64,000 nt of DNA from contig JAENZI010000003.1 of NCBI GenBank assembly GCA_016841365.1, positions 19,423-83,422 on the forward strand, read 5' to 3'. How positions within the stretch are numbered: position 1 is the stretch's first letter; the number at the start of each line of letters is the position of its first letter. The DNA comes from Anaerolineaceae bacterium (GTDB lineage Bacteria; Chloroflexota; Anaerolineae; Anaerolineales; Anaerolineaceae). The notes beneath the pieces were generated by a model. The model was not told where the DNA came from and searched no databases. It worked only from the letters and a program-made list of their open reading frames with translations. This document shows positions 1 through 64,000 of this stretch, in pieces. A program made the translations under genes and the position numbers.

Positions 1-76
1 GAGTGGCCTTTTTTGGTTCGAATCCACCCTTTCAGGGCGCAAGCAGACCCCCGCTACTAATAACAAAAGGTCACTC
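1..76. repeat. inverted repeat enclosing small hairpins at the window edge
   Basis: Bases 1-12 and 65-76 are inverted repeats: 12 pairs with one G-T wobble. The 52-base loop contains GGTTCGAATCC at 15-25 and a CCCT/AGGG hairpin near 27-37. The TTCGAA segment looks like a tRNA T-loop, but no T-stem or acceptor pairs with it in the right register, so it is not called a tRNA. It could be the end of an RNA gene starting before the window or a palindromic intergenic repeat. Confidence 0.25.
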
Positions 77-256
77 GAATGGAATACATATATAAAATAT
101 ATAAAAGAACTTAGAAACAGTTGAAAATTTAACAAATAGTGATAAAGTGTAAATAACTCTTCCATGTAAACAGTCCCAAACAAAGCAATCTCATTATTGG
201 ATCTAGCATCCAAGTTAAATCAATAGGTAGAGGAAAAAACAAAGGGAGTTTGCGTG

Positions 257-949
257 ATGAAATTAAAATGTATATTTACATTATTCATCATACTTGGAAC
301 CGGATTACTCGCCTCATGTCGGGGACCCCTCTCAGGAGAAGACGATCTAATTTTTCAAACAGAAACTCAACCCAAAGCAAATTTGACGCCTACGCTAACA
401 CCGACTGCACTTTCATTAAGGCCAAATATGATCACAGAAACCCCTGAAAAACCTTTACCCACGGGCTATATCGAGGTCCATGCAATAACAGTGGTTCAAG
501 AAGAACAAGAGTGCATTGTCAATTACCCCTTTACTGCGCGTATTGAGGATGGGCGGTTACTATTAGAAAGCGATCCCAACATTGAAGTAAATTGTAATTT
601 TGTCGGTACTTTCTATGGAGATACCGGAAGTTTGGATATCCATCTTAGTTATCTGTTGGATACAAAAATTGAAGCAGAAGTTTTAGGATACTTTTCATCA
701 ACATCACCCTCCATTCATGCATTTTATTATTATGATGGAGAGATGCGCGTTTTCTATTCCGGGTTTCCACCTGAGGCAATCAACCCTTGGCCTGAAAATG
801 ACCCCATGACCATTCCGCTGATGGATATGGCCAACTTGGTCTTTCCATTTGAGGATGGCGCACAAGGGACAGCGCCGATCGGCATCGGCATTCACCAACA
901 GATGGAAATTCCCCAACCCATTTGGGAATTTATCCTCAAATGGGAATGA
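257..949 (+). CDS. secreted lipoprotein of unknown function
   Basis: About 230 residues. The N-terminus has a short basic start, a hydrophobic stretch and a lipobox (LLASC), so the mature protein should be acylated on Cys and held on the outer face of the membrane. A Thr/Pro-rich spacer (TPTLTPTAL) follows, then a roughly 150-residue domain rich in acidic and aromatic residues that I do not recognise. A GTG lies two codons upstream at 254; the ATG is preferred because GGGAG at 244-248 is then 8 bases away. The general layout resembles the lipoproteins at 5097 and 36663, though the sequences are not obviously homologous. Confidence 0.75.
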   Translation: MKLKCIFTLFIILGTGLLASCRGPLSGEDDLIFQTETQPKANLTPTLTPTALSLRPNMITETPEKPLPTGYIEVHAITVVQEEQECIVNYPFTARIEDGRLLLESDPNIEVNCNFVGTFYGDTGSLDIHLSYLLDTKIEAEVLGYFSSTSPSIHAFYYYDGEMRVFYSGFPPEAINPWPENDPMTIPLMDMANLVFPFEDGAQGTAPIGIGIHQQMEIPQPIWEFILKWE

Positions 950-1251
950 AAAAGGAAAACAATTAACATATTCAAATTCCACAGTTGTAAATCAGCCCGC
1001 ATTTAATTTTTAGATGCGGAAACCTTATCAAAAACAATACCAAATAACCTTGACGGTCTGAATGATTGCAGTTAAGATACACTCCTTAAAACCGGAATTG
1101 ACCAGCAAGAGCAGAAACCTGTCTTTTAATTAAGTCCACTTTTTTCTCATTGCCAAGTTCAAACCGATTACCTCCATCAACGCCATCTGCGAGGGTGGAT
1201 GGATTGCCGAAGCGCATTGACGATATCACCAAGCACAACCACCGGGTAAAA
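950..1251. other. intergenic region
   Basis: About 300 bases between the lipoprotein and the permease. A hairpin CCGCAT (997-1002) / ATGCGG (1014-1019) has no following T-run, so it is weak as a terminator. The permease frame stays open leftward to an ATG at 1150, but those extra 34 residues are hydrophilic and unlike the family's N-terminus. No other gene is seen. Confidence 0.4.
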
Positions 1252-4200
1252 ATGATTTTTCGAAATAGTTTAACAAGCATTCTTCGATCAAAAGGTAAAA
1301 CACCTCTATTCATGCTGTTGATCTTCGCCCTCACACTTGCCCTGGCACTGGGTGTGAGTGTTTGGGCTTCTGTTGCAGATTTTCTTGGCGATTGCGATGA
1401 TTTTTATACGACCATCGGGTTGGTTGAATACATGGGGATCAGTTACCCGGATGACACCGCTTATGATCCAGCGATGGATAAAGCCCTGCAATCCTTTGAT
1501 AGCGCAACCATCACAAATGACGAGTCAACCCTGTTCTGGGAAACACCATCACGCTCCTTTGGCTACGTCGAAGGATTTTGGCGCACGGATACCTTCATGC
1601 CCGATCGAATGCTTTCGGTTCTGGTCGTCGGGAATGTGGCTTACTCTGAAGAAAACGATATTTATAACGCGATCGTTTTCGATTCGCTTTATTCCACCAG
1701 CATTAAAGACAATCAATACATCTTCATAGAAAAAGAATTCGGCACTTTCGAACCAAATCGTTTTTATCTGATTTTCGGAGAGGCTTATCGCGGCTATTCG
1801 CCCATCCTCCACATACGGGCAGCAGCTTACAATAATGCCATCACGAAAGCCAATGGCGTCAATATTCCCAGGATGATCGATATCACCTCAGATGGGTCTG
1901 ATGAACAGCATTTCACAATCCCAGAAGAGTCAATCCTTGTGAAAATTGCTCAAACCCTTAGTGTAACCAACAATAGCGTCTTGGTTTCAGCCACAAATAA
2001 CCTTCTTGCGCTGCAAGACTTTCATCAAGAAGAGCTCTTTTTTGTCGATGGGCGCACCTTTAGAAAAGAAGAATATCAAAATGGATCAAAGGTCGCTGTC
2101 ATCTCAGACTTGATGGCTGCCAGGCTCGGCATAGGCGTTGGGGATTCTTTCGAACTCTCCGTTGCTGTGTCTGACTACCCGGGTGTTTATAATAGCTACT
2201 GGGTTGAAGACGGCTTTTCTTATGAGGAAACTTTCACCGTGGTCGGTCTGACCAACACAGTCATGGATAAAAGCTGGTATGTATATGTTCCACAATCAGC
2301 CGGGGTACCGACCTCCCCTTTCCCGATTGGTTATACCGTCGGATGTGCCATCATTGAGAACGAGGATGCCCTCGATTTCTTCACCCGCATGGAATCTAAG
2401 ATCAATGGCCGCTTCAATTTGCGGATATACGATCAGGGTTATGCAACCGTTGCCTTACCCTATCAAAACATTTTATTAACCGCCATTATCGTCACATCTG
2501 TTTGCGCTTTTGTTCAATTGGCGGTTTTATTGCTTTTTGGGTTCTTATTCATTTACCGTCAGCGTGAAGCAAGTGAAACCATGTTGATGCTTGGTGCAGG
2601 AAAGCTGCGTGTTTGCGGTTACTTCCTGTTCTCAGCAGGTGCCATTGCGCTGATTGCGACAGCATCAGGCGCCGCAACCGCCTACTGGCTCCACGACCAA
2701 ATCATCCTTTTAGTATCTCGCGCAGCCGGCAACTTCGCCCTGATCGACTCTCGCTTTAGCAATGGAAATTTGACGATTACACGCACCCTGTCTTTTGCCC
2801 CTGATCTTGATTGGCAGTTGTTCCTTATCATTGGTGCCGTCGTCTTTGTTTTGGCTATTCTTGCATGCCTGGGCTTTATGCTTGCAGCTTTCAACCGCAG
2901 CAAACCTGGGCAGAAAAAACAACGCGGACCCAGCTCTGAAGGAAAGACATCTCCGCTGCCAGGGGGCAGCCTTAAATACGCGTTACTCTCCATCCTGCGC
3001 GGTGGAGAGCGGAGTTTGGTTGTCCCTGTACTGGCTTTAGCGATTGTGATTTTCTTGGGGCAGCTAACAACAACCTCTCAACGCTATCAAGACCAGCTCG
3101 AAGCAATATATGACAATACAACCATCGAGGGTTACTTCACCGATATTAAGGGCAAGCAGATTGGGAATCTGGTGTTGAATGCCTATGACATTCGCAATCT
3201 ATACCACTCCGATTACCTGTCCGCATTAGCGGTTACGATGGATATCCCATATATGTACTTGGGAATTTCCCAATTTGCTGATGGACAAATGACAGATCTC
3301 TCTCCACTGTATGTTCCAAGTAATTCTTATCGTCGTGAATCCCTTGAAGAAACCATTCGGCGCGGTCCAAACCTCACCGCTGCAAACAATATTCGCAAAT
3401 CGCCAGAGTTTTATTACGCAGACGATGTTGAAATGACTTTCTTGGAGGATGTAGATGAGACTTTTCTCGCTGTGCCTTCGACTCATCCGCAGGTATTAAG
3501 CTGCATCGTCCCGACTTCACTCATGGCAGAACACGGACTATCACTTGGTGATTCAATCCGGGTTGCGACGGATAAGATCATAACAAATCAGGATGGCGAC
3601 CGCATTTATCTGCACATGGACTTGCGCGTCGTTGGTAGTTATGAAAAACAGGGAATTGAAGACACGATCTATACCCCATTAGCGATCCTCTTCTTTGATA
3701 CCAAGCTGATCTGGGGAGAAGATCAACCTGCCTCCGGTCCCCTCCAACTAGATGCTGATTTTTCGCAAGACCTTGACCCCGAGCAAACCGAACGCTACTT
3801 AAAGTTGGCAGTGTTCCATAGCACCATTTTCTCACTCAAGGATTCCCATGAGCTGATTGATTTCAAGGATTACCTTGATAATTATGGCTACTCACAGGTG
3901 AATCACATTGGCAAAATCCGTGAATTCATCGTTCTCAAGGATGCGTCATTCAATAACGCAGTCGCGAGCATCGCTCAGCAAAATCGATATATCAAATTAC
4001 TATATCCATTTCTATATACACTGATCGCGATCATATCCATCACTGTGTCATATCTACTGGTCGCGAGCCGGAAGGCCGAATTCGCAACCATGCGGGGTCT
4101 CGGTGCTAAAAGATCCCGCGCCTTTTTTAGCTTCTTTTATGAACAAAGCATCCTCTGCCTGCTCGGAACAGGAATCGGCATCATCATATGGCAATTGATC

Positions 4201-4332
4201 TATGGTCAACCTTCATCAATGCATCTCAAATTGATTGCGGGCTTTCTGATTTCTTATTTTCTTGGTTCTGCGATCTCAATGATCATTATGAACCAGACTA
4301 AAGTTTTACAAATCTTATTAGACAGAGATTGA
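1252..4332 (+). CDS. FtsX-type ABC transporter permease (MacB/LolC-like)
   Basis: About 1026 residues from the chosen start. A first transmembrane helix (PLFMLLIFALTLALALGVSVW) is followed by a long extracytoplasmic domain, a three-helix FtsX block near residues 400-540, a basic cytoplasmic linker, a second membrane entry near 620, a second extracytoplasmic domain, and a C-terminal FtsX block (SYLLVASRKAEFATMRGLGAKRS). This double-FtsX layout is typical of permeases that extrude peptides or lipoproteins or work mechanically on the envelope, rather than importers. The ATG at 1252 places MIFRNSLTSILRSKG just before helix 1, as in the family. The ATPase gene follows after 10 bases. The substrate cannot be read from sequence. 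Confidence 0.85.
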   Translation: MIFRNSLTSILRSKGKTPLFMLLIFALTLALALGVSVWASVADFLGDCDDFYTTIGLVEYMGISYPDDTAYDPAMDKALQSFDSATITNDESTLFWETPSRSFGYVEGFWRTDTFMPDRMLSVLVVGNVAYSEENDIYNAIVFDSLYSTSIKDNQYIFIEKEFGTFEPNRFYLIFGEAYRGYSPILHIRAAAYNNAITKANGVNIPRMIDITSDGSDEQHFTIPEESILVKIAQTLSVTNNSVLVSATNNLLALQDFHQEELFFVDGRTFRKEEYQNGSKVAVISDLMAARLGIGVGDSFELSVAVSDYPGVYNSYWVEDGFSYEETFTVVGLTNTVMDKSWYVYVPQSAGVPTSPFPIGYTVGCAIIENEDALDFFTRMESKINGRFNLRIYDQGYATVALPYQNILLTAIIVTSVCAFVQLAVLLLFGFLFIYRQREASETMLMLGAGKLRVCGYFLFSAGAIALIATASGAATAYWLHDQIILLVSRAAGNFALIDSRFSNGNLTITRTLSFAPDLDWQLFLIIGAVVFVLAILACLGFMLAAFNRSKPGQKKQRGPSSEGKTSPLPGGSLKYALLSILRGGERSLVVPVLALAIVIFLGQLTTTSQRYQDQLEAIYDNTTIEGYFTDIKGKQIGNLVLNAYDIRNLYHSDYLSALAVTMDIPYMYLGISQFADGQMTDLSPLYVPSNSYRRESLEETIRRGPNLTAANNIRKSPEFYYADDVEMTFLEDVDETFLAVPSTHPQVLSCIVPTSLMAEHGLSLGDSIRVATDKIITNQDGDRIYLHMDLRVVGSYEKQGIEDTIYTPLAILFFDTKLIWGEDQPASGPLQLDADFSQDLDPEQTERYLKLAVFHSTIFSLKDSHELIDFKDYLDNYGYSQVNHIGKIREFIVLKDASFNNAVASIAQQNRYIKLLYPFLYTLIAIISITVSYLLVASRKAEFATMRGLGAKRSRAFFSFFYEQSILCLLGTGIGIIIWQLIYGQPSSMHLKLIAGFLISYFLGSAISMIIMNQTKVLQILLDRD

Positions 4333-4342
4333 GGAGATTATT

Positions 4343-5041
4343 TTGAAGAATATCCTTGAATTACACGATGTCTCATATAGCTACTTCAGCAAATACCAGC
4401 AGGTAGACGCTGTCAAAAACGTCCACTGTAATTTTGAACAGGGCAAGGTGTATGCAATCGTCGGCAAGTCGGGCAGCGGAAAAAGCACACTGCTCTCGCT
4501 GCTGGCAGGTCTTGATATCCCCTCATCTGGGCAGATTTTATTTGAAGGTCAATCCATCGAGACGATGGACCTGGCAAAATATCGCCGGGAATGTGCTGCA
4601 ATGATTTATCAAAGCTTCCGCCTTTTCCCATTATTAACAGTATCAGAAAACATCACTTTCCCTATGGAATTACGCGGGTTTAAGGGCAAAAAAGCCCGTG
4701 ACCGGGCGCGTGAACTTGTTAAACGGGTGGCTTTGCCGGAGTCAGTGCTTGATCGTTTCCCGAATATGCTGTCTGGCGGCGAACAGCAGCGCGTTGGCAT
4801 TGCACGGGCCATGTCGATGAATTCTCAATTACTGCTGGCAGACGAACCCACAGGCAATCTCGACGAGGAAAATAGCCAGAATATTATTGATATTCTTGTG
4901 CGGCTTGCACATTCAGATAGCTATTGTGTGGTCATCGCCACACATGATCTCAGCATTCTCCCCAAGATGGATGTGGTCTTTCATATGAATAGCGGCGTTT
5001 TACGGCAAGAAAACACAAAATTGTTATTTCAGCCGACTTAA
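4343..5041 (+). CDS. ABC transporter ATP-binding protein (LolD/MacB family)
   Basis: 232 residues with all nucleotide-binding motifs: Walker A GKSGSGKST at 41-49, Q-loop (YQSF), signature LSGGEQQRVGIARA, Walker B LLLADEPTGNLD and switch His (ATHD). The LADEPTGNLD form is typical of ATPases that pair with FtsX-like permeases. The start is a TTG at 4343; GAGGAG at 4331-4336 gives good spacing and no better start exists. It lies 10 bases after the permease stop, so the two form one operon and one transporter. Confidence 0.9.
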   Translation: MKNILELHDVSYSYFSKYQQVDAVKNVHCNFEQGKVYAIVGKSGSGKSTLLSLLAGLDIPSSGQILFEGQSIETMDLAKYRRECAAMIYQSFRLFPLLTVSENITFPMELRGFKGKKARDRARELVKRVALPESVLDRFPNMLSGGEQQRVGIARAMSMNSQLLLADEPTGNLDEENSQNIIDILVRLAHSDSYCVVIATHDLSILPKMDVVFHMNSGVLRQENTKLLFQPT

Positions 5042-5096
5042 ACAGCACTGTGTTTTTACAAATACAATGAATTTTGACGGCTACATATCTTTAAAT

Positions 5097-5705
5097 TTAC
5101 TGTTCTAAATGTAAGATCACAACCCACCCTTCACCCTCCATGCTGGCGCCTTCTTCTACGGGAAGACTGAGTGTGAGATATTGAGTCCCGGACCAGGGAA
5201 AATTTTGTTGGAAACCTTCAGAAACCACTTCCACATTTTGCTCACCTTCCATTATCCAATCCAGATTCAATATTGCATCATCACCGATTAACTCACACAC
5301 TCCATAAATTGAATTATCTCCTTCAAAACTCACTGTATAAGTCCCCCAAGCTTCACCTAAGACTTCCTGGTAATAATCCAACGAACCCTCTCCCTCAACA
5401 AGAAAGGTGTTTCCTTCCTCGACCACGCTGAATGGGATCCTCCCAACACTAGTGGGGGGTAAATCAACCGCTTCCGCCGGACCGACCAAAATTTCTAATT
5501 CCAGGGTCCCTGATAGCCCTTTACACGGGGATTCCGTTTCAGTTTCCGGGGACGAACCCAAAACATCCCCAACCTGTGTTGGGGTAGCGGTAGCTAATGG
5601 ATTAGTATCCATTGAATTTCCGCCTAACAACCCGCAGCCGGTGAATGTAAAACTCACCAGCACACACATTACCCACAATTTCCATTGTCTATCAGAATGG
5701 AACAT
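5097..5705 (-). CDS. secreted lipoprotein of unknown function
   Basis: About 202 residues: a signal peptide with lipobox FTFTGCG, a short Thr/Ala/Pro spacer, then an acidic domain of about 160 residues, probably beta-rich, with few Cys. The start at 5705 is preferred over longer versions (to 5777) because a GGGGAGG run ends just upstream of tandem ATGs at 5711 and 5705, and the later one has normal spacing. It converges with the ABC operon. No family recognised. Confidence 0.7.
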   Translation of the reverse strand: MFHSDRQWKLWVMCVLVSFTFTGCGLLGGNSMDTNPLATATPTQVGDVLGSSPETETESPCKGLSGTLELEILVGPAEAVDLPPTSVGRIPFSVVEEGNTFLVEGEGSLDYYQEVLGEAWGTYTVSFEGDNSIYGVCELIGDDAILNLDWIMEGEQNVEVVSEGFQQNFPWSGTQYLTLSLPVEEGASMEGEGWVVILHLEQ

Positions 5706-6141
5706 CTTCATCCTCCCCGAAAGCTTGAACCACATATCAATATGTACCATCATAGCAAAAAATGAAGTGTAATTCAAATTTCAGGGTGATCCTCATCCTA
5801 AAAATCAGAAAGAAAGGCTCACTGGCAAGAGACTGCTATTATGATCTTTTGGACAACGCTGGTTCAGTGCAACATTTCTGTCGGGCACAATTTGTGCTGG
5901 GTTTTTTGTATTGACCAGATCGTCTTAATTTTCGGAATATTCCTGTGTGTATCCTGTCCCAAATATGGCCTTCGTCAAAATGATCATGACCAGGAACACC
6001 TCTTCGCTTTATGCGCAGTTCTTCCTCAATTTCTAAACGTTTTTCCAATAACAAAACCATATTAATCAGGTGTATTTCATTCATCCTTCCCTCACTTTAT
6101 GCAACCGGTTGCATTATATCTTAAAAAAAGTTACCTGCTCC
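5706..6141. other. intergenic region with possible gene remnant and LacI operator
   Basis: This stretch lies downstream of the LacI gene. A minus-strand frame at 5839-6084 could encode 81 residues (starting MNEIHLINMVLLLEKRLEIE), but its start sits directly against its only SD-like run and the C-terminal half looks random. A plus-strand frame overlaps it at 5841-6065. Neither resembles a known family. An operator copy at 6099-6114 sits just upstream of the minus-strand frame, which suggests that a LacI-controlled gene once began here and has decayed or been deleted. Confidence 0.3.
6099..6114. promoter_or_regulatory. LacI-family operator, second copy
   Basis: ATGCAACCGGTTGCAT is a perfect 16-base palindrome of the CG-centred kind bound by LacI/GalR repressors. 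It shares TGCAACCGGTTGCATTATA with the operator in front of the repressor gene, in the same orientation. On the minus strand a TATAAT (6118 to 6113) abuts it, but no good -35 is present at the right distance. Confidence 0.75.
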
Positions 6142-7155
6142 CTACGCTGATTGTCGTACAACTAATTCTACGGGCAGCGTGACGTTGGTCACAACGCCGG
6201 TCTTGATATACTGCACAAGGTTCTGTGCCAGCAGCTTGCCCGCCAGCGGAATATTCTGGCGGATGGTCGTTAGTGGCAGGTTGTTATAATTCGCAATAGA
6301 GAGGTCATCATATCCAACCACCGCAACATTCTCAGGCACGCGTCTTCCGCTATTTTGGATAACATTGATCGCTCCGATCGCCATCAGATCACTATTCACA
6401 AAGACCGCATCCAAATCAGGCGATTGCTCCAATAGCTGCTTCATTGCCTTAATGCCAGACGAATGTGAATAATCGCCATTAGCAAACAAGTCTGAATCGA
6501 TTACCATACCAGCATCCTCCAGAGCCTGTTGATAGCCCTTGAACCGATGCTGAACCTCCAACTCTTCCTTGTCGCCGCCTAAAAATGCAATTCGCTGCCG
6601 CCCAGTACGGATTAGGTGCTCAGTTGCTAACCTTCCGCCGGCAACATTATCCCCTGTAACTGAACAATATTTCACGTTCTCTGAGATGACGCCCCAGGTA
6701 ATGAACGGCGCGCCCATTTCCACCAGTGTTTTGATATGCCATTTTTTGCGGTTGGAAGTCATTAAAATAAATCCATCCACCCGTCCACTTTCCAAATACT
6801 GATGCGCCCACCCCGAATCGCGTGGGTCCATATGCACCACCAACATCTCATAACCCAATTCATGCAAGCCATGCGTGATCCCGCCCATGATCTCCAACCC
6901 GAACAAGTCTTCCATAGAAAAAGATTCCTTGTGATAAGCATGAGTCACATAGGCGATCGTATGGCTTTGCCCCATACTCAAGTTCCTTGCCGGTGCATTT
7001 ATCCTGAAGCTGTTCTCCCGCGCAATCGCCTGGATGCGCTTCTTTGTCTCATCGCTGACCAAAGGGCTGTCATTTAATGCCCGCGACACCGTAGACTTTG
7101 ACACCCCTGCCAGCCTGGCGATATCTTCAATGGTTTGAATGGTCTTTTTACTCAT
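6142..7155 (-). CDS. LacI-family transcriptional regulator
   Basis: About 337 residues. The N-terminal helix-turn-helix and hinge are standard (TIEDIARLAGVSKSTVSRALNDSPLVSDETKKRI), followed by a periplasmic-binding-protein-like sensor domain to the C-terminus. The ATG at 7155 is chosen; a GTG two codons upstream (7161) is also possible. The gene has its own strong promoter overlapped by an operator, so it should be self-repressed. An identical operator lies 28 bases past its stop. The effector is presumably a sugar; no transport or catabolic operon carrying the same operator is visible in this window. Confidence 0.9.
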   Translation of the reverse strand: MSKKTIQTIEDIARLAGVSKSTVSRALNDSPLVSDETKKRIQAIARENSFRINAPARNLSMGQSHTIAYVTHAYHKESFSMEDLFGLEIMGGITHGLHELGYEMLVVHMDPRDSGWAHQYLESGRVDGFILMTSNRKKWHIKTLVEMGAPFITWGVISENVKYCSVTGDNVAGGRLATEHLIRTGRQRIAFLGGDKEELEVQHRFKGYQQALEDAGMVIDSDLFANGDYSHSSGIKAMKQLLEQSPDLDAVFVNSDLMAIGAINVIQNSGRRVPENVAVVGYDDLSIANYNNLPLTTIRQNIPLAGKLLAQNLVQYIKTGVVTNVTLPVELVVRQSA

Positions 7156-7172
7156 CTTCACTCACTTATTAT

Positions 7173-7186
7173 TGCAACCGGTTGCA
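7173..7186. promoter_or_regulatory. LacI-family operator in the repressor's own promoter
   Basis: TGCAACCGGTTGCA palindrome overlapping the last base of the -10 box and covering the expected transcription start of the LacI gene. A bound repressor would block polymerase, implying autoregulation. Confidence 0.8.
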
Positions 7187-7214
7187 TTATAGCAAATTTT
7201 TAACGCCTTGTCAA
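7186..7214 (-). promoter_or_regulatory. sigma-70-type promoter of the lacI-family gene
   Basis: Read on the minus strand: TTGACA at 7214-7209, a 17-base spacer, TATAAT at 7191-7186. Both hexamers are perfect consensus, and the operator palindrome begins inside the -10. Confidence 0.8.
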
Positions 7215-7434
7215 TCCTTTCTGGAATGCAATCCCCCGATACCCTACTTGATTGGTATGATGTGCCACTTCTGCACTTAATCGTTGTGGCATCATTGGAA
7301 CACAACCGCGTTTACAATACCCCCACATTCAACTTCTGATCAGGGGCAATAATTGCCCCAACGAATTTGAGAAGAGATAAGTTTATGATAAAGCGGTTGA
7401 CCAACAAATCATTATTTACAGCAGTTTCGAGATA

Positions 7435-8682
7435 CTAATGCCAGTTTTCTAATGCATCTTTTACAGATTTCAAGAATCGGTCAGCCCTCTCGCCATCGAG
7501 GATGCGATGGTCGAACACAAATGAAAGATAAATCATTGGGCGAATGGCGATGGCATCATTATTTGAACCATCCTCCACCACAATTGCCCGTTTTTGCATC
7601 ATGCCTGTCCCCAAAATCCCCGCCTGTGGCTGGAAGATGATCGGGGTCGCGAACAGCGAACCGCTGGTGCCATGGTTCGTCAGCGTAAAAGTACCGCCCT
7701 GGACATCTTCTGGGAGTAATTTTTTTGCTCGGGCACGGGCAGCCAGGTCATTGATTTTCTTTGCTAAGCCAAACAATGAAAGTGAACCCGCATCTTTGAT
7801 AACCGGAACAATGAGACCATCCTTCCCCAAAGCGGTTGCAACACCCAGATTGATTACGTTGTGCACCTGAATGCCTTCCTCAGTCCATGAGGAATTTACC
7901 TCGGGGTTCGCCTTCAATCCGCTGACAATCGCCGAACAAAAATAGGCGGTAAGTGTCAGATTCGCGCCCTGATTTTTGAACGATTCCTTGTTTTCGGCGC
8001 GATGCGCGACCACCCTGCTCAGATCCGCTTCCATCACTGTCAGCACATGGGGTGAGGTGTGCTTCGAGCTCACCATCCGTTCAGCAATTTGCCTTCTCAT
8101 TGATGAATGTGGAATTAAGCGGCTGGAGTCCAATTCATGATCTGGTTGCATTTCTACAATCGGTTCTGGTGAAGGTTGAGGGCTCTCTTTCGTCTCTGAT
8201 TTTTTATCCGACTCGACATAATCGAGAATATCATCTTTTGTAATTCGACCACCTAAACCTGTTCCTTGAACTCGGTTTAGGTCCACCTGGTTTTCTTCGG
8301 CAATCTTTTTTACCAATGGCGAAACTCGCCCTTTATACTCCGGCACCTCAGGCTTTTCAGATGCTGTTCTGGCTTCAGAAGATTTCTGCACCGCTGCAGG
8401 TTGTGTCCTTTCCGTTGACGACTCGCTGGTTTGAATTTCCTCACCCGGTTCACCAATCCAGGCGATTGTAGAGCCGACTTTAACGATCTCGTCAATTTGC
8501 GCCAGAATCCGTAAAACAGTCCCGGTCGCCGGGCTGGGGATCTCAGTGGTCACTTTGTCCGTTTCCACTTCAACGATCCCTTCGAGCTCTTTGACAGGGT
8601 CGCCTTCGTTTTTCAACCAACGAACAATTGTTAGTTCTTCAACACCTTCGCCCATACTTGGTGCAATTAAACGAGTTGCCAT
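7435..8682 (-). CDS. 2-oxoacid dehydrogenase E2, dihydrolipoamide acyltransferase
   Basis: 415 residues. An N-terminal lipoyl domain (1-75) has the lipoylated Lys in ETDKVTTEI. A charged, Pro-rich linker leads to a peripheral-subunit-binding domain (about 115-155, VSPLVKKIAEENQVD...GRITKDDI). The C-terminal acyltransferase domain ends with the active-site segment DHRILDGERADRFL. It transfers the acyl group from E1 to CoA. The start has a strong GAGGAGG site. It follows the fused E1 gene after 9 bases, so E1-E2 form one operon. No E3 (lipoamide dehydrogenase) gene is nearby, so E3 must be shared or encoded elsewhere. The acyl group cannot be decided from sequence. Confidence 0.9.
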   Translation of the reverse strand: MATRLIAPSMGEGVEELTIVRWLKNEGDPVKELEGIVEVETDKVTTEIPSPATGTVLRILAQIDEIVKVGSTIAWIGEPGEEIQTSESSTERTQPAAVQKSSEARTASEKPEVPEYKGRVSPLVKKIAEENQVDLNRVQGTGLGGRITKDDILDYVESDKKSETKESPQPSPEPIVEMQPDHELDSSRLIPHSSMRRQIAERMVSSKHTSPHVLTVMEADLSRVVAHRAENKESFKNQGANLTLTAYFCSAIVSGLKANPEVNSSWTEEGIQVHNVINLGVATALGKDGLIVPVIKDAGSLSLFGLAKKINDLAARARAKKLLPEDVQGGTFTLTNHGTSGSLFATPIIFQPQAGILGTGMMQKRAIVVEDGSNNDAIAIRPMIYLSFVFDHRILDGERADRFLKSVKDALENWH

Positions 8683-8691
8683 CAGTCCTCC

Positions 8692-11109
8692 TCAATAAAT
8701 GGTGGGGAAACGTGAGGGTGCGCTCTCTCTCATCATTTCATATATCACATCAAAAATAGATTCTTTATTGGGCTTTGAGTAATAATTTCCATCGGTTCCG
8801 TAAGCAGGGCGATGGTTCGCGCCTGTCAGTGTTCTCGGCGCCAAATCGAGCCAGTAAAAACCGTTCTGAACCTCAAGCACCTGCCGCATCATATAAGCCG
8901 TTCCGCCGCCGGGCACATCCTCGTCCAGGAAGAGTACCCGGGATGTCTTCTTGAGGGACTCAACGATCATACCGTTGATGTCAAACGGCATCAACGATTG
9001 CACATCAATCACCTCACTGTCGATCCCGACCTCTGCCAATTTTTCCGCTGCCTCTAAGGCAATGCTCACCAAAGCGCCGTAAGTGACAATGGTGACATCA
9101 TTTCCGGATCTGACAACTTCGGGTATGCCCAGCGGCACTGTGAATTCATCAATATTATCGGGCATGCGCTCCTTTTGACGGTAGCCATTCAACACTTCTA
9201 TGACCAGCGCAGGATCGTCTGATTGCAGCAATGTATTGTAAAAGCCTGCAGCCTGGGTCATATTGCGAGGAACCAGCACATGCATCCCGCGCACCAGGTT
9301 GATGATCCCCGCCATGGGAGAACCTGAATGCCAGATGCCTTCCAATCGATGTCCTCTGGTACGGATAATGACCGGTGCTTTTTGCCCTCCCGCACTACGC
9401 CAGCGAGTAGTGGAAAGATCGTCAGACATGAGCTGCAAAGCATAGATTAAATAATCAAGGTATTGCATTTCACAAATCGGACGCAAACCCCGTAAAGCCA
9501 TTCCAATCGCCTGCCCGAGGATCGTGGCTTCACGGATGCCCGTGTCAGTGACACGCAAAGTGCCATACTTCTCCTGCAGCCCGTGGAAGCCCTGGTTCAC
9601 ATCCCCCAATGCGCCGACATCTTCACCAAAAGCGATCACACGTGGATCCCTCGCCAGGGCTGCATCAAAAACTGCATTAAGAATTTCAAATCCCCTAACG
9701 GTTTTAGTGGAATCGCTAAACCTTGCAGGATTAACGTGCACTTTGAAGGGTGATCCAGAAGAGGTCGACAACAAAAATGAGTCATAATAGTCCAAATTAG
9801 TTTTATGTAAATCCCGGGCAAATTTCGCGACCTGTTCTCGTGCAACTGAGGGCTCTGATCGTGTGAGGACAAGGCTTTCATGCAAAGCGAACGCTACATC
9901 AGATCTAAGCACATTTTGAAGACCAGCAAGATTATCACGCAGTTTTACGATTTCGGCTGATTGCTTAGCAGATTCCGCTAAACTGGTGAGCAAGGCTACT
10001 GCTTCGCTGCGGATCTTGCGGATTGGCTCCTGAAAGGCACTCCAGGCGGATTTTCGAGCGGATTCAACAATCAATCTCTCTTCTTCCTCCCATTGATCGA
10101 TTTCAGCATCGGTTGCGATGCTATTGCTGATGATCCATTCTCGGAACCGTTTCAGACAATCAATATCAGCTTCCCAGGCAAGCCGCTCCTCAGATTTGTA
10201 ACGTTCATGTGAACCTGAAGTTGAATGGCCCAAAGGCTGGGTGGCTTCAGTAACATGTACCAAAGCAGGGATGTGATGCTTGCGTGCGATTTCCCCGGCT
10301 TGTTGGTAAACATCTACCAAGTCCTCATAATTCCATGCATTAACTGAATAAAGGTCATACCCACTGCCGCACTCCTCTGCAGGGCATGGAACACGCTCGA
10401 AGCCTTTTAGAATGGCAGAGATATTTTCTTTCACCATCTGAAATTGATTGGGGACTGAGATGCCGTAGCCATCATCATAAATGGTGATAACAGCTGGCGC
10501 ATGCAAAACACCTATTGCGTTCACGGATTCCCAAAACAGACCCTCAGCGGTGGATGCATTGCCAATCGTCACCCAGGTTACTTCATTCCCGTTTTGTGAA
10601 AATTGTTGAAACTGCTTCAATTCATCCAGTTTTCGGTAGAGTACGGATGAATACGCCAACCCCACCGAACGAGGCATTTGTGAGCCTGTGGAAGCAATAT
10701 CCGAAGAGGTGTTAGGTCTATCGACCTGACTGAGCCAATCCCCTTCATCGTCCAGCAATCGTGAGGAGAAATGGTTATTCATGTTCCTGCCGCCAGAGTT
10801 TGGCTCAAGTTTGGGATCCGTATTGGCGTATAACTGGGCAAAAAACTGCTCAAGGGTCAACATCTCTGAAGCCAACATCCAGGTTTGATCGCGATAATAA
10901 CCGGAACGCCAATCGCCCTTTTGAAAAGCATGAGCAATAGCGATTTGGGCGAGCTCTTTTCCATCTCCGAAAATGCCAAATTTCGCCTTCCCGGTCAGCA
11001 CCTCACGCCTGCCAATAATCGCAGCCTGGCGTGATTGATACGCCAATCGGTAATCAGAGATGATCTGTTCTTTATCTCTATTTCTTCCATTACCAATATT
11101 GATTTTCAT
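8692..11109 (-). CDS. 2-oxoacid dehydrogenase E1, fused alpha and beta subunits
   Basis: 805 residues. The N-terminal half (about 1-350) is the thiamine-diphosphate-binding E1-alpha, with IGNASTAEGLFWES and DDGYGISVPN in place of the usual GDGA...ENN segment. The C-terminal half (about 470-805) is E1-beta (FGEDVGALGDVNQGFHGL, GIREATILGQAIGMAL, LFLDEDVPGGGTAYM). As I recall, this fused form with an altered cofactor motif is common in Bacteroidota branched-chain or pyruvate-type E1 enzymes, which hints at lateral transfer. It decarboxylates a 2-oxoacid and loads the acyl group on the E2 encoded downstream. Confidence 0.88.
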   Translation of the reverse strand: MKINIGNGRNRDKEQIISDYRLAYQSRQAAIIGRREVLTGKAKFGIFGDGKELAQIAIAHAFQKGDWRSGYYRDQTWMLASEMLTLEQFFAQLYANTDPKLEPNSGGRNMNNHFSSRLLDDEGDWLSQVDRPNTSSDIASTGSQMPRSVGLAYSSVLYRKLDELKQFQQFSQNGNEVTWVTIGNASTAEGLFWESVNAIGVLHAPAVITIYDDGYGISVPNQFQMVKENISAILKGFERVPCPAEECGSGYDLYSVNAWNYEDLVDVYQQAGEIARKHHIPALVHVTEATQPLGHSTSGSHERYKSEERLAWEADIDCLKRFREWIISNSIATDAEIDQWEEEERLIVESARKSAWSAFQEPIRKIRSEAVALLTSLAESAKQSAEIVKLRDNLAGLQNVLRSDVAFALHESLVLTRSEPSVAREQVAKFARDLHKTNLDYYDSFLLSTSSGSPFKVHVNPARFSDSTKTVRGFEILNAVFDAALARDPRVIAFGEDVGALGDVNQGFHGLQEKYGTLRVTDTGIREATILGQAIGMALRGLRPICEMQYLDYLIYALQLMSDDLSTTRWRSAGGQKAPVIIRTRGHRLEGIWHSGSPMAGIINLVRGMHVLVPRNMTQAAGFYNTLLQSDDPALVIEVLNGYRQKERMPDNIDEFTVPLGIPEVVRSGNDVTIVTYGALVSIALEAAEKLAEVGIDSEVIDVQSLMPFDINGMIVESLKKTSRVLFLDEDVPGGGTAYMMRQVLEVQNGFYWLDLAPRTLTGANHRPAYGTDGNYYSKPNKESIFDVIYEMMRESAPSRFPTIY

Positions 11110-11338
11110 TGTGCCCCGTTCCTTAATTTCCAGTTCTCATTATATTAATCTTACTCTATTTGTATAACATTTCGGATATAAATTGTCAAATTGTGCAGTC
11201 ACTTCTAATGTGTTAATAAAATCTCGCCGCAGATAATAAATTTTAAGACTAAATTCGATCATCCCATGCATTATAATTTGCCACAATCGGCCTATATTCA
11301 TTTAAAATTTATGAACCCTATCAATTGCTAGGAAAACA

Positions 11339-11968
11339 ATGCATCAAGAATCGCACAGTAACACCATAAACAAAAAGCAATCGCAAATGCAAAAGCTTAC
11401 GGAGGAAATCATCGGGCTCGAATCTTCGCCTTTGTATCCCTATCGCACCCAAAATGGCTATCTGCCCGTGATTGGTGAGGGCAGCCTGAATGCCAAAATC
11501 ATGTTTATTGGGGAAGCGCCTGGTTTGAGCGAAGCCCAATCCGGACGCCCTTTTGTGGGCAGAGCCGGAAAATTCCTCGACGAATTGTTAAATTCCATCG
11601 ACCTCAACCGTGAGAAGGTTTACATCACCAATATCGTTAAAGACCGACCACCGGATAATCGAGACCCACGAGCGGATGAGATCAATGTTTATGCACCTTT
11701 TCTTGAACGTCAGTTGACCATCATTCAACCTCACATCATCGCCACTTTAGGTCGCTTTGCAATGAACTATACCCTAAAGCTTTTCAAACTTCCCCAACAC
11801 AGTCAACCTATTGGATTCCTGCACGGAAAGATCCTGATCCCACCCGATCCAAATGCGCATTATTGCGTCTTACCCCTTTACCATCCCGCAGCAGTATTTT
11901 ATAACCGGGGTCTTGAAAAGGCGATACATGAAGATTTTGAGTTATTAAAGGATTTCACTCAAACCTAA
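11339..11968 (+). CDS. family-4-like uracil-DNA glycosylase lacking Fe-S cysteines
   Basis: 209 residues. The fold motifs of family 4 are clear: GEAPGLSEAQSGRPFVGRAGK near residues 58-78, TNIVKDRPPDNRDP near 97-110 and LPLYHPAA near 178-185. It should remove uracil from DNA. Family 4 enzymes normally carry four Cys ligands for a 4Fe-4S cluster: two before the first motif, one in the KCRPP segment and one about 15 residues on. Here all four positions are other residues and the only Cys in the protein is in HYCVLP. The start has an AGGAAAAC site. Flanked by unrelated genes. Confidence 0.85.
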   Translation: MHQESHSNTINKKQSQMQKLTEEIIGLESSPLYPYRTQNGYLPVIGEGSLNAKIMFIGEAPGLSEAQSGRPFVGRAGKFLDELLNSIDLNREKVYITNIVKDRPPDNRDPRADEINVYAPFLERQLTIIQPHIIATLGRFAMNYTLKLFKLPQHSQPIGFLHGKILIPPDPNAHYCVLPLYHPAAVFYNRGLEKAIHEDFELLKDFTQT

Positions 11969-12111
11969 GTTATATATCTCCGAAAGTGTTTCTTAGTGTT
12001 TCTATAAAATTATTGTAGTTTTTCGCAAGTAGGATTTCCTGTGAACTTGACAAATACCCGTAGAATGATAAACTGGAAGTAGATATTTTTGATTCAGAAA
12101 GGAAAATTTAG

Positions 12112-12312
12112 ATGGCATACTCATTCACAAACTCAAAAGGTAAGACCTATTTCCTGCACAAAAAAGAGGTTACTTCCAAGGGCGGTAGCAAACGCGATTT
12201 GTTCTTCTTTGCTGGTGATCTCCGTCCCGATTTCGCAGTTGACGAAGTTCCCGCAGGGAAAAAGGTTGTCGAAATGAAATCTGGTTTACCCGTCTTGAAG
12301 AAAGTTGAGTAA
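12112..12312 (+). CDS. small conserved-looking protein of unknown function
   Basis: 66 residues (starts MAYSFTNSKGKTYFLHKKEV, ends LPVLKKVE). Basic at the N-terminus, no membrane segment, no Cys. A good SD (GAAAGGAAAATTT then ATG) and a strong terminator 28 bases after the stop argue that it is real. A TTGACA at 12047-12052 upstream has no clean -10 at normal spacing. I do not recognise a family; the size and charge would suit a small cytosolic nucleic-acid- or ribosome-associated protein, but that is a guess. Confidence 0.75.
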   Translation: MAYSFTNSKGKTYFLHKKEVTSKGGSKRDLFFFAGDLRPDFAVDEVPAGKKVVEMKSGLPVLKKVE

Positions 12313-12338
12313 TCAACCCTAAAAGACCTTTTCAAAAC

Positions 12339-12373
12339 AAAAACACTGCCTTATCTTTTAGGCAGTGTTTTTT
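12339..12373. terminator. bidirectional intrinsic terminator
   Basis: AAACACTGCCT pairs with AGGCAGTGTTT across a short loop and is followed by TTTTTTA on the plus strand, with A-runs on the other side. It separates the small-protein gene from the convergent sugar ABC operon. Confidence 0.85.
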
Positions 12374-12401
12374 ATTTTCTCTTAGAATACCGGTCCAGCG
12401 T

Positions 12402-13583
12402 TTACACTCTTTTTCGTGTTGCTACATCGAAGATCACTGCCAACACCAACACCGCACCGCGCACCATGTATTGCGTTGAAATATCAATGCCCATCAGGTT
12501 CATGCCATTGGTCAGCGACATCATAACAATTGCACCCACCAGTGAGCCAGTCACCTTCCCAACGCCTCCGGCAGAAGACACGCCGCCCACATAAGCCGCA
12601 GCAATCGCATCCAGCTCAAACAGCGTGCCTGCCGTCGTGGTTGCTGACTGCAATCGTGAGGCAAATAGCATGCCAGAGAGCGCTGTTAATAATCCCATAG
12701 ACCCGAAGACAACATACGTGATCTTATTGACGCTGATACCGCTCAGTTCCGCTGCCTCAGGATTACCGCCTACAGCATAAATATGACGTCCCAAATAAGT
12801 TTGGGTGGTCAAAAAATGATAAATCAGTGTAACCGCTAATACGATCACTGCCGTCCAGGAAAGACCGTTGTATCCAGCCAGAACATAGGTGATCGCACCC
12901 AGCAGCAACAACATAAATACAATTTTGACAACAAACATACTCTTTGAAAGCACTTCAAAATCATAAGCCATCTTCTTTTTCCGGCTGCTGATCTCCGAGA
13001 TCACAAAGGCCACTGCAGCTACAACACCCAGTAATAAAGTCAGTTTATGCAATCCGGGAAGAAAGTTTGGCAATGGAAGATCAGGAATATATCCGTTCCC
13101 TAAAGCGTTGAAGGAATCATTTGGGATAACGATTGTTCCTGTCTTAAGCGTTGCCTGAGATAGTGCTCCGCGATAGATCAGCCAGCCTGCGAGTGTTGCC
13201 ACAAAAGACGGGATCCCAAACCGGGCAATGGTTGTCGCTGTGATCAATCCTGCAAAAATGCCAAAAATCATAACCAGGGGGATTACAAGCGCCACAGGTA
13301 AATTCCACTGGGTCAGGGCAATTGCCGCAATCGCGCCTAAAAAGCCGGCCATAAACCCGACAGATAGGTCAATATGCCGAATCACAATCACCAGGGTCAT
13401 GCCTATGGCTAACACAGCAATATAGCCCATTTGATTCAACAGGTTGCTGATGTTGCGAGATGAGATAAATACGCCATCTGTAGCAATGGCAAAATATGCC
13501 ATAATCACAAATAAGGCGATAAACATGCCGTAATCACGGATGTTTTTCTTAAGAAGCTGAATAATTTCTTTAAAAAATGTCAT
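12402..13583 (-). CDS. sugar ABC transporter permease (XylH/RbsC family)
   Basis: About 393 residues with some ten hydrophobic helices, typical of the carbohydrate-uptake-2 permease family. The segment EAAELSGISVNKITYVVFG is the coupling-loop region that contacts the ATPase. The ATG at 13583 is used because the open frame upstream runs into the end of the ATPase gene; a GAGGA site lies just upstream. It overlaps the ATPase stop region, so translation is probably coupled. Length and an insertion with a charged loop (ISSRKKKMAYDFE) fit the XylH subgroup better than RbsC. Substrate not provable. Confidence 0.88.
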   Translation of the reverse strand: MTFFKEIIQLLKKNIRDYGMFIALFVIMAYFAIATDGVFISSRNISNLLNQMGYIAVLAIGMTLVIVIRHIDLSVGFMAGFLGAIAAIALTQWNLPVALVIPLVMIFGIFAGLITATTIARFGIPSFVATLAGWLIYRGALSQATLKTGTIVIPNDSFNALGNGYIPDLPLPNFLPGLHKLTLLLGVVAAVAFVISEISSRKKKMAYDFEVLSKSMFVVKIVFMLLLLGAITYVLAGYNGLSWTAVIVLAVTLIYHFLTTQTYLGRHIYAVGGNPEAAELSGISVNKITYVVFGSMGLLTALSGMLFASRLQSATTTAGTLFELDAIAAAYVGGVSSAGGVGKVTGSLVGAIVMMSLTNGMNLMGIDISTQYMVRGAVLVLAVIFDVATRKRV

Positions 13584-13593
13584 TTTCTTATCC

Positions 13594-15114
13594 TCACATT
13601 GTAGCAAATCTCATGATTGTTTCTTGATCGGCTTCTTCTTTTTGTAACTCGCCCGTGATCCGACCCGAAGAAACCACATAAATTCGATCGGCCATGCCCA
13701 AAATTTCAGGCAATTCAGAAGAAATCATAATAATACTCATGCCCTGTTCAACAAGGCTGTTCATGATGGTAAAGATTTCATACTTAGCACCAACGTCAAT
13801 TCCCCGGGTTGGCTCATCCAAGATCATTACATCCGGTTGCACGTATAACCACTTCGCCAGTGATACTTTTTGCTGGTTGCCGCCACTCAGATAAAGTACT
13901 TTTTGGTTGATGCTGGGTGTTTTAATATCCAGGGATTCCGTGTATTCTCGTGCGTCTTTGATTTCAGCATTCTCATTGATCACACCGCCTTCCGTGATCC
14001 GATCGAGGTTCGCGATGGTGATATTCGATTTGACGTCCTGGATCAATATCAGTCCATTACCCTTGCGGTCTTCGGTTACATAGGCCAATCCTGCTTCGAT
14101 CGCATCATGTGGGTTGGAGAAGCTAACAGGCTTTCCGTTTATCAACATCTCGCCTTTGATCTGATAACCAACTGGATTGCCAAACAGACTCAACGCTAAT
14201 TCCGTCCTGCCTGCACCCATCAAACCAGTAATACCTACGATTTCACCTTTTTTAAGTTTGATGTTCACGTCTTCAAGCAAATTCCTGCCTCTTCTTGGAT
14301 CGTAAGCGCTCCAATCTCGAACCTCAAAAACAACATCTCCAAAAGGTTTTTTCTCTCTATCAGGGTAAATGTTTTCGATGGAACGCCCAACCATGTGTTT
14401 GATCAGGACATCCTCATTCACTTCGCCATTGTGCCCATCCAGCGTGATCACGCTTTGGCCATCCCGTAGCACCGTGACTTTATCTGCAACGGAAATCACC
14501 TCCTGAAGTTTGTGGGAGATCAGGATGGAAGTGACTCCTTCCTTCTTGAGCTCTCTTAGCAAATTCAACAGGTTTTCACTATCTGATTCATTCAAGGCGG
14601 ATGTAGGTTCATCCAACACTAATAATTTTGCATCACGACTGAGTGCTTTAGCGATTTCAACCAGCTGCTGTTTTCCAATCCCCAAGTATTTTACTTTCGT
14701 CGAAGGGTTGACATCCAGTCCGACTTTTTTCAAAACTTCTACCGTTTGCTTTATGGTTTCGTTAATATTGATATTGATGCCTCGCCGAATTTCATGACCC
14801 AAAAATACATTCTCATACACGGTCATTTCAGGCACTAAGGCCAGTTCTTGATATATGACAGCAATGCCCGCCTTCTCACTGTCACGGGTATTGCTATATT
14901 CTTGAAGTTCACCGCTGATGTAAATTTCTCCCTCATAGGAACCATGTGGGTGAACCCCGCTTAATACCTTCATCAATGTTGATTTGCCGGCACCATTTTC
15001 ACCAACCAGGCAGTGAATGTTTTCACGTTCGACTTTAAAACTCACATCATCGAGCGCCTTCACACCCGGGAATTGCTTGGTGATGTTCTTCATTTCAAGG
15101 ATTGGAACACTCAT
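13594..15114 (-). CDS. sugar ABC transporter ATP-binding protein, double ATPase (XylG/RbsA type)
   Basis: 506 residues with two ABC domains. The first has Walker A GENGAGKSTLMK near 40 and Walker B LLVLDEPTSAL. The second has a degenerate P-loop (GLMGAGRTEL) and signature LSGGNQQKVSLAKWL, as usual for this family. It powers pentose or hexose import with the permease downstream. The GGAGAAAAC site fits the ATG. No periplasmic sugar-binding protein gene is next to it, although such genes normally come first in the operon. Confidence 0.9.
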   Translation of the reverse strand: MSVPILEMKNITKQFPGVKALDDVSFKVERENIHCLVGENGAGKSTLMKVLSGVHPHGSYEGEIYISGELQEYSNTRDSEKAGIAVIYQELALVPEMTVYENVFLGHEIRRGINININETIKQTVEVLKKVGLDVNPSTKVKYLGIGKQQLVEIAKALSRDAKLLVLDEPTSALNESDSENLLNLLRELKKEGVTSILISHKLQEVISVADKVTVLRDGQSVITLDGHNGEVNEDVLIKHMVGRSIENIYPDREKKPFGDVVFEVRDWSAYDPRRGRNLLEDVNIKLKKGEIVGITGLMGAGRTELALSLFGNPVGYQIKGEMLINGKPVSFSNPHDAIEAGLAYVTEDRKGNGLILIQDVKSNITIANLDRITEGGVINENAEIKDAREYTESLDIKTPSINQKVLYLSGGNQQKVSLAKWLYVQPDVMILDEPTRGIDVGAKYEIFTIMNSLVEQGMSIIMISSELPEILGMADRIYVVSSGRITGELQKEEADQETIMRFATM

Positions 15115-15340
15115 GTTTTCTCCAATGACCGCAATTTCTAAAATTAATTAAATATAAAAATATCATCTACCATAAGCTTTGTATATTTTATCATAATCTA
15201 AAAAACCGAACGACGAATTTCGTCAAGTTTCAATGGTAATCCTTCATCCAGCCAACGCGTTTTTCTCTCAGATGAACAACTTGACGCTTTCTCAGGTAAA
15301 ATTATTGTCAAAACCATCGAGAATCTATACTGACGAACTA

Positions 15341-15991
15341 ATGACTGCTCAAACTTTTTTTGAATTTATTGGATATGCTGCTTCGATCCTGATCGCGATT
15401 TCTCTAATGATGAAATCCTTGATCAAATTAAGGGTCTTCAACGGCATCGGAGCTTTAGTTTTTGTGGTCTATGGCATTCTGATCAAGGCATATCCAGTAG
15501 CGGTGCTGAACGGACTGATTGTGGTGATAGATATCTATTACCTCGTCAATATGATGCACCGTAAAGATTATTTCTCCCTGATGGAAGTGACACCAAATAG
15601 CCGCTACTTAGAATTCTTTTTAAACTTTCATCTGGAGGATATCCGGAACTTCTTCCCGTCTTTCAGCTATCAACCATGCGCTGCTGATCTAATCTTCTTC
15701 GTCCTGAGAGATACCATCCCTGCAGGGCTTGTCATCATTCAGCAGGATGAACAAACTGGAAAGGTTTTGCTCGATTACGCATTAAACGACTATCGGGATT
15801 TTAAAATCGGTGCTTTCATCTTTGATGACAATGCAGACCTGTTGCAGCAACGCGGCATCGATCGGCTCACCGCCAAAGCCGAAGTTCCATTTCACGCCAA
15901 ATATTTACGGAGAATGGGCTTTGTACCTGATCAAAACGGGGATTACCAAAAAGAACTCCTGTCCCATTTCATCCAGGATCAAAAGTTTTAA
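15341..15991 (+). CDS. membrane protein: YgjV-like N-terminus joined to an acetyltransferase-like domain
   Basis: About 216 residues from the chosen ATG. Residues 1-75 form three hydrophobic helices (FIGYAASILIAISLMMKS... LRVFNGIGALVFVVYGIL) like the YgjV inner-membrane family. The remaining 140 residues look like a degenerate GNAT fold (LIFFVLRDTIPAGLVII, LDYALNDYRDFKIGAFIF, AKYLRRMGFVPD). The frame is open up to 15233 with several ATGs, none with a strong SD; 15341 matches the family's start. A similar domain pairing occurs in Bacteroidota, as far as I recall. Function unknown. Confidence 0.7.
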   Translation: MTAQTFFEFIGYAASILIAISLMMKSLIKLRVFNGIGALVFVVYGILIKAYPVAVLNGLIVVIDIYYLVNMMHRKDYFSLMEVTPNSRYLEFFLNFHLEDIRNFFPSFSYQPCAADLIFFVLRDTIPAGLVIIQQDEQTGKVLLDYALNDYRDFKIGAFIFDDNADLLQQRGIDRLTAKAEVPFHAKYLRRMGFVPDQNGDYQKELLSHFIQDQKF

Positions 15992-16039
15992 ACAATTATT
16001 GCGGATAATCCGTGTTATTCTTTTCAGACAAGCGATCAA

Positions 16040-17785
16040 TTATTTATTGATCAAATCTCTCTCGACCAAAAAGTCATGACACGCATCAACCACTTCTTGC
16101 TGAGTAGAAAGTTGCAGCACTGTTTCAGCAAATTTGGCACATTCGTTGCGATGCAATTTTTGCATCACCTGCTTGATCAGCGGGACTGAAACCGGGGACA
16201 TACTGAATTCGTCCAGCCTAAAACCAACAAGAATAGGCGCTGCCATCGGTTCACCTGCCAGCTCCCCGCACAAGCCAACCCACTTTCCTTCAGCGTGGGC
16301 GCTATCAATCGTGAGCTTGATCAACCTGAGCACAGCCGGGTTTAATGGATTGGCGAGATGTGATACCTTTCTGTTCGTTCGGTCTACAGCCAATGTGTAC
16401 TGAGTCAAGTCATTGGTGCCGATACTGAAAAAGTCGACATGCTTTGCTAACCGGTCAGCCAGAAGTGCTGCTGATGGCACCTCAACCATGATCCCGAACT
16501 GTGCATCTTCCTTACAGGGTTTCCCTTCCGATCTCAAAGAATCCTTCGCTTCCGCCATTAATTGTTTGACAGCAAAGATTTCCTGCAACCCTGACACCAT
16601 CGGCACCATGATCCTCAAATCTACTTTTTCTATCTCCCCTGCCTGCAGCAGTGCTCTGAATTGAGCCATGAAAATATCCCGCATGCCATCTAACATGCGC
16701 ACGCCACGCCATCCCAGGAACGGATTCAACTCCTGCGGCAAATCCAAATAAGGGATGACCTTATCCCCGCCGATATCCAATGTCCGAACGACAAATGGAA
16801 GACCGGCATAATGTTTGAAGACCTCACAATAAGCCCGAACCTGCTCCTCTTCAGTCGGCAGCGAATCCCTTCCTAGGTATAAAAATTCGGTGCGGAACAA
16901 ACCAACACCTTCAGCACCATAGATAATGCCGAGCGGCGCATCTTCAACACCGCCAATATTCGCAACGACCTCCACCCGGTCTCCATCACCTGTCACAGCA
17001 GGTTTCTGGGCAGCATCACGGGCAAGCTCAAACTCAGCCTTTGTCTTTACCTCGCGGTTGATAAACATCTGTTGTGATTCTTCGCTGGGGTTTGCAATCA
17101 CAGAGCCCACATTACCATCAATAAGAAATGTGGTTCCTTCAGGGAAGTCTAACAATCTATCCCCCAACCCAACCACAGCAGGTAGACCAAATGATTTTGC
17201 CAGGATAGCCGTATGTGATGTCGGTCCGCCTTCTGCAGTGCAGAATCCCAACACTAGGTCGCGATCCAGGCTGGCTGTATCTGAAGGGGTAAGATCAATG
17301 CCAACAATAATTGAAGGCCTGATCAATTCTTTGCGCCCCAAACTTTTACCTAAAAGGTGTGCCAAAACCCGCTTGCCCACATCACGGATATCCACTGCGC
17401 GGCTGCTCAGGGTTGGGTCAGGAATAGATTCCATCATTGAAGCAAAATGGTTTACGGCGGTCATCCATGCTTTTTCAGCATTGATCCCGCTTTTGATATG
17501 CGTTTTTGCTTTACCCACCAATGCTTCATCCTGAAGAAACATTTGATGTGCCTCAAAAATCTCCGCCTCATCACTCTTGGCATTAGCTTTAACACGCGCT
17601 TTGATCAAACGCAGATCATTAAGGCTGATCTCAATCGCCCTATCTAAACGGGCAATTTCTTCATCAAAATCACTAATCTCAAATTCGGGCACATCCAAAT
17701 CTACTTGTTGAATAATGACGATTTCGCCGTGTGCCAAACCTGGTGCTGCGGGTATCCCATTTAACTCAATATGTTTGTTCTCCAT
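16040..17785 (-). CDS. ptsI: PTS enzyme I, phosphoenolpyruvate-protein phosphotransferase
   Basis: 581 residues, full family length. It autophosphorylates from PEP on His191 (GGPTSHTAIL) and passes the phosphate to HPr. The N-terminal HPr-binding helical domain (about 30-140), the swivelling phosphohistidine domain and the C-terminal PEP-binding barrel (FLYLGRDSLPTEEEQ, GTNDLTQYTLAVDR, GLCGELAGEP with the catalytic Cys) are all present. The AGAGGA site supports the start. It is encoded 3 kb from the EIIABC genes and about 10 kb from HPr, so this region holds a complete sugar PTS. Confidence 0.96.
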   Translation of the reverse strand: MENKHIELNGIPAAPGLAHGEIVIIQQVDLDVPEFEISDFDEEIARLDRAIEISLNDLRLIKARVKANAKSDEAEIFEAHQMFLQDEALVGKAKTHIKSGINAEKAWMTAVNHFASMMESIPDPTLSSRAVDIRDVGKRVLAHLLGKSLGRKELIRPSIIVGIDLTPSDTASLDRDLVLGFCTAEGGPTSHTAILAKSFGLPAVVGLGDRLLDFPEGTTFLIDGNVGSVIANPSEESQQMFINREVKTKAEFELARDAAQKPAVTGDGDRVEVVANIGGVEDAPLGIIYGAEGVGLFRTEFLYLGRDSLPTEEEQVRAYCEVFKHYAGLPFVVRTLDIGGDKVIPYLDLPQELNPFLGWRGVRMLDGMRDIFMAQFRALLQAGEIEKVDLRIMVPMVSGLQEIFAVKQLMAEAKDSLRSEGKPCKEDAQFGIMVEVPSAALLADRLAKHVDFFSIGTNDLTQYTLAVDRTNRKVSHLANPLNPAVLRLIKLTIDSAHAEGKWVGLCGELAGEPMAAPILVGFRLDEFSMSPVSVPLIKQVMQKLHRNECAKFAETVLQLSTQQEVVDACHDFLVERDLINK

Positions 17786-17919
17786 GACAAATCCTCTAAA
17801 GTGTTCTGTTAATTTCCCAATACGACATCATTTTGGAAACAATAGACTTACATTGCTGACAATTATAAACCTTCATTCAATCCATGCATGTCCAAAATTC
17901 ATTCAATACCCCTTATAGG

Positions 17920-18849
17920 TCAATCGAATGCCAGCCTGAAAAGCTCGACGAAAGCTGGCAGATCCACCTCCGTAATAATGTTTGCATTTGGGCAGCGCTT
18001 GCACTTCCCCCACCAATCAACCACAGTCATACCTCTGCTCATCTTGCCAAATCGCTCCACCTGGACATATTTCTGAATTGAGCCCTTGACGATTCCTGGG
18101 TCAATTAAAACAGCCATCGCCAGCGGATCTGCTGTAAAACTGACGCTTTCTTTACCAAAATGGCGATCGAATTTTTTCGAGAAGTCATTCCACTCTTTAA
18201 GTAATTTACTCCGTGGGTTATCCTTTGAAGCCAGGGCATCCATCAAATCACCAGGTAAACCGTGTGCAATCGTCGTTTCCCATGTGACCATTGTCAATTC
18301 TGGCCAGGATTCAAACACCACCGCAGCCGCTTCCGGATTGGCATAAATATTGAATTCTGCCGCTAAATTTGGGGAGTTTCCTTGAGCCAGATAAGCCCCG
18401 CCCATAATCACTAATCGCTGATATAAATCAGGGAGCTTAGGAAATAACTTTAAAGCCAAGGCAAGATTCGTCAGCGGTCCTAAAGCAATCAGCTCTAATT
18501 CCCCTGGATACTTCTGCCCCAATCTTATCAACCCGGCGGCGGCTGATTCTGACTCTACCGCACGGGTCGAATCCTTTAGCAAAGCCCCGCCCAAGCCATC
18601 TTCACCGTGAAAATAACTGGCATCCTCACTGGGTTCCGCCAGTGGAGATGCAGCTCCGGAAAAAACTGGTATGGCGTCAGCATCCAGAACCTTCAGGATC
18701 TTGAGAACATTTTTGGTTGTTTTCTCCACACCCACATTGCCAGCAACAGAGGTGATCGCCTCAATTTTTATATTTGGATGCATATGTGCCATCATGATCG
18801 CTTGTGCGTCGTCAATTCCCGGATCGCAATCAATTACAATACGCTTCAT
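17920..18849 (-). CDS. inosine-uridine-type nucleoside hydrolase
   Basis: 309 residues. The N-terminal MKRIVIDCDPGIDDAQAI holds the calcium-binding aspartates (DCDPGIDDA) of this family. Further family segments are LTNLALAL, VIMGGAYLAQGN and AEFNIYANPEAAAVV; the C-terminal D of ADPLAMAVLIDP completes the metal and ribose site. It hydrolyses N-glycosidic bonds of ribonucleosides to ribose and base. Family members with the same motifs also act on other N-ribosides. It may be co-transcribed with ptsI, 135 bases downstream. Confidence 0.92.
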   Translation of the reverse strand: MKRIVIDCDPGIDDAQAIMMAHMHPNIKIEAITSVAGNVGVEKTTKNVLKILKVLDADAIPVFSGAASPLAEPSEDASYFHGEDGLGGALLKDSTRAVESESAAAGLIRLGQKYPGELELIALGPLTNLALALKLFPKLPDLYQRLVIMGGAYLAQGNSPNLAAEFNIYANPEAAAVVFESWPELTMVTWETTIAHGLPGDLMDALASKDNPRSKLLKEWNDFSKKFDRHFGKESVSFTADPLAMAVLIDPGIVKGSIQKYVQVERFGKMSRGMTVVDWWGKCKRCPNANIITEVDLPAFVELFRLAFD

Positions 18850-18878
18850 ATTTGCACCGAAATTCTTCTTACAAAACC

Positions 18879-19436
18879 CTATACATATTTGCCATTGTTA
18901 AGTTTTTTAAACGCACGGGCAAATTTTTTGTTTGTAAAAAACAACGTCACCACCCCGCGTCGTTTTCTTTTTGGGGAAACCAATTTTTTAGCACTAACTG
19001 CTGTTTGCAATCTTTTTATTCTTGAAACCACATCCAGTGTATTGTTGCGTTTTGCATATAGATACATATATATTAAATAACCCGATAATATGGCCAGCCA
19101 TATGACACCCAAGACAATAAACAAAGTCCTGGAAAAATTTATATAGTTGGGTTGATTGAATATTGAATAGATCGAAAGAGCCATTACAATCGCACCCACT
19201 ATAAAAATTGGGACCAGGTTAACATACTGCTTCTTGGCGTCGTAACAAGCCTGGCAAACTGGGAACTTAACGATCACCTTTTGTGTATAGAACTTGTTAT
19301 AGATTGAATAATCAATGCGGTTTTCAGATGCGGGGTTTTCGCATGCTAAGCAAATATCTGGCTGTGCCAGGACTTTATCAAATTCGCATTGCACAGTCAT
19401 ACCCACACCTGGTTTTTTATTGCTTTTTCTACTCAC
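18879..19436 (-). CDS. small membrane protein with zinc-ribbon-like cysteines
   Basis: 185 residues. A cytosolic N-terminal part has a CxxC pair (CLAC) and a second pair (CQACYD) about 50 residues on, which together could bind one zinc ion. Two adjacent hydrophobic helices follow (FIVGAIVMALSIYSIF and LFIVLGVIWLAILSGYLIYMYL), then a basic tail (SPKRKRRG). The GTG start is well supported by AAGGAG six bases upstream. Function unknown. Confidence 0.7.
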   Translation of the reverse strand: MSRKSNKKPGVGMTVQCEFDKVLAQPDICLACENPASENRIDYSIYNKFYTQKVIVKFPVCQACYDAKKQYVNLVPIFIVGAIVMALSIYSIFNQPNYINFSRTLFIVLGVIWLAILSGYLIYMYLYAKRNNTLDVVSRIKRLQTAVSAKKLVSPKRKRRGVVTLFFTNKKFARAFKKLNNGKYV

Positions 19437-19649
19437 CCAATGCTCCTTCAGTTAGGCTATTTAGTCCATATTGGAGAGATGTTTTGTTGTAGTCAAATAT
19501 TCTCTCGCATTACAAACAAACTTGTAAAGCAATTTTACCTTTAGATTCATAAACAAAATCATGACTGAGAACGACCCAGTCATGATTTATCCTGGCCATT
19601 CGATCACCTGATTTTTTCCAGTAAATCACCAATAATAAACAGAAAAATT

Positions 19650-20570
19650 TTACAGGCCAGGGGCAATCATAAAGATGGCTTTGATCGGTTTAGCATTAAA
19701 GTTCATCAACCGATAAGGAACACCCTCAGGGATGAACATCGTATCTTCTTCGTTAACAATAAAGGCCTCTTCTGTCTCAGGCAGATACACTGTAACAGGA
19801 CCTTCTAAGACGAATAATGCACAATCACCCTTGTGCACATCAACGGGTGAAGTGCGCACACCTTTCCCACCTGCAGGCAGAATAAACTCACCCATGTGCA
19901 TTATATCGTTGCTGACAAAGAACTTCATTAGCATGGGATTGTCATAATCGTAAATATTTAGCAGTTTATCTTCTTCCCGAATCCTGTAGAAGAGTTTAGG
20001 GTCTTCCCTTCCTTCAGGGCCGGAAACAGGCCAGCGGCCAATATCGTCCGTCGTACCGATGTATGAAGGCTTCGTAAGACGTGGCAGTTCTTCATATTGG
20101 GCATTTTGCTTGCCTTTATAGGCTTTAATGGCTTCACCATGTGGATAATCATCCGGTGGAATTTTATCATCCCAGGCTTTCGGCGCAATCGCAAATAGGA
20201 TGCGCAAGATTTCATCTTCAAAATTAAAGGCTTTATGCCATGCTTCACGGGGCATCCAGATAGATTCGCCTTTATAGGCACGGATCACCTGACCGTTGAC
20301 TGCGTTCTGTTGCGTGAGTGTTCCATCCAACACGTAATACGTTTCATCACCGGGATGAAGGTCTGGCGGGTTGAATGATCCGCCTGGTGCCAGTTGATAT
20401 GTGCCGATAAAAATTTTATTGGTGCTGACGATAAATCGTGTCAGGTCGGCAAATTCGGGTGCTGCCGGTGGATAAATGCTGTCGATATACTCTTCTTTAC
20501 GGATATGCTTGGGTTTTAATTCTTCGGGTGGGTATGGTAAACGCCCCATGACTTCATTAACTTGAGTCAT
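19650..20570 (-). CDS. double cupin domain protein, probable sugar-related enzyme
   Basis: 306 residues with two cupin barrels. The first is near 60-150 (PPDLHPGDETYYVLDGT, MPREAWHKAFN) and the second near 210-300 (VDVHKGDCALFVLEGPV, FIPEGVPYRLMNF). The first keeps His/Glu/His metal ligands; the second is more degenerate. An AAGGAG site supports the start. It is last in the leftward PTS cluster, after EIIC and a 138-base gap with a branched hairpin. Cupins in such loci are often sugar isomerases, epimerases or anomer-handling enzymes; the reaction here is not known. Confidence 0.8.
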   Translation of the reverse strand: MTQVNEVMGRLPYPPEELKPKHIRKEEYIDSIYPPAAPEFADLTRFIVSTNKIFIGTYQLAPGGSFNPPDLHPGDETYYVLDGTLTQQNAVNGQVIRAYKGESIWMPREAWHKAFNFEDEILRILFAIAPKAWDDKIPPDDYPHGEAIKAYKGKQNAQYEELPRLTKPSYIGTTDDIGRWPVSGPEGREDPKLFYRIREEDKLLNIYDYDNPMLMKFFVSNDIMHMGEFILPAGGKGVRTSPVDVHKGDCALFVLEGPVTVYLPETEEAFIVNEEDTMFIPEGVPYRLMNFNAKPIKAIFMIAPGL

Positions 20571-20607
20571 CTACACTCCTTTTGGTTATCTTGGTGGTAT
20601 ATTAATT

Positions 20608-20671
20608 AAGGCTGGCTTCTTTGATACACGACTTGGGTCGATTTACACTGTCAAAGAAGTCAGCCTTTTTC
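20608..20671. other. large branched hairpin between EIIC and cupin genes
   Basis: Bases 20608-20624 pair with 20651-20667 over 17 positions. Read as plus-strand RNA this includes one G-U; read as minus-strand RNA, one A-C mismatch. The loop contains CGAC-TTGG-GTCG. On the plus strand the stem is followed by TTTTTCTT, a good terminator for antisense transcripts. On the minus strand it is followed by TTAATTAAT and may be partial termination or processing between EIIC and cupin. Confidence 0.5.
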
Positions 20672-20708
20672 TTGCCTTAGCGTTCTATATTGAGACTTTT
20701 TCTACTTT

Positions 20709-21761
20709 TTATGCAGCATTTTCTTCTAAGGAAAGAGCTTCCTCTTCAACTTCAGTAACTTTGGGTTTCAGCAAGAAGAGCATTCCCGCAGTAACGACGA
20801 TGGCAATTGCGAAGACAAACAGCCAGACAAGCGGCTTATTCGCAAGAGGAATAACAAACAGACCACCATGCGGGGCGGTCAATGTCAGTCCAAACACATA
20901 GGAAAGCGCCGCACCAACAGCGGAACCGACCATAATCGATGGCAGGACATGTAATGGATCAGCAGCAGCATATGGGATTGCAAATTCTGTGATCATTGCC
21001 AGACCGCCAATCACACAGCCACCAACACCATCACGCTCGACCTTTGTCCATTTATTCTTGAAGAGTACCAGGGCTAAAGCGATACCGGCTGGTGGGCTCA
21101 TGGAAGCGATGAAGTTGGCAGCCATGGGACCCCAATTGTTGTCTTCTGCTGCAGCAAGGGCAAAGGCATAAGCCGCTTTGTTAACTGGGCCGCCCATATC
21201 AAAGGCGAGCATAGCGCCTTGAACCAAGCCGAGGACCACACCGCCGGCAGTTGAAAGATTTGTCAAGAAGCGCAACATAGCTTCATTGAGCCATGCAACA
21301 GGTCCACCGAGAACATATGTCATACCGAGGCCAACGATAAATGTTCCCAACAGTGGGATCACGAGGACGGGCATAAGTGGTCTGACAACAGCTGGAACAT
21401 TCAGTTTCTTGATAAGTTTAACGACATAACCAGCTAACAAACCGCCAACAATACCGCCTAAAAAGCCGGAGCCTTGATTGTTTGCCAACATACCAGCGAT
21501 GAAACCAACTGCAATACCAGGCCGATCGGCAATGGAGTATGCGATGAAACCCGCTAAAGCAGGCACCATCAAGCCAAAGGCAACTTTACCCCAGTTGAAG
21601 ATGTCTGCCCCGAAACCGGGAGTTTCAAAAACAAAGATGCCGCCGATTGCAAAACCGATGGCAATCAGAATACCGCCCGGAACAACGAACGGAATCATAT
21701 ATGACACACCGGTCATCAAATGTTTCCGAATATCCCCAAAAAACGATTCTTTCTTTTCCAT
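20709..21761 (-). CDS. PTS fructose-family sugar transporter, EIIC membrane component
   Basis: 350 residues, about nine membrane helices. Typical fructose-type EIIC segments are present: MTGVSYMIPFVVPGGILIA, GFIAYSIADRPGIAVGFI, FDMGGPVNKAAYAFALA. EIIC forms the channel through which the sugar is brought in and phosphorylated. Here A, B and C are separate proteins, unlike the common fused FruA. AGGAGACAAAG precedes the start. A 213-base gap separates it from EIIB. The sugar cannot be read from EIIC; neighbouring genes point away from plain fructose, since no 1-phosphofructokinase is present. Confidence 0.92.
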   Translation of the reverse strand: MEKKESFFGDIRKHLMTGVSYMIPFVVPGGILIAIGFAIGGIFVFETPGFGADIFNWGKVAFGLMVPALAGFIAYSIADRPGIAVGFIAGMLANNQGSGFLGGIVGGLLAGYVVKLIKKLNVPAVVRPLMPVLVIPLLGTFIVGLGMTYVLGGPVAWLNEAMLRFLTNLSTAGGVVLGLVQGAMLAFDMGGPVNKAAYAFALAAAEDNNWGPMAANFIASMSPPAGIALALVLFKNKWTKVERDGVGGCVIGGLAMITEFAIPYAAADPLHVLPSIMVGSAVGAALSYVFGLTLTAPHGGLFVIPLANKPLVWLFVFAIAIVVTAGMLFLLKPKVTEVEEEALSLEENAA

Positions 21762-21974
21762 GTTCTTTGTCTCCTAAATGATTGAATGATTAAATGTTAT
21801 GACTGCAAATGTGCCGATGATGTCGATGGACTTTTTTAAATTATCCGATCAGAGTTCAATATCTTCCGGTACTGGATTGCAGCCCACGCCTCTTCTCGTA
21901 GAAGCGTGATTCAAGTGATGAAATTTATCTTATAGCGACCTCCTTGACTCTCGCGAGGATGAAGACTCTTACTT

Positions 21975-22286
21975 CTAACCTTCGAAATTCGCTTTTACCT
22001 CTTGTAAAACCTTTTTCGCGTTGCGAATGACTTCATTAGGACCTAAACTAACGGTTTTCTTCCCATTGAATCTTCCCTTATTACGAACGCCAACATCTAC
22101 TGCAAAAATGACCACATCAGCCGCTTCGATATCTTTTGCTGAAAGCTCGTTTTCGATGCCCATCGCACCCTGGATTTCGACTTTCACTTCGTCACCAGCT
22201 TCTTTACCAGCTTTTTTTAGCGCCTCCGCAGCCATGTATGAGTGGGCGATGCCGGTTGCGCATGCAGTGACAGCTACTATTTTCAT
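21975..22286 (-). CDS. PTS fructose-family EIIB component
   Basis: 103 residues. The phosphorylation site is Cys9 in TACATGIAHSYMAAEAL, the hallmark of fructose-type EIIB. It takes phosphate from EIIA and gives it to the sugar bound in EIIC. A strong AAGGAG site precedes the ATG, and EIIA lies 32 bases upstream in the same operon. Confidence 0.92.
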   Translation of the reverse strand: MKIVAVTACATGIAHSYMAAEALKKAGKEAGDEVKVEIQGAMGIENELSAKDIEAADVVIFAVDVGVRNKGRFNGKKTVSLGPNEVIRNAKKVLQEVKANFEG

Positions 22287-22318
22287 GATTTCTCAGCTCC
22301 TTCAACTACTTATGAATA

Positions 22319-22810
22319 TTATTGATCAAGCAGCGGTTCATACTGCTCAACGCTGCTTATAATATCATCATAATCTTTGGCTTTTCGAAGCTCATCCACA
22401 AATTCCGGGTATACCAGCAACCTTGCTAGCCGTGAGAGGATCCGGATGTAATCGTTACTGCTCATCTCACCGGGAATAGCCAGCATAAAGATGAGATCAA
22501 CCTCACCGCCGTCGTCATCTGTGTGGTAATAAAATCCTTCATCACACCGGCAAAAAGCAATTGCTGTTTTTCTTACAGTGCAGCTTTTTCCATGCGGTAT
22601 GGCAATCCCTTCACCCATATAAGTTGGACCCAGCGATTCCCTCTCATAAATCGCCTGTAAAAATTCTTCCTTCGAACCAATGGCACCAACATCAAACAAC
22701 ATCGCAATCATGTGATGAAATAAATCATCCTTGCTGTCTTGAGGTGCCAGCATCAGGTCCACGGTCTCCGGTTTGATGATCTCCGAAAAGGTTACTTTTT
22801 TTGTTTCCAT
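22319..22810 (-). CDS. PTS fructose/mannitol-type EIIA component
   Basis: 163 residues. The active His is His73 in GEGIAIPHGKS, and the surrounding pattern is that of PtsN/fructose-type EIIA. It receives phosphate from HPr. It lies 16 bases after the aldolase gene and directly before EIIB, so aldolase-EIIA-EIIB-EIIC read as one transcript. Confidence 0.92.
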   Translation of the reverse strand: METKKVTFSEIIKPETVDLMLAPQDSKDDLFHHMIAMLFDVGAIGSKEEFLQAIYERESLGPTYMGEGIAIPHGKSCTVRKTAIAFCRCDEGFYYHTDDDGGEVDLIFMLAIPGEMSSNDYIRILSRLARLLVYPEFVDELRKAKDYDDIISSVEQYEPLLDQ

Positions 22811-22826
22811 TTAATTCCAGAATGTC

Positions 22827-23621
22827 TTACTTTACAAATGTCAGGGCTTCTTCGACTGATGCACCCTTGTGAACGATCGCTTTAATGGCATCCAGCATCT
22901 TCAAAGGCTCACGGTACTGCCAAAGGTTTCTACCAACTGCGCAGCCACGGCCGCCAGCATCCATCACGTCTTTCATCACCTGCAAAAAATCCTTCGGATC
23001 GTCGCTGATTGGGCCACCAGAAAGCATGACGGGAACCGGGCAGGATTCTGTTACTTCTGTAAACCCTTCAACCGTACCTGTGTAGTGTGATTTAACAATA
23101 TCTGCACCAAGCTCTGCGCCAATCCTCACAGCCCATTTGACATGTTCGACAGCTTCGTTGTTTTCAAAACCAGTTGGATACATAATTGCCATCAAGGGCA
23201 TGCCCAAATTGTCGCAATCTTCAGCAACTTTGGCTAATCCCTTCAGCATATCGCTTGTTTTCTCAGCACCAACCATGACATGCATTGATACGCCTGATGC
23301 ACCAAGCTGTAAGGCATGCATCACACTGTCTGAAAGCATGAAGTAATCGGGTTCCGGCCCCATCTCCACGCAGGTATCAATGGAAAGCATAAAGGGAATG
23401 TGGTGTTTAACAAAACTCGGGGAAACCAATTTTGCGATACCATTCGGCATAAAGAACGTATCTGGTTTCCCCGCAGCGAGCATCTCGACCGTCGCTTTTG
23501 GATCGACAATTCCCGGAATAGGACCTAAAACCGCACCATGGTCCATGGCAACAATGATTGCATTATCGCTTTCCGGATTAAACATTTGGGATAAACGAAT
23601 TTTTTTACCAATACTGGACAT
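22827..23621 (-). CDS. class I aldolase of the DhnA/FbaB/LsrF family
   Basis: 264 residues, TIM-barrel Schiff-base aldolase. The catalytic Lys is Lys177 in LGADIVKSHYTG; AMDHGA near residue 27 and LSGGP near 200 (phosphate binding) are also typical. Family members cleave or form fructose-1,6-bisphosphate, ADH (archaeal aromatic pathway) or phospho-AI-2 products. As first gene of the PTS operon it most likely cleaves or forms a sugar phosphate from the imported substrate. An AAGGAG site supports the start. It is divergent from the DeoR regulator. Confidence 0.88.
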   Translation of the reverse strand: MSSIGKKIRLSQMFNPESDNAIIVAMDHGAVLGPIPGIVDPKATVEMLAAGKPDTFFMPNGIAKLVSPSFVKHHIPFMLSIDTCVEMGPEPDYFMLSDSVMHALQLGASGVSMHVMVGAEKTSDMLKGLAKVAEDCDNLGMPLMAIMYPTGFENNEAVEHVKWAVRIGAELGADIVKSHYTGTVEGFTEVTESCPVPVMLSGGPISDDPKDFLQVMKDVMDAGGRGCAVGRNLWQYREPLKMLDAIKAIVHKGASVEEALTFVK

Positions 23622-23879
23622 ATGAATCGTCTCCTTATATATGATTTTTCCAAATTAAGCCCATCATAGCAGAAACAATTATATTTGTCAATATATAAGC
23701 ACTATCAATTATTGAATTATAATTATTATATGTAGATATTGATTGAATGTACACAAAATATGATATAATCAGGTAGAAAATGCTAATATAATAAGATTTT
23801 GCATACCTTTTCCTGAACAGGCGGGGTAAATTGATTTTAGTAACTTGGTGATAAGATATTGCAAATCGAAAGGTCGGAC
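23622..23879. promoter_or_regulatory. divergent promoter region of the sugar locus
   Basis: AT-rich 258-base region between the aldolase (leftward) and the DeoR regulator (rightward). A TATAAT at 23764-23769 with TTGATT at 23739-23744 (19-base spacer) is a candidate rightward promoter. AT-rich near-palindromes around 23714-23730 (AATTATAATTATTATA) could be a regulator site or leftward -10. DeoR proteins normally bind such intergenic regions. Confidence 0.45.
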
Positions 23880-24689
23880 ATGAAGAGAAATAAATTAGTA
23901 TTCCGTGAAGAAAGGCTTTCCCAAATTCATCAGTTAATCCAAACGAACACCAGCATGACTGTCGCGGAACTCGCTGAGCTTTTTGATATCAGTGAATCAA
24001 CTGTCAGGCTTGATTTGGCAGAGCTCGAGAAGAAGGACCTGATTACTCGCACACACGGCGGCGCGATCAGCAAACAGAATGGGATCGGCTCAAGCTACGT
24101 TCAATCGGTAAGCATTCAAAAACGCGTCAATTACTTAAAAGAAGAAAAGGACGCGATTGGTAGGAAAGCCGCCTCACTGATAAACGATGGGGATACGATT
24201 CTAATCGATGGCGGCAGCACGACGCCCTATGTAATCAAACATCTCGGCGCAAAGAAGAACCTGACCATCATAACGAACTCACTGCTTCTCATTCAAGATC
24301 TCATCAATAATCCCAACATCAATCTATTCATTTTAGGCGGGCTTGCCTTCAGTAAACACGGGGTCACTGTTGGCGATCTGACCAACAACTCGCTATCCTA
24401 TTTTTATCCTAACAAAACAATTATCGGCATTGATGGTTTTTCAGTTGAGCGGGGTATTATGGCAGCCGATGCCGCCGTACCCGCTGTTGCGGCAGTCAAA
24501 GCGGAAATGGTCCGCACCAGCAATCAACTGATTATCGTTAGCGACCACACAAAATACAATAAAATTTGCCCAATGCCCATCGCCCCCATTGAAGCAGTTG
24601 ATATCCTTGTCACAGATTCTAAACTGCCGCAAAAAGCAAGGCAAGCGATCAGCGCAAAAGGGCCCAAGGTGTTGATCGCAGATGAATAA
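23880..24689 (+). CDS. DeoR/GlpR-family transcriptional regulator
   Basis: About 269 residues. The N-terminal winged helix-turn-helix is classic (RLSQIHQLIQTN...TVAELAELFDISESTVRLDLAEL, then THGGAI). The C-terminal sensor domain has the sugar-phosphate-binding features of the family (LIDGGSTTPYVIKHL, TNSLLLIQDL, GIDGFS, DHTKYN). The ATG at 23880 has AAAGG at normal spacing; the open frame extends seven codons further but from a TTG. It probably represses both the PTS-aldolase operon and the kinase operon until a phosphorylated intermediate accumulates. Confidence 0.92.
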   Translation: MKRNKLVFREERLSQIHQLIQTNTSMTVAELAELFDISESTVRLDLAELEKKDLITRTHGGAISKQNGIGSSYVQSVSIQKRVNYLKEEKDAIGRKAASLINDGDTILIDGGSTTPYVIKHLGAKKNLTIITNSLLLIQDLINNPNINLFILGGLAFSKHGVTVGDLTNNSLSYFYPNKTIIGIDGFSVERGIMAADAAVPAVAAVKAEMVRTSNQLIIVSDHTKYNKICPMPIAPIEAVDILVTDSKLPQKARQAISAKGPKVLIADE

Positions 24690-24824
24690 TCAACAATGAT
24701 GCTCTCTGAAACAATCGAAGGCAGAGAATAATCAGAAAATTCAATATTGTTTTTTGATTTTTGTGCTGTCATATCAATATTATTTGCTTGAACTGTCACA
24801 ATATCTTAACAGAATGGAGAAAAA

Positions 24825-25829
24825 ATGCCAGTCATTAAAAAGGTCATCAATGACCCAAAACAGGTTGCAAAAGAATCCTTAGAAGGCCTCGTCCTTGCAT
24901 ATCACGGAAAAGTAAGAATATTGGAAGATTGCTCGAGTATCGTCAGAACTGACTTGCCCCAAGGCAAAGTGGGTTTGCTGGTCGGTGGTGGTAGCGGCCA
25001 CGAACCTCTTTTTGCTGGTTTCGTCGGAGAGAATTTAGCAGATGGTTCGGTCAACGGGAATGTTTTTGCAGCGCCCAGCCCGGACAAAATTCTCTGTGCA
25101 ACTCAAGCAATTGATCAGGGCAAAGGCGTTTTATATCTCTACGGCAATTATGCCGGCGACAATATGAATTTCGATATTGCAGCAGAATTAGCTGCTGACC
25201 TTGACATCGAAACCCGCACCGTACGGATTTGGGACGATGTTGCTTCAGCACCCCCTGAAAGAATTGAGGATCGGCGCGGCATTGCGGGTGACCTATTTGT
25301 GATTAAGGTTGCAGGTGCAGCCGCCGCATCAGTTTCAACACTTGATGATCTCTTCCGCATCACCACAAAAGCACGCGACTACACCCGCTCGATAGGGGTC
25401 GCCCTATCACCTGGATCAATCCCAGAAACCGGTGAATACACTTTCGAATTAGGCCCAGACGAAATAGAAATCGGCATGGGATTGCATGGTGAACAAGGCG
25501 TTTCACGCGGGAAACTGATACCCGCCGACGAATTGGTTGATTCGATGATTGACCGCATCCTTGAGGATATGCCTCTTGAACAAAACGATAAGGTCTGCGT
25601 ATTGATCAACAACCTTGGGGCGTCAACGATGATGGAATTGTTGATCGTAAACCGCAGGGTGATGCAGCGTTTTTCAGATGACGGTATCAAAGTCCACGAT
25701 ACGCTCATTGGTTCATTTTGCACTTCTCAAGAAATGGCAGGGTTCTCAATCTCTTTGCTGAAACTTGATGATGAACTAGAGAAGTATTATGATACGCCAG
25801 CCGATTCATTTGCTTTGAAAACGAGGTAA
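24825..25829 (+). CDS. DhaK-type dihydroxyacetone/tetrulose kinase, substrate-binding subunit
   Basis: 334 residues. His221 in MGLHGEQG corresponds to the His that binds the carbonyl of the substrate covalently as a hemiaminal. GGGSGHEPLFAGFVG and GNYAGDNMNFD are typical. Together with the DhaL subunit downstream it phosphorylates a short-chain ketose. No DhaM (PTS phosphotransfer subunit) is present, so ATP is the likely donor. DhaK-type enzymes also act on erythrulose and apulose; given the two isomerases downstream, a tetrulose is likelier here than dihydroxyacetone. GGAGAAAAA precedes the start. Confidence 0.88.
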   Translation: MPVIKKVINDPKQVAKESLEGLVLAYHGKVRILEDCSSIVRTDLPQGKVGLLVGGGSGHEPLFAGFVGENLADGSVNGNVFAAPSPDKILCATQAIDQGKGVLYLYGNYAGDNMNFDIAAELAADLDIETRTVRIWDDVASAPPERIEDRRGIAGDLFVIKVAGAAAASVSTLDDLFRITTKARDYTRSIGVALSPGSIPETGEYTFELGPDEIEIGMGLHGEQGVSRGKLIPADELVDSMIDRILEDMPLEQNDKVCVLINNLGASTMMELLIVNRRVMQRFSDDGIKVHDTLIGSFCTSQEMAGFSISLLKLDDELEKYYDTPADSFALKTR

Positions 25830-25832
25830 CAC

Positions 25833-26474
25833 ATGAGTGTGACAGAACTCACATTAGAACAAACACAGCAGATGATGCTCTATGTCAGCCAAAAAATGCA
25901 AGAAAGTAAAGATCTCCTCTCTCACGCCGACCAGGTGATCGGCGATGGAGACCACGGCATTGGCATGGCACGTGGATTTGAAAGTGTTGAAGAAAAGCTA
26001 AGCCATTCGTCTTATTTAAATTGCGGCGAGCTCTTTAAATCCGTCGGGATGACACTCCTTTCTACGATTGGCGGAGCGGCCGGTGCTGTCTTTGGTTCTC
26101 TATTTATGGGCATGGGGAAAGGGCTTTCTGATGCCCAGGTGATAAACGAGACGAACCTATCTGTCGCACTTCAAGCCGGCTTGGAGTTAATCCAAAAAAG
26201 AGGCGGCGCTAAAGTGGGCGATAAAACAATGATCGACGCCTTATCACCTGCCGTGGATGCTGCCAGTGATGGGAAGGATTTATCGATGGGTGAGTTTTTG
26301 GACAAAATCTCACTTGCTGCTGAAGAAGGCAAAGAGAAAACCAAAGACATGGTATCAAAGATCGGCAAATCAAAAACCCAAGGTGAACGCTCACTCGGCT
26401 TTCCCGATCCCGGTGCGATATCGGTAACCCTGATCTTTAAATTTATGCACGAATATGTCCGTTCTATCCAGTAG
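25833..26474 (+). CDS. DhaL-type kinase subunit, nucleotide binding
   Basis: 213 residues. The Mg-ADP/ATP-binding aspartates are in IGDGDHGIGMARG near residue 33, with GGAAGAVFGSLFMGMG and DKTMIDALSPAVDA as further family segments. It starts four bases after the DhaK stop, so translation is coupled. In family enzymes DhaL holds the nucleotide and phosphorylates the ketose bound to DhaK. Confidence 0.88.
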   Translation: MSVTELTLEQTQQMMLYVSQKMQESKDLLSHADQVIGDGDHGIGMARGFESVEEKLSHSSYLNCGELFKSVGMTLLSTIGGAAGAVFGSLFMGMGKGLSDAQVINETNLSVALQAGLELIQKRGGAKVGDKTMIDALSPAVDAASDGKDLSMGEFLDKISLAAEEGKEKTKDMVSKIGKSKTQGERSLGFPDPGAISVTLIFKFMHEYVRSIQ

Positions 26475-26496
26475 ATGATTTAGAAAGGTTTTACCA

Positions 26497-26961
26497 ATGA
26501 AGATCAGTATCGGTTGTGATGAAATTGCAGTATCAATGAAAGAAGAAATTAAAAAGTTTCTTGCGGAGCAAACAGAAGTTGAGATAGAAGAAGTCATCGA
26601 TTTGGGTGTACATTCATCAGAACCTGTTGATTATCCCGATATTGCAGAAAAAGTTGCGTTAACCATCAAAAACAATGAAGCCGATCGCGGCATCTTGATT
26701 TGTGGAACAGGTATTGGTATGGCACTTGTTGCGAATAAAGTCCCAGGTGTTCGTGCGGCGCAGGTTTACGACCCTTATACTGCGGAAAGATCTCGTAAAA
26801 GCAATAATGCTCAAATTATGACAATGGGTGCTTTGACCACGGGGATAGAAACAGCAAAATACCTGGTTAGCATCTGGCTAAAGTGCGATTTCGCCGGCGG
26901 TCGATCGACTCGAAAAGTAGAAAAGATCAACGCGATTGATCAAAAATATCATAAAGATTAA
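26497..26961 (+). CDS. RpiB/LacAB-family isomerase, EryI-like
   Basis: 154 residues. The catalytic Cys is Cys69 in ILICGTGIGMALVANKVPG. The usual DH near the N-terminus is DE (residues 8-9), and the His of the AxxHNDAN segment, which opens the furanose ring in RpiB, is Ser102 (SRKSNNAQIMTMG). The SNNAQI form matches, from memory, the RpiB-like D-erythrulose-4-phosphate isomerases of erythritol catabolism, whose substrate cannot form a ring. It probably interconverts D-erythrulose 4-phosphate and D-erythrose 4-phosphate. It lies between the kinase genes and the TPI-like gene. Confidence 0.82.
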   Translation: MKISIGCDEIAVSMKEEIKKFLAEQTEVEIEEVIDLGVHSSEPVDYPDIAEKVALTIKNNEADRGILICGTGIGMALVANKVPGVRAAQVYDPYTAERSRKSNNAQIMTMGALTTGIETAKYLVSIWLKCDFAGGRSTRKVEKINAIDQKYHKD

Positions 26962-26988
26962 GATGCTTTATTCGGATAGGAGAAAACA

Positions 26989-27765
26989 ATGAAACGATTA
27001 TGGGTCGGCACCGGCTGGAAAATGAATCATCTCATGGAAGAGTCCCTGTCCTATGCTGCCCGACTCAGGGAATTTGTGGATGAAGAAAAACCCGATGTCA
27101 ACGTTTTTATCTGTGTGCCCTTTACAGTCCTACATGCCGTTTCCGAGTTGTTAACTGGATCAGAAGTTAATCTTGCATCCCAAAACGTCCACTGGCTTGA
27201 TCGCGGCGCTGCCACAGGTGAAATTTCCTCTTTGATGGTAAAAGATGCCGGTGCGAACATGGTTGAAATCGGCCATTCGGAGCGCAGGCAATTCTTTGGT
27301 GAAAATGATGTCGATGTCAATAAAAAAATGAAGGCTGCTTTTTCGCATCATCTAAGACCTATTCTTTGCATCGGTGAAACAAGCCAGGATAAAGCGTATG
27401 GCGTTGGGAAGGAAACCCTCGATATACAATTAAAGATCGCCTTGCACGGTTTGACACCTGAGCAAATCAGTCAGACACTGGTTGCTTATGAGCCCGTTTG
27501 GGCAATTGGTGACAGCGGAAAACCTGCCGCACCAGAGTATGTGAACGAGATCCATGCCCACTTATCATCAACATTATGCAAGATTGCCGGAGAAACGCAC
27601 GGAAAACAAGTCCCCATCATTTATGGCGGCAGCGTCAATCCAGAGAATGCTTCATCTCTGATTTCGCAGCCCAACGTGGACGGACTCTTCATTGGCCGCT
27701 CTGCCTGGCAGGTTGAAGGGTTTATCAACCTTATTCAAATCGTTGAAAGCCACACAGAAAAATAA
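26989..27765 (+). CDS. triosephosphate isomerase-like protein, EryH-like
   Basis: 258 residues. Catalytic residues of TPI are kept: Lys11 (GWKMN), His96 (EIGHSERR) and Glu168 (AYEPVWAIG), plus YGGSVNP. Family-distinguishing details differ from glycolytic TPI: GTGWKMN instead of GNWKMN, QNVHWLDRGAATGEIS, and a C-terminal RSAWQVEGF. From memory these match the EryH group, which interconverts L-erythrulose 1-phosphate and D-erythrulose 4-phosphate. A role as an ordinary TPI serving the aldolase or DhaKL cannot be excluded. AGGAGAAAACA precedes the ATG. Confidence 0.85.
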   Translation: MKRLWVGTGWKMNHLMEESLSYAARLREFVDEEKPDVNVFICVPFTVLHAVSELLTGSEVNLASQNVHWLDRGAATGEISSLMVKDAGANMVEIGHSERRQFFGENDVDVNKKMKAAFSHHLRPILCIGETSQDKAYGVGKETLDIQLKIALHGLTPEQISQTLVAYEPVWAIGDSGKPAAPEYVNEIHAHLSSTLCKIAGETHGKQVPIIYGGSVNPENASSLISQPNVDGLFIGRSAWQVEGFINLIQIVESHTEK

Positions 27766-27840
27766 ATAGCACTTTATTATTTATTAATCGGCAAGATTCG
27801 GATAAAATAAACAAACTAATTTTTTAAAAGAAGGAGAAAT

Positions 27841-28113
27841 ATGACCTCAACCCTACAAATCAAAGTTGGCCACCCGGAGGGTTTGCACGCCCGCCCTGCC
27901 GCCATTTTCGTCAAGACTGCAAGTCAGTTTAAGTCGGATATCAATGTCAAAAATCTGACTGAACAGAATGGGCCAGTCAACGCAAAAAGCATTTTGAGCG
28001 TGCTAACACTTGGCGTGATGAAGGACCATGACGTTGAGATCGTTGCTGAAGGCGAAGATTCAGATGCAGCGATTCAAACCTTTAAAGACCTGATTGAAAA
28101 TAATTTTGAGTAA
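27841..28113 (+). CDS. ptsH: PTS phosphocarrier protein HPr
   Basis: 90 residues. His16 in GLHARPAA accepts phosphate from enzyme I. The regulatory Ser is present (Ser50, in NAKSILSV), the form phosphorylated by HPr kinase in Firmicutes; no HPr kinase gene is in the window. AAGGAGAAAT precedes the ATG. It is last in the rightward kinase operon, 75 bases after the TPI-like gene, and is followed by a strong terminator. Confidence 0.93.
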   Translation: MTSTLQIKVGHPEGLHARPAAIFVKTASQFKSDINVKNLTEQNGPVNAKSILSVLTLGVMKDHDVEIVAEGEDSDAAIQTFKDLIENNFE

Positions 28114-28164
28114 ATCGAGTAATTAGCACCAATTTTATTATTAGTTTGTTTCGACTTCCAACCA

Positions 28165-28205
28165 AAAAACCACAAACACAAAGTAATCGTGTTTGTGGTT
28201 TTTAT
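28165..28205. terminator. bidirectional intrinsic terminator
   Basis: AAACCACAAACAC (28167-28179) pairs with GTGTTTGTGGTTT (28189-28201), flanked by A-run and T-run. It lies between the convergent ptsH and rpsU genes. Confidence 0.88.
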
Positions 28206-28232
28206 TTCAATACTGACCGATTATATTATTGA

Positions 28233-28421
28233 TTAATCAAAATTACGTTTATTCATTTTTCGGATCGCTTTCTTCTTAGCAATCCGGCGTTCCTCACTTT
28301 TCGAAGTAAAGAAGCGACGCTTACGATGCTCTGATAAAACCTTAGAGCGGGTTACTTTTTTACGAAATCGCCGCATTAACTGGCTGAACGATTCGTTATC
28401 ACGTTTTTTAACTTTTACCAA
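28233..28421 (-). CDS. rpsU: 30S ribosomal protein S21 (bS21)
   Basis: 62 residues, strongly basic, with the family pattern VKVKKRDNESFSQLMRRFRKKV and a Lys/Arg-rich C-terminus (RRIAKKKAIRKMNKRN). It binds the small subunit near the 16S 3' end. The start is a TTG at 28421, fixed by a near-perfect GGAGGTGA seven bases upstream. Stands alone in its transcript. Confidence 0.93.
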   Translation of the reverse strand: MVKVKKRDNESFSQLMRRFRKKVTRSKVLSEHRKRRFFTSKSEERRIAKKKAIRKMNKRNFD

Positions 28422-28679
28422 TTTTAATTCACCTCCTTGGTATCACCTAATCGCCTGTTGACGCTGAAACTCAAATAGCCCTCGGTCAGGATTGAAGATA
28501 TTCTGAATTATTCATACAAATAGGCTTTTGAACGCTGCTAAACCAACTGGCATTCAGGTGGAATATCCGTCAATTAGAATTATTGTCCCCAAACCAATTA
28601 ATTCCGTCCATAATCGGACAGATTGATTATACCGGCTAGGTCTGCTAACACCAAATTATAGAAAATTGGCAAACGAGAA

Positions 28680-29447
28680 TTATTCTCTCCAAAATGCTTC
28701 AGCGTCTACACCATAAATAGAGCGCAAATCCTCGGCAATCCTCTTGAGTCGATTGCCCCCAACACAAATCACTGAACTCTCAGCAGTTGGTCTTTCTGAT
28801 GAATAGATCTGAACTTTTCTTGGATGCAGTTCACAGATCAATGCTTTCCATGCACAAAAGGCATTGCCAGTGGTATTAGAAACATCCCCATCAATCAAAA
28901 CGCTCTGCAAGACTAAGTTTTTGATTGACTTTAACCCGGAAACAATGGACTCAAACTTAATTGAAGTAGCTGGACGATTTATCGCCTGAAAAGTATCACG
29001 ATCCCCGGCGTCAAGTTTCATGATCGGTAAATCGATCCATTGTAGAGTAGACTGAATTTCATCTTCCATCACCCTTGATGCATTAGAGAGAAGCGCAATT
29101 TTTACATTTGGACGGATACGATCAACCAGTCGGCTCACTCCCCGAACAATTTCAGAAAATTCAGGATGCAAAGTTGGCTCACCGTTGCCAGAAAAAGTCA
29201 GAACGTCAATGGTTCGGGGTTTCTTTAATGCTTTTTCCACCGCCCAGAAGACAGTTTCAGCGGTTGGCAGCATCTCATGGGAAGGAGCAGTCGTAAGAAC
29301 CGCCGTTCTGCCGTATTGACAATAGATGCAGTCAAATGAACACACTTTGCGATCGACAGGAAGCAAATTGATCCCGATCGAACGCCCTAACCTCCTCGAC
29401 AAAACAGGTCCATAAATGATGCTGGGTTGTAATGAGATACTTGCCAT
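28680..29447 (-). CDS. radical SAM protein (COG0731-like)
   Basis: 255 residues. The 4Fe-4S ligands are Cys36, Cys40 and Cys43 (VCSFDCIYCQYG). GPVLSRRLGRSIGINLLP upstream and FSGNGEPTLHPEF after it are typical of the group related to wybutosine-type radical SAM enzymes, whose bacterial members are largely uncharacterised. The C-terminal part (LHPRKVQIYSSERPT) is conserved in that group. AAGGGA precedes the ATG. The substrate is unknown. Confidence 0.85.
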   Translation of the reverse strand: MASISLQPSIIYGPVLSRRLGRSIGINLLPVDRKVCSFDCIYCQYGRTAVLTTAPSHEMLPTAETVFWAVEKALKKPRTIDVLTFSGNGEPTLHPEFSEIVRGVSRLVDRIRPNVKIALLSNASRVMEDEIQSTLQWIDLPIMKLDAGDRDTFQAINRPATSIKFESIVSGLKSIKNLVLQSVLIDGDVSNTTGNAFCAWKALICELHPRKVQIYSSERPTAESSVICVGGNRLKRIAEDLRSIYGVDAEAFWRE

Positions 29448-29521
29448 ATATCCCTTGCGTTGTTAATTTGATGATCGAGCAAAGTAAAACAATGCGTGTG
29501 TTTAATTTGTAAAATAGATGT

Positions 29522-30343
29522 CTAATCTGCATTTTTTAGCAGAACAGTTTGCACAGGATAAGGCAGATTGATGTGATGTTCTTCCGAGGCTTCTTTGATC
29601 GCTTTGATAACATTTGAACGTACATCAAGCAAGCTTCTGTTCTGTTGGTCGGTCCAGAATTGCGCTTCGAGGATCAATGTCGAATCACCAAGCTCTTTTG
29701 CCCGGATGTTTGGTGCAGGCTCTTCTTCGACGCCCTCAACTGCTTTGATTGCCCCCATAAAAACCTCATAGGCGCGGTTTACATCTTCATCATATCCCAG
29801 GCCGATCATCACGCTATCCCGTCGGTAGCGAGTACGTGTGTAGTTCAAGATTGGGCTTTCAAAGACATCCTGGTTAGGGATAATGACCAATTCTCCACTG
29901 AGTGTTTCAATCACAGTGTCGCGAATATTGATTTCTTTCACCGTACCGGCATAATCTGCGACCTCAACATATTCACCCAGGCTGAAGGGTTGGCGATAAA
30001 GCAATAAAAGACCAGAAATAAAATTCTTGGCGATATCTTGAAGTGCAAAACCGATTGTGAAGCCAGCGACACCTAAGCCAGCGATAAATCCGGTGACATC
30101 AAAATCCACCTGGCTGAGCGCTAATATGGTTCCCATGATAATGATCGACCAGCGGGTAATCACAAAAACAAGTTGTAAAATCTCTGCATCTTCAATCCGT
30201 TTTTTAACCAAGCGCCTGACCCACTTTGCAACAAAGCCGGATGCAACCAGTGTGAGGATAAAAATCACAATACCCGCAATTAACTTAGGTAAAAAATTAA
30301 CGAATGAAGCCAACCAATTTTGAAAAGCCGCCTGAAGATCCAT
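29522..30343 (-). CDS. small-conductance mechanosensitive channel (MscS family)
   Basis: 273 residues. Three N-terminal helices, with the pore-lining helix in VDFDVTGFIAGLGVAGFTIGFALQ, followed by the cytoplasmic beta domain (PFSLGEYVEVADYAGTVKEINIRDTVIETLSGELVIIPNQ) and the alpha/beta vestibule. It releases solutes on hypo-osmotic shock. Size and motifs are those of the short MscS type. It is separated from the sigma-factor gene by a terminator. Confidence 0.93.
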   Translation of the reverse strand: MDLQAAFQNWLASFVNFLPKLIAGIVIFILTLVASGFVAKWVRRLVKKRIEDAEILQLVFVITRWSIIIMGTILALSQVDFDVTGFIAGLGVAGFTIGFALQDIAKNFISGLLLLYRQPFSLGEYVEVADYAGTVKEINIRDTVIETLSGELVIIPNQDVFESPILNYTRTRYRRDSVMIGLGYDEDVNRAYEVFMGAIKAVEGVEEEPAPNIRAKELGDSTLILEAQFWTDQQNRSLLDVRSNVIKAIKEASEEHHINLPYPVQTVLLKNAD

Positions 30344-30407
30344 TTCTCATCCTTATTAACTATTTGTCAGTTCGTTAAATTATATTACCGCATGCAGTTT
30401 AAAACAG

Positions 30408-30436
30408 AAAAGGTCACTTAAATGACCTTTTCCAGA
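30408..30436 (-). terminator. intrinsic terminator after the sigma-factor gene
   Basis: AAAAGGTCA (30408-30416) pairs with TGACCTTTT (30423-30431). The stem is flanked by A/T on both sides, so it can end minus-strand transcripts from the sigma-factor gene. Confidence 0.75.
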
Positions 30437-30457
30437 CTTTTTTATGTAGGTTAGAGG

Positions 30458-31492
30458 TTACAGGTAGTTACGTAACCGGGTTTGATTCTGCGGGCTGCGC
30501 AGCTTGCGTAAGGCTTTTTGTTGAATTTGGCGGATACGTTCGCGTGTCACACCGAAAATCTCACCCAGTTCTTTCAACGTATGGCTGCGGTTGCCTTCTA
30601 AACCAAAGCGCAGTTTGATGATGCTGGCTTCTCTTTCTGAAAGTTCAGAGAGTGCAGATTCAATGTCCTCTTCTAATAAGCGCTGCTGCACCGAGTTAAA
30701 GGGAATGACGGCATTTTCATTCTCAATAAAATGCAGTAATTCGCTTTCGCCGTCCTCACCCACTGGCTTATCCAGCGAAATCGGCAGACGTGCGTAATGA
30801 ATCAGTTGGCGTAACTCTTCCACATCCTGATCGACATGCTCTGAGATTTCCTCAAGCGTAGGCTGCCGACCTAATTCCTGAGCCAGGTCACGGGTCACGT
30901 GGCGCACTTTTCGCAGACGGTTACTCAAGTAATTTGGCAGTCGGATTGTACGTTCTTTTTGATTGAGATGCCTTAGCACAGACCGGCGGATCCACCATGT
31001 TGCATAGGTGCTAAATCGGTTGCCGCGTTTATAATCAAATTTGTCCACAGCACGAATCAATCCGACATTGCCAGCCTGGATCAGGTCAAGGAAAGAGGAA
31101 CCATACTGGCGGTACTTCTTGGCGATGCTCACCACCAGGCGGATATTGGCTTTGATCAGATATTCCCGTGCTTCTTTCCCTTCACGGATCATCCTCTGGA
31201 CTTCTTCGATGTTCTCCAATTCGCCATCACTCTCGATCATGGTTTGACGAGCCTTCCGGCCAATCTCCATCTTTTTCGCAAGTGAAATTTCTTCTTCCCT
31301 CGTCAATAAGGGCACACGGCTCATTTCATTAAGGTATAAACTCACCGAATCATCAGATGTAATACCCGTATGATCTGAAATGTGCTCTTCATAAGCCATT
31401 TCTTCGTCTTCCATTTCATTCGATTCTTCGAGTAACGAAGAATAATTTTCTTCTGAAATTGTTTCTTCAGAAATATTTTTCGTAGGTGTCAT
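30458..31492 (-). CDS. sigA: primary RNA polymerase sigma factor (SigA/RpoD)
   Basis: 344 residues. Region 1.2 (SVSLYLNEMSRVPLLTREEEISLAK), region 2 (LVVSIAKKYRQYGSSFLDLIQAGNVGLIRAVDKFDYKRGNRFSTYATWWIRRSVLR), region 3, and region 4 with its helix-turn-helix (TLKELGEIFGVTRERIRQIQQKALRKLR) are all present. The N-terminus is acidic and short, without a long region 1.1. Consensus TTGACA-17-TATAAT promoters elsewhere in the window fit such a factor. The 170-base leader contains competing hairpins. Confidence 0.92.
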   Translation of the reverse strand: MTPTKNISEETISEENYSSLLEESNEMEDEEMAYEEHISDHTGITSDDSVSLYLNEMSRVPLLTREEEISLAKKMEIGRKARQTMIESDGELENIEEVQRMIREGKEAREYLIKANIRLVVSIAKKYRQYGSSFLDLIQAGNVGLIRAVDKFDYKRGNRFSTYATWWIRRSVLRHLNQKERTIRLPNYLSNRLRKVRHVTRDLAQELGRQPTLEEISEHVDQDVEELRQLIHYARLPISLDKPVGEDGESELLHFIENENAVIPFNSVQQRLLEEDIESALSELSEREASIIKLRFGLEGNRSHTLKELGEIFGVTRERIRQIQQKALRKLRSPQNQTRLRNYL

Positions 31493-31840
31493 TTAAGCAA
31501 TTCACTCCTAATATTGTCACTGCAGATTACCAGCATGTTCATAAGATTTGTAATCTGCCATTACGCGATAAAAAAATCCATTGACTTGATATCCATTGCG
31601 TCAATGGGCTTTTGTCTACTAAAAAACTCCGTAAGGAGAGATATCATTAATTTTGTATGCTCCTATTATAGCGCAATTACAAGATAAATATAGCATTTAA
31701 TTGTTAATAAATGATAAACATTTTCGAAAAATCAATAATTTCCTGGGGTAAGGTTAGATTTTCAGCCGTTATTACAGAACCAAATGCAAATTATTAGCAA
31801 TATTTCCGAGTGAAACCTGAATTTCATTTGCGATCTTTTT
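31493..31840. other. intergenic region, sigma-factor leader
   Basis: About 350 bases upstream of the sigma-factor gene. A minus-strand TATAAT at 31670-31665 is a candidate -10 without a clear -35. Below it are two T-tailed hairpins: CTCC/GGAG near 31628-31639 followed by TTTTTT, and the larger one at 31570-31607. The far end (31700-31840) is AT-rich and shows nothing. Confidence 0.4.
31570..31607 (-). promoter_or_regulatory. terminator/anti-terminator-like structure in the sigma-factor leader
   Basis: On the minus strand, CCATTGAC pairs with GTCAATGG across a 14-base loop and is followed by ATTTTTTT, a good intrinsic terminator. The first arm can instead pair at once with the next segment (CCATTG-ACG-CAATGG), which would break the terminator. 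Mutually exclusive pairing 80 bases before the start codon suggests attenuation. It could also simply end transcripts from the upstream gene. Confidence 0.5.
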
Positions 31841-32869
31841 CTATACGCCAGGCGAAATCATACCTACACCGTCCAGTGCTGTTTCGCATGATTTACACCT
31901 GCCGTCAGCATCAATACCAGTAACACGAGTCATATAACCTGTGCGTTCAATCAATGTCTGGCCGCATTTTTTGCAATAAGTGTTTGTGCTGCCAAATACA
32001 TTCCCAAGGTAAATATAATGTAAACCTATCGATTCTCCCGTTTCTTTAGTTTGTGCTAACACCTCTTCGTCCGTTGGACCTCGATCCATCATTTTATATT
32101 GGGGAAAGAAACGGCTTAAATGCCAGGGAGTGTCTGGTCCGAGATCCTCATAGATAAATTGTGCTAACGCACGCAATTCATCCGGGTCATCATTCATTCC
32201 TGGCACGATTAAGGTTGTGATCTCCAACCAAACTCCCAAAGACTTCATTGTTCGGCAGCTTTCAAGCACAGGTTCCAGTCGGCCACCCATCAATCGTCGA
32301 TAAGGTTCATCCCTGAAAGCCTTAATATCCACATTGGCAGCATCTAAATAAGGGGCAAACATCTCCAGCATTTCAGGCGTCATGAAGCCATTGGTGACGT
32401 AAATATTATTCAAACCTTTTTCTTTCGCCAATTTGGCGGCATCATAACTATATTCAAAGAAAATTGTCGGCTCAGTGTATGTATAAGCAATCGATTTACA
32501 CCCATATTTTATCGCATCCGCCACAACCGCTTCTGGTGGGATCCTTTTTGATTCAGGCATTTCCATGATCCGCGGCATTTGCGAAATCTGCCAATTTTGG
32601 CACCACTCACAGCGGAAATTACAGCCAGGCGTTGCAATAGAATATGCCCTTGACCCCGGATAAAAGTGATACAGCGGCTTTTTCTCAATCGGATCGACAT
32701 TTTGCGAAATCAAATTGCCATAAACCAGCATATATAAACTCCCCTCTCGGTTTTCGCGCACACGACAGATACCTCGTTTTCCTTCTTTTATAACACAGCG
32801 GTGTGCACACAAGTTGCATCGCACCGACCCGTCACCAAGTTCATCGTATAATAAAGCATCATGAAGCAT
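31841..32869 (-). CDS. amrS: AmmeMemoRadiSam system radical SAM enzyme
   Basis: 342 residues. The radical-SAM cysteines are Cys83, Cys87 and Cys90 (PGCNFRCEWCQNW). An N-terminal Cys cluster (CNLCAHRC...GICRVREN) and a C-terminal one (CKKCGQ...CKSC) are typical of the AmrS/PflA-like family. The usual partners AmrA and AmrB are not adjacent. GGAGGAACAGC precedes the start. The physiological reaction of the family is unclear. It is divergent from the nitrilase-like gene. Confidence 0.9.
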   Translation of the reverse strand: MLHDALLYDELGDGSVRCNLCAHRCVIKEGKRGICRVRENREGSLYMLVYGNLISQNVDPIEKKPLYHFYPGSRAYSIATPGCNFRCEWCQNWQISQMPRIMEMPESKRIPPEAVVADAIKYGCKSIAYTYTEPTIFFEYSYDAAKLAKEKGLNNIYVTNGFMTPEMLEMFAPYLDAANVDIKAFRDEPYRRLMGGRLEPVLESCRTMKSLGVWLEITTLIVPGMNDDPDELRALAQFIYEDLGPDTPWHLSRFFPQYKMMDRGPTDEEVLAQTKETGESIGLHYIYLGNVFGSTNTYCKKCGQTLIERTGYMTRVTGIDADGRCKSCETALDGVGMISPGV

Positions 32870-32949
32870 GCTGTTCCTCCTGAGAACTCACCTATTTTAA
32901 TCATAGACGATTGACAGGTCCAATTCAAGCAAATCGAAGGGAAAGGCAT

Positions 32950-33747
32950 ATGGAATTCAAAATTGCCCTCGTTCAATTCAATCCTGCTCGAAAGAATGTC
33001 GATTCAAATATCGAAAAAATCACCGCGCTAATTTCAAATATAAAAGCCGATTTAATTGTGCTGCCAGAGTTAGCCAATAGTGGATATTTGTATCAAATCC
33101 CGAATGACCTGAGACCTTATTCAGAACCCGCCGATGGCAGTGGTCCCTTTTTATCTGCGCTCAAGAAATTATCAAAGGCCTCAGGCGGATTGATTATTTC
33201 AGGTTATGCAGAACTCGCCGGAAACCAATTATTCAACTCCGCGGTTGCTGTCTCACCGGATGGCGTGATCGAAAACTATCGCAAAATCCACCTTTTCGCT
33301 GATGAGAAATCATTGTTTGAATCGGGGGATCAAGGCTTTAAAGTCTTCCAATGGCAAGGCGTGAAAATCGGAATGATGATTTGCTTCGATTGGATCTTCC
33401 CGGAGTCAGCCCGGACATTGGCCTTATTAGGTGCACACATCATCGCTCATCCGGCAAACCTGGTTCTTCCCTATTGCCAGGATGCCATGATCACGCGCAG
33501 CATTGAAAACAAAGTCTTCACGATTACAGCCAATCGCATCGGTCAGGAGACACTTGGTGAACAGACACTCCAGTTTACCGGTGGTTCGCAAATTACCGCA
33601 CCGCAAGGAAAGGTGTTATACCGGGCACCTGGTGATGAAACCGCCATTCACACAACCATCATCGACCCGCTTCAAGCATCTGATAAAACCATTTCTCCCC
33701 GCAATAACCTGTTTGAAGACCGCCGTCCATCCATGTATCATGGTTGA
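32950..33747 (+). CDS. carbon-nitrogen hydrolase (nitrilase superfamily)
   Basis: About 265 residues. The catalytic triad is Glu40 (VLPE), Lys112 (ENYRKIHLF) and Cys145 (MMICFDW). It hydrolyses a carbon-nitrogen bond, most often an amide such as an omega-amidase or N-carbamoyl substrate; the exact one cannot be assigned. The ATG at 32950 follows AAGGGAAAGG; the frame is open 13 codons upstream but without a site. A bidirectional terminator follows. Confidence 0.9.
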   Translation: MEFKIALVQFNPARKNVDSNIEKITALISNIKADLIVLPELANSGYLYQIPNDLRPYSEPADGSGPFLSALKKLSKASGGLIISGYAELAGNQLFNSAVAVSPDGVIENYRKIHLFADEKSLFESGDQGFKVFQWQGVKIGMMICFDWIFPESARTLALLGAHIIAHPANLVLPYCQDAMITRSIENKVFTITANRIGQETLGEQTLQFTGGSQITAPQGKVLYRAPGDETAIHTTIIDPLQASDKTISPRNNLFEDRRPSMYHG

Positions 33748-33786
33748 GTTAATTATACTATACGAAATAAATGCAATTTAGCAAAG

Positions 33787-33823
33787 AAAAAGAACCTGTA
33801 ACAAATTCTACAGGTTCTTTTTA
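33787..33823. terminator. bidirectional intrinsic terminator
   Basis: AAAAAGAACCTGTA pairs perfectly with TACAGGTTCTTTTT (14 bp, 8-base loop). It separates the convergent nitrilase-like and apgM genes. Confidence 0.9.
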
Positions 33824-33844
33824 TTCGTTTAATCTAACATAAAT

Positions 33845-35056
33845 TTACGCACCAAATTTTTCCAGACGACCTGCATGGGCTAATGCCAATGGCATCAACT
33901 CGTAAGCAGGGAAACGCACACCCAACCCACCCTGGAGGCAGGCTCGTTCACCAAAACTGGTGATCCCATCTGGGCGGCAGGTCTTTGCATAAAGCAAGGT
34001 CGGTACAGGATGCCAACTATGGTATTTCATAACACAGGGCGTACTGTGGTCCCCGGTTATGATCAAGACACCTGGGTTAAGTGCCAGGATTCTGGGCAGC
34101 AGTGCATCAACTTTTTCGATTTCATGCACCTTTTTCTCGAAATTGCCATCCTCGCCGTAGCTATCCGTCTTCTTGATATGCACAAAGAAGAAGTCATAAT
34201 CATTCCAATTTTCTTCGAGCATGTCGATTTCTTCTTCATAGGATTGAGCTGCCGGCAGGCTGTTCATCCCAACCAGCTTAGCCACACCCCGGTACATTGG
34301 ATACATAGCGATCGCGGCTGCTTTCAGACCGTAAACTTCCGGGAACATCGGCCAGTCAGGCAAACTGGCAAACCCACGCAAAAGCAACATGTTTGCCGGG
34401 CTTTCATCAGCCAGGATTTTTTCTGCCTGGCGCACAAAGTCCTGCACGATCTCAGCTGCTTTTTCTGATGCCTTATCAATTGCCTTTGCCAATAAGGGTT
34501 TTTCACCGACTATCTGCGGATCCGTTTCCTCAATATTTGCGTTCAAACCTTCACCTCTGATAACCAGCAAAAAGCGATAATCCTTGACAGGTCGGAGGAA
34601 AACTTCCACACCAGGAATATTTACATTTTCATTCAGCATCTTGCATAAGCGTTCTGTAATCTCTGTGGGGATGCGGCCAGCCCTGCGGTCAGTCACACGG
34701 CCTTGCTCATCGACTGTACAGAAGTTACCTCTGGCGGCCACATCATTTTTATGCAAATCAAAGTCAATCCCCAAAGCTGAGAGCACACCGCGGCCCACCT
34801 GGTATTTCAATGGGTCATAACCAAACAGTGATAAATGGGCTGGTCCGCTGCCGGGTGTGATACCCGTGCGGATACCCTGATGCAGCCCCAAAATACTGCG
34901 TTCAGCAAGTGCATCCATATTCGGTGTGTGTGCTGCCTCAAGCTCAGTTTTGCCCCCATCTTCCATGGGCAACCCACCTAACCCATCCATAACCAATAAA
35001 ACGATCTTCCCGTGGTTTTCACCATTCAGAAGCGATTGAACAACATCGAATTCCAT
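33845..35056 (-). CDS. apgM: archaeal-type 2,3-bisphosphoglycerate-independent phosphoglycerate mutase
   Basis: About 403 residues of the alkaline-phosphatase superfamily. The metal site includes LLVMDGLGGLP near the N-terminus with the catalytic Thr/Ser in ELEAAHTPNMD, and GDHSTPCVMKYHSWHPVP near the C-terminus. It interconverts 3- and 2-phosphoglycerate in glycolysis. The ATG at 35056 has GGAG at proper spacing; another ATG at 35080 has no site. The ApgM form is common in archaea, Chloroflexota and some anaerobes. Confidence 0.92.
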   Translation of the reverse strand: MEFDVVQSLLNGENHGKIVLLVMDGLGGLPMEDGGKTELEAAHTPNMDALAERSILGLHQGIRTGITPGSGPAHLSLFGYDPLKYQVGRGVLSALGIDFDLHKNDVAARGNFCTVDEQGRVTDRRAGRIPTEITERLCKMLNENVNIPGVEVFLRPVKDYRFLLVIRGEGLNANIEETDPQIVGEKPLLAKAIDKASEKAAEIVQDFVRQAEKILADESPANMLLLRGFASLPDWPMFPEVYGLKAAAIAMYPMYRGVAKLVGMNSLPAAQSYEEEIDMLEENWNDYDFFFVHIKKTDSYGEDGNFEKKVHEIEKVDALLPRILALNPGVLIITGDHSTPCVMKYHSWHPVPTLLYAKTCRPDGITSFGERACLQGGLGVRFPAYELMPLALAHAGRLEKFGA

Positions 35057-35441
35057 TTTTTTATCTCCATTCTGATCCATTTAGAACAAATATGTTTCGG
35101 AAATTCTAAATCAAATAAACAGATTCCAGAATACTATTGTACCTTTAATTGCCCGTAACACTCAAAATTCTATCTAAAATCTGCCTTAAAAACGAAATAT
35201 CCAACAACACTTCTAACAATGATATGACTTTTCAGAAATTCCGGAAATTCGTATGATGATTTACTTGATTTTAATTTAGACATATCTTATAATATATATC
35301 ATATTGGTCATAATTCATATTCACCAATAATCTAACTCAAACTTAATTGAATCTTACACAAAGCATTAAAAAGAGGTAACCCATATGAACGGAACAAAAT
35401 AAAGCATTTATCAACCAAAACGATCAATCAAAAAAAGGAAA
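35057..35441. other. intergenic region with promoter and short leader ORF
   Basis: AT-rich region of about 385 bases between the divergent apgM and secreted-protein genes. It contains the promoter at 35265-35293. A five-codon ORF (MNGTK, 35385-35402) is preceded by AAGAGGTAAC, a good SD, and stops 40 bases before the secreted-protein gene. Nothing else is seen. Confidence 0.4.
35265..35293 (+). promoter_or_regulatory. promoter of the repeat-containing secreted protein
   Basis: TTGATT at 35265-35270, 17-base spacer, TATAAT at 35288-35293. It implies a leader of about 140 bases before the ATG at 35442. Confidence 0.6.
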
Positions 35442-36578
35442 ATGAAAATGAAAGACAAATTAATTAAGAATAAATGGATCGTTACGATAGTACTATTAGC
35501 TGCAGTATTATTTTCCACCGCTTACTTTGGTGAAACCGCAGTTTTTGCACAAGGACAAGAGACCTGCCCGGATGGTGGTGATTGGATTAAGGTTGAAGGA
35601 TTGTCTGGTAAATCCTATACGTATACGGCACCTGACGGAAAGCTCATCGTAGAAACATGTTACAAAGCGGGCAATGAGGTTGTTTATAATCTGATAAATC
35701 CCCCTCAAGCTTCTGTCACCGTCACATCGGAATTCCAGTTTGACCTGAGCCATGCCAGCTTCAGGTTGACGGATGTCACCCCAACCCCCACACCAACGGT
35801 TACATTCACACCGACCCCAACCCAAACCTTCACACCTACGCCGACCTTCACGCCCACACCGACATTTACGCCTACGCCAACACCGACAGATGAACCCGGT
35901 CTCGAAGAACTCATCCTCACAGGGATTTGTGCAGATCTTGTCGTTTCAAGCGTTGGTTCCAATCAAATTTCGTGGACTGTAGCCAACAATAATGACGTAG
36001 CCATTTCATTCTCATGGTCCGCAAACAATGGCGAATTCGGCAACGAGGTTGCTCCTGCCAATGGCTCCGTTTCTTTTATGACGGAAAACGATGGCACCCA
36101 GGTCACAATTTCTTATCTATTGGATAATGAAGAAGTTGAAGATATGGCTGAGGCTGAAGCCTGTGAAGTTCAGCAGGAGTATGACCCCCTCAGTTTCAAT
36201 GGCGAATGTCTCAACAATGGTTTCATCGAATGGACGGCTGCCAATGAAAACGATGTCGCAATTATGGTTAACTGGACAGCCAACAATGGTGAGTCCGGTT
36301 CTGTAGAAGTCGCGGCGGGATCACAGACCACATTCCAGACGGTAAGTGAAGCCAATGTCCTGTCCTTTGCATACACCCTTGGTGAAGAAGAACAGGTTAG
36401 CATGAATATTGAAACAGATGTTTGTGTAGATCCTCAGCCAGAACCAGATCCCGAACCCGATGTTGCTGCAGGTGGTAGTGGTCCGAGCTTGATGATGTAT
36501 GGATTACTTAATCTCATCGGCGTATTAGGCCTTGGCACCATATCACTTGAATTCGTCAAGAGCAAGATTAGCAAATAG
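35442..36578 (+). CDS. secreted surface protein with Thr-Pro linker and two repeats
   Basis: 378 residues. A signal peptide ends near residue 36 (ETAVFAQ). Residues 40-110 form a Cys-containing beta domain (SYTYTAPDGKLIVETCYKAG). A Thr-Pro linker of the form TPTPTFTPTP covers 111-150. Two related domains of about 80 residues follow (SWTVANNNDVAISFSWSANNG and EWTAANENDVAIMVNWTANNG). A hydrophobic helix near 350-370 and a basic tail (KSKISK) anchor it in the membrane; there is no LPXTG motif. Such Thr-Pro-linked surface proteins are frequent in Anaerolineae. Binding partner unknown. Confidence 0.8.
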   Translation: MKMKDKLIKNKWIVTIVLLAAVLFSTAYFGETAVFAQGQETCPDGGDWIKVEGLSGKSYTYTAPDGKLIVETCYKAGNEVVYNLINPPQASVTVTSEFQFDLSHASFRLTDVTPTPTPTVTFTPTPTQTFTPTPTFTPTPTFTPTPTPTDEPGLEELILTGICADLVVSSVGSNQISWTVANNNDVAISFSWSANNGEFGNEVAPANGSVSFMTENDGTQVTISYLLDNEEVEDMAEAEACEVQQEYDPLSFNGECLNNGFIEWTAANENDVAIMVNWTANNGESGSVEVAAGSQTTFQTVSEANVLSFAYTLGEEEQVSMNIETDVCVDPQPEPDPEPDVAAGGSGPSLMMYGLLNLIGVLGLGTISLEFVKSKISK

Positions 36579-36613
36579 GCAAATCTCTCAATCTAATTTC
36601 GATATAACAATCT

Positions 36614-36647
36614 CAGCATCCTGTTACTTGTGGGTAACAGGATGCTG
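36614..36647 (+). terminator. perfect 14-bp hairpin before a lipoprotein gene
   Basis: CAGCATCCTGTTAC (36614-36627) pairs with GTAACAGGATGCTG (36634-36647) around a 6-base loop. No T-run follows (GTACACGAAAAAA), so it is an imperfect intrinsic terminator for the upstream gene. It may instead be a stable 5' structure of the lipoprotein transcript. Confidence 0.5.
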
Positions 36648-36662
36648 GTACACGAAAAAATT

Positions 36663-37478
36663 ATGAAATTTTCAAAAAAAACTTTCCTTCTATTTCTGTT
36701 CATTTTCATCATCGGCTGCACGCCTTTGGTGACTGCAGAAACGAACCCTGCGCCTGAACAGACTGCGTTGCCGACCCAGACTGCTACGCTTACAAATGTA
36801 GACTCATTATCAGAGGAAAGCCCAATTCTTCAACAATCCCCCACCCGGGTGAAACCAACGCTGACACCTCCGCCAACACCAACACCAGATCCTTATTCGG
36901 CTCTTTATGGCTGTCAGATGGAGATCCGGTTTGCAACAGGTCCGTTATCTGACAAATCCTCAAACTTTAATGTGCTTGATCGTGATTACTTCTATGATAA
37001 GGGTGACAAATTTGCCCCTGGTAAAGGCACAGCCATTTTCTATGAGGCCCAAAGATACTTCATCCTCCATTCAGCTTATGTCAAAGGCAACGTTCTCCGC
37101 CCAATGGAAGCTGAATTTCTCAGAAAATATTTGGAATATTGGGGCACAACCGGCACGGAATACATAGAAGGTCAAATTGATTCTCTGATTGGTTCCCAGG
37201 TTGTATGGGTGTGCAACGAAGATACCGTCTTTGAAACAGAAATCATCGGAATTACCAGGCTTTCACACGAGGCATCAAATCGCCTGTGGTTGGAACCTGA
37301 GAACATTGTGGATATCATCCGCGATAAAGAGGGTTTGGTATCAGAATGGATCGGCGAACTTCAAGACACCGATCAACCGACTTTTTACGTTGGCTTTTGC
37401 GGATGGGGTCCGCAATCACTCGATCAAGACCGCTATACATACTATCGTTATCTGATACAGCTTGAAGTCATGCCCTGA
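36663..37478 (+). CDS. secreted lipoprotein of unknown function
   Basis: About 271 residues. The ATG at 36663 gives a normal lipoprotein signal (KKTFLLFLFIFIIGC, lipobox IIGC). A low-complexity Thr/Pro/Gln spacer follows (TLTPPPTPTPDP), then a globular domain of about 190 residues from YGCQMEIRFA to the end. Two Cys late in the domain (VWVCNED, VGFCGWG) may pair. Longer frames begin inside a perfect hairpin and are unlikely. The fold is not recognised; no co-transcribed partner is evident. Confidence 0.75.
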   Translation: MKFSKKTFLLFLFIFIIGCTPLVTAETNPAPEQTALPTQTATLTNVDSLSEESPILQQSPTRVKPTLTPPPTPTPDPYSALYGCQMEIRFATGPLSDKSSNFNVLDRDYFYDKGDKFAPGKGTAIFYEAQRYFILHSAYVKGNVLRPMEAEFLRKYLEYWGTTGTEYIEGQIDSLIGSQVVWVCNEDTVFETEIIGITRLSHEASNRLWLEPENIVDIIRDKEGLVSEWIGELQDTDQPTFYVGFCGWGPQSLDQDRYTYYRYLIQLEVMP

Positions 37479-37519
37479 TTAACCATCATATATTCATAAA
37501 ATAATTATTACGAACTTAT

Positions 37520-37549
37520 CACCCGCCAGCCTATGGCTGGCGGGTGTTT
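37520..37549 (+). terminator. intrinsic terminator after the lipoprotein gene
   Basis: CACCCGCCAGCC pairs with GGCTGGCGGGTG across a TAT loop: 12 GC-rich base pairs, followed by a short T-run (TTTCGTT). It lies 40 bases after the stop codon and upstream of the glycan cluster. Confidence 0.75.
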
Positions 37550-37616
37550 CGTTGACACAACACCCCTTTTGAGGTAACCTTTTCCCTGTCTAAATACGCG
37601 AAAGAAACTTCCAAAC

Positions 37617-38438
37617 ATGAGCGAATTGAACATCTACGATAGTGCAAAACGGAAACACCCTGCCATTGAAGAGCTGACTGCATTATTTAAATATCGTGAC
37701 CTCATCTATCAATTGGTCAGGCGAGATCTGATTGCACGATATAAACGCTCAGTTCTGGGCGTCGCCTGGACGATGCTTAACCCTCTCGGCATCATGATTG
37801 TCATGACAATCGTGTTTTCTCAAGTGTTTTCAAGGGTTGAATCATATCCAGCCTACTTAATCACCGGGCTTATCTGCTGGAATATGTTCACACAGTCAAC
37901 AAGTTTCGCAATCAATTCGATGGTTTGGGGCAACAAGCTTTTAGAACAGATCTATTTGCCGAATACTTCGTTTGTGGTGTCAACAATCCTTTCAAACATG
38001 ATTAATTTCGTCCTTTCACTTATTCCTTTATTCTTAATCATGTTTGTTACCCAGGTACCCGTTCGATGGACTGTGGTATTAATTCCATTAGCCATGATCC
38101 TGATTGGGGCATTTTCGTTAGGTTTCGGTTTGTTAATTTCAACTCTGGCTGTCTTTTTCCCCGATGTGGCTGAGTTATACCCGGTCATCTTAAGAGCCTG
38201 GTTGTATTTGACACCCATTATTGTCCCGGTTGATATTCTAAATAATATTCTAAATGGATGGATATTACGATTAAATCCAATGTACTATATCATTGATGTC
38301 TTTCGGCAGCTGATTTACTACGGCACCATCCCCAGCCTGACACAATGGCTGATAGCCATATTTGCGGCTTTTGGAACACTCGTCATAGGTTGGATTTTCT
38401 TCTGCAACAAATCGGATAAATTTGCTTATTATGTCTAA
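37617..38438 (+). CDS. polysaccharide ABC exporter permease (Wzm/TagG family)
   Basis: 273 residues, six predicted membrane helices. The N-terminal amphipathic segment (ALFKYRDLIYQLVRRDLIARYKRSVLG.AW) is diagnostic of ABC-2 polysaccharide exporters. With the ATPase encoded next, it flips lipid-linked glycan chains across the membrane. It opens the surface-glycan cluster that includes rmlCBAD and several glycosyltransferases. The ATPase start codon lies within its last codons. Confidence 0.92.
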   Translation: MSELNIYDSAKRKHPAIEELTALFKYRDLIYQLVRRDLIARYKRSVLGVAWTMLNPLGIMIVMTIVFSQVFSRVESYPAYLITGLICWNMFTQSTSFAINSMVWGNKLLEQIYLPNTSFVVSTILSNMINFVLSLIPLFLIMFVTQVPVRWTVVLIPLAMILIGAFSLGFGLLISTLAVFFPDVAELYPVILRAWLYLTPIIVPVDILNNILNGWILRLNPMYYIIDVFRQLIYYGTIPSLTQWLIAIFAAFGTLVIGWIFFCNKSDKFAYYV

Positions 38439-39228
38439 TATCACAACACACGAACCTCAATCTGACAGTGCGATTTTCCTTCATGGCGTAGGTGTGCTGT
38501 ATCGCATTCCGCATGATCCAATCAAGACATTCAAAGAATATGTTATCCGGGCTGTACAGGGGCGGATTAAGCACCACTCGTTTTGGGCATTAAAAGATAT
38601 TCACCTTGATTTAAAAAGGGGCGAAATCTTTGGCATCATTGGAAGAAATGGGGCCGGAAAATCAACCCTCCTGAAAGTCATTTCACGGGTCCTAATCCCT
38701 ACCGAAGGACGGGTTTGGATTAAAGGAAACGTCAGTCCTCTCCTGCAATTAGGCGCTGGCTTTCATCCGGAATTGACCGGATTTGAAAACATTTACCTGA
38801 ACGCTTCGATCCTTGGTTTTAGTCAAAAGGAAATTGACGAGAAGGTCGAAGAGATCATCGACTTTTCTGAAATTGGTGATTTTATTAACGTCCCGTTGCG
38901 CACCTATTCATCAGGCATGCGAGCACGGTTGGGATTTGCAGTAGCAACTGCCTGGAAGCCGGATATTCTCCTCTTAGATGAGGTCCTGGCGGTTGGCGAT
39001 GTGGCTTTTAAGGATAAATGCATTGACCGCATGAACCTCTTCCGCGATCAGGGTTCGACTGTTTTAGTGGTGTCTCATTCTGTAGATAATATCAAGGAAA
39101 CATGTCACCGTGCGATGTGGCTCGACGAAGGTCAAATTCGATTAGTAGGCCCAGCAGAAGAAGTTGGCAATGCCTACCAAAAGGACATGAAAACAAGAAG
39201 ACAGGGGAAAATGCGTGTAAACAGATGA
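38431..39228 (+). CDS. polysaccharide ABC exporter ATP-binding protein (Wzt/TagH family)
   Basis: About 265 residues. Walker A GRNGAGKSTLLK near 73, signature YSSGMRARLGFAVA and Walker B ILLLDEVLAVGD are those of polysaccharide exporters. The ATG at 38431 overlaps the permease stop by 8 bases (ATGTCTAA). The protein ends soon after the ATPase domain and lacks the C-terminal carbohydrate-binding domain found in long Wzt proteins, so it should not recognise a modified chain end itself. Confidence 0.92.
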   Translation: MSNITTHEPQSDSAIFLHGVGVLYRIPHDPIKTFKEYVIRAVQGRIKHHSFWALKDIHLDLKRGEIFGIIGRNGAGKSTLLKVISRVLIPTEGRVWIKGNVSPLLQLGAGFHPELTGFENIYLNASILGFSQKEIDEKVEEIIDFSEIGDFINVPLRTYSSGMRARLGFAVATAWKPDILLLDEVLAVGDVAFKDKCIDRMNLFRDQGSTVLVVSHSVDNIKETCHRAMWLDEGQIRLVGPAEEVGNAYQKDMKTRRQGKMRVNR

Positions 39229-39395
39229 CCTCTTGAAGAGGTTATTTTCAATTAATCTTTTTTGACCACAATTGAATATCCCGACTGAGTACATCTATGA
39301 GCAAATCCCGTAATTTTTCCCAAATAATCCATTCATACGGATCATGAACTTCGGCTATAATCGTATCTACATAACGATCTAAGGAGCTTCAAATA

Positions 39396-39944
39396 ATGGA
39401 GTTTTTAAAAACTCAGATTCCAGATGTCATCATTGTTAAACCGAAAGTCTTTTCAGACGAGCGCGGTTTTTTTATGGAATCATTCCAGAAGATGAAGTTC
39501 AAAGAGGCGGGAATATCCTATGACTTTGTTCAAGACAATCACTCATCTTCAAGACAAGGAACACTACGAGGTATTCATTATCAAATTACTCACACCCAGG
39601 GCAAGCTCGTGAGAGCGGTAGTCGGTGAAATCTTCGATGTAGCTGTCGACCTACGCCGAAGTTCACCGACCTTTGGCAAGTGGGTTGGCGTATTCCTCTC
39701 TGAAGAAAATAAGGAACAATTATGGATCCCGCCTGGTTTTGGGCATGGATTTTACGCGTTAACCCCTCGGGCAGATGTGCTTTACAAAGCCACAGATTAT
39801 TTCGACCCTGAAGGCGAACGCTGTATTCGCTGGGACGATCCTGATATCAACATCGATTGGCCATTGCTCGACGAGTCCACGCCAATTATTTCAAAGAAAG
39901 ATCTTGCCGGTTCATCCTTTAGAGATGCGGAGTTATTTTCATGA
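39396..39944 (+). CDS. rfbC: dTDP-4-dehydrorhamnose 3,5-epimerase
   Basis: 182 residues, RmlC cupin fold. FSDERGFFMESFQ, FVQDNHSSSRQGTLRGIHYQ (with the catalytic His) and WIPPGFGHGFYAL are the family landmarks. It converts dTDP-4-dehydro-6-deoxyglucose to the L-rhamno form in dTDP-L-rhamnose synthesis. AAGGAG precedes the start. First gene of rmlCBAD; its stop overlaps the rfbB start (ATGA). Confidence 0.96.
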   Translation: MEFLKTQIPDVIIVKPKVFSDERGFFMESFQKMKFKEAGISYDFVQDNHSSSRQGTLRGIHYQITHTQGKLVRAVVGEIFDVAVDLRRSSPTFGKWVGVFLSEENKEQLWIPPGFGHGFYALTPRADVLYKATDYFDPEGERCIRWDDPDINIDWPLLDESTPIISKKDLAGSSFRDAELFS

Positions 39945-41023
39945 ATAAAAATGTTTTGGTGACAGGTGGCGCAGGTTTTATCGGTTCAAATTTCATTCGA
40001 TATCTGCAAGAAAATGCCCCTGAAACAAAAATCATCAATCTCGACCTGCTCACCTACGCTGGCAGCCTCGAAAATCTGAAGGATCTACCAGCCCCCAAAA
40101 ATTACACCTTTGTCAAGGGCGATATCTGCGACCAACCTCTGGTTGAAAGACTACTGCGTGAAAACCAAATCGACACGATCGTTCATTTTGCAGCAGAATC
40201 CCATGTTGACCGTTCGCTCAAAGGTCCTGGCGCATTTGTTCAGACCAACATTGTCGGCACCTACGCTCTGCTCGAAGCTGCACGACAGGTATGGCTGAAA
40301 GAAAATCCGGGTAGTTCAGACATCTATCGATTCCATCACATTTCCACCGATGAGGTTTTTGGCACACTCAGCCCCACCGACCCCGCCTTTGAAGAATGCA
40401 CCCCCTATGCCCCCAATTCGCCTTATGCTGCTTCAAAGGCCAGCAGTGATCATTTGGTGCGGTCATACGCGCATTCCTTCGGCCTGCCGATCACCATATC
40501 CAACTGCTCCAACAATTACGGTCCATACCAATTCCCCGAGAAATTAATCCCGCTCATGATCCTAAACGCTCTCACCGGAAAGCCGCTGCCCATCTATGGT
40601 GACGGCATGCAAATCAGAGATTGGTTGTATGTTGAAGATCACTGTGAAGCGATCTGGAAAATTGTGCATGAGGGAAAACTGGGAGAGAGTTATAATATTG
40701 GCGGCGGCAATCAACCCCCCAACATCGAAATCGTTAAGACCATCTGCGCTATCTTAGATGAGCTCGCCCCAACGGCTGACCACACACCCCATGAGCAGTT
40801 GATCACTTATGTCACCGATCGACCTGGGCATGACCGCCGATACGCCATGAACATCGAAAAGATTTCTCGAGAGCTGGATTGGCAGCCAAAATATGATCTC
40901 AAAACCGGTCTACATAAGACCGTAAAATGGTATCTTGAAAACATCGATTGGCTGAATGCGATCATCGAAGAAAAAGATTATCAAAACTGGGTTCAAATCA
41001 ATTATCAACGGAGGGACAATTAA
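39941..41023 (+). CDS. rfbB: dTDP-glucose 4,6-dehydratase
   Basis: 360 residues of the extended SDR family. NAD-binding [13 protein letters not shown] is at the N-terminus; HISTDEVFG and [12 protein letters not shown] hold the catalytic Thr-Asp-Glu and Tyr-Lys. It makes dTDP-4-dehydro-6-deoxy-D-glucose. The start overlaps the rfbC stop by 4 bases and its stop overlaps the rfbA start by one. Confidence 0.96.
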
Positions 41024-41901
41024 TGAAGGGCATCATCCTTGCTGGTGGCAAAGGCACACGCTTATACCCACTGACACTAGGTGTCAGCAAACAACTTTTG
41101 CCTGTTTATGACAAGCCGATGGTCTATTACCCGCTTTCCATGCTGATGCTGGCCGGGATCCGCGAAATTCTGGTTATCACCACCCCACAGGATCAGGAAC
41201 AATACAAACGTTTTTTGGGCGACGGCTCTCAATGGGGGCTTTCGTTTGCCTATAAAATTCAAACCGAACCGCGTGGATTAGCCGACGCCTTCATAGTCGG
41301 CAGCGAGTTTATTGGAGACCAACCCGCGGCGCTCATTCTTGGGGACAACATTTTCTATGGGCACGGTTTGCCAGATGTATTGCGCAGTGCTGCCAGCCTG
41401 CAGCGCGGTGCAGTCATCTTTGCCTACCCCGTCCATGATCCTGAACGTTATGGTGTCGTCGAATTTAATGAACAGGGTCAAACCCTCAGCCTTGAAGAAA
41501 AGCCCAAAATTCCGCGTTCCAATTATGCGGTCCCGGGCATTTATTTTTATGACAATCGAGTTGTTGAATTCGCCAAGAACCTCAAACCCTCAGCCAGGGG
41601 CGAGATCGAGATCACCGATTTGAATAAAGTCTATATGGAGATGGGCGATCTGCGTGTTCAAGCGCTTGGGCGCGGCGTCGCATGGTTGGATGCCGGTATG
41701 CACCATTCACTGCTGCAAGCATCCAATTTCGTGCAGGCTGTTGAAGAACGCCAGGGGATGATGATCTCCTGCCCAGAAGAGATCGCTTTTCGCATGGGCT
41801 ATATTGATATTGACCAGTTGAAACACCTTGCTGAAACGTTCAATGGCAATCGATATGGTCAATACTTAAGCCGGTTAGCAAAAGAAGGACTGACCCTGTG
41901 A
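41023..41901 (+). CDS. rfbA: glucose-1-phosphate thymidylyltransferase
   Basis: 292 residues. The nucleotide-binding signature [16 protein letters not shown] starts at residue 3, and [29 protein letters not shown] and [10 protein letters not shown] are typical. It makes dTDP-glucose, the first step toward dTDP-rhamnose. The ATG at 41023 (TAATG with the rfbB stop) is chosen; GGAGGG lies just upstream. Confidence 0.96.
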
Positions 41902-42785
41902 GTGTCAAAATCCTGTTATTGGGTAACACCGGACAACTCGGATGGGAACTCGAACGATCCTTGCAGACCCTGGGCGAAGTGACTGCCTTGGATTACCCGC
42001 AAATCAATATGGCAAGTGCAGACAGCATCAAAACAGTTGTGCAATCTGCCTCCCCCAATCTGATCATCAATGCTACTGCTTACACCAATGTAGATAAAGC
42101 CGAAAGTGAACCCGACCTCGCTATGGCAATCAATGGCACGGGTCCGGGCATTCTGGCATCAGAAGTCAAAAAGCTGGGTGCTGCACTGATCCATTTCTCG
42201 ACAGATTATGTCTTTGACGGCACCAAGGGTAAACCTTACTGCGAAAAAGACCAACCAAATCCGCTGAATGTTTATGGAAGCACCAAACTGGCAGGTGAAA
42301 AAGCTGTCGCAGAAGTGGATGGTGCATATCTCACCTTTCGTACCAGCTGGGTCTACTCTCTGCGCCGACCGTGCTTTGTAACCAAGGTGCTGGAATGGGC
42401 GCGCCAGAACGAAACGCTGCGCATCGTTGATGATCAGATCAGCAGCCCCACCTGGGCACGTACGCTGGCTGATGCGACCGCACAGACCATCGCACAGGGC
42501 AGAAAAGATCCCGTGGGGTATGTTCAGCAAATTTGCGGGCTTTACCACCTCACAGATGCAGGTCCGTGCAGTCGATTTGAGTGGGCTAAAGCCATCCTCG
42601 CCCTATACCCTGAGAGAGAAGCACTTTTGGCAAAAGCAATTGTGCCAGCGAAATCTGATGACTTCCCCTCGCCAGTTCAAAGGCCAAATATCTCGGTGCT
42701 ATCTTTAGATAAATTTGCAAAGGTTACGGGATTAAAAATGCCAGCCTGGGAAGACTCGCTGAAATTAGCGATGGATCTAAATTAA
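41898..42785 (+). CDS. rfbD: dTDP-4-dehydrorhamnose reductase
   Basis: 295 residues. N-terminal [15 protein letters not shown] binds [25 protein letters not shown] and [13 protein letters not shown] (Tyr-Lys) are family motifs. It reduces the 4-keto sugar to dTDP-L-rhamnose. The start is GTG in a GTGA overlap with rfbA. This closes the four-gene set. Confidence 0.95.
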
Positions 42786-43029
42786 ACCTCTTAGCAATAA
42801 CAGATGAATTAAATTCGCTGAAAGGTTTGCAGTCAGCTGCTTAACACCTGGCATTTCATTTAAACCATTCTCTACCACAATCTCCCACATCAATCACCCC
42901 TGACCCCTCAATAAATACACACGGCTCCTGCCTACATTATCCTCTATTAATCTACTATAATTGAATAGATGAAAACCAATCCGGGCGGAAATCTGAAAAC
43001 GCACCCTCAACACACCCAAGGATGAAACA

Positions 43030-45258
43030 ATGCCGGTACAAGTTGTAAACAAAGACAATAACCCACCCACGAGCAAAATCAACGTCAATAAATTTGATTT
43101 TGAGCTATTCACTTTGCCAGATCGCGAATCGCTATTTGTCGGCCAGGTTTACGAAGAATTGACCTCCCTTTTTATCCGTCAAATGGCAAAAGGGGTTTCA
43201 ACCTTCATTGACATCGGTGCTCAGCACGGATTTTTTGAAGTATTAGTGAATAAAAGCAATCCAGATTGTGAAATCATTGCATTTGAGCCTGACCAAGAGA
43301 ATTTAGGCATCTTGCAGAGAAATCTGTCACTGCATAGCATCAATGCCCAGGTGCATCAAACAGACACTTTGGACCCGAACATCCTTAACGCAAATCAGGG
43401 CACACTTCTATTAAGAATTGATGCCGATGGAAATGGAATAACCATCCTAAAAAGTCTGGAAGATTTTCTGAATGATTCCGGAGATGTCAGATTATTTATC
43501 AAATTTTCTCCGGACGCCATGAAGGCTAAGGGTCAAAAACCTGAAGAATTGCTTGCATTTTTGTGTGACTTGAATTATCAGGTTCAATTTATTGATGATA
43601 ATGTTAAAAAATTCTTTGGTTACAAAAACGGTCAGAACTGGGATGAGATTATTGATAGTGAGGAATGCAATCTTTATTGCCAGAAGAAAGAAACTGCGCT
43701 GAACTTGTGTTTTTTCTCCCATTCAAGCCAGCTTGCCGGGGCAGAACGTTCACTCCTCAACCTAACTGAGGAACTAATTTCAGATTATGGTGCGGTTTGC
43801 AGCGTGATCCTCCCCGACAATGGTCCGCTTGAAAAATTGCTTTCAGATTCAGGATGTGCCACACACATCATCCCATATAAATGGTGGTGCACAAATTCAA
43901 AACGCCATCTGGCAAATTTTGAGCAGCGCTTCTTTGAGTCGTTCAAGCAACTAGAAGGTCAACAAATTCTTAATAAGATCCAGCCCGATATTGTGGTGAC
44001 ACAAACCCTGACAATCCCGTGGGGTGCAGTTTACGCTTATGAGCACCAATTGCCGCATATATGGATGGTAAGTGAATTTGGCGAGTTAGACCACGGACTG
44101 CATTTTTATTTCGCTTTTGATCAGGTCACCCAATTCATCAAAGATTATTCAGACCTCATCATTACCTGCTCAGACGCTGTCAGACAAGAACTGTTCAATG
44201 GCGATAAAAAAGCAAAAACGGTTTATTACAGCCTCAAAAAAATGAAAAGTGAGATCGAAGCCATACACACCACAAAGAATATCTTCGAGAACCCGGATGC
44301 TTTTCACCTCTTATTGCCTGGAACGATCTCTCCAGGCAAAGGGCAAATCGATGCCGTAAGAGCCGTAATTGAACTTGTACAGAATAGAAATGAAAACATC
44401 GAACTAATCCTGATAGGTTACGCGCTCCCTGAATACCAATCAGAGATTGAGGAAATCATCACCAAGGCTGAGGCAGAAAAATATATCAAGATACGACCTT
44501 TCGAAGAAGCCATCTATCCTGTCATGGCTTCTGCCGATGCCATTTTAGTGACCTCTAAGAATGAAGCCTTCGGCAGAGTCACAGTGGAGAGCATGCTTCT
44601 CAATAAACCAGTTATTGGGTCCAACTCGGGGGGCACAAAAGAATTGATCCAAAACGGTGTTAATGGACTGACCTATTCCTTTGGGGACGAGCACCAACTG
44701 GCAGACCAAATTCAAAATTTGATCCACGATCCTTCTCTTAGGCACAAATTAACAGAACGCGGCAAAGAATTTGTTCAAAACAATTTTTCGAAAGAAAAAT
44801 ATAGTGGTGTTCTGCACTGCGACATGATCAAGATAAAGCATATTGAACCCATCAAACAATATGATTCAGCTAATTCAGTTAAAGACCTAAATCTGATCGA
44901 GTTTTATCGGATAATGCTGGATCAAGGACTCGATGAAATCAGGGTCTATGAGCAGCAAAAAGAAGAATTCAGGCAAAGAGTCATAGGGCTAAATGAAGAG
45001 ATAGCCGACCTGAATGAAACACAATTATCCCTGCAATCAGAAGTAAACCAGCGTGATCAATCGATTGATGCCTTAAAATCTGAGCTTAATGAGCGCAGTC
45101 GGACGATCAACGGTCTTAAAAACCAAATCGAAAAACGAAAACAACAATACGCTGAATTAGAACAAGAAATGCTCTACTATGCCCTCAGCAATAGCTGGAG
45201 GATCACCCGACCAATCCGCAAGATTATGAACCTTTTACACAGGAGAAAAAATGCTTAA
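43030..45258 (+). CDS. FkbM-like methyltransferase domain fused to a GT4 glycosyltransferase with coiled-coil tail
   Basis: 742 residues. Residues 1-215 resemble FkbM methyltransferases (STFIDIGAQHGFFEVLV, IIAFEPDQENLGILQRNL). Residues 225-620 form a GT-B glycosyltransferase family 4 unit (FFSHSSQLAGAERSLLNL, GTISPGKGQIDAVRAV, TSKNEAFGRVTVESMLLNKPVIGSNSGGTKE). Residues 640-715 are a coiled coil (QQKEEFRQRVIGLNEEIADLNE). The end (YYALSNSWRITRPIRKIMNLL) is a common glycosyltransferase tail. AAGGA precedes the start. It probably adds, and perhaps methylates, a sugar in the exported glycan. Confidence 0.85.
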   Translation: MPVQVVNKDNNPPTSKINVNKFDFELFTLPDRESLFVGQVYEELTSLFIRQMAKGVSTFIDIGAQHGFFEVLVNKSNPDCEIIAFEPDQENLGILQRNLSLHSINAQVHQTDTLDPNILNANQGTLLLRIDADGNGITILKSLEDFLNDSGDVRLFIKFSPDAMKAKGQKPEELLAFLCDLNYQVQFIDDNVKKFFGYKNGQNWDEIIDSEECNLYCQKKETALNLCFFSHSSQLAGAERSLLNLTEELISDYGAVCSVILPDNGPLEKLLSDSGCATHIIPYKWWCTNSKRHLANFEQRFFESFKQLEGQQILNKIQPDIVVTQTLTIPWGAVYAYEHQLPHIWMVSEFGELDHGLHFYFAFDQVTQFIKDYSDLIITCSDAVRQELFNGDKKAKTVYYSLKKMKSEIEAIHTTKNIFENPDAFHLLLPGTISPGKGQIDAVRAVIELVQNRNENIELILIGYALPEYQSEIEEIITKAEAEKYIKIRPFEEAIYPVMASADAILVTSKNEAFGRVTVESMLLNKPVIGSNSGGTKELIQNGVNGLTYSFGDEHQLADQIQNLIHDPSLRHKLTERGKEFVQNNFSKEKYSGVLHCDMIKIKHIEPIKQYDSANSVKDLNLIEFYRIMLDQGLDEIRVYEQQKEEFRQRVIGLNEEIADLNETQLSLQSEVNQRDQSIDALKSELNERSRTINGLKNQIEKRKQQYAELEQEMLYYALSNSWRITRPIRKIMNLLHRRKNA

Positions 45259-46957
45259 AGCCCTGTACCATTATTTGCTAATATTACGCAGCGGTTTGTT
45301 TGACCGAGGCTATTATTTGTTGGCAAATCCGGATGTCCGTAAAGCGGATGTGGACGCGTTATGGCACTTTCTTCGTGTTGGATGGAAAGAGGGCAGAAAC
45401 CCTTCACCACTATTCGATACAACATTTTATCTCAACAGCAACCCTGATGTGATGCAATTATCCATCAACCCCCTCGTTCACTACGTCCGGCATGGGAAGA
45501 AAGAAGGAAGACCGATCAATCCAGGGCTAAAACCGGGTACAGGCAATTACGATTTCGAATTTGTCCAACAGGATAGAGAAACCAGCATTCCGGTTTTTTC
45601 AGAGACAAACTTGAACAACCTTCCCCAAAATTTAAAGGAAGAAAAACAACTTATAAATTCAATAATTTCCATTCCTGAGATCGAAAAACCTGCCATCACC
45701 GAGAATTGCACAGATAAAACACCTTTGTTTGATGTAAAGGTGTCCGTCATCATCCCCACAAAAAATGCCGGGAATGATTTCGACTTCTTATTAAAAATTC
45801 TGACCAATCAAGAATGTGTTCGTGAAATAGAGATCGTGGTCGTAGATTCGGGCAGTACCGACAACACTGTGAATCTTGCCGAAAGCTATGGGGCAAAGGT
45901 TATTGAAATCTCACCTGAAGAATTTTCGCACTCCTACGCCAGGAACCTCGGTGCACAAAATGCATCTGGTGAATACCTCCTTTTCACAGTACAGGATGCC
46001 CTTCCTCCTTCAAGAACCTGGCTCCACTCACTGTTGACGAAACTAAGTGATGAGGAAATCAGCGTGGTATCCTGCGCTGAACTGCCGCGAGAAGACGCCG
46101 ATTTGTTTTACCGCGTTATCAGCTGGAATCACTATGAATTTTTGGATGTAAACAAAGGTGATCGTGTTCTCTCGATGCCAGATGAACAAAATCACATCAA
46201 CTTGAGAAAGAACGGTCAACTATCTGACTTAGCTTGCCTGATCTCAACGGATCTGTTTTCACAATATCAATATCGTTTTTCTTATGCCGAAGATCTAGAT
46301 TTGGGCATTCGATTGATCAAAGACGGGCACAAAATTGCCTTCTTGGGGACGACCCGCATCATTCACTCCCACAACAGGCCAGCGTTTTACTTCATGAAGC
46401 GCGGCTTTGTGGACAATTTGTTTCTGTCGGACATTTTCAGCGATTTTGTAATCCCACCTGCAGAATTTACGGATATCGCACAAGACATCCTCTTCACATT
46501 TCATTTCATCAACAATGTAATTTTCAATAAAATATCTGAGATGGAATACCCGACAAATATGTTGATCTTTGAAGCAATGCTCAAAAAGACCCTGCACTCT
46601 GCAAACGAGTTTGCATATCCCACAGAATTGAATTTTGAACACGATTTTACGAATAATCATGAATTAACTCAGTTCATCAATCACCTGATAGAAACCTCAG
46701 GCTATCCAAAGGCTGGGTCACAGTATGATGGAAAACTGATCAAAGCCCTGACTGGCTTTATCAATATGACCAATAAATACTTGAAGACCTCGCGCGATTA
46801 CATCGACCAGGCGTTGGCAGAGGAAATCAAAAATTGCATCATCAAAGAAGCTTCCATCATTTCCGGTGCAAATTTAGCCTATGCATATATCAACGGTTCG
46901 GATAACGAAAAAGAACGGATGCAGTCAATTCATCAATCCTTGAAGGCAAGTGTATAA
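45251..46957 (+). CDS. GT2 glycosyltransferase, rhamnosyltransferase-like, with N-terminal repeat module
   Basis: 568 residues. Residues 10-95 hold two copies of a module with the pattern FDxxYYLxxNPDV...HYxRxGxxEGRxPxP. A GT-A domain follows near 155-390 (VSVIIPTKNAG, VVDSGSTDNTV, SHSYARNLGAQNASGEYLLFTVQDALP). The RN-GA...QDA segment resembles rhamnosyltransferases, fitting the adjacent rml genes. The last 150 residues are unassigned. The start overlaps the previous gene by 8 bases. Confidence 0.85.
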   Translation: MLKALYHYLLILRSGLFDRGYYLLANPDVRKADVDALWHFLRVGWKEGRNPSPLFDTTFYLNSNPDVMQLSINPLVHYVRHGKKEGRPINPGLKPGTGNYDFEFVQQDRETSIPVFSETNLNNLPQNLKEEKQLINSIISIPEIEKPAITENCTDKTPLFDVKVSVIIPTKNAGNDFDFLLKILTNQECVREIEIVVVDSGSTDNTVNLAESYGAKVIEISPEEFSHSYARNLGAQNASGEYLLFTVQDALPPSRTWLHSLLTKLSDEEISVVSCAELPREDADLFYRVISWNHYEFLDVNKGDRVLSMPDEQNHINLRKNGQLSDLACLISTDLFSQYQYRFSYAEDLDLGIRLIKDGHKIAFLGTTRIIHSHNRPAFYFMKRGFVDNLFLSDIFSDFVIPPAEFTDIAQDILFTFHFINNVIFNKISEMEYPTNMLIFEAMLKKTLHSANEFAYPTELNFEHDFTNNHELTQFINHLIETSGYPKAGSQYDGKLIKALTGFINMTNKYLKTSRDYIDQALAEEIKNCIIKEASIISGANLAYAYINGSDNEKERMQSIHQSLKASV

Positions 46958-47013
46958 TACCCCTCGCTTCATCACAGAATTTAACGAATTTTTCAGATCA
47001 TGGAAAAACAATT

Positions 47014-48249
47014 ATGAAAATTATCTACCTCGTTCACCAATTTTTCCCGGAATTTCAGACCGGCACAGAGAAATTTGTGTTGAACACTGCCCTGATGGCG
47101 CAAAAGTTCGGGAACAATGTTAAAGTCATCACTCACAGCTCTTATCCGAACGAGTTCTACGACCACGAGACAAACGGTATCTTATACAAGGAATTTATTT
47201 ATGAGGGTATCCCGGTCGTCGCCTTTAAATATCGCCGAATTCCGCCGCACATTAACCTTCTGCTCCATAACAACCTGGGGTACGAGTTTGCCAAATCAGT
47301 GCTGAAGTTCGAAGCTCCGGATATCATCCATGTTGGACACGCCATGAAAATCCATGAGTTTATCTGGGCTGCCATCGAGATGCATATCCCCTACACGATT
47401 ACGTTGACCGACTTTTTCCTGTTGTGTCCCAAAATCAACCTGACACCCGACCAATTCAGCCTGTGCACCGGCCCCAAACAAGGTGAGGCTTGTGCAGAAT
47501 TGTGCCCCGAATTCAATCCCCCATTCATTACGAACCGTTTATCAGAAGCCGAAGAAATTTTAAAGAATGCAGACATACTTGTTGCCCCCTCCCGTTTTGT
47601 CTCCAGTATTTATCAGCATGAATTTCCTGATCTGGACATAAAGGTCATCCCTCACGGGATTCGTTACACCCACATTAAGAAAAATCGGCGAACATATCAG
47701 CAAGGCGCCAAATTGACCTTTGGCTATGCCGGCACACTGATCTACCACAAAGGCGTTCAAGTGCTGCTGTCAGCATTTAGTGGCATTGAGAATCGGAATA
47801 CAGCCTTAAAAATCTATGGCTCTGGCCAATTCGATTTCACTCAGCAACTCAAAGAGATTTCTAACGGTGACCCAAGGGTGATTTTTGAAGGCGCATTCGC
47901 ATCTGAAAAGCTGGGTGATGTGCTCAGCCAAATTGACGTGCTCATCACACCCTCCATCTGTTACGAAACTTATTCTTTCATTCTGCACGAAGCCTTTGCC
48001 AGCAATGTGCCGGTGATCGCCTCTAATCTGGGTGTCATGGGGGAAGAGGTCATTGATGGCTATAATGGTTTCTCCTTCAAGACAGGAGATGCTGACGACT
48101 TACGCGATAAAATGGAGTTGATGATCAAAGACCCGGATTCATTGAATAGAATGAAGGAAAACATCAATTCAAAGATCATTGTCCCCACAATCGAGCAAGA
48201 AGCATATCAATATTTCGAAATCTATAATAGAATGTTCGGGATTGCGTGA
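47014..48249 (+). CDS. GT4 family glycosyltransferase
   Basis: 411 residues, GT-B fold. The N-terminal YLVHQFFPEFQTGTEKFVLNTALMAQKFG is the acceptor-side start of GT4 enzymes. The donor-binding half has GYAGTLIYHKGVQVLLSAF and ETYSFILHEAFASNVPVIASNLGVMGE. Several Cys in the middle (LLCPKINL, LCTGPKQGEACAELCPEF) resemble the Cys-rich segment of a GT4 subgroup. It acts on the cytoplasmic side in glycan assembly. Spacing of 56 bases to the previous gene suggests the same operon. Confidence 0.88.
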   Translation: MKIIYLVHQFFPEFQTGTEKFVLNTALMAQKFGNNVKVITHSSYPNEFYDHETNGILYKEFIYEGIPVVAFKYRRIPPHINLLLHNNLGYEFAKSVLKFEAPDIIHVGHAMKIHEFIWAAIEMHIPYTITLTDFFLLCPKINLTPDQFSLCTGPKQGEACAELCPEFNPPFITNRLSEAEEILKNADILVAPSRFVSSIYQHEFPDLDIKVIPHGIRYTHIKKNRRTYQQGAKLTFGYAGTLIYHKGVQVLLSAFSGIENRNTALKIYGSGQFDFTQQLKEISNGDPRVIFEGAFASEKLGDVLSQIDVLITPSICYETYSFILHEAFASNVPVIASNLGVMGEEVIDGYNGFSFKTGDADDLRDKMELMIKDPDSLNRMKENINSKIIVPTIEQEAYQYFEIYNRMFGIA

Positions 48250-48339
48250 AATAGGATAAAATCAGAAATTCAATTGTATTAAAATCTTGGTGGATCAGTG
48301 TATTAACTGAGAAACGAAGAATATTAGGATAAATATTTT

Positions 48340-49383
48340 ATGACAACATTAATCATTCACAACGGGGATGCAAAAACAGGAACATCTTACATCCAAAATT
48401 TCCTTGATGTTAACCGTTCAATCCTTTTCTCAGAGCATCAGACATTGTATCCAAACTTCAACGCGGAAGATTTGAGTAAAGGTCGCTGCCACAATCATGC
48501 CCTCTGGTATAACAGGGTAAAACAAAACCCACAGCAATTTGCGGATGACCTGAATAAATTATCAAAATTCGTTCAATCCAACGACGTTAAGAATGTCATC
48601 ATAAGTAATGAAGCCTGGTTTCTTCAAAAAGCAGATATCGAAGTACTTCTTAATATCTCGAAGGGACCAGAACCTTTCCAATTAAAAACGATCAGCTATT
48701 TACGCAGAGTGGATTTCTGGTTTGAATCCGCCTGGAAGCAGTGGGGTATTAAACAATTTGATTCCTGTGACGAATTTTCCGAGCTGCCCCTTATTCAAGA
48801 ACGTTTCAAAGGCATCCTTAACCACCTTGAAGACTGGGCACAAGCATTGGGATATGAGAATGTGATCGTCAGGCCTTATGAAAAACAGCAATTAACCCAT
48901 GGCTTGGTTCACGATTTCATCACAGCGCTTGGTATGGATCATGATGCGACTCAATGGAACCCCACCGAAGCGACAAATCTGGCAGCCAACACCGGCTTTA
49001 ACCGGGATGTATTGGAGATGCTGCATTACTGCCGGAATCTCTTCACAGATATTCATGATAATCGCCTGTTTGATCTGTTTTCGGACCTCTTAACCGAAAA
49101 TTTCCAGAAAAAACCCTTCGAAGACTACGCATTGGTTTCTCCCCAGCAGCGGTTAAATATGATCAATAATAACTTACCGTATGAGAATCAAATCGCCGAA
49201 AAATTTATGGGGCGCGAGAATGGAACCGTTTTTCATGATCGGCTCCCCAATCCAGACGAACCCTGGCAGCCTTACGAAGGACTGACATTGGAAAAAGCGC
49301 TGCCAATTCTCGTCACAATGATCGACAGCAACAACCAGAAACAATTAGAGAATCGGCGTTTATTGAGCCAAATCCGCCGATAA
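48340..49383 (+). CDS. sulfotransferase-like P-loop protein
   Basis: 347 residues. The N-terminal IIHNGDAKTGTSYIQNFLDVNR resembles the PAPS-binding loop of sulfotransferase-fold proteins (HIGxxKTGTTxIQ). NVIISNEAWF and KTISYLRRVDFWFESAWKQWG match the second phosphate-binding region of that fold. It may transfer sulfate to a glycan, but bacterial proteins of this group are poorly characterised. It is a close paralogue of the next gene (shared FDLF, ENFQKKPFEDYAL, MGRENG), so the pair arose by tandem duplication. Confidence 0.7.
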   Translation: MTTLIIHNGDAKTGTSYIQNFLDVNRSILFSEHQTLYPNFNAEDLSKGRCHNHALWYNRVKQNPQQFADDLNKLSKFVQSNDVKNVIISNEAWFLQKADIEVLLNISKGPEPFQLKTISYLRRVDFWFESAWKQWGIKQFDSCDEFSELPLIQERFKGILNHLEDWAQALGYENVIVRPYEKQQLTHGLVHDFITALGMDHDATQWNPTEATNLAANTGFNRDVLEMLHYCRNLFTDIHDNRLFDLFSDLLTENFQKKPFEDYALVSPQQRLNMINNNLPYENQIAEKFMGRENGTVFHDRLPNPDEPWQPYEGLTLEKALPILVTMIDSNNQKQLENRRLLSQIRR

Positions 49384-49439
49384 TTCATTCAAATGATAAG
49401 TCATAATTGGAGTAGATTAAATAAATCAAGGATAGGACA

Positions 49440-50603
49440 ATGAAAGAACTGACATTTTATTTACACATTGGTGATGGGAAGACCGGCACATCTATTATTC
49501 AAAATTTTTTAGACGTCAACCGGCAAAAACTATTTAAAGACCTTGGTTTTCTCTACCCCAATTTCTTTATGGATGATCTTAGCATCGGGCGTGCGCACAA
49601 TCATGCCCCCTGGTATAACACAGTGAAGAATGACCACGAAAAATTCTTTGCCGATATCGACCGCCTGGAGAAATTTGCCAAAGACCACCTGATTGAAAAA
49701 ATTATCCTTAGCAATGAGGCTTGGATCCTTGATGATAACGCTTTTACAATGTTCCAGAAGTTAGTACAGCAGAAAGAGAACATCGAATTAAAGACCATCA
49801 CTTACCTGAGAAGAATGGATTTTTGGGTCGAATCCGCCTGGAAGCAATGGGGATTGAAAACCGACATGAGCATCGAAGAGTATTGCACTCACGAAAATTT
49901 TCTCACCAGGTTCGAACGCATATTGACAAAACTGGATGCCTGGGCGGAGTTGATCAGTTTGGACAACATCATTGTCCGTCCTTATGAAAAACAACAACTG
50001 CCAAATGGGTTGCTGCATGATTTCATCAGCCAGCTCGGCATCGACTATGCTGCCCATCAATGGAATCAAACGGAAAACCTGAACAAAGCCACCAATGCCG
50101 GCTTCAACCGGGATGTGCTCGAAGTGCTGCATGACTGCCGGGAGTTGTACCCTGACATCGCCAACAATCACTTATTCGACCTTTTTACCAACCTGTTAGG
50201 CGAGTCGTTTCAGAAAAAACCGTTTGAAAACTATGCTTTGCTTTCCCCAGAAAAACGCCATTTTGTGTTAAGCCACAACCTCCCCCAAGAGAGAAAAATC
50301 GCGCAGAAATTCATGGGGCGCTTGGATGGCAGGATTTTTTACGACCCCATGCCCAACCCTGATGAAGTCTGGGAACCTTATGAGGGATTGGACTTACATA
50401 AGGCCATCCCCATCATCGTTAAAATGATCGATCAGAACAACCAGTTGATCATGGAAAACCGGCGAAGGATTAATAACCTAAAAAAAAAGCAACCTTTGAT
50501 CAGTAAGAGCACCTCGCAAGGTCATGAAACGCTCCCCCAAAAAGTGCTACGTAAGACAAAACAGTATCTTAAGCCTATTTATACGAAGCTAAAAGGTGGA
50601 TAG
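49440..50603 (+). CDS. sulfotransferase-like P-loop protein, tandem paralogue
   Basis: 387 residues. It aligns end to end with the preceding protein (YLHIGDGKTGTSIIQNFLDVNR, KTITYLRRMDFWVESAWKQWG, YEKQQL.NGLLHDFI, NAGFNRDVLEVLHDC). It adds a basic C-terminal tail of about 35 residues (KVLRKTKQYLKPIYTKLKGG) that could contact membrane or polyanion. GATAGGACA precedes the ATG. The role is inferred as for its paralogue. Confidence 0.7.
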   Translation: MKELTFYLHIGDGKTGTSIIQNFLDVNRQKLFKDLGFLYPNFFMDDLSIGRAHNHAPWYNTVKNDHEKFFADIDRLEKFAKDHLIEKIILSNEAWILDDNAFTMFQKLVQQKENIELKTITYLRRMDFWVESAWKQWGLKTDMSIEEYCTHENFLTRFERILTKLDAWAELISLDNIIVRPYEKQQLPNGLLHDFISQLGIDYAAHQWNQTENLNKATNAGFNRDVLEVLHDCRELYPDIANNHLFDLFTNLLGESFQKKPFENYALLSPEKRHFVLSHNLPQERKIAQKFMGRLDGRIFYDPMPNPDEVWEPYEGLDLHKAIPIIVKMIDQNNQLIMENRRRINNLKKKQPLISKSTSQGHETLPQKVLRKTKQYLKPIYTKLKGG

Positions 50604-50606
50604 AAA

Positions 50607-51599
50607 CTAAGATTGAATCAGTTTCGTTAGCACAAAAGAAAACAGTTCTACGACTTCATCTTTCGTGAAATCGTCACAAGTAAACGTGTCAACATGTTTT
50701 TTGGTGCTTAGCGCGCCTTCAAAAAGTGGTACCCCATCAAAATAAGCATCCGCAATTTTTTGATTGCTGTCCTGGTGATGTGCCATAATCTTAGCTGATA
50801 GTGCTTCATCGAGGTAATTCAATTTATGCTCATTCCACCCTTTTGATTGGCCAAATACCTCAGTCTGTTTTGAAATTTTTAGCCATGATTCAGCACTGAT
50901 CTTTGAAAAAAGGATGTTGTTCTTGATCATCCGCATCGCTTCATTGGTCTTAACCCCCGGGGAAATGTTCAAATTCGGTGGCGTTGACATGCCATCATAT
51001 GAGACTTTACATACTGAAAGAAAATATTCAAAAAGGGATTTGCCAACCGTTTCATGCGTAAACGGCACAAGTGTGATCGCCTTTTTTGATAGCACATTTT
51101 CCCACATATTAATCAACGAATAGTGGTCAGTGTTGTATGTTTTATAGTCGTTCTTTTCAAGCCAATCAACAAAGGAAGGAATGATCGGCTTTACAGAAAT
51201 GCTTCTCACTTGTTGCACCCATAAAGATTGCAGCGCCTGGTCCTGCCGCCGTAAATAAATGATGATTTTTATAGGGTAGGCATTGAGATTTTTCTTGATT
51301 GCTTCGATTTCATCCGTACCAAAAGCACTAAACGCTTCAGAGGTGAGAATGACTTTGTTAATATCCTCGCTGCCCTCGATTTCACTCAAAAGGTCTTCCC
51401 AGGTGCCATCAGACCGATCGAACGCTTTATTGCCCAACAATTCCCACGCCAGGTTGTGATGCGCGGCAATTTTCTTCCCAGCCTTTGGCACGAGGACACC
51501 CCGCGCTCTTAAAATCGCCTCGTTTTTCTTCAACCCATTCTGAATGGTGGTCGTTCCGGTTTTATGCGGACCGATATGGATATAGATTGTTTTTCCCAT
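50607..51599 (-). CDS. sulfotransferase-like P-loop protein, third copy, opposite strand
   Basis: About 330 residues. The P-loop IYIHIGPHKTGTTTIQNGLKKN is closer to the common bacterial form than those of the tandem pair; KIIIYLRRQDQALQSLWVQQVR matches the second motif. It is more distant from the pair and convergent with it, so it is probably a separate acquisition. The ATG at 51599 places the P-loop at the usual distance; an upstream ATG has a poorer N-terminus. It may modify the same glycan. Confidence 0.68.
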   Translation of the reverse strand: MGKTIYIHIGPHKTGTTTIQNGLKKNEAILRARGVLVPKAGKKIAAHHNLAWELLGNKAFDRSDGTWEDLLSEIEGSEDINKVILTSEAFSAFGTDEIEAIKKNLNAYPIKIIIYLRRQDQALQSLWVQQVRSISVKPIIPSFVDWLEKNDYKTYNTDHYSLINMWENVLSKKAITLVPFTHETVGKSLFEYFLSVCKVSYDGMSTPPNLNISPGVKTNEAMRMIKNNILFSKISAESWLKISKQTEVFGQSKGWNEHKLNYLDEALSAKIMAHHQDSNQKIADAYFDGVPLFEGALSTKKHVDTFTCDDFTKDEVVELFSFVLTKLIQS

Positions 51600-51786
51600 G
51601 ATGTCACATGAACCTTTTATCACATGAATTTAGTGATTTTATTTTTCTATCGTAAAATGTATTAAGTACATAAAATATTATGATGTTAGCTGTGTCCTGT
51701 CAACCGCTTTCACTTATAATAAGACTATATTGGTAAATCTGAAAACCAAAGCTTACTAATCAGTGCCTGATTCTTCGAGAGTGATC

Positions 51787-53736
51787 ATGCAAATGAGTAA
51801 TTTCCTTAATCCACAACTCTGGCTCGAATACCTCCTGATCCGCGTCAGCGGATTATTTGACATGAACTACTATCTGCGAACCTATCCTGAGGTAACAGGC
51901 TTGCCCATCCTGCACTACATCATCACCGGTTGGCGAGAAGGCAAAAACCCCTCGCCCCATTTTGACACCCAATACTACCTCACCCAAAACCCGGATATTC
52001 GACAATCAGGCCAAAATCCCTTAGTACACTACATCCGCTTTGGCAAACCTGAAGGGCGCTTACCCAGGCAATTTGCTTATAAGACCTATCCCCGCTATCA
52101 GGATTGGATCAGCAAATATGACACCCTCACGCGGCAGGATAAACGCGCCATCAAACAACAGGTCGAAAATCTGCCCCAAAAGCCAAACATCGGCATAATC
52201 CTGCCAGCCAATCCGTCATCTGAGATCCAGATCCTCTCCACCCTTGCCAGCATCCAAAAACAGCTCTATCCAAACTGGACCCTGACACTGATACTCAGCC
52301 GCCAAAATTATCAAAGTGCCAACCCCAAATTCCGCAAAGCGATTGAAAACCAACCCAAAATCAAACTTGTAACTTTCAGCCCCGACACTGATCTTAATGA
52401 TCAGATCATCATGCAGCTCAACCAATCTCAGCAGGAATTTGTAACCATCATTGAACCGGGATGCATCCTGCGCGAGCATGCCCTGTATATGTTCGCCCAC
52501 GAAATCAACGCCCACCCCGCTGCCCAGGTGATCTACTGTGATGAGGACCGCCTGGATGAGCATGGCCACCGTACGGACCCCTACTTCAAACCCGATTGGA
52601 ACCCGGATCTGTTACGGTCGCAAAACTACCTCGGCAACCTGTGCCTATTCAAGGCGGATGCTGTCAAGAACCTTACCGATTTTTCGCCAACCGACAAGGA
52701 TCACTTCAAGTGGGAACTGACATTGGATATTACCAGCGACTTAGCCCCTCACCTAATCCGGCATATTCCCTTTATCCTTTGCCATCAAACCGATCCGCTT
52801 ACCGAAAATCTCTTTCAATTGGGCGATGTTTTTTCAAAGAAAATCAACGCCGTACCCAGTAATCACCCACCAGATTCCTCCCCGCTGGTCTCGATCATCA
52901 TCCCCACCCATAACCAAAAAGTCTTGCTCGAACGTTGCCTCGACACCTTAACCGATAAATCAACCTACACCCCCTACGAAGTCCTGGTTGTTGATAATCA
53001 ATCTGATGACCCGCAAACCCTGGCTTATCTCTCGCAAATTAACAACCGTGAGAATTGTTCCGTCCTCTCCTACGCCAAACCCTTCAATTTCTCCGCAATC
53101 AATAATTTTGCCGTTCAGCACTCGCAGGGTGAGGTGGTCGTTTTCCTGAACAATGATATCGAAGTAATCTCGCCGGAATGGCTTACTGAGCTCGTGCGAC
53201 ATGCGCTACGCCCGGAAATCGGCGCTGTTGGCGCCATGCTTTACTATCCTGACGATACCATCCAGCACGCCGGGTTGATCCTGGGTTTGGGCGGAGTCGC
53301 CGGTTACCCATACCAGACCGAGCCGCACGGCTACCTGGGGCAAAGAGGCAGGGCTGCTTTGGTGCAAAACCTCAGTGCGGTGACCGCTGCCTGCATGGCC
53401 GTCGAAAAGCGAAAATTCACCGAAGTCGGCGGATTCGATCAGCAGCACCTTTCCATCGCCTACAACGATGTCGACTTATGTCTACGCCTGCAGGAGCGGG
53501 GGTATCGTACCTTGTGGACGCCCCATGCAGAACTGATCCATCACGAGTCCGCCTCACGCGGGTTTGAAACCACGCCAGAAAAGCAAGCCCGATTCTTACG
53601 GGAAGTGGCCTACTGCGAGGATAAATGGTCGGAGTGGCTTGAAAACGATCCGGCATATAACCCGAACCTGACGCTGGAAATACCTGATTACTCTCTGGCT
53701 GACCCGCCCCGTGTAACACCTCCCTGGAAGGACTGA
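51787..53736 (+). CDS. GT2 glycosyltransferase with N-terminal repeat module and two GT-A domains
   Basis: About 649 residues. Residues 20-105 carry the same repeat module as the protein at 45251 (LFDMNYYLRTYPEV, HFDTQYYLTQNPDI...NPLVHYIRFGKPEGR). A first GT-A-like domain (about 135-340) has VIYCDEDRLDEHG. A second, complete one (about 360-620) has SIIIPTHNQKVLLERCL, VVDNQSDD, VVVFLNNDIEVISPEWL and FTEVGGFDQQHLSIAYNDVDLCLRLQERGYR. The start at 51787 is preferred over a GTG at 51763 because a GAGAG site precedes it. It ends the glycan cluster. Confidence 0.86.
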   Translation: MQMSNFLNPQLWLEYLLIRVSGLFDMNYYLRTYPEVTGLPILHYIITGWREGKNPSPHFDTQYYLTQNPDIRQSGQNPLVHYIRFGKPEGRLPRQFAYKTYPRYQDWISKYDTLTRQDKRAIKQQVENLPQKPNIGIILPANPSSEIQILSTLASIQKQLYPNWTLTLILSRQNYQSANPKFRKAIENQPKIKLVTFSPDTDLNDQIIMQLNQSQQEFVTIIEPGCILREHALYMFAHEINAHPAAQVIYCDEDRLDEHGHRTDPYFKPDWNPDLLRSQNYLGNLCLFKADAVKNLTDFSPTDKDHFKWELTLDITSDLAPHLIRHIPFILCHQTDPLTENLFQLGDVFSKKINAVPSNHPPDSSPLVSIIIPTHNQKVLLERCLDTLTDKSTYTPYEVLVVDNQSDDPQTLAYLSQINNRENCSVLSYAKPFNFSAINNFAVQHSQGEVVVFLNNDIEVISPEWLTELVRHALRPEIGAVGAMLYYPDDTIQHAGLILGLGGVAGYPYQTEPHGYLGQRGRAALVQNLSAVTAACMAVEKRKFTEVGGFDQQHLSIAYNDVDLCLRLQERGYRTLWTPHAELIHHESASRGFETTPEKQARFLREVAYCEDKWSEWLENDPAYNPNLTLEIPDYSLADPPRVTPPWKD

Positions 53737-53877
53737 TAGAACGTCAAACCATACCCCACAAGCAAACCAGATCGCAAAATTAAGTCACAATAACTGGCAT
53801 TTCTTTCCGATAATTTTGCATAATGTCAATTAAATTTCATATTATATGTTATTTATAATATACTCACACTTCATCTA

Positions 53878-53906
53878 TTGACAAGCTGCTAACACTTCTC
53901 TATAAT
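53878..53906 (+). promoter_or_regulatory. promoter 1 of the secreted-protein series
   Basis: TTGACA at 53878-53883, 17-base spacer, TATAAT at 53901-53906, then TAAC. Both hexamers are perfect. First of five promoters with the same spacing in this region. Confidence 0.8.
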
Positions 53907-53966
53907 TAACCTGTGGAAGATTCTATCAGGCTGGACGGTCCAGCCGCAGAAGATTGGAAGGACTAA

Positions 53967-54374
53967 ATGAAGAAAACCACAAAAATTGCATTGATCGTCG
54001 GTGCCCTGCTACTGGTTGTGATTGCCACGCCGGTCCTGGCACAGCAAATTGATCCCCCCGAGAGAGAAGAAGAAGTCGATGGGGACGCCGCCCCATTAGA
54101 CGCCGCAACATTAGAACGCCTTGGCTTGGGTACTAAGCTTGACCAGGACGCCGCAATCTACACCTGGGTTGCGCCTGCGCCAGATCTAACCGAGGCAAAA
54201 CTTGGCGATGACAAAGCCATCGTTGATGTGGCTCAGGAGCCCTTCTTGATGGACACCGGAGAAGACTTCGCAGCATATCAAGGTGATGCACCCGAATTCC
54301 CTGCACCCGCACAATTAGCACCTGGTTACGAGTCGATTGACAACAGGGAAAGCACCTCCACTATCGGGAATTAA
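53967..54374 (+). CDS. secreted stand-alone prodomain-like protein
   Basis: 135 residues. A signal peptide ends at VLAQQ. The mature 110 residues are acidic and Pro/Ala-rich. They match the N-terminal region of the three large paralogues downstream: LDAATLERLGLG, YTWVAPAPDLTEAKLGDDKAIVD and QEPF correspond to LD.S.LEGLGV, NTWDAPAPDLRETKLPDTLAI and QTPF. Here the module stands alone, with no propeller and no C-terminal tail. GGAAGGAC precedes the ATG. It could be a chaperone-like, inhibitory or scaffold partner for the large proteins. Confidence 0.8.
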   Translation: MKKTTKIALIVGALLLVVIATPVLAQQIDPPEREEEVDGDAAPLDAATLERLGLGTKLDQDAAIYTWVAPAPDLTEAKLGDDKAIVDVAQEPFLMDTGEDFAAYQGDAPEFPAPAQLAPGYESIDNRESTSTIGN

Positions 54375-54407
54375 CGAAAAAAATCAAAAATTAAATAAGG
54401 GGACATC

Positions 54408-54446
54408 AAACCTCTTCTATTTGTTTCAAGTAGAAGAGGTTTTTTG
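54408..54446 (+). terminator. intrinsic terminator after the stand-alone prodomain gene
   Basis: AAACCTCTTCTA (54408-54419) pairs with TAGAAGAGGTTT (54431-54442), followed by a T-run. Confidence 0.88.
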
Positions 54447-54612
54447 CATTTAATCACTCGCTAAAGATGTAGCTTCAATGAGAATCATACCAATCTAAAC
54501 GCTGAACCAGTCATTAACGTCATCAACGATCGCAATTCAGGAATGTTTCGCGAAAGTTGATAAATCCCTTTCTTAAAATTTTACTTTCATTAGATTTATT
54601 TTAATGAATTTG

Positions 54613-54641
54613 TTGACATCCGCATCTTATGTTTATATAAT
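54613..54641 (+). promoter_or_regulatory. promoter 2 of the secreted-protein series
   Basis: TTGACA at 54613-54618, 17-base spacer, TATAAT at 54636-54641 followed by GTTAAT. Confidence 0.82.
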
Positions 54642-54710
54642 GTTAATATAACCCAGTCTTAGGGGGATGATACCTTACATCCGCGCAGTAGATTTATATA
54701 GGAGAACCCC

Positions 54711-56360
54711 ATGAAAGCTTTTAAAATATTGGCGTGCATAATTATGATTAGTCTGTTATTTTCTGCTTCTCCTGCTGCAGCACAGGAGCCCGATCCCCCA
54801 CCTGACGAGATCGCACCTGAAGTTGCTACCGAAGGAGAGCTGGACATGTCTGTCCTGGAGGGGCTGGGTGTTGACATTAAGTTTGAAGATGTCCCCCAAA
54901 TCAACACCTGGGATGCCCCTGCACCCGACCTGCGTGAAACCAAATTACCCGATACCCTTGCTATCATGGATGAACCCCAGACCCCCTTCGAAGGTCTGCT
55001 GGATGTAGAACCTCTCCCCGAGGAAATCCCGGCGCATCCCCAGCCCAGTGGACCCGGCATTGATCTGACCCCGCCCGGGTTTGAGCGGGGCGAGGTGACC
55101 CCATTGATTGATGAAACCAACCGCGTGGTTTATCCCGAGTCAGGAACGATCGGTGTTGCCATTACAACTACCTACGATGAATATGACCCCGATATCGCCC
55201 ACGGCGGCGGCTATTATATGATCGTGTATACCGTATCAGGAGACGTGTTTGCCCGTGCCTACGATAACAACGGAAAATTTTATGCCGGCGGGTTAGTTTA
55301 TAATGGCAGTTCAAATTGCTATCACCCAACCATCGCCTACGATTCCTTCACCCGCAACTTCATCGTCACCTTTGAGTATGACTTTGCTAATGCCGGCACA
55401 GATTATGACATTTATGCCATCGCCGTTTCACCTCACACCGGGCCACTTGGCTCTGTTTCTGCCATTTCTCAAGCCATCGGCATGGAAGATGACCCCACCA
55501 TCGCCTGCAATACCCGCATCTCCACAGGCGGATGCTTGGTGGCATTTGAATATCTCAGTGGGAACCCCATCCAGGGCAAATTTATCTACACCTACAGCGG
55601 CGGCATTGCATCCTTTAGCGCCACACGCTACCCTCTCGATTCTTATGTTGGCATCAATCCCCACCTCGCCTTCGGCAAGGGTACTGGCACCTACCTGCTG
55701 ATCTATGATTACTATTGGGGAGACCCTTACTACACCTATTTCGTCATCGAAACCCATCTCTACGATGTCTACCATTCACCCCAAAATGTGCATGGCGGCA
55801 CCTACCTTTCCTTCTCAGGGATGGTTTTCAGTCATTCCAAAACCAATCTCGGCGCAGCCTATGACCCCTGCCTGCAAAAATACATGGTCATGTGGCGCTA
55901 TTATTACGATGGCATCTGGTATGATGACATCCGTATCACCATCATGCATCCCACGGCCTCGACAGAATACGGCTCCGGATGGCTGGTAGCCAACACCGAA
56001 AGTTCATATACCGGTGATATTGCCTTTGTCACCGACAGTCATGCTGCCCCGGTCTGCGGGGTTGGCGACCGCTTCGTCGCCACCTACAAGAATTCCGGCG
56101 ACGGCGTGTATGTGACCGACATCTGGGGCAGCGGCACCGTCAGCAGCCCGGTTTACTCCTGGAATGGTTCATCCTACCATTATGAAGCCGCCACGGACAT
56201 GTCAGGCTTGATCGGTTACGATCCCATGATTGCCAGCGGCGCCAGGGGTAAGGTGATGGTCACCTGGAACTGGCTCTTTACATCCACATCCGATTATGAT
56301 GTCTGGGCACGCATGATCCGTGTCTTCTGGACGGACTTCCTGCCCATCATGGCGAAGTAA
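54711..56360 (+). CDS. secreted beta-propeller protein with prodomain, copy 1
   Basis: 549 residues. A signal peptide ends at SPAAAQ. Residues 25-145 are an acidic Pro-rich prodomain (NTWDAPAPDLRETKLP, TPFEGLLDVEPLPEEIPAHP). From about 150 to 535 seven related segments can be counted, each of the type PxIAYxxxxxxYLVxYEY (YDPDIAHGGGYYMIVY, YHPTIAYDSFTRNFIVTFEYD, DDPTIACNTRISTGGCLVAFEYL, INPHLAFGKGTGTYLLIYDYY, LGAAYDPCLQKYMVMWRYY, GDIAFVTDSHAAPVCG...FVATY, YDPMIASGARGKVMVTWNW). This suggests a seven-bladed propeller. The end is WTDFLPIMAK. Function unknown. Confidence 0.82.
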   Translation: MKAFKILACIIMISLLFSASPAAAQEPDPPPDEIAPEVATEGELDMSVLEGLGVDIKFEDVPQINTWDAPAPDLRETKLPDTLAIMDEPQTPFEGLLDVEPLPEEIPAHPQPSGPGIDLTPPGFERGEVTPLIDETNRVVYPESGTIGVAITTTYDEYDPDIAHGGGYYMIVYTVSGDVFARAYDNNGKFYAGGLVYNGSSNCYHPTIAYDSFTRNFIVTFEYDFANAGTDYDIYAIAVSPHTGPLGSVSAISQAIGMEDDPTIACNTRISTGGCLVAFEYLSGNPIQGKFIYTYSGGIASFSATRYPLDSYVGINPHLAFGKGTGTYLLIYDYYWGDPYYTYFVIETHLYDVYHSPQNVHGGTYLSFSGMVFSHSKTNLGAAYDPCLQKYMVMWRYYYDGIWYDDIRITIMHPTASTEYGSGWLVANTESSYTGDIAFVTDSHAAPVCGVGDRFVATYKNSGDGVYVTDIWGSGTVSSPVYSWNGSSYHYEAATDMSGLIGYDPMIASGARGKVMVTWNWLFTSTSDYDVWARMIRVFWTDFLPIMAK

Positions 56361-56385
56361 ATAAAACATTTTTTCACCCCTATCC

Positions 56386-56414
56386 AACCCCCGTGTGAGT
56401 ACTCGCGGGGGTTT
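56386..56414 (+). terminator. intrinsic terminator after propeller copy 1
   Basis: AACCCCCG (56386-56393) pairs with CGGGGGTT (56406-56413), with GAGTACTC in the loop and a short T-run. Confidence 0.75.
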
Positions 56415-56563
56415 GTACATTTTATCCTAGCTTACTGTTTCAATTAGAAATAATTCATCAATTCAATCACACGCTAAACAAAAGTTCGCAGCAATCACGC
56501 ACAATATACTTGATGGAAAATTTTATTTTTAACGAACATTTTTGCTTATTTTAAACGCTTTTG

Positions 56564-56592
56564 TTGACTCCCGCGTTTATTTTTTATATAAT
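56564..56592 (+). promoter_or_regulatory. promoter 3 of the secreted-protein series
   Basis: TTGACT at 56564-56569, 17-base spacer, TATAAT at 56587-56592 followed by ATTAAT. The preceding ACGCTTTTG is shared with promoter 4. Confidence 0.82.
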
Positions 56593-56658
56593 ATTAATAA
56601 TGAGAAATATTATGGGGGTGTTCTTGTAAATACATTTAAATATAGATTGGAGAATCCC

Positions 56659-58308
56659 ATGAAGGTCCTTAAATTGTTTGTTTGTATGCTGTTGATCAGT
56701 TTGTTATTCTCTGCCTCCCCCGCAGCTGCCCAGGAACCTCCTCCCCCGGAAGAAGAAATCCAGGAAATCGCTATCGAAGGCGAGCTTGACCTATCTGCCC
56801 TGGAAGGGTTAGGTGTGGACGTCAAGTTTGAGGACGCGCCTCAGATCAACACCTGGGATGCCCCTGCACCTGACCTGCGTGAAACTAAATTACCCGACAC
56901 CCTTGCCATCACGGAAGAACCTCAGACCCCCTTCGAAGGGCTTCTCGATGTTGCACCCCTGTCAGAGGAAATCCCGGCGCATCCGCTACCCAGCGGCGAG
57001 GGGATTGACCTGACCCCGCCCGGTTTTGAACGGGACGAAGTGACCCCATTGATTGATGAATCCAACCGCATGGTTTACCCCGAGTCAGGTTTGATTGGTG
57101 TAGCCATCACAACCACCTACGATGAAGATTACCCCGATATCGCCCACGGCGGCGGCTACTACATGATCGTTTACACCGTTTCCGGCAATGTTTATGCCCG
57201 TGTTTACGACAACAACGGCAAATACTATACTGGCGGGTTGGTGTATGATGGTTATCGTGATTGCTCAAATCCAACGATCGCCTATGATGCCTTCAAACGC
57301 ATATTTGTCGTCGCGTTTGAGTATGACTTTGGCGGTACAGATACCGATTATGACATTTATGCTATCGCCGTTTCACCTCACAGCGGGCCACTTGGCTCAG
57401 TTGCTGGCATCTCCTCAGCCATCGGCATGGAAGATGACCCCACCATCGCCTGCAACACGCGCATCTCCACAGGCGGATGCCTGGTGGCTTTTGAATACCT
57501 GAGCGGCAACCCCATCCATGGCAAATTCATCTACACCTACACCGGCGGCATTTCCAGCTATAGTGCCACAGCATACCCGCTCGATGTGTATGATGGGATC
57601 AATCCCTATCTAGCATTCGGCAAAGGCACCGGCACCTACCTGCTGACCTATGATTACTATTTTGGAGATCCATACTATGAGTACGCCCCAGTATATAATC
57701 ACTTATATGATGTATATGTTTCAGGGGACAAATATGTTCACTCAGGTTTCTATCCAAGTTATACAGGAATGAGTTTATATCAACCAAAATATACAATCGC
57801 TGCAGCCTACGATCCCTGTTTACAAAAATACGTGCTCATGTGGCGCTATTATTATGACAGCACCTGGCGTTACGACATTCGAGTTCACGTAATCAGCCCC
57901 ACCAGTGGCTCAACATATGGTTCTGGCTGGCTGAACGCAACAACAGCCGATTCCTACGCTGGAGACATCGCCTTTGTCACTGACAGCCATGCTGCCCCTG
58001 TTTGTGGGCCAGGCGACCGCTTTGTCGCCACTTATAAAAATGCCGGCGACGGCGTCTATGTCACCGACATCTGGGGCACTGGCACCGTCAGCAGCCCGGT
58101 TTATGTCTGGAATGGCTCAGCCTACCATTATGAAGCCGCCTCGGACATGTCAGGCTTGATCGGTTACTATCCCGTCATCGCCAGCGGCGCCAGGGGTAAG
58201 GTGATGATCGCTTGGAACTGGTATTTCACATCCACCCTTGATGATGACGTTTGGGCACGGATGATCCGGGTCTTCTGGACGGACTTCTTGCCCATTATGG
58301 CGAAGTAA
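56659..58308 (+). CDS. secreted beta-propeller protein with prodomain, copy 2
   Basis: 549 residues, identical in length to copy 1 and collinear with it. Signal peptide (LLISLLFSASPAAAQ), acidic prodomain, seven propeller-like segments and the tail WTDFLPIMAK are all kept. The ATG at 56659 follows TTGGAGAATCCC; the frame upstream runs through the promoter and leader. A segment near codons 345-380 (VYVSGDKYVHSGFYPSYTG) is AT-rich, matches copy 3 almost base for base and differs from copy 1. Confidence 0.82.
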   Translation: MKVLKLFVCMLLISLLFSASPAAAQEPPPPEEEIQEIAIEGELDLSALEGLGVDVKFEDAPQINTWDAPAPDLRETKLPDTLAITEEPQTPFEGLLDVAPLSEEIPAHPLPSGEGIDLTPPGFERDEVTPLIDESNRMVYPESGLIGVAITTTYDEDYPDIAHGGGYYMIVYTVSGNVYARVYDNNGKYYTGGLVYDGYRDCSNPTIAYDAFKRIFVVAFEYDFGGTDTDYDIYAIAVSPHSGPLGSVAGISSAIGMEDDPTIACNTRISTGGCLVAFEYLSGNPIHGKFIYTYTGGISSYSATAYPLDVYDGINPYLAFGKGTGTYLLTYDYYFGDPYYEYAPVYNHLYDVYVSGDKYVHSGFYPSYTGMSLYQPKYTIAAAYDPCLQKYVLMWRYYYDSTWRYDIRVHVISPTSGSTYGSGWLNATTADSYAGDIAFVTDSHAAPVCGPGDRFVATYKNAGDGVYVTDIWGTGTVSSPVYVWNGSAYHYEAASDMSGLIGYYPVIASGARGKVMIAWNWYFTSTLDDDVWARMIRVFWTDFLPIMAK

Positions 58309-58330
58309 ACAAAACATTTTTCACCCCTTT

Positions 58331-58371
58331 CCAACCCCCGGTGGTCCGCCGCCGGGGGTTGGTGATTTTTT
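58331..58371 (+). terminator. intrinsic terminator after propeller copy 2
   Basis: CCAACCCCCGG (58331-58341) pairs with CCGGGGGTTGG (58352-58362), followed by TTTTTT from 58366. Confidence 0.88.
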
Positions 58372-58510
58372 AGCAAGCATACAGTTATATCATGAAACAG
58401 TTTATGTTTTTATCCACACGCTAAACAGAATCTAGCAGCAAACACATATAATATCCTTGATGGAAAATTTAAATTTAAACGAATAATTTTTCTTATTTTA
58501 AACGCTTTTG

Positions 58511-58539
58511 TTGACTCCAACGGAAATTTTTTATATAAT
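58511..58539 (+). promoter_or_regulatory. promoter 4 of the secreted-protein series
   Basis: TTGACT at 58511-58516, 17-base spacer, TATAAT at 58534-58539 followed by ATTAAC. Confidence 0.82.
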
Positions 58540-58605
58540 ATTAACAATAAGTCAAGTTATGGGGGAGTTCTTGAAAAAACATGTAAATATAGATTGGAGA
58601 ATCCC

Positions 58606-60249
58606 ATGAAGGTCTTAAAATTGCTTGTTTGTATACTGTTGATCAGTATGTTATTTTCTGCCTCCCCCGCTGCAGCCCAGGAACCCCCTCCCCCGGAGGA
58701 AGAAACACAGGAAATCGCTATCGAAGGCGAACTCGACCTGTCTGCCCTGGAAGGGTTGGGTGTGGACATTAAGTTTGAGGATGCGCCTCAGATCAACACC
58801 TGGGATGCCCCTGCACCCGACCTGCGTGAAACCAAATTGCCCGAGACCCTTGCCATCATGGAAGAACCCCAGACGCCCTTCGAAGGGCTGCTCGATGTTG
58901 AACCTCTGCCAGAGGAAATCCCGGCGCATCCGCTGCCCAGCGGCGAGGGTATTGACCTGACCCCGCCCGGGTTTGAACGGGACGATGTGGACCCGTTGAT
59001 TGATGAATCCAACCGCGTGGTTTATCCTGAATCAGGCTTGATTGGTGTTGCCATCACAACCACCTACGATGAATATGACCCCGATATCGCCCACGGCGGC
59101 GGATATTATATGATCGTATACACCTATTCCGGGAATGTACACGCCCGTGTTTACGACAACAACGGCAAATTCTATACTGGAGGGTTGGTATATGATGGTT
59201 ACCGTGATTGCTCAAGACCAACGATCGCCTATGATGCCTTCAAACGCATATTTGTCGTCGCGTTTGAGTATGACTATGGCGGAACAGATACCGATTATGA
59301 CATTTATGCTATCGCCGTTTCACCTCACATCGGGCCACTTGGCTCTGTTTCTGGCATCTCCCAGGCCATCGGGATGGAAGATGATCCCAGCATCGCCTGC
59401 AACACCCGCATCTCCACAGGTGGCTGTTTGGTAGCGTTTGAATATCCCAGCGGCAACCCCATCCATGGAAAATTCATTTATACCAACAGCGGTGGGATTT
59501 CCAGCTATAGTGCCACACCATACCCGCTCGATGTGCATGATGGTTACAAACCCTACCTGGCCTTCGGCAAAGGCACCGGTACCTACCTGCTGACCTATGA
59601 CTATTATTATGGAACTTACAGCGCCTACTTCCCAATATACAATCACATATACGATGTTTATGTCTCAGGGAACCAATATGTTCATACAGGCTTCTATCCA
59701 AGTTATACAGGAATGAGTTTATATCAACCAAAATATACAATCGCTGCAGCTTACGATCCCTGTATGCAAAAGTACCTGCTCATGTGGCGTTATTACGATA
59801 GCACCTATGAGTACGACATTCGAGTTCACGTAATCAGCCCCACCAGTAGCTCAACTTATGGGTCAGGTTGGTTGATAGCCGACTATGAAAGTTCATATGC
59901 CGGAGACATCGCTTTTGTCACCGACAGCCATGCTGCCCCTGTTTGTGGACCAGGCGACCGCTTTGTCGCCACTTATAAGAATTCGGGCGATGGCGTCTAT
60001 GTCACCGACATCTGGGGCAACCACAGCATCTCAAGCCCGATTTATTACTGGAACGGATCAGCTTCCCATTATGAAGCCGCGCCGGACATGTCAGGCCTGA
60101 CCGGTTACGATCCCATGATCGCCAGCGGCGCCAGGGGCAAAGTCATGCTTACCTGGAACTGGCTCTTTTCATCCACTTCAGACTGGGATGTATGGGCACG
60201 CATGATCCGGGTCTTCTGGACGGACTTCCTGCCCATCATGGCGAAGTAA
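58606..60249 (+). CDS. secreted beta-propeller protein with prodomain, copy 3
   Basis: 547 residues. Same architecture: signal peptide ending SPAAAQ, prodomain (NTWDAPAPDLRETKLPE), seven repeat segments and WTDFLPIMAK at the end. It is closest to copy 2 in the signal, prodomain and the segment around GFYPSYTGMSLYQPKYTIAAAYDPC. It lacks one Tyr in the fifth blade (WRYYDS rather than WRYYYDS) among small indels. Start-to-start distance to copy 2 is 1947 bases, against 1948 between copies 1 and 2, so the promoter was duplicated along with the gene. Confidence 0.82.
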   Translation: MKVLKLLVCILLISMLFSASPAAAQEPPPPEEETQEIAIEGELDLSALEGLGVDIKFEDAPQINTWDAPAPDLRETKLPETLAIMEEPQTPFEGLLDVEPLPEEIPAHPLPSGEGIDLTPPGFERDDVDPLIDESNRVVYPESGLIGVAITTTYDEYDPDIAHGGGYYMIVYTYSGNVHARVYDNNGKFYTGGLVYDGYRDCSRPTIAYDAFKRIFVVAFEYDYGGTDTDYDIYAIAVSPHIGPLGSVSGISQAIGMEDDPSIACNTRISTGGCLVAFEYPSGNPIHGKFIYTNSGGISSYSATPYPLDVHDGYKPYLAFGKGTGTYLLTYDYYYGTYSAYFPIYNHIYDVYVSGNQYVHTGFYPSYTGMSLYQPKYTIAAAYDPCMQKYLLMWRYYDSTYEYDIRVHVISPTSSSTYGSGWLIADYESSYAGDIAFVTDSHAAPVCGPGDRFVATYKNSGDGVYVTDIWGNHSISSPIYYWNGSASHYEAAPDMSGLTGYDPMIASGARGKVMLTWNWLFSSTSDWDVWARMIRVFWTDFLPIMAK

Positions 60250-60561
60250 ATAAAACATTTTTTCACCCCTATCCAACCCCCTGTGGTCCGCCGCCGGGGG
60301 ATTATTGATTATAAGACCGGTTATCCTCCAGCTCATTTGATGAAAGGTCACGATCACACGCATCAAAGCAGAGAATTTAGAATCTCTTTGCACATTTATC
60401 TGCTTGCCTGTTGACTTAGGGTTTAATTTTATATATAATGTTAATGAAATGGCTAATTTGGGGGAAAACATCGTCGTCACCTCTTTGCATTCGTGAATTT
60501 AAGGATCTCTTACTGGTACCCTATCCGAGAATACTGCTATTCAGCCATGAAAGGAGAGAAT
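60250..60561. other. intergenic region
   Basis: About 310 bases. A weak terminator-like hairpin (CCCCC 60277-60281 / GGGGG 60296-60300) follows copy 3. GATCACACGC recurs near 60350, and promoter 5 lies at 60411-60439. The leader to the next ATG is about 115 bases, longer than in the propeller genes. No gene is seen. Confidence 0.45.
60411..60439 (+). promoter_or_regulatory. promoter 5 of the secreted-protein series
   Basis: TTGACT at 60411-60416, 17-base spacer, TATAAT at 60434-60439 followed by GTTAAT, as in promoter 2. Confidence 0.8.
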
Positions 60562-61368
60562 ATGAGCACAAAAAGAATGTATTTACGAGGGTTTGCCATC
60601 ACCCTGGCGCTGGTCATCGTTGCCTTGCTATTATCAAACCCGCGCCTGGGGCTGGCACAGGAGGAGGTGCAGACCAATTTTGACCCGGGAGCATTGCAAA
60701 TGGATCAGGCTGCAATGGACGGCCCGGCATTGTTAACCGACCACCCTGAAGGCCGGCTGCCAGGTGAAGCGCCTGTGGGAGCACCTGAAGCCAATATGGA
60801 AGGCATCGCTGAATCGAGTCCTGCGGTTGATGTCGATTTTGACCAAACAAATCAAATCACAGAACCACCTGACGAAATCCCAGCAGACAATATCATCCTC
60901 GATGGACCGGAAGGTGAAATGGAGGGCACCTCACGCCTGACGGATCCAGGCGTGCTGGTCATCCCAGGCGCTGATTTCCGTAATGATGGGGGCGATCCCG
61001 ATGGCTATTTCTTCTGGTTTGGGGGAGGATATTTCTATCCGAAAAGCACACCCATATGTATGATGGCACCTGCTTATTTACCGCATGGCGCAACGATTAC
61101 CGCTTTTTGGGCAACAGCCTATGACAACACAGCAACGGGAGCTATTCAATACCTGGCCTTGTATAGGCTCGATAACTACTCTGGCTCGGTGACCATTCTT
61201 GCAAGCGTTTCAACAACCGACGCTTATGTCAATTCAAGCTTATTCGCCATTGGAGATTCAACGATCGCCAACCCGCTGGTCCTTTTCCCGGATTACTCAT
61301 ATTATGTTGCTGGCTGTCTGAGCGAAAACGCTAATCGTATCTACAACATCCGCATTTACTACGATTAA
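60562..61368 (+). CDS. secreted protein with PxCMMAPxYLP domain
   Basis: About 268 residues. A signal peptide ends at RLGLAQ. An acidic low-complexity stretch (about 35-135, rich in Pro, Glu and Asp) is followed by a C-terminal domain of about 130 residues, from VLVIPGADFRNDGGDPDGYFFWFGGG to YNIRIYYD. Two Cys (PICMMAPAYLP and AGCLSEN) are kept in the next protein and may pair. AAGGAGAG fixes the start at 60562. It lies 16 bases before the next gene, so they form one operon. Function unknown. Confidence 0.78.
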   Translation: MSTKRMYLRGFAITLALVIVALLLSNPRLGLAQEEVQTNFDPGALQMDQAAMDGPALLTDHPEGRLPGEAPVGAPEANMEGIAESSPAVDVDFDQTNQITEPPDEIPADNIILDGPEGEMEGTSRLTDPGVLVIPGADFRNDGGDPDGYFFWFGGGYFYPKSTPICMMAPAYLPHGATITAFWATAYDNTATGAIQYLALYRLDNYSGSVTILASVSTTDAYVNSSLFAIGDSTIANPLVLFPDYSYYVAGCLSENANRIYNIRIYYD

Positions 61369-61384
61369 GAAAGGAGGAGCTACG

Positions 61385-61993
61385 ATGAACCAACAAAAAA
61401 TACCGATTATATTTATCGCCGGTGCACTGACTGCCCTCCTCCTTGCCGGATTGATCTGGATCATCTTTGCACAGCAAATTGCGGAGGTGCAGGCAGAGAT
61501 GCAGACTTCAGAGGATATCGAGACCCGTGCGCTGGTTCAGGATGTGCTGGTCATACCTGCTGCGTCCTTCCGTAGTGACGGCAACAACCCAGAGTATTCA
61601 TACTTTTATTTTGGGGGTGGCCACTGGCATGGAAGCGACACCTACCCCACCTGTATGATGGCGCCCGTCTATTTACCGGATGACGTGAATATTTACCAGG
61701 TATGGGCAACCATTTACGACAATGGAGTAAATGATTTTTACATCACGCTCTTACGTCAAAACAATTATACGGGTGCAATTTCGCAAGTGGCCTCAATGTC
61801 TTCCACCGGTCAATCCACTTCGCTGGCATCATTGTATGATACCAGTATCAATTATGGTGAAGTCGGTTATCCGACGTCAAGTTATTACCTCACCACCTGC
61901 CTGAATGGGTCTCAGCATCGATTATATAACGTGCGTGTCTGGTATGAATTCAGCTATATGAACTACTTACCGATTTTGGCAAAGAGTAATTAA
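61385..61993 (+). CDS. membrane-anchored or secreted protein with PxCMMAPxYLP domain and YLPILAK tail
   Basis: 202 residues. A long N-terminal hydrophobic helix (FIAGALTALLLAGLIWIIFA) is either an anchor or an uncleaved signal. The following domain is collinear with the C-terminal domain of the previous protein (VLVIPAASFRSDGNNP, PTCMMAPVYLPD, VWATIYDN, TTCLNGSQHRLYNVRVWYE). Unlike that protein it ends in MNYLPILAKSN, resembling the FLPIMAK ends of the propeller proteins. AAAGGAGGAG precedes the start. Confidence 0.78.
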   Translation: MNQQKIPIIFIAGALTALLLAGLIWIIFAQQIAEVQAEMQTSEDIETRALVQDVLVIPAASFRSDGNNPEYSYFYFGGGHWHGSDTYPTCMMAPVYLPDDVNIYQVWATIYDNGVNDFYITLLRQNNYTGAISQVASMSSTGQSTSLASLYDTSINYGEVGYPTSSYYLTTCLNGSQHRLYNVRVWYEFSYMNYLPILAKSN

Positions 61994-62595
61994 CCCCAGA
62001 AAACAACCGACAAAGTATAGGAACTGCTTTCCCTGGATGATGTGATATTGTCATCCAGGGAATATTCGCGCGCCAGTGACAGCCTTAAGGGGGATTAATT
62101 ATTGTGCGTAAAATTAGACCAACTGAAAAAAATAATTCGATTATCACTTTTTCTGTTCCGTCTCAGCTCACATATTTAGATCGCTTTTCCAGAATAACAA
62201 TTACCTTAGTAAAAATCATCACTTTTGAAAATAATTAAATTGCAAAAATTGTTAAAACAATTTTAATAACCATGATAGAATGTTTTCTCAGGCCATGAAT
62301 TTTAAAACGATGATAAACCAACAATAATTTTTACAACTGGTTGGCCTTACCACGAATCCGGAGCCACATATGCTGAAAATGATCATTAAATCCTTAAAAT
62401 TCAACAATTCCCTTAAATTCACCTTAAATTTAAATCTTTTTTAATATATAATTGTCTATATTGTGATTAGATTGTTCTGGTATCGATTATGTATAGGGAA
62501 ATGAATTAAATAATCTATCCCTTGCTCATTAGTATAGTTATTAATAATTTGATTAATCAACCAGTCAAGAGAATTTTCAACAAAGGAGAGAGATA
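61994..62595. other. intergenic region before the VWA gene
   Basis: About 600 bases, AT-rich. A hairpin (62029-62062) lies near the left end. A TATAAT at 62447-62452 has no convincing -35. The right end carries AAAGGAGAG, the ribosome-binding site of the VWA gene. I see no coding frame of note and no RNA gene. Confidence 0.4.
62029..62062 (+). terminator. 12-bp hairpin, probable terminator
   Basis: TTCCCTGGATGA (62029-62040) pairs perfectly with TCATCCAGGGAA (62051-62062). No long T-run follows, so termination may be factor-assisted. Confidence 0.6.
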
Positions 62596-64000
62596 ATGAG
62601 GAAATCACCGCTAACGAAATTATCATTATTACTGACAATTATATTGGGATTACTCCTCTGCAGCCCGCAGGTCGGGTTTGCTCAGGAAGACCAGATTTCG
62701 GTGGTCATCGACCGGGTCATCACCAGCGCCTTCCCGACCGTAGACGTCTATTATTCCATCTACGACCGTTCCGGATCGCCGCTCACGAATCTCAGCAGCA
62801 GTAACTTCACACTGCTGGAGGACCAGACTGCGGTTTCTGACTTCACCTATGCCAATCCCTTCGACACCCAAACACCCCTGGCGGTCGCATTGCTGATCGA
62901 CACCAGCGACAGCATGGCGACTGGCGACCCCACACCACTGGATGTCGTTTCTCAGACTGCAATCAGCTTCATTGAGAACTTGCAAGATCATGATTCTGTC
63001 GGTGTGATCGGGTTTAACGAGCAGGTCACACGAGCGCAGGGGTTAACTGCAGAGAAAAACCTGGCCATTGATGCGATCAACAACCTGGTGCCAGGTGCGA
63101 ATGCCTCACTTTATGATGCCGTCTTTGAAGGCGTCGAAATGCTCAAAGGCTCCGAAAAGAAAAAGGCCATCATTCTAATCACCGATGGTGTCGAATCCCA
63201 AACCAGCGCACAAACACTCGAAAATGTGCTCCAGTCTGCCCAAACCTGGAACATCCCAATCTATGCCGTAGGGTTCGGCCCCAACCTGATAAGTGAAGGT
63301 GTGGTCAGCAAAGAAAGCAAATTGAGCGAGATGGCCCAGGCGACAGCGGGGTTTGATATGATCCTCGAAGACGAAACGGGCATTCAAAGCGCATTTGACA
63401 CCTTTAACCAGTTGCTGCGGAAGATCTATCATCTTAGCTACACCTCCACCCTGCCAGCCGATAGCACGCAGCACCAATTGACGGTTCAATTAAACTATAA
63501 CAACGCCACCTACAACGCTACTGGGGTCTTCGTCCCAAACCCGGTCAACCTGACGTTGACAGAACCGGTTGAGGGACAGGTTTTATGCCTGCAAACACCC
63601 ATCACGATAGATGCCTCCAGCAGTCTATCGAGCATTGCCAAAGTCCAAATCCTGTTGGACGGGGCTGAAATCACGACCCTCACCCAGCCCAATGCTGGTG
63701 AAACCCTCTACCTTCACAATTGGGATCTTAAAGACGTTCCAGCGGGTGACCATGTGCTCAAGGTTGTTGCCGTGGATGCACAGGGCAACACAAAAGAACA
63801 ATCGGTGAACTTCACCGTCCGTGACCCGATTCAAATCCAATTTGTCTCACCAGCAGAAGGCGATCAGCTTATAAATGTTGCCCAGGTCAAGATCGAAATC
63901 GATTCCTTCCTCGAACTCGAATCAGCGGTTGTCTCAATCAACGATACGCCTCAGCAAACCTTTACCGAAGAATCCATCACGATGGACTGGCCAATTCAGA
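62596..64000 (+). CDS. von Willebrand factor A domain secreted protein, C-terminus beyond the window
   Basis: The frame is open from an ATG at 62596 to the window edge: at least 468 codons, partial. AAAGGAGAGAGAT precedes it. Signal peptide (LLLTIILGLLLCSPQVGFAQ), a short beta segment (VDVYYSIYDRSGSPLTNL), then a VWA domain whose metal site is visible (DTSDS at 102-106, ILITDGVES). After it come Ig-like or cadherin-like segments (EPVEGQVLCLQTPITIDASSS, SPAEGDQL). VWA proteins of this type mediate surface adhesion or assembly. It follows the secreted-protein series but lacks its promoter signature. Confidence 0.85.
   Translation, partial: MRKSPLTKLSLLLTIILGLLLCSPQVGFAQEDQISVVIDRVITSAFPTVDVYYSIYDRSGSPLTNLSSSNFTLLEDQTAVSDFTYANPFDTQTPLAVALLIDTSDSMATGDPTPLDVVSQTAISFIENLQDHDSVGVIGFNEQVTRAQGLTAEKNLAIDAINNLVPGANASLYDAVFEGVEMLKGSEKKKAIILITDGVESQTSAQTLENVLQSAQTWNIPIYAVGFGPNLISEGVVSKESKLSEMAQATAGFDMILEDETGIQSAFDTFNQLLRKIYHLSYTSTLPADSTQHQLTVQLNYNNATYNATGVFVPNPVNLTLTEPVEGQVLCLQTPITIDASSSLSSIAKVQILLDGAEITTLTQPNAGETLYLHNWDLKDVPAGDHVLKVVAVDAQGNTKEQSVNFTVRDPIQIQFVSPAEGDQLINVAQVKIEIDSFLELESAVVSINDTPQQTFTEESITMDWPIQ

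Follow-up and report, generated by a model that had tools for sequence, protein, structure and literature searches.

A divergent locus in an Anaerolineaceae bacterium from sediment appears to be a variation on the already known catabolism of tetrulose phosphates. It consists of two gene sets placed back to back around a DeoR regulator, within a window of 64,000 nucleotides (the whole stretch of DNA that was analysed). The minus strand carries, in order, a class I aldolase, EIIA, EIIB, EIIC and a double cupin. The plus strand carries DeoR, DhaK, DhaL, RpiB, a TIM and HPr. Every gene named in the initial annotation is present at its position. The likely core of the locus, judged from sequence, is a route from L-erythrulose through L-erythrulose-1-phosphate and D-erythrulose-4-phosphate to erythrose-4-phosphate. 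The whole scheme is proposed tentatively, with a little under even confidence: a ketose would enter through the PTS and pass by way of the aldolase, a tetrose, the cupin and DhaKL to a LerI-like TIM and a DerI-like RpiB, under a single DeoR regulator.

The TIM (26989-27765, plus strand) is likely of the L-erythrulose-1-phosphate isomerase type and distinct from the glycolytic enzyme. Its closest PDB sequence is 11ef, an L-erythrulose-1-phosphate isomerase, at 230 bits, against 191 bits for the best TPI. In the tree it joins LerI (support 91/90), with the glycolytic TPIs apart (100/97). Alignment gives the motifs GTGWKMN, IGDSGKPA and GRSAW. The loop changes, namely Asn11 to Gly, a loop 6 of the form IGxxGxPA and a loop 8 altered from GGASL to GRSAW, are common to LerI and the oiaX-linked TIMs. 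The genome has a separate glycolytic TPI, which adjoins gap-pgk. The protein also exceeds the curated triose-phosphate isomerase model NF000722, a broad model, at 329 bits versus a cut-off of 293. In view of the tree, the loop changes and the canonical TPI elsewhere in the genome, the reading as an ordinary TPI is rejected.

The RpiB (26497-26961, plus strand) is likewise likely to be DerI-like and a member of the tetrulose-linked group. It falls in a clade of 16 rows made up of DhaK/tetrulose-linked RpiBs, with support of 99/95 and apart from the canonical RpiBs, and it carries the motifs SNNAQIMTMG and GGRS. Two canonical RpiBs are found in the same genome. Against the rhizobial D-erythrulose-4-phosphate isomerase equivalog NF051858 it reaches 144 bits, under the cut-off of 240; it passes the generic ribose-5-phosphate isomerase B model, and its closest PDB sequences are ribose-5-phosphate isomerases. 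Its tree position, motifs and the canonical copies elsewhere speak against an ordinary isomerase.

A housekeeping role for this half of the locus, with the TIM as TPI, the RpiB as ribose-5-phosphate isomerase and DhaKL as dihydroxyacetone kinase, draws on the generic curated models that both isomerases pass. It is made very improbable by the trees, the loop changes and the canonical copies. The initial annotation had named a grouping with ordinary isomerases as what would refute it; when this was checked, the TIM joined the L-erythrulose-1-phosphate isomerase and not the ordinary TPIs, and the RpiB joined those of DhaK/tetrulose loci and not the ordinary ones.

DhaK (24825-25829, plus strand; Dak1, 378 bits) is the substrate-binding subunit of the proposed L-erythrulose kinase, and DhaL (25833-26474, plus strand; TIGR02365, 186 bits versus a cut-off of 138) is the nucleotide-binding subunit. 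The catalytic His of DhaK is kept. The nearest sampled relative outside the Anaerolineae, at 56% identity, is a DhaK of Pasteurella encoded next to an RpiB and a TIM, while the E. coli DhaK is 41% identical. DhaK scores too low for its NCBIfam models, including that for dihydroxyacetone kinase, TIGR02363 (355 bits versus a cut-off of 406), and in its tree tetrulose and triose kinases are not resolved from each other. DhaM was sought across the genome with TIGR02364 and gave no match, the controls being positive; DhaKL therefore probably uses ATP.

HPr (27841-28113, plus strand; PF00381) is a general PTS component whose location is incidental, as it is the single copy in the genome and is missing from the loci of relatives. 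The initial annotation was right about its presence at this site, but the gene stands outside the conserved block. A PTS-driven DhaKLM in which HPr would supply one piece of a split DhaM finds no support, on the same grounds and for lack of a DhaM. Another general PTS component, enzyme I, is encoded nearby (16040-17785, minus strand; identified from its translation).

The locus is a conserved unit rather than an accidental grouping. In Pelolinea submarina and in the MAGs Ch43 and AS27yjCOA_56, the aldolase/PTS/cupin half stands back to back with the DeoR/DhaK/DhaL/RpiB/TIM half, HPr being absent from these three loci. UBA7929, a short contig of 4.5 kb, holds the aldolase/PTS half. Across 147 genomes of the same family, close aldolases (identity of at least 69%) and close TIMs (at least 55%) occur in an identical set of five genomes. 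The probability of this under independence is 1.9e-9, a figure that is optimistic because the block shares common descent. The orthologs in relatives are 75-86% identical for EIIC, 82-84% for the cupin (same place, three relatives) and 54-56% for DeoR (same place), and DhaK and DhaL are adjacent in every complete copy. Pelolinea submarina is a cultured carrier of the locus.

The regulator (23859-24689, plus strand) matches DeoR family profiles and lies between both halves. The aldolase operon has a sigma-70-like promoter, TTGACA-17-TATGAT, at 23663-23691 on the minus strand (11 of 12 positions matched), and a promoter of the TTGACA-17-TA type stands at the same distance in all five copies. The search for a shared DeoR operator found only this conserved core promoter. 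Directly 3′ of the cupin gene is a terminator-like hairpin with a 14-pair stem (19556-19588, minus strand), a consensus match only. The locus and its conserved copies contain neither a polyol dehydrogenase nor a polyol kinase, which agrees with the initial annotation as regards the dehydrogenases. That annotation's coupling of DhaKL to a PTS and an aldolase, without such a dehydrogenase, is borne out by the conserved arrangement and the five-of-five co-occurrence.

The aldolase, gene 1 of the PTS operon (22827-23621, minus strand), is a DhnA-type class I (Schiff-base) enzyme of the DeoC/LacD family. Its closest PDB sequence is MJ0400 (203 bits). LsrF reaches only 101 bits, and an LsrF/autoinducer reading is discarded. 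It scores 235 bits against TIGR01949 (2-amino-3,7-dideoxy-D-threo-hept-6-ulosonate synthase), under the cut-off of 299, and passes the looser subfamily model PRK07226. Aligned to MJ0400 and to the archaeal FBP aldolase, it keeps the Schiff-base Lys, the catalytic Asp and Tyr, and the phosphate-binding GG and GRN loops. Since the Lys and the DHAP-type phosphate loops are kept, the expected products are DHAP and an aldehyde, and the enzyme probably splits a PTS-made ketose-1-phosphate in this way. The initial annotation had the aldolase release a short ketose directly for DhaKL. That part of its pathway is unsupported, as the active site resembles those of DHAP-type aldolases, although its tetrulose-type isomerases and conserved PTS-aldolase-DhaKL arrangement stand. 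As DHAP-type cleavage yields an aldehyde, an extra aldehyde-to-ketose step is needed before DhaKL.

The three PTS proteins are of the fructose family. EIIC (20709-21761, minus strand) clears the fructose-specific TIGR01427 at 334 bits versus a cut-off of 158, a model match that implies no substrate. EIIB (21975-22286, minus strand) clears TIGR00829 (98 versus 77 bits). EIIA (22319-22810, minus strand) matches PTS_EIIA_2 at 125 bits and falls under the cut-off of TIGR00848 (102.3 versus 103.5). A fructose-type EII beside a DHAP-type class I aldolase would also suit a pathway in which the PTS forms fructose-1-phosphate (or tagatose-, sorbose- or psicose-1-phosphate), the aldolase yields DHAP and glyceraldehyde, DhaKL works like the triokinase of human liver, and the TIM finishes the trioses. 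Human triokinase, of the DhaK/L family, does phosphorylate D-glyceraldehyde and dihydroxyacetone (PMC6429413). This pathway is nevertheless unlikely, as it leaves the tetrulose-phosphate-type TIM and RpiB unexplained in a genome that already has an ordinary TPI and RpiB.

In the preferred tetrulose scheme, a ketose would be taken up by the fructose-family PTS and phosphorylated at C1. The aldolase, by its conserved active-site residues, would cut the ketose-1-phosphate in two, giving DHAP for glycolysis and an aldehyde without phosphate. Speculatively, the aldehyde would be a tetrose and the PTS sugar accordingly a ketose of seven carbons, and the tetrose may be isomerised to L-erythrulose by the double cupin. 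DhaKL would then likely phosphorylate L-erythrulose, probably with ATP, to L-erythrulose-1-phosphate. The last two steps are the best supported: the LerI-like TIM would convert this product to D-erythrulose-4-phosphate and the DerI-like RpiB would form D-erythrose-4-phosphate for transketolase and transaldolase, both of which are present in the genome. Both the passage through a tetrose and the L configuration are speculative, an L-configured tetrulose having no simple derivation from the common D-heptuloses.

The double cupin (19650-20570, minus strand), a 306-aa protein encoded last in the aldolase/PTS operon, is possibly a sugar isomerase. Cupin_2 is matched twice, the KduI/IolB family is not among its Pfam matches, and a PDB sequence search gave no match. 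Its structure model is a bicupin (mean pLDDT 69) that matches ureidoglycine aminohydrolase-like proteins, quercetinase, oxalate decarboxylase, BacB and, lower down, KduI. The matched bicupins have many functions, so no reaction follows from the fold.

L-erythrulose and D-fructose have a common C1-C3 pattern, and a fructose-type EII could accept L-erythrulose. If the PTS imported L-erythrulose itself, phosphorylation at C1 would give L-erythrulose-1-phosphate, the LerI substrate, and the two isomerases would complete the route. Free erythrulose or dihydroxyacetone would then be left to DhaKL, and the aldolase would have a secondary task, for instance the condensation of DHAP with erythrose-4-phosphate. 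Doubtful as it is, this is the shortest path to both of the best-supported enzymes; it makes DhaKL redundant, however, and leaves the aldolase, gene 1 of the PTS operon, without a clear role; a related aldolase also accompanies PTSs without tetrulose genes. A literature search returned nothing on point for an erythrulose PTS or for a bacterial fructose-1-phosphate aldolase with a triokinase, and one on the catabolism of heptuloses yielded nothing that is drawn on here. The tetrose transporters, kinases and PTSs of tetrose-eating bacteria were still unknown according to a 2025 study (PMC12780249).

Close relatives of the aldolase accompany PTSs of the fructose type and of a galactitol/ascorbate-like type; more distant relatives adjoin Zn-dehydrogenases with a kinase or a mannose-type PTS. 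As the same aldolase occurs with PTSs without tetrulose genes, it need not be tetrulose-specific. LerI/DerI pairs without a PTS or aldolase are found in one further genome (G171) and on rhizobial plasmids. Such separate occurrences favour a reading in which one regulator would govern two pathways, a PTS and aldolase for one sugar and DhaKL-LerI-DerI for erythrulose, co-induced because the two compounds share an origin. This division is rather unlikely, as the halves are always together in the complete copies of this clade and the block has no separate erythrulose transporter.

The significance of the tetrulose scheme lies in its entry point. Known routes of tetrulose-phosphate catabolism start from polyols and, as far as annotation shows, from apionate-type acids. 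With this locus, a PTS and an aldolase would become a further way in, and its genes would be candidates for the use of tetroses or heptuloses. Pelolinea submarina, being in culture, makes the pathway testable.

The L-threitol/erythritol pathway of Mycolicibacterium smegmatis (EltD, LerK, LerI, DerI; PMC10733421) similarly runs from a kinase through a TIM-family LerI and an RpiB-family DerI to erythrose-4-phosphate. Unlike the locus, it starts with a polyol dehydrogenase, and no PTS, aldolase or cupin is known to belong to it. The Brucella erythritol pathway (EryH, EryI; PMC12780249, PMC12542623) has both isomerase families in common with the locus. There, erythritol is phosphorylated and then oxidised, a 3-epimerase is required, and DhaKL, PTS and aldolase are lacking.

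Within the same family, the aldolase-PTS loci of Ornatilinea apprima and three other genomes (G320, G298, G401) share the aldolase (58-63% identical), EIIC (57-61%) and DeoR, with Zn-dehydrogenase, mannitol-1-phosphate-dehydrogenase-like and SIS proteins in place of the cupin, DhaL, RpiB and LerI. The dhaM-dhaK-dhaL-TIM-rpiB clusters of Listeria and Enterococcus (L111, L115) unite DhaK (45% identical to that of the locus), DhaL, TIM and RpiB (53-57%) with an annotated fructose-6-phosphate aldolase and a transketolase. They differ in having DhaM, in carrying an FSA/transaldolase-family protein where the locus has a DhnA aldolase, and in lacking EIIABC and cupin; their TIMs form a separate deep branch in the tree.

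In the rhizobial oiaX loci (plasmids p42f and pRA_T24_2), a TIM about 45% identical to that of the locus adjoins RpiB, and DhaK lies further along. ABC transport and a decarboxylase replace the PTS and aldolase. OiaX, annotated as a 3-oxo-isoapionate-4-phosphate decarboxylase, would give L-erythrulose-1-phosphate without a polyol dehydrogenase. The initial annotation had the known erythritol and threitol pathways begin at polyol dehydrogenases; these enzymes are not the sole known source of L-erythrulose-1-phosphate, as the TIM/RpiB pair is also present in the oiaX loci.

The synthetic erythrulose monophosphate (EuMP) cycle likewise combines a DHAP aldolase, LerI and DerI as one module (PMC10733421). 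A natural form of this route, in which the aldolase would join formaldehyde to DHAP from DhaKL and the isomerases would carry the L-erythrulose-1-phosphate to erythrose-4-phosphate, is scarcely probable, since the operon also encodes a PTS and the same aldolase accompanies PTSs where the isomerases are lacking. Unlike the locus, the EuMP cycle was built in E. coli, takes formaldehyde as its second substrate, and has neither PTS nor DhaKL in its core design (PMC10733421). Its designers called for a search for a DHAP aldolase co-occurring with both isomerases (PMC10733421), and the locus, with its DHAP-type aldolase and LerI- and DerI-like proteins, is a natural set of the kind they sought.

The locus consists of two divergent gene sets that lie back to back at ~23.6-23.9 kb of the window. 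The minus strand encodes a DhnA-type class I aldolase, the EIIA, EIIB and EIIC components of a fructose-family PTS and a double cupin, with a terminator-like hairpin at the end. The plus strand encodes a DeoR-family regulator, DhaK, DhaL, an RpiB-family isomerase, a TIM-family isomerase and HPr. The gene descriptions and coordinates of the initial annotation, which proposed a PTS-linked tetrulose-phosphate catabolic locus at 19650-28113, were borne out, with all named genes in place. The HPr is a general component, likewise the nearby enzyme I, as it is the sole HPr of the genome and none occurs in the relatives' loci. Elsewhere in the window, three adjoining genes (54711-60249) encode closely similar secreted proteins of ~550 aa, which are tandem paralogues.

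The two halves of the locus are conserved together. When the aldolase was used to scan bacterial and archaeal genomes, aldolase-EIIA-EIIB-EIIC-cupin was seen back to back with DeoR-DhaK-DhaL-RpiB-TIM in Pelolinea submarina MO-CFX1 (its EIIB was not called in the ORF list used for layout comparison) and in the MAGs Ch43 and AS27yjCOA_56. In UBA7929, the aldolase/PTS half lies on a 4.5 kb contig. Among 147 genomes of the family, the aldolase (at least 69% identity) and the TIM (at least 55%) occur in an identical set of five. As the block was probably passed on entire, by descent or by transfer, the probability of this co-occurrence assuming independence, 1.9e-9, shows only that the halves travel together. 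Two pathways under one shared regulator is a main rival to a single route. A TTGACA-17-TA-type promoter precedes the aldolase operon at a constant distance in each of the five copies. A small protein (~180 aa), which has CxxC-type motifs and probably membrane segments, is encoded 3′ of the cupin gene in the window (18879-19436, minus strand, beyond the hairpin) and in all three complete relatives (L104:14042-14578, L106:14037-14570 and L107:13979-14518); Pfam gave no match for the copies in the window and in Pelolinea.

The closest solved-structure sequence to the TIM is the L-erythrulose-1-phosphate isomerase (LerI) 11ef, at 230 bits versus 191 for the best triose-phosphate isomerase (TPI). 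Three active-site places follow the LerI and not the TPI pattern: GTGWKMN (versus GNWKMN), IGDSGKPA (versus IGTGKTA) and GRSAW (versus GGASL). The TIM's neighbours in a tree are LerI and the rhizobial TIMs encoded at oiaX loci (91/90), with glycolytic TPIs apart (100/97); a separate glycolytic TPI gene adjoins GAPDH and PGK elsewhere in the genome. Counting against a LerI-type reading, the TIM also exceeds the cut-off of a broad curated TPI model. The RpiB clusters with those of loci containing LerI-type genes or DhaK (99/95) and lies outside the canonical RpiBs; the genome encodes two canonical copies at other sites. It scores 144 against a cut-off of 240 in the rhizobial D-erythrulose-4-phosphate isomerase (DerI) model, and is therefore placed only in the wider tetrulose-linked group. 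Judged by sequence, the two isomerases together are the signature of the conversion of L-erythrulose-1-P to D-erythrulose-4-P and D-erythrose-4-P, described for tetritol catabolism (PMC10733421; PMC12780249). A transketolase and a transaldolase are encoded in the genome, available for erythrose-4-P use.

Related gene sets were also noted elsewhere. A distant Anaerolineae genome carries one cluster in duplicate (L099:4562-10098 and L100:4470-9989) with a LerI-like TIM, a DerI-like RpiB, a sugar transporter of the ABC type, a Gfo/Idh-like protein, a Zn-dehydrogenase and a large protein resembling GH38 alpha-mannosidase (checked against Pfam in L099), which suggests a tetritol or tetrulose released from a mannoside. 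A 923-aa protein (L128:3975-6746) is a transaldolase in its N-terminal part, the remainder resembling a fused second sugar-phosphate enzyme, and adjoins RpiB and transketolase.

Among solved-structure sequences, the aldolase is closest to MJ0400 (203 bits), followed by archaeal FBP aldolase and LsrF. The aldolase retains the Schiff-base lysine, the Asp and Tyr of the catalytic site and the SGG and GRN phosphate loops, which, with the established chemistry of these families, suggests cleavage of a C1-phosphorylated ketose to DHAP and an aldehyde. The fructose-type EII would be the source of this ketose-1-phosphate; direct PTS phosphorylation of L-erythrulose is a main rival. Close aldolase relatives, without tetrulose genes, occur either with a fructose-type PTS, Zn-dehydrogenase, mannitol-1-phosphate-dehydrogenase-like and SIS proteins or with a galactitol/ascorbate-type PTS (judged by sequence) and dehydrogenases. 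More distant relatives, judged from translations, adjoin Zn-dehydrogenases together with either an FGGY-like kinase or a PTS of the mannose type. Given these varied partners, the protein appears to be a sugar-phosphate aldolase linked to a PTS, with an aldehyde product that is handled differently from locus to locus. The lack of a dehydrogenase at the window locus is in keeping with a substrate that enters as a ketose.

Besides the window type, two aldolase-PTS locus types were observed. One, conserved in the same family (L108, L141, L142, L143 and L140, the last a short contig with only part visible), encodes aldolase, Zn-dehydrogenase, a mannitol-1-phosphate-dehydrogenase-like protein (with a C_GCAxxG_C_C tail in Ornatilinea), EIIABC, DeoR and a SIS-domain protein. 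The other (L144:9013-13848 and L145:6307-11147) encodes EIIA, aldolase, EIIB and EIIC, galactitol/ascorbate-like by look, then Zn-dehydrogenase and SDR, in two genomes also bearing the window-type locus.

The catalytic histidine is present in the DhaK. Outside Anaerolineae, the most similar DhaK sampled is that of Pasteurella (56%; E. coli DhaK, 41%), in a cluster also holding RpiB, TIM, transaldolase and transketolase. As no DhaM was found in the window's genome, DhaKL is probably ATP-dependent. In the DhaK tree, tetrulose and triose kinases were not resolved from each other. Another main rival is a route resembling fructolysis, in which DhaKL would act as triokinase (PMC6429413). Two more DhaK-DhaL pairs in other parts of the genome (L083:6000-7669 and L083:9276-10920) adjoin branched-chain-type ABC transporter genes, and dihydroxyacetone itself may therefore be handled there.

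With the aldolase yielding DHAP and an aldehyde, DhaKL would need a prior aldehyde-to-ketose step, for which the double cupin is the sole candidate in the block. Conservation of the cupin across three relatives is 82-84%; by eye, domain 1 keeps a plausible metal site in the alignment and domain 2 appears degenerate. Fold comparison returned generic bicupins only. Were the aldolase product a tetrose, the sugar taken up by the PTS would be a seven-carbon ketose. In the full route, the PTS would make a heptulose-1-phosphate, the aldolase would split it, the cupin would isomerise the aldehyde and DhaKL would form L-erythrulose-1-P for the TIM and RpiB. This would account for every gene of the block, and is rated tentatively, at somewhat under an even chance, because common D-heptuloses would not give the L configuration needed for L-erythrulose-1-phosphate. 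The isomerase core alone is rated above it. A natural formaldehyde-fixing erythrulose monophosphate route (cf. PMC10733421) is very improbable. The parts of the locus are already known from other systems; their conserved combination is new.
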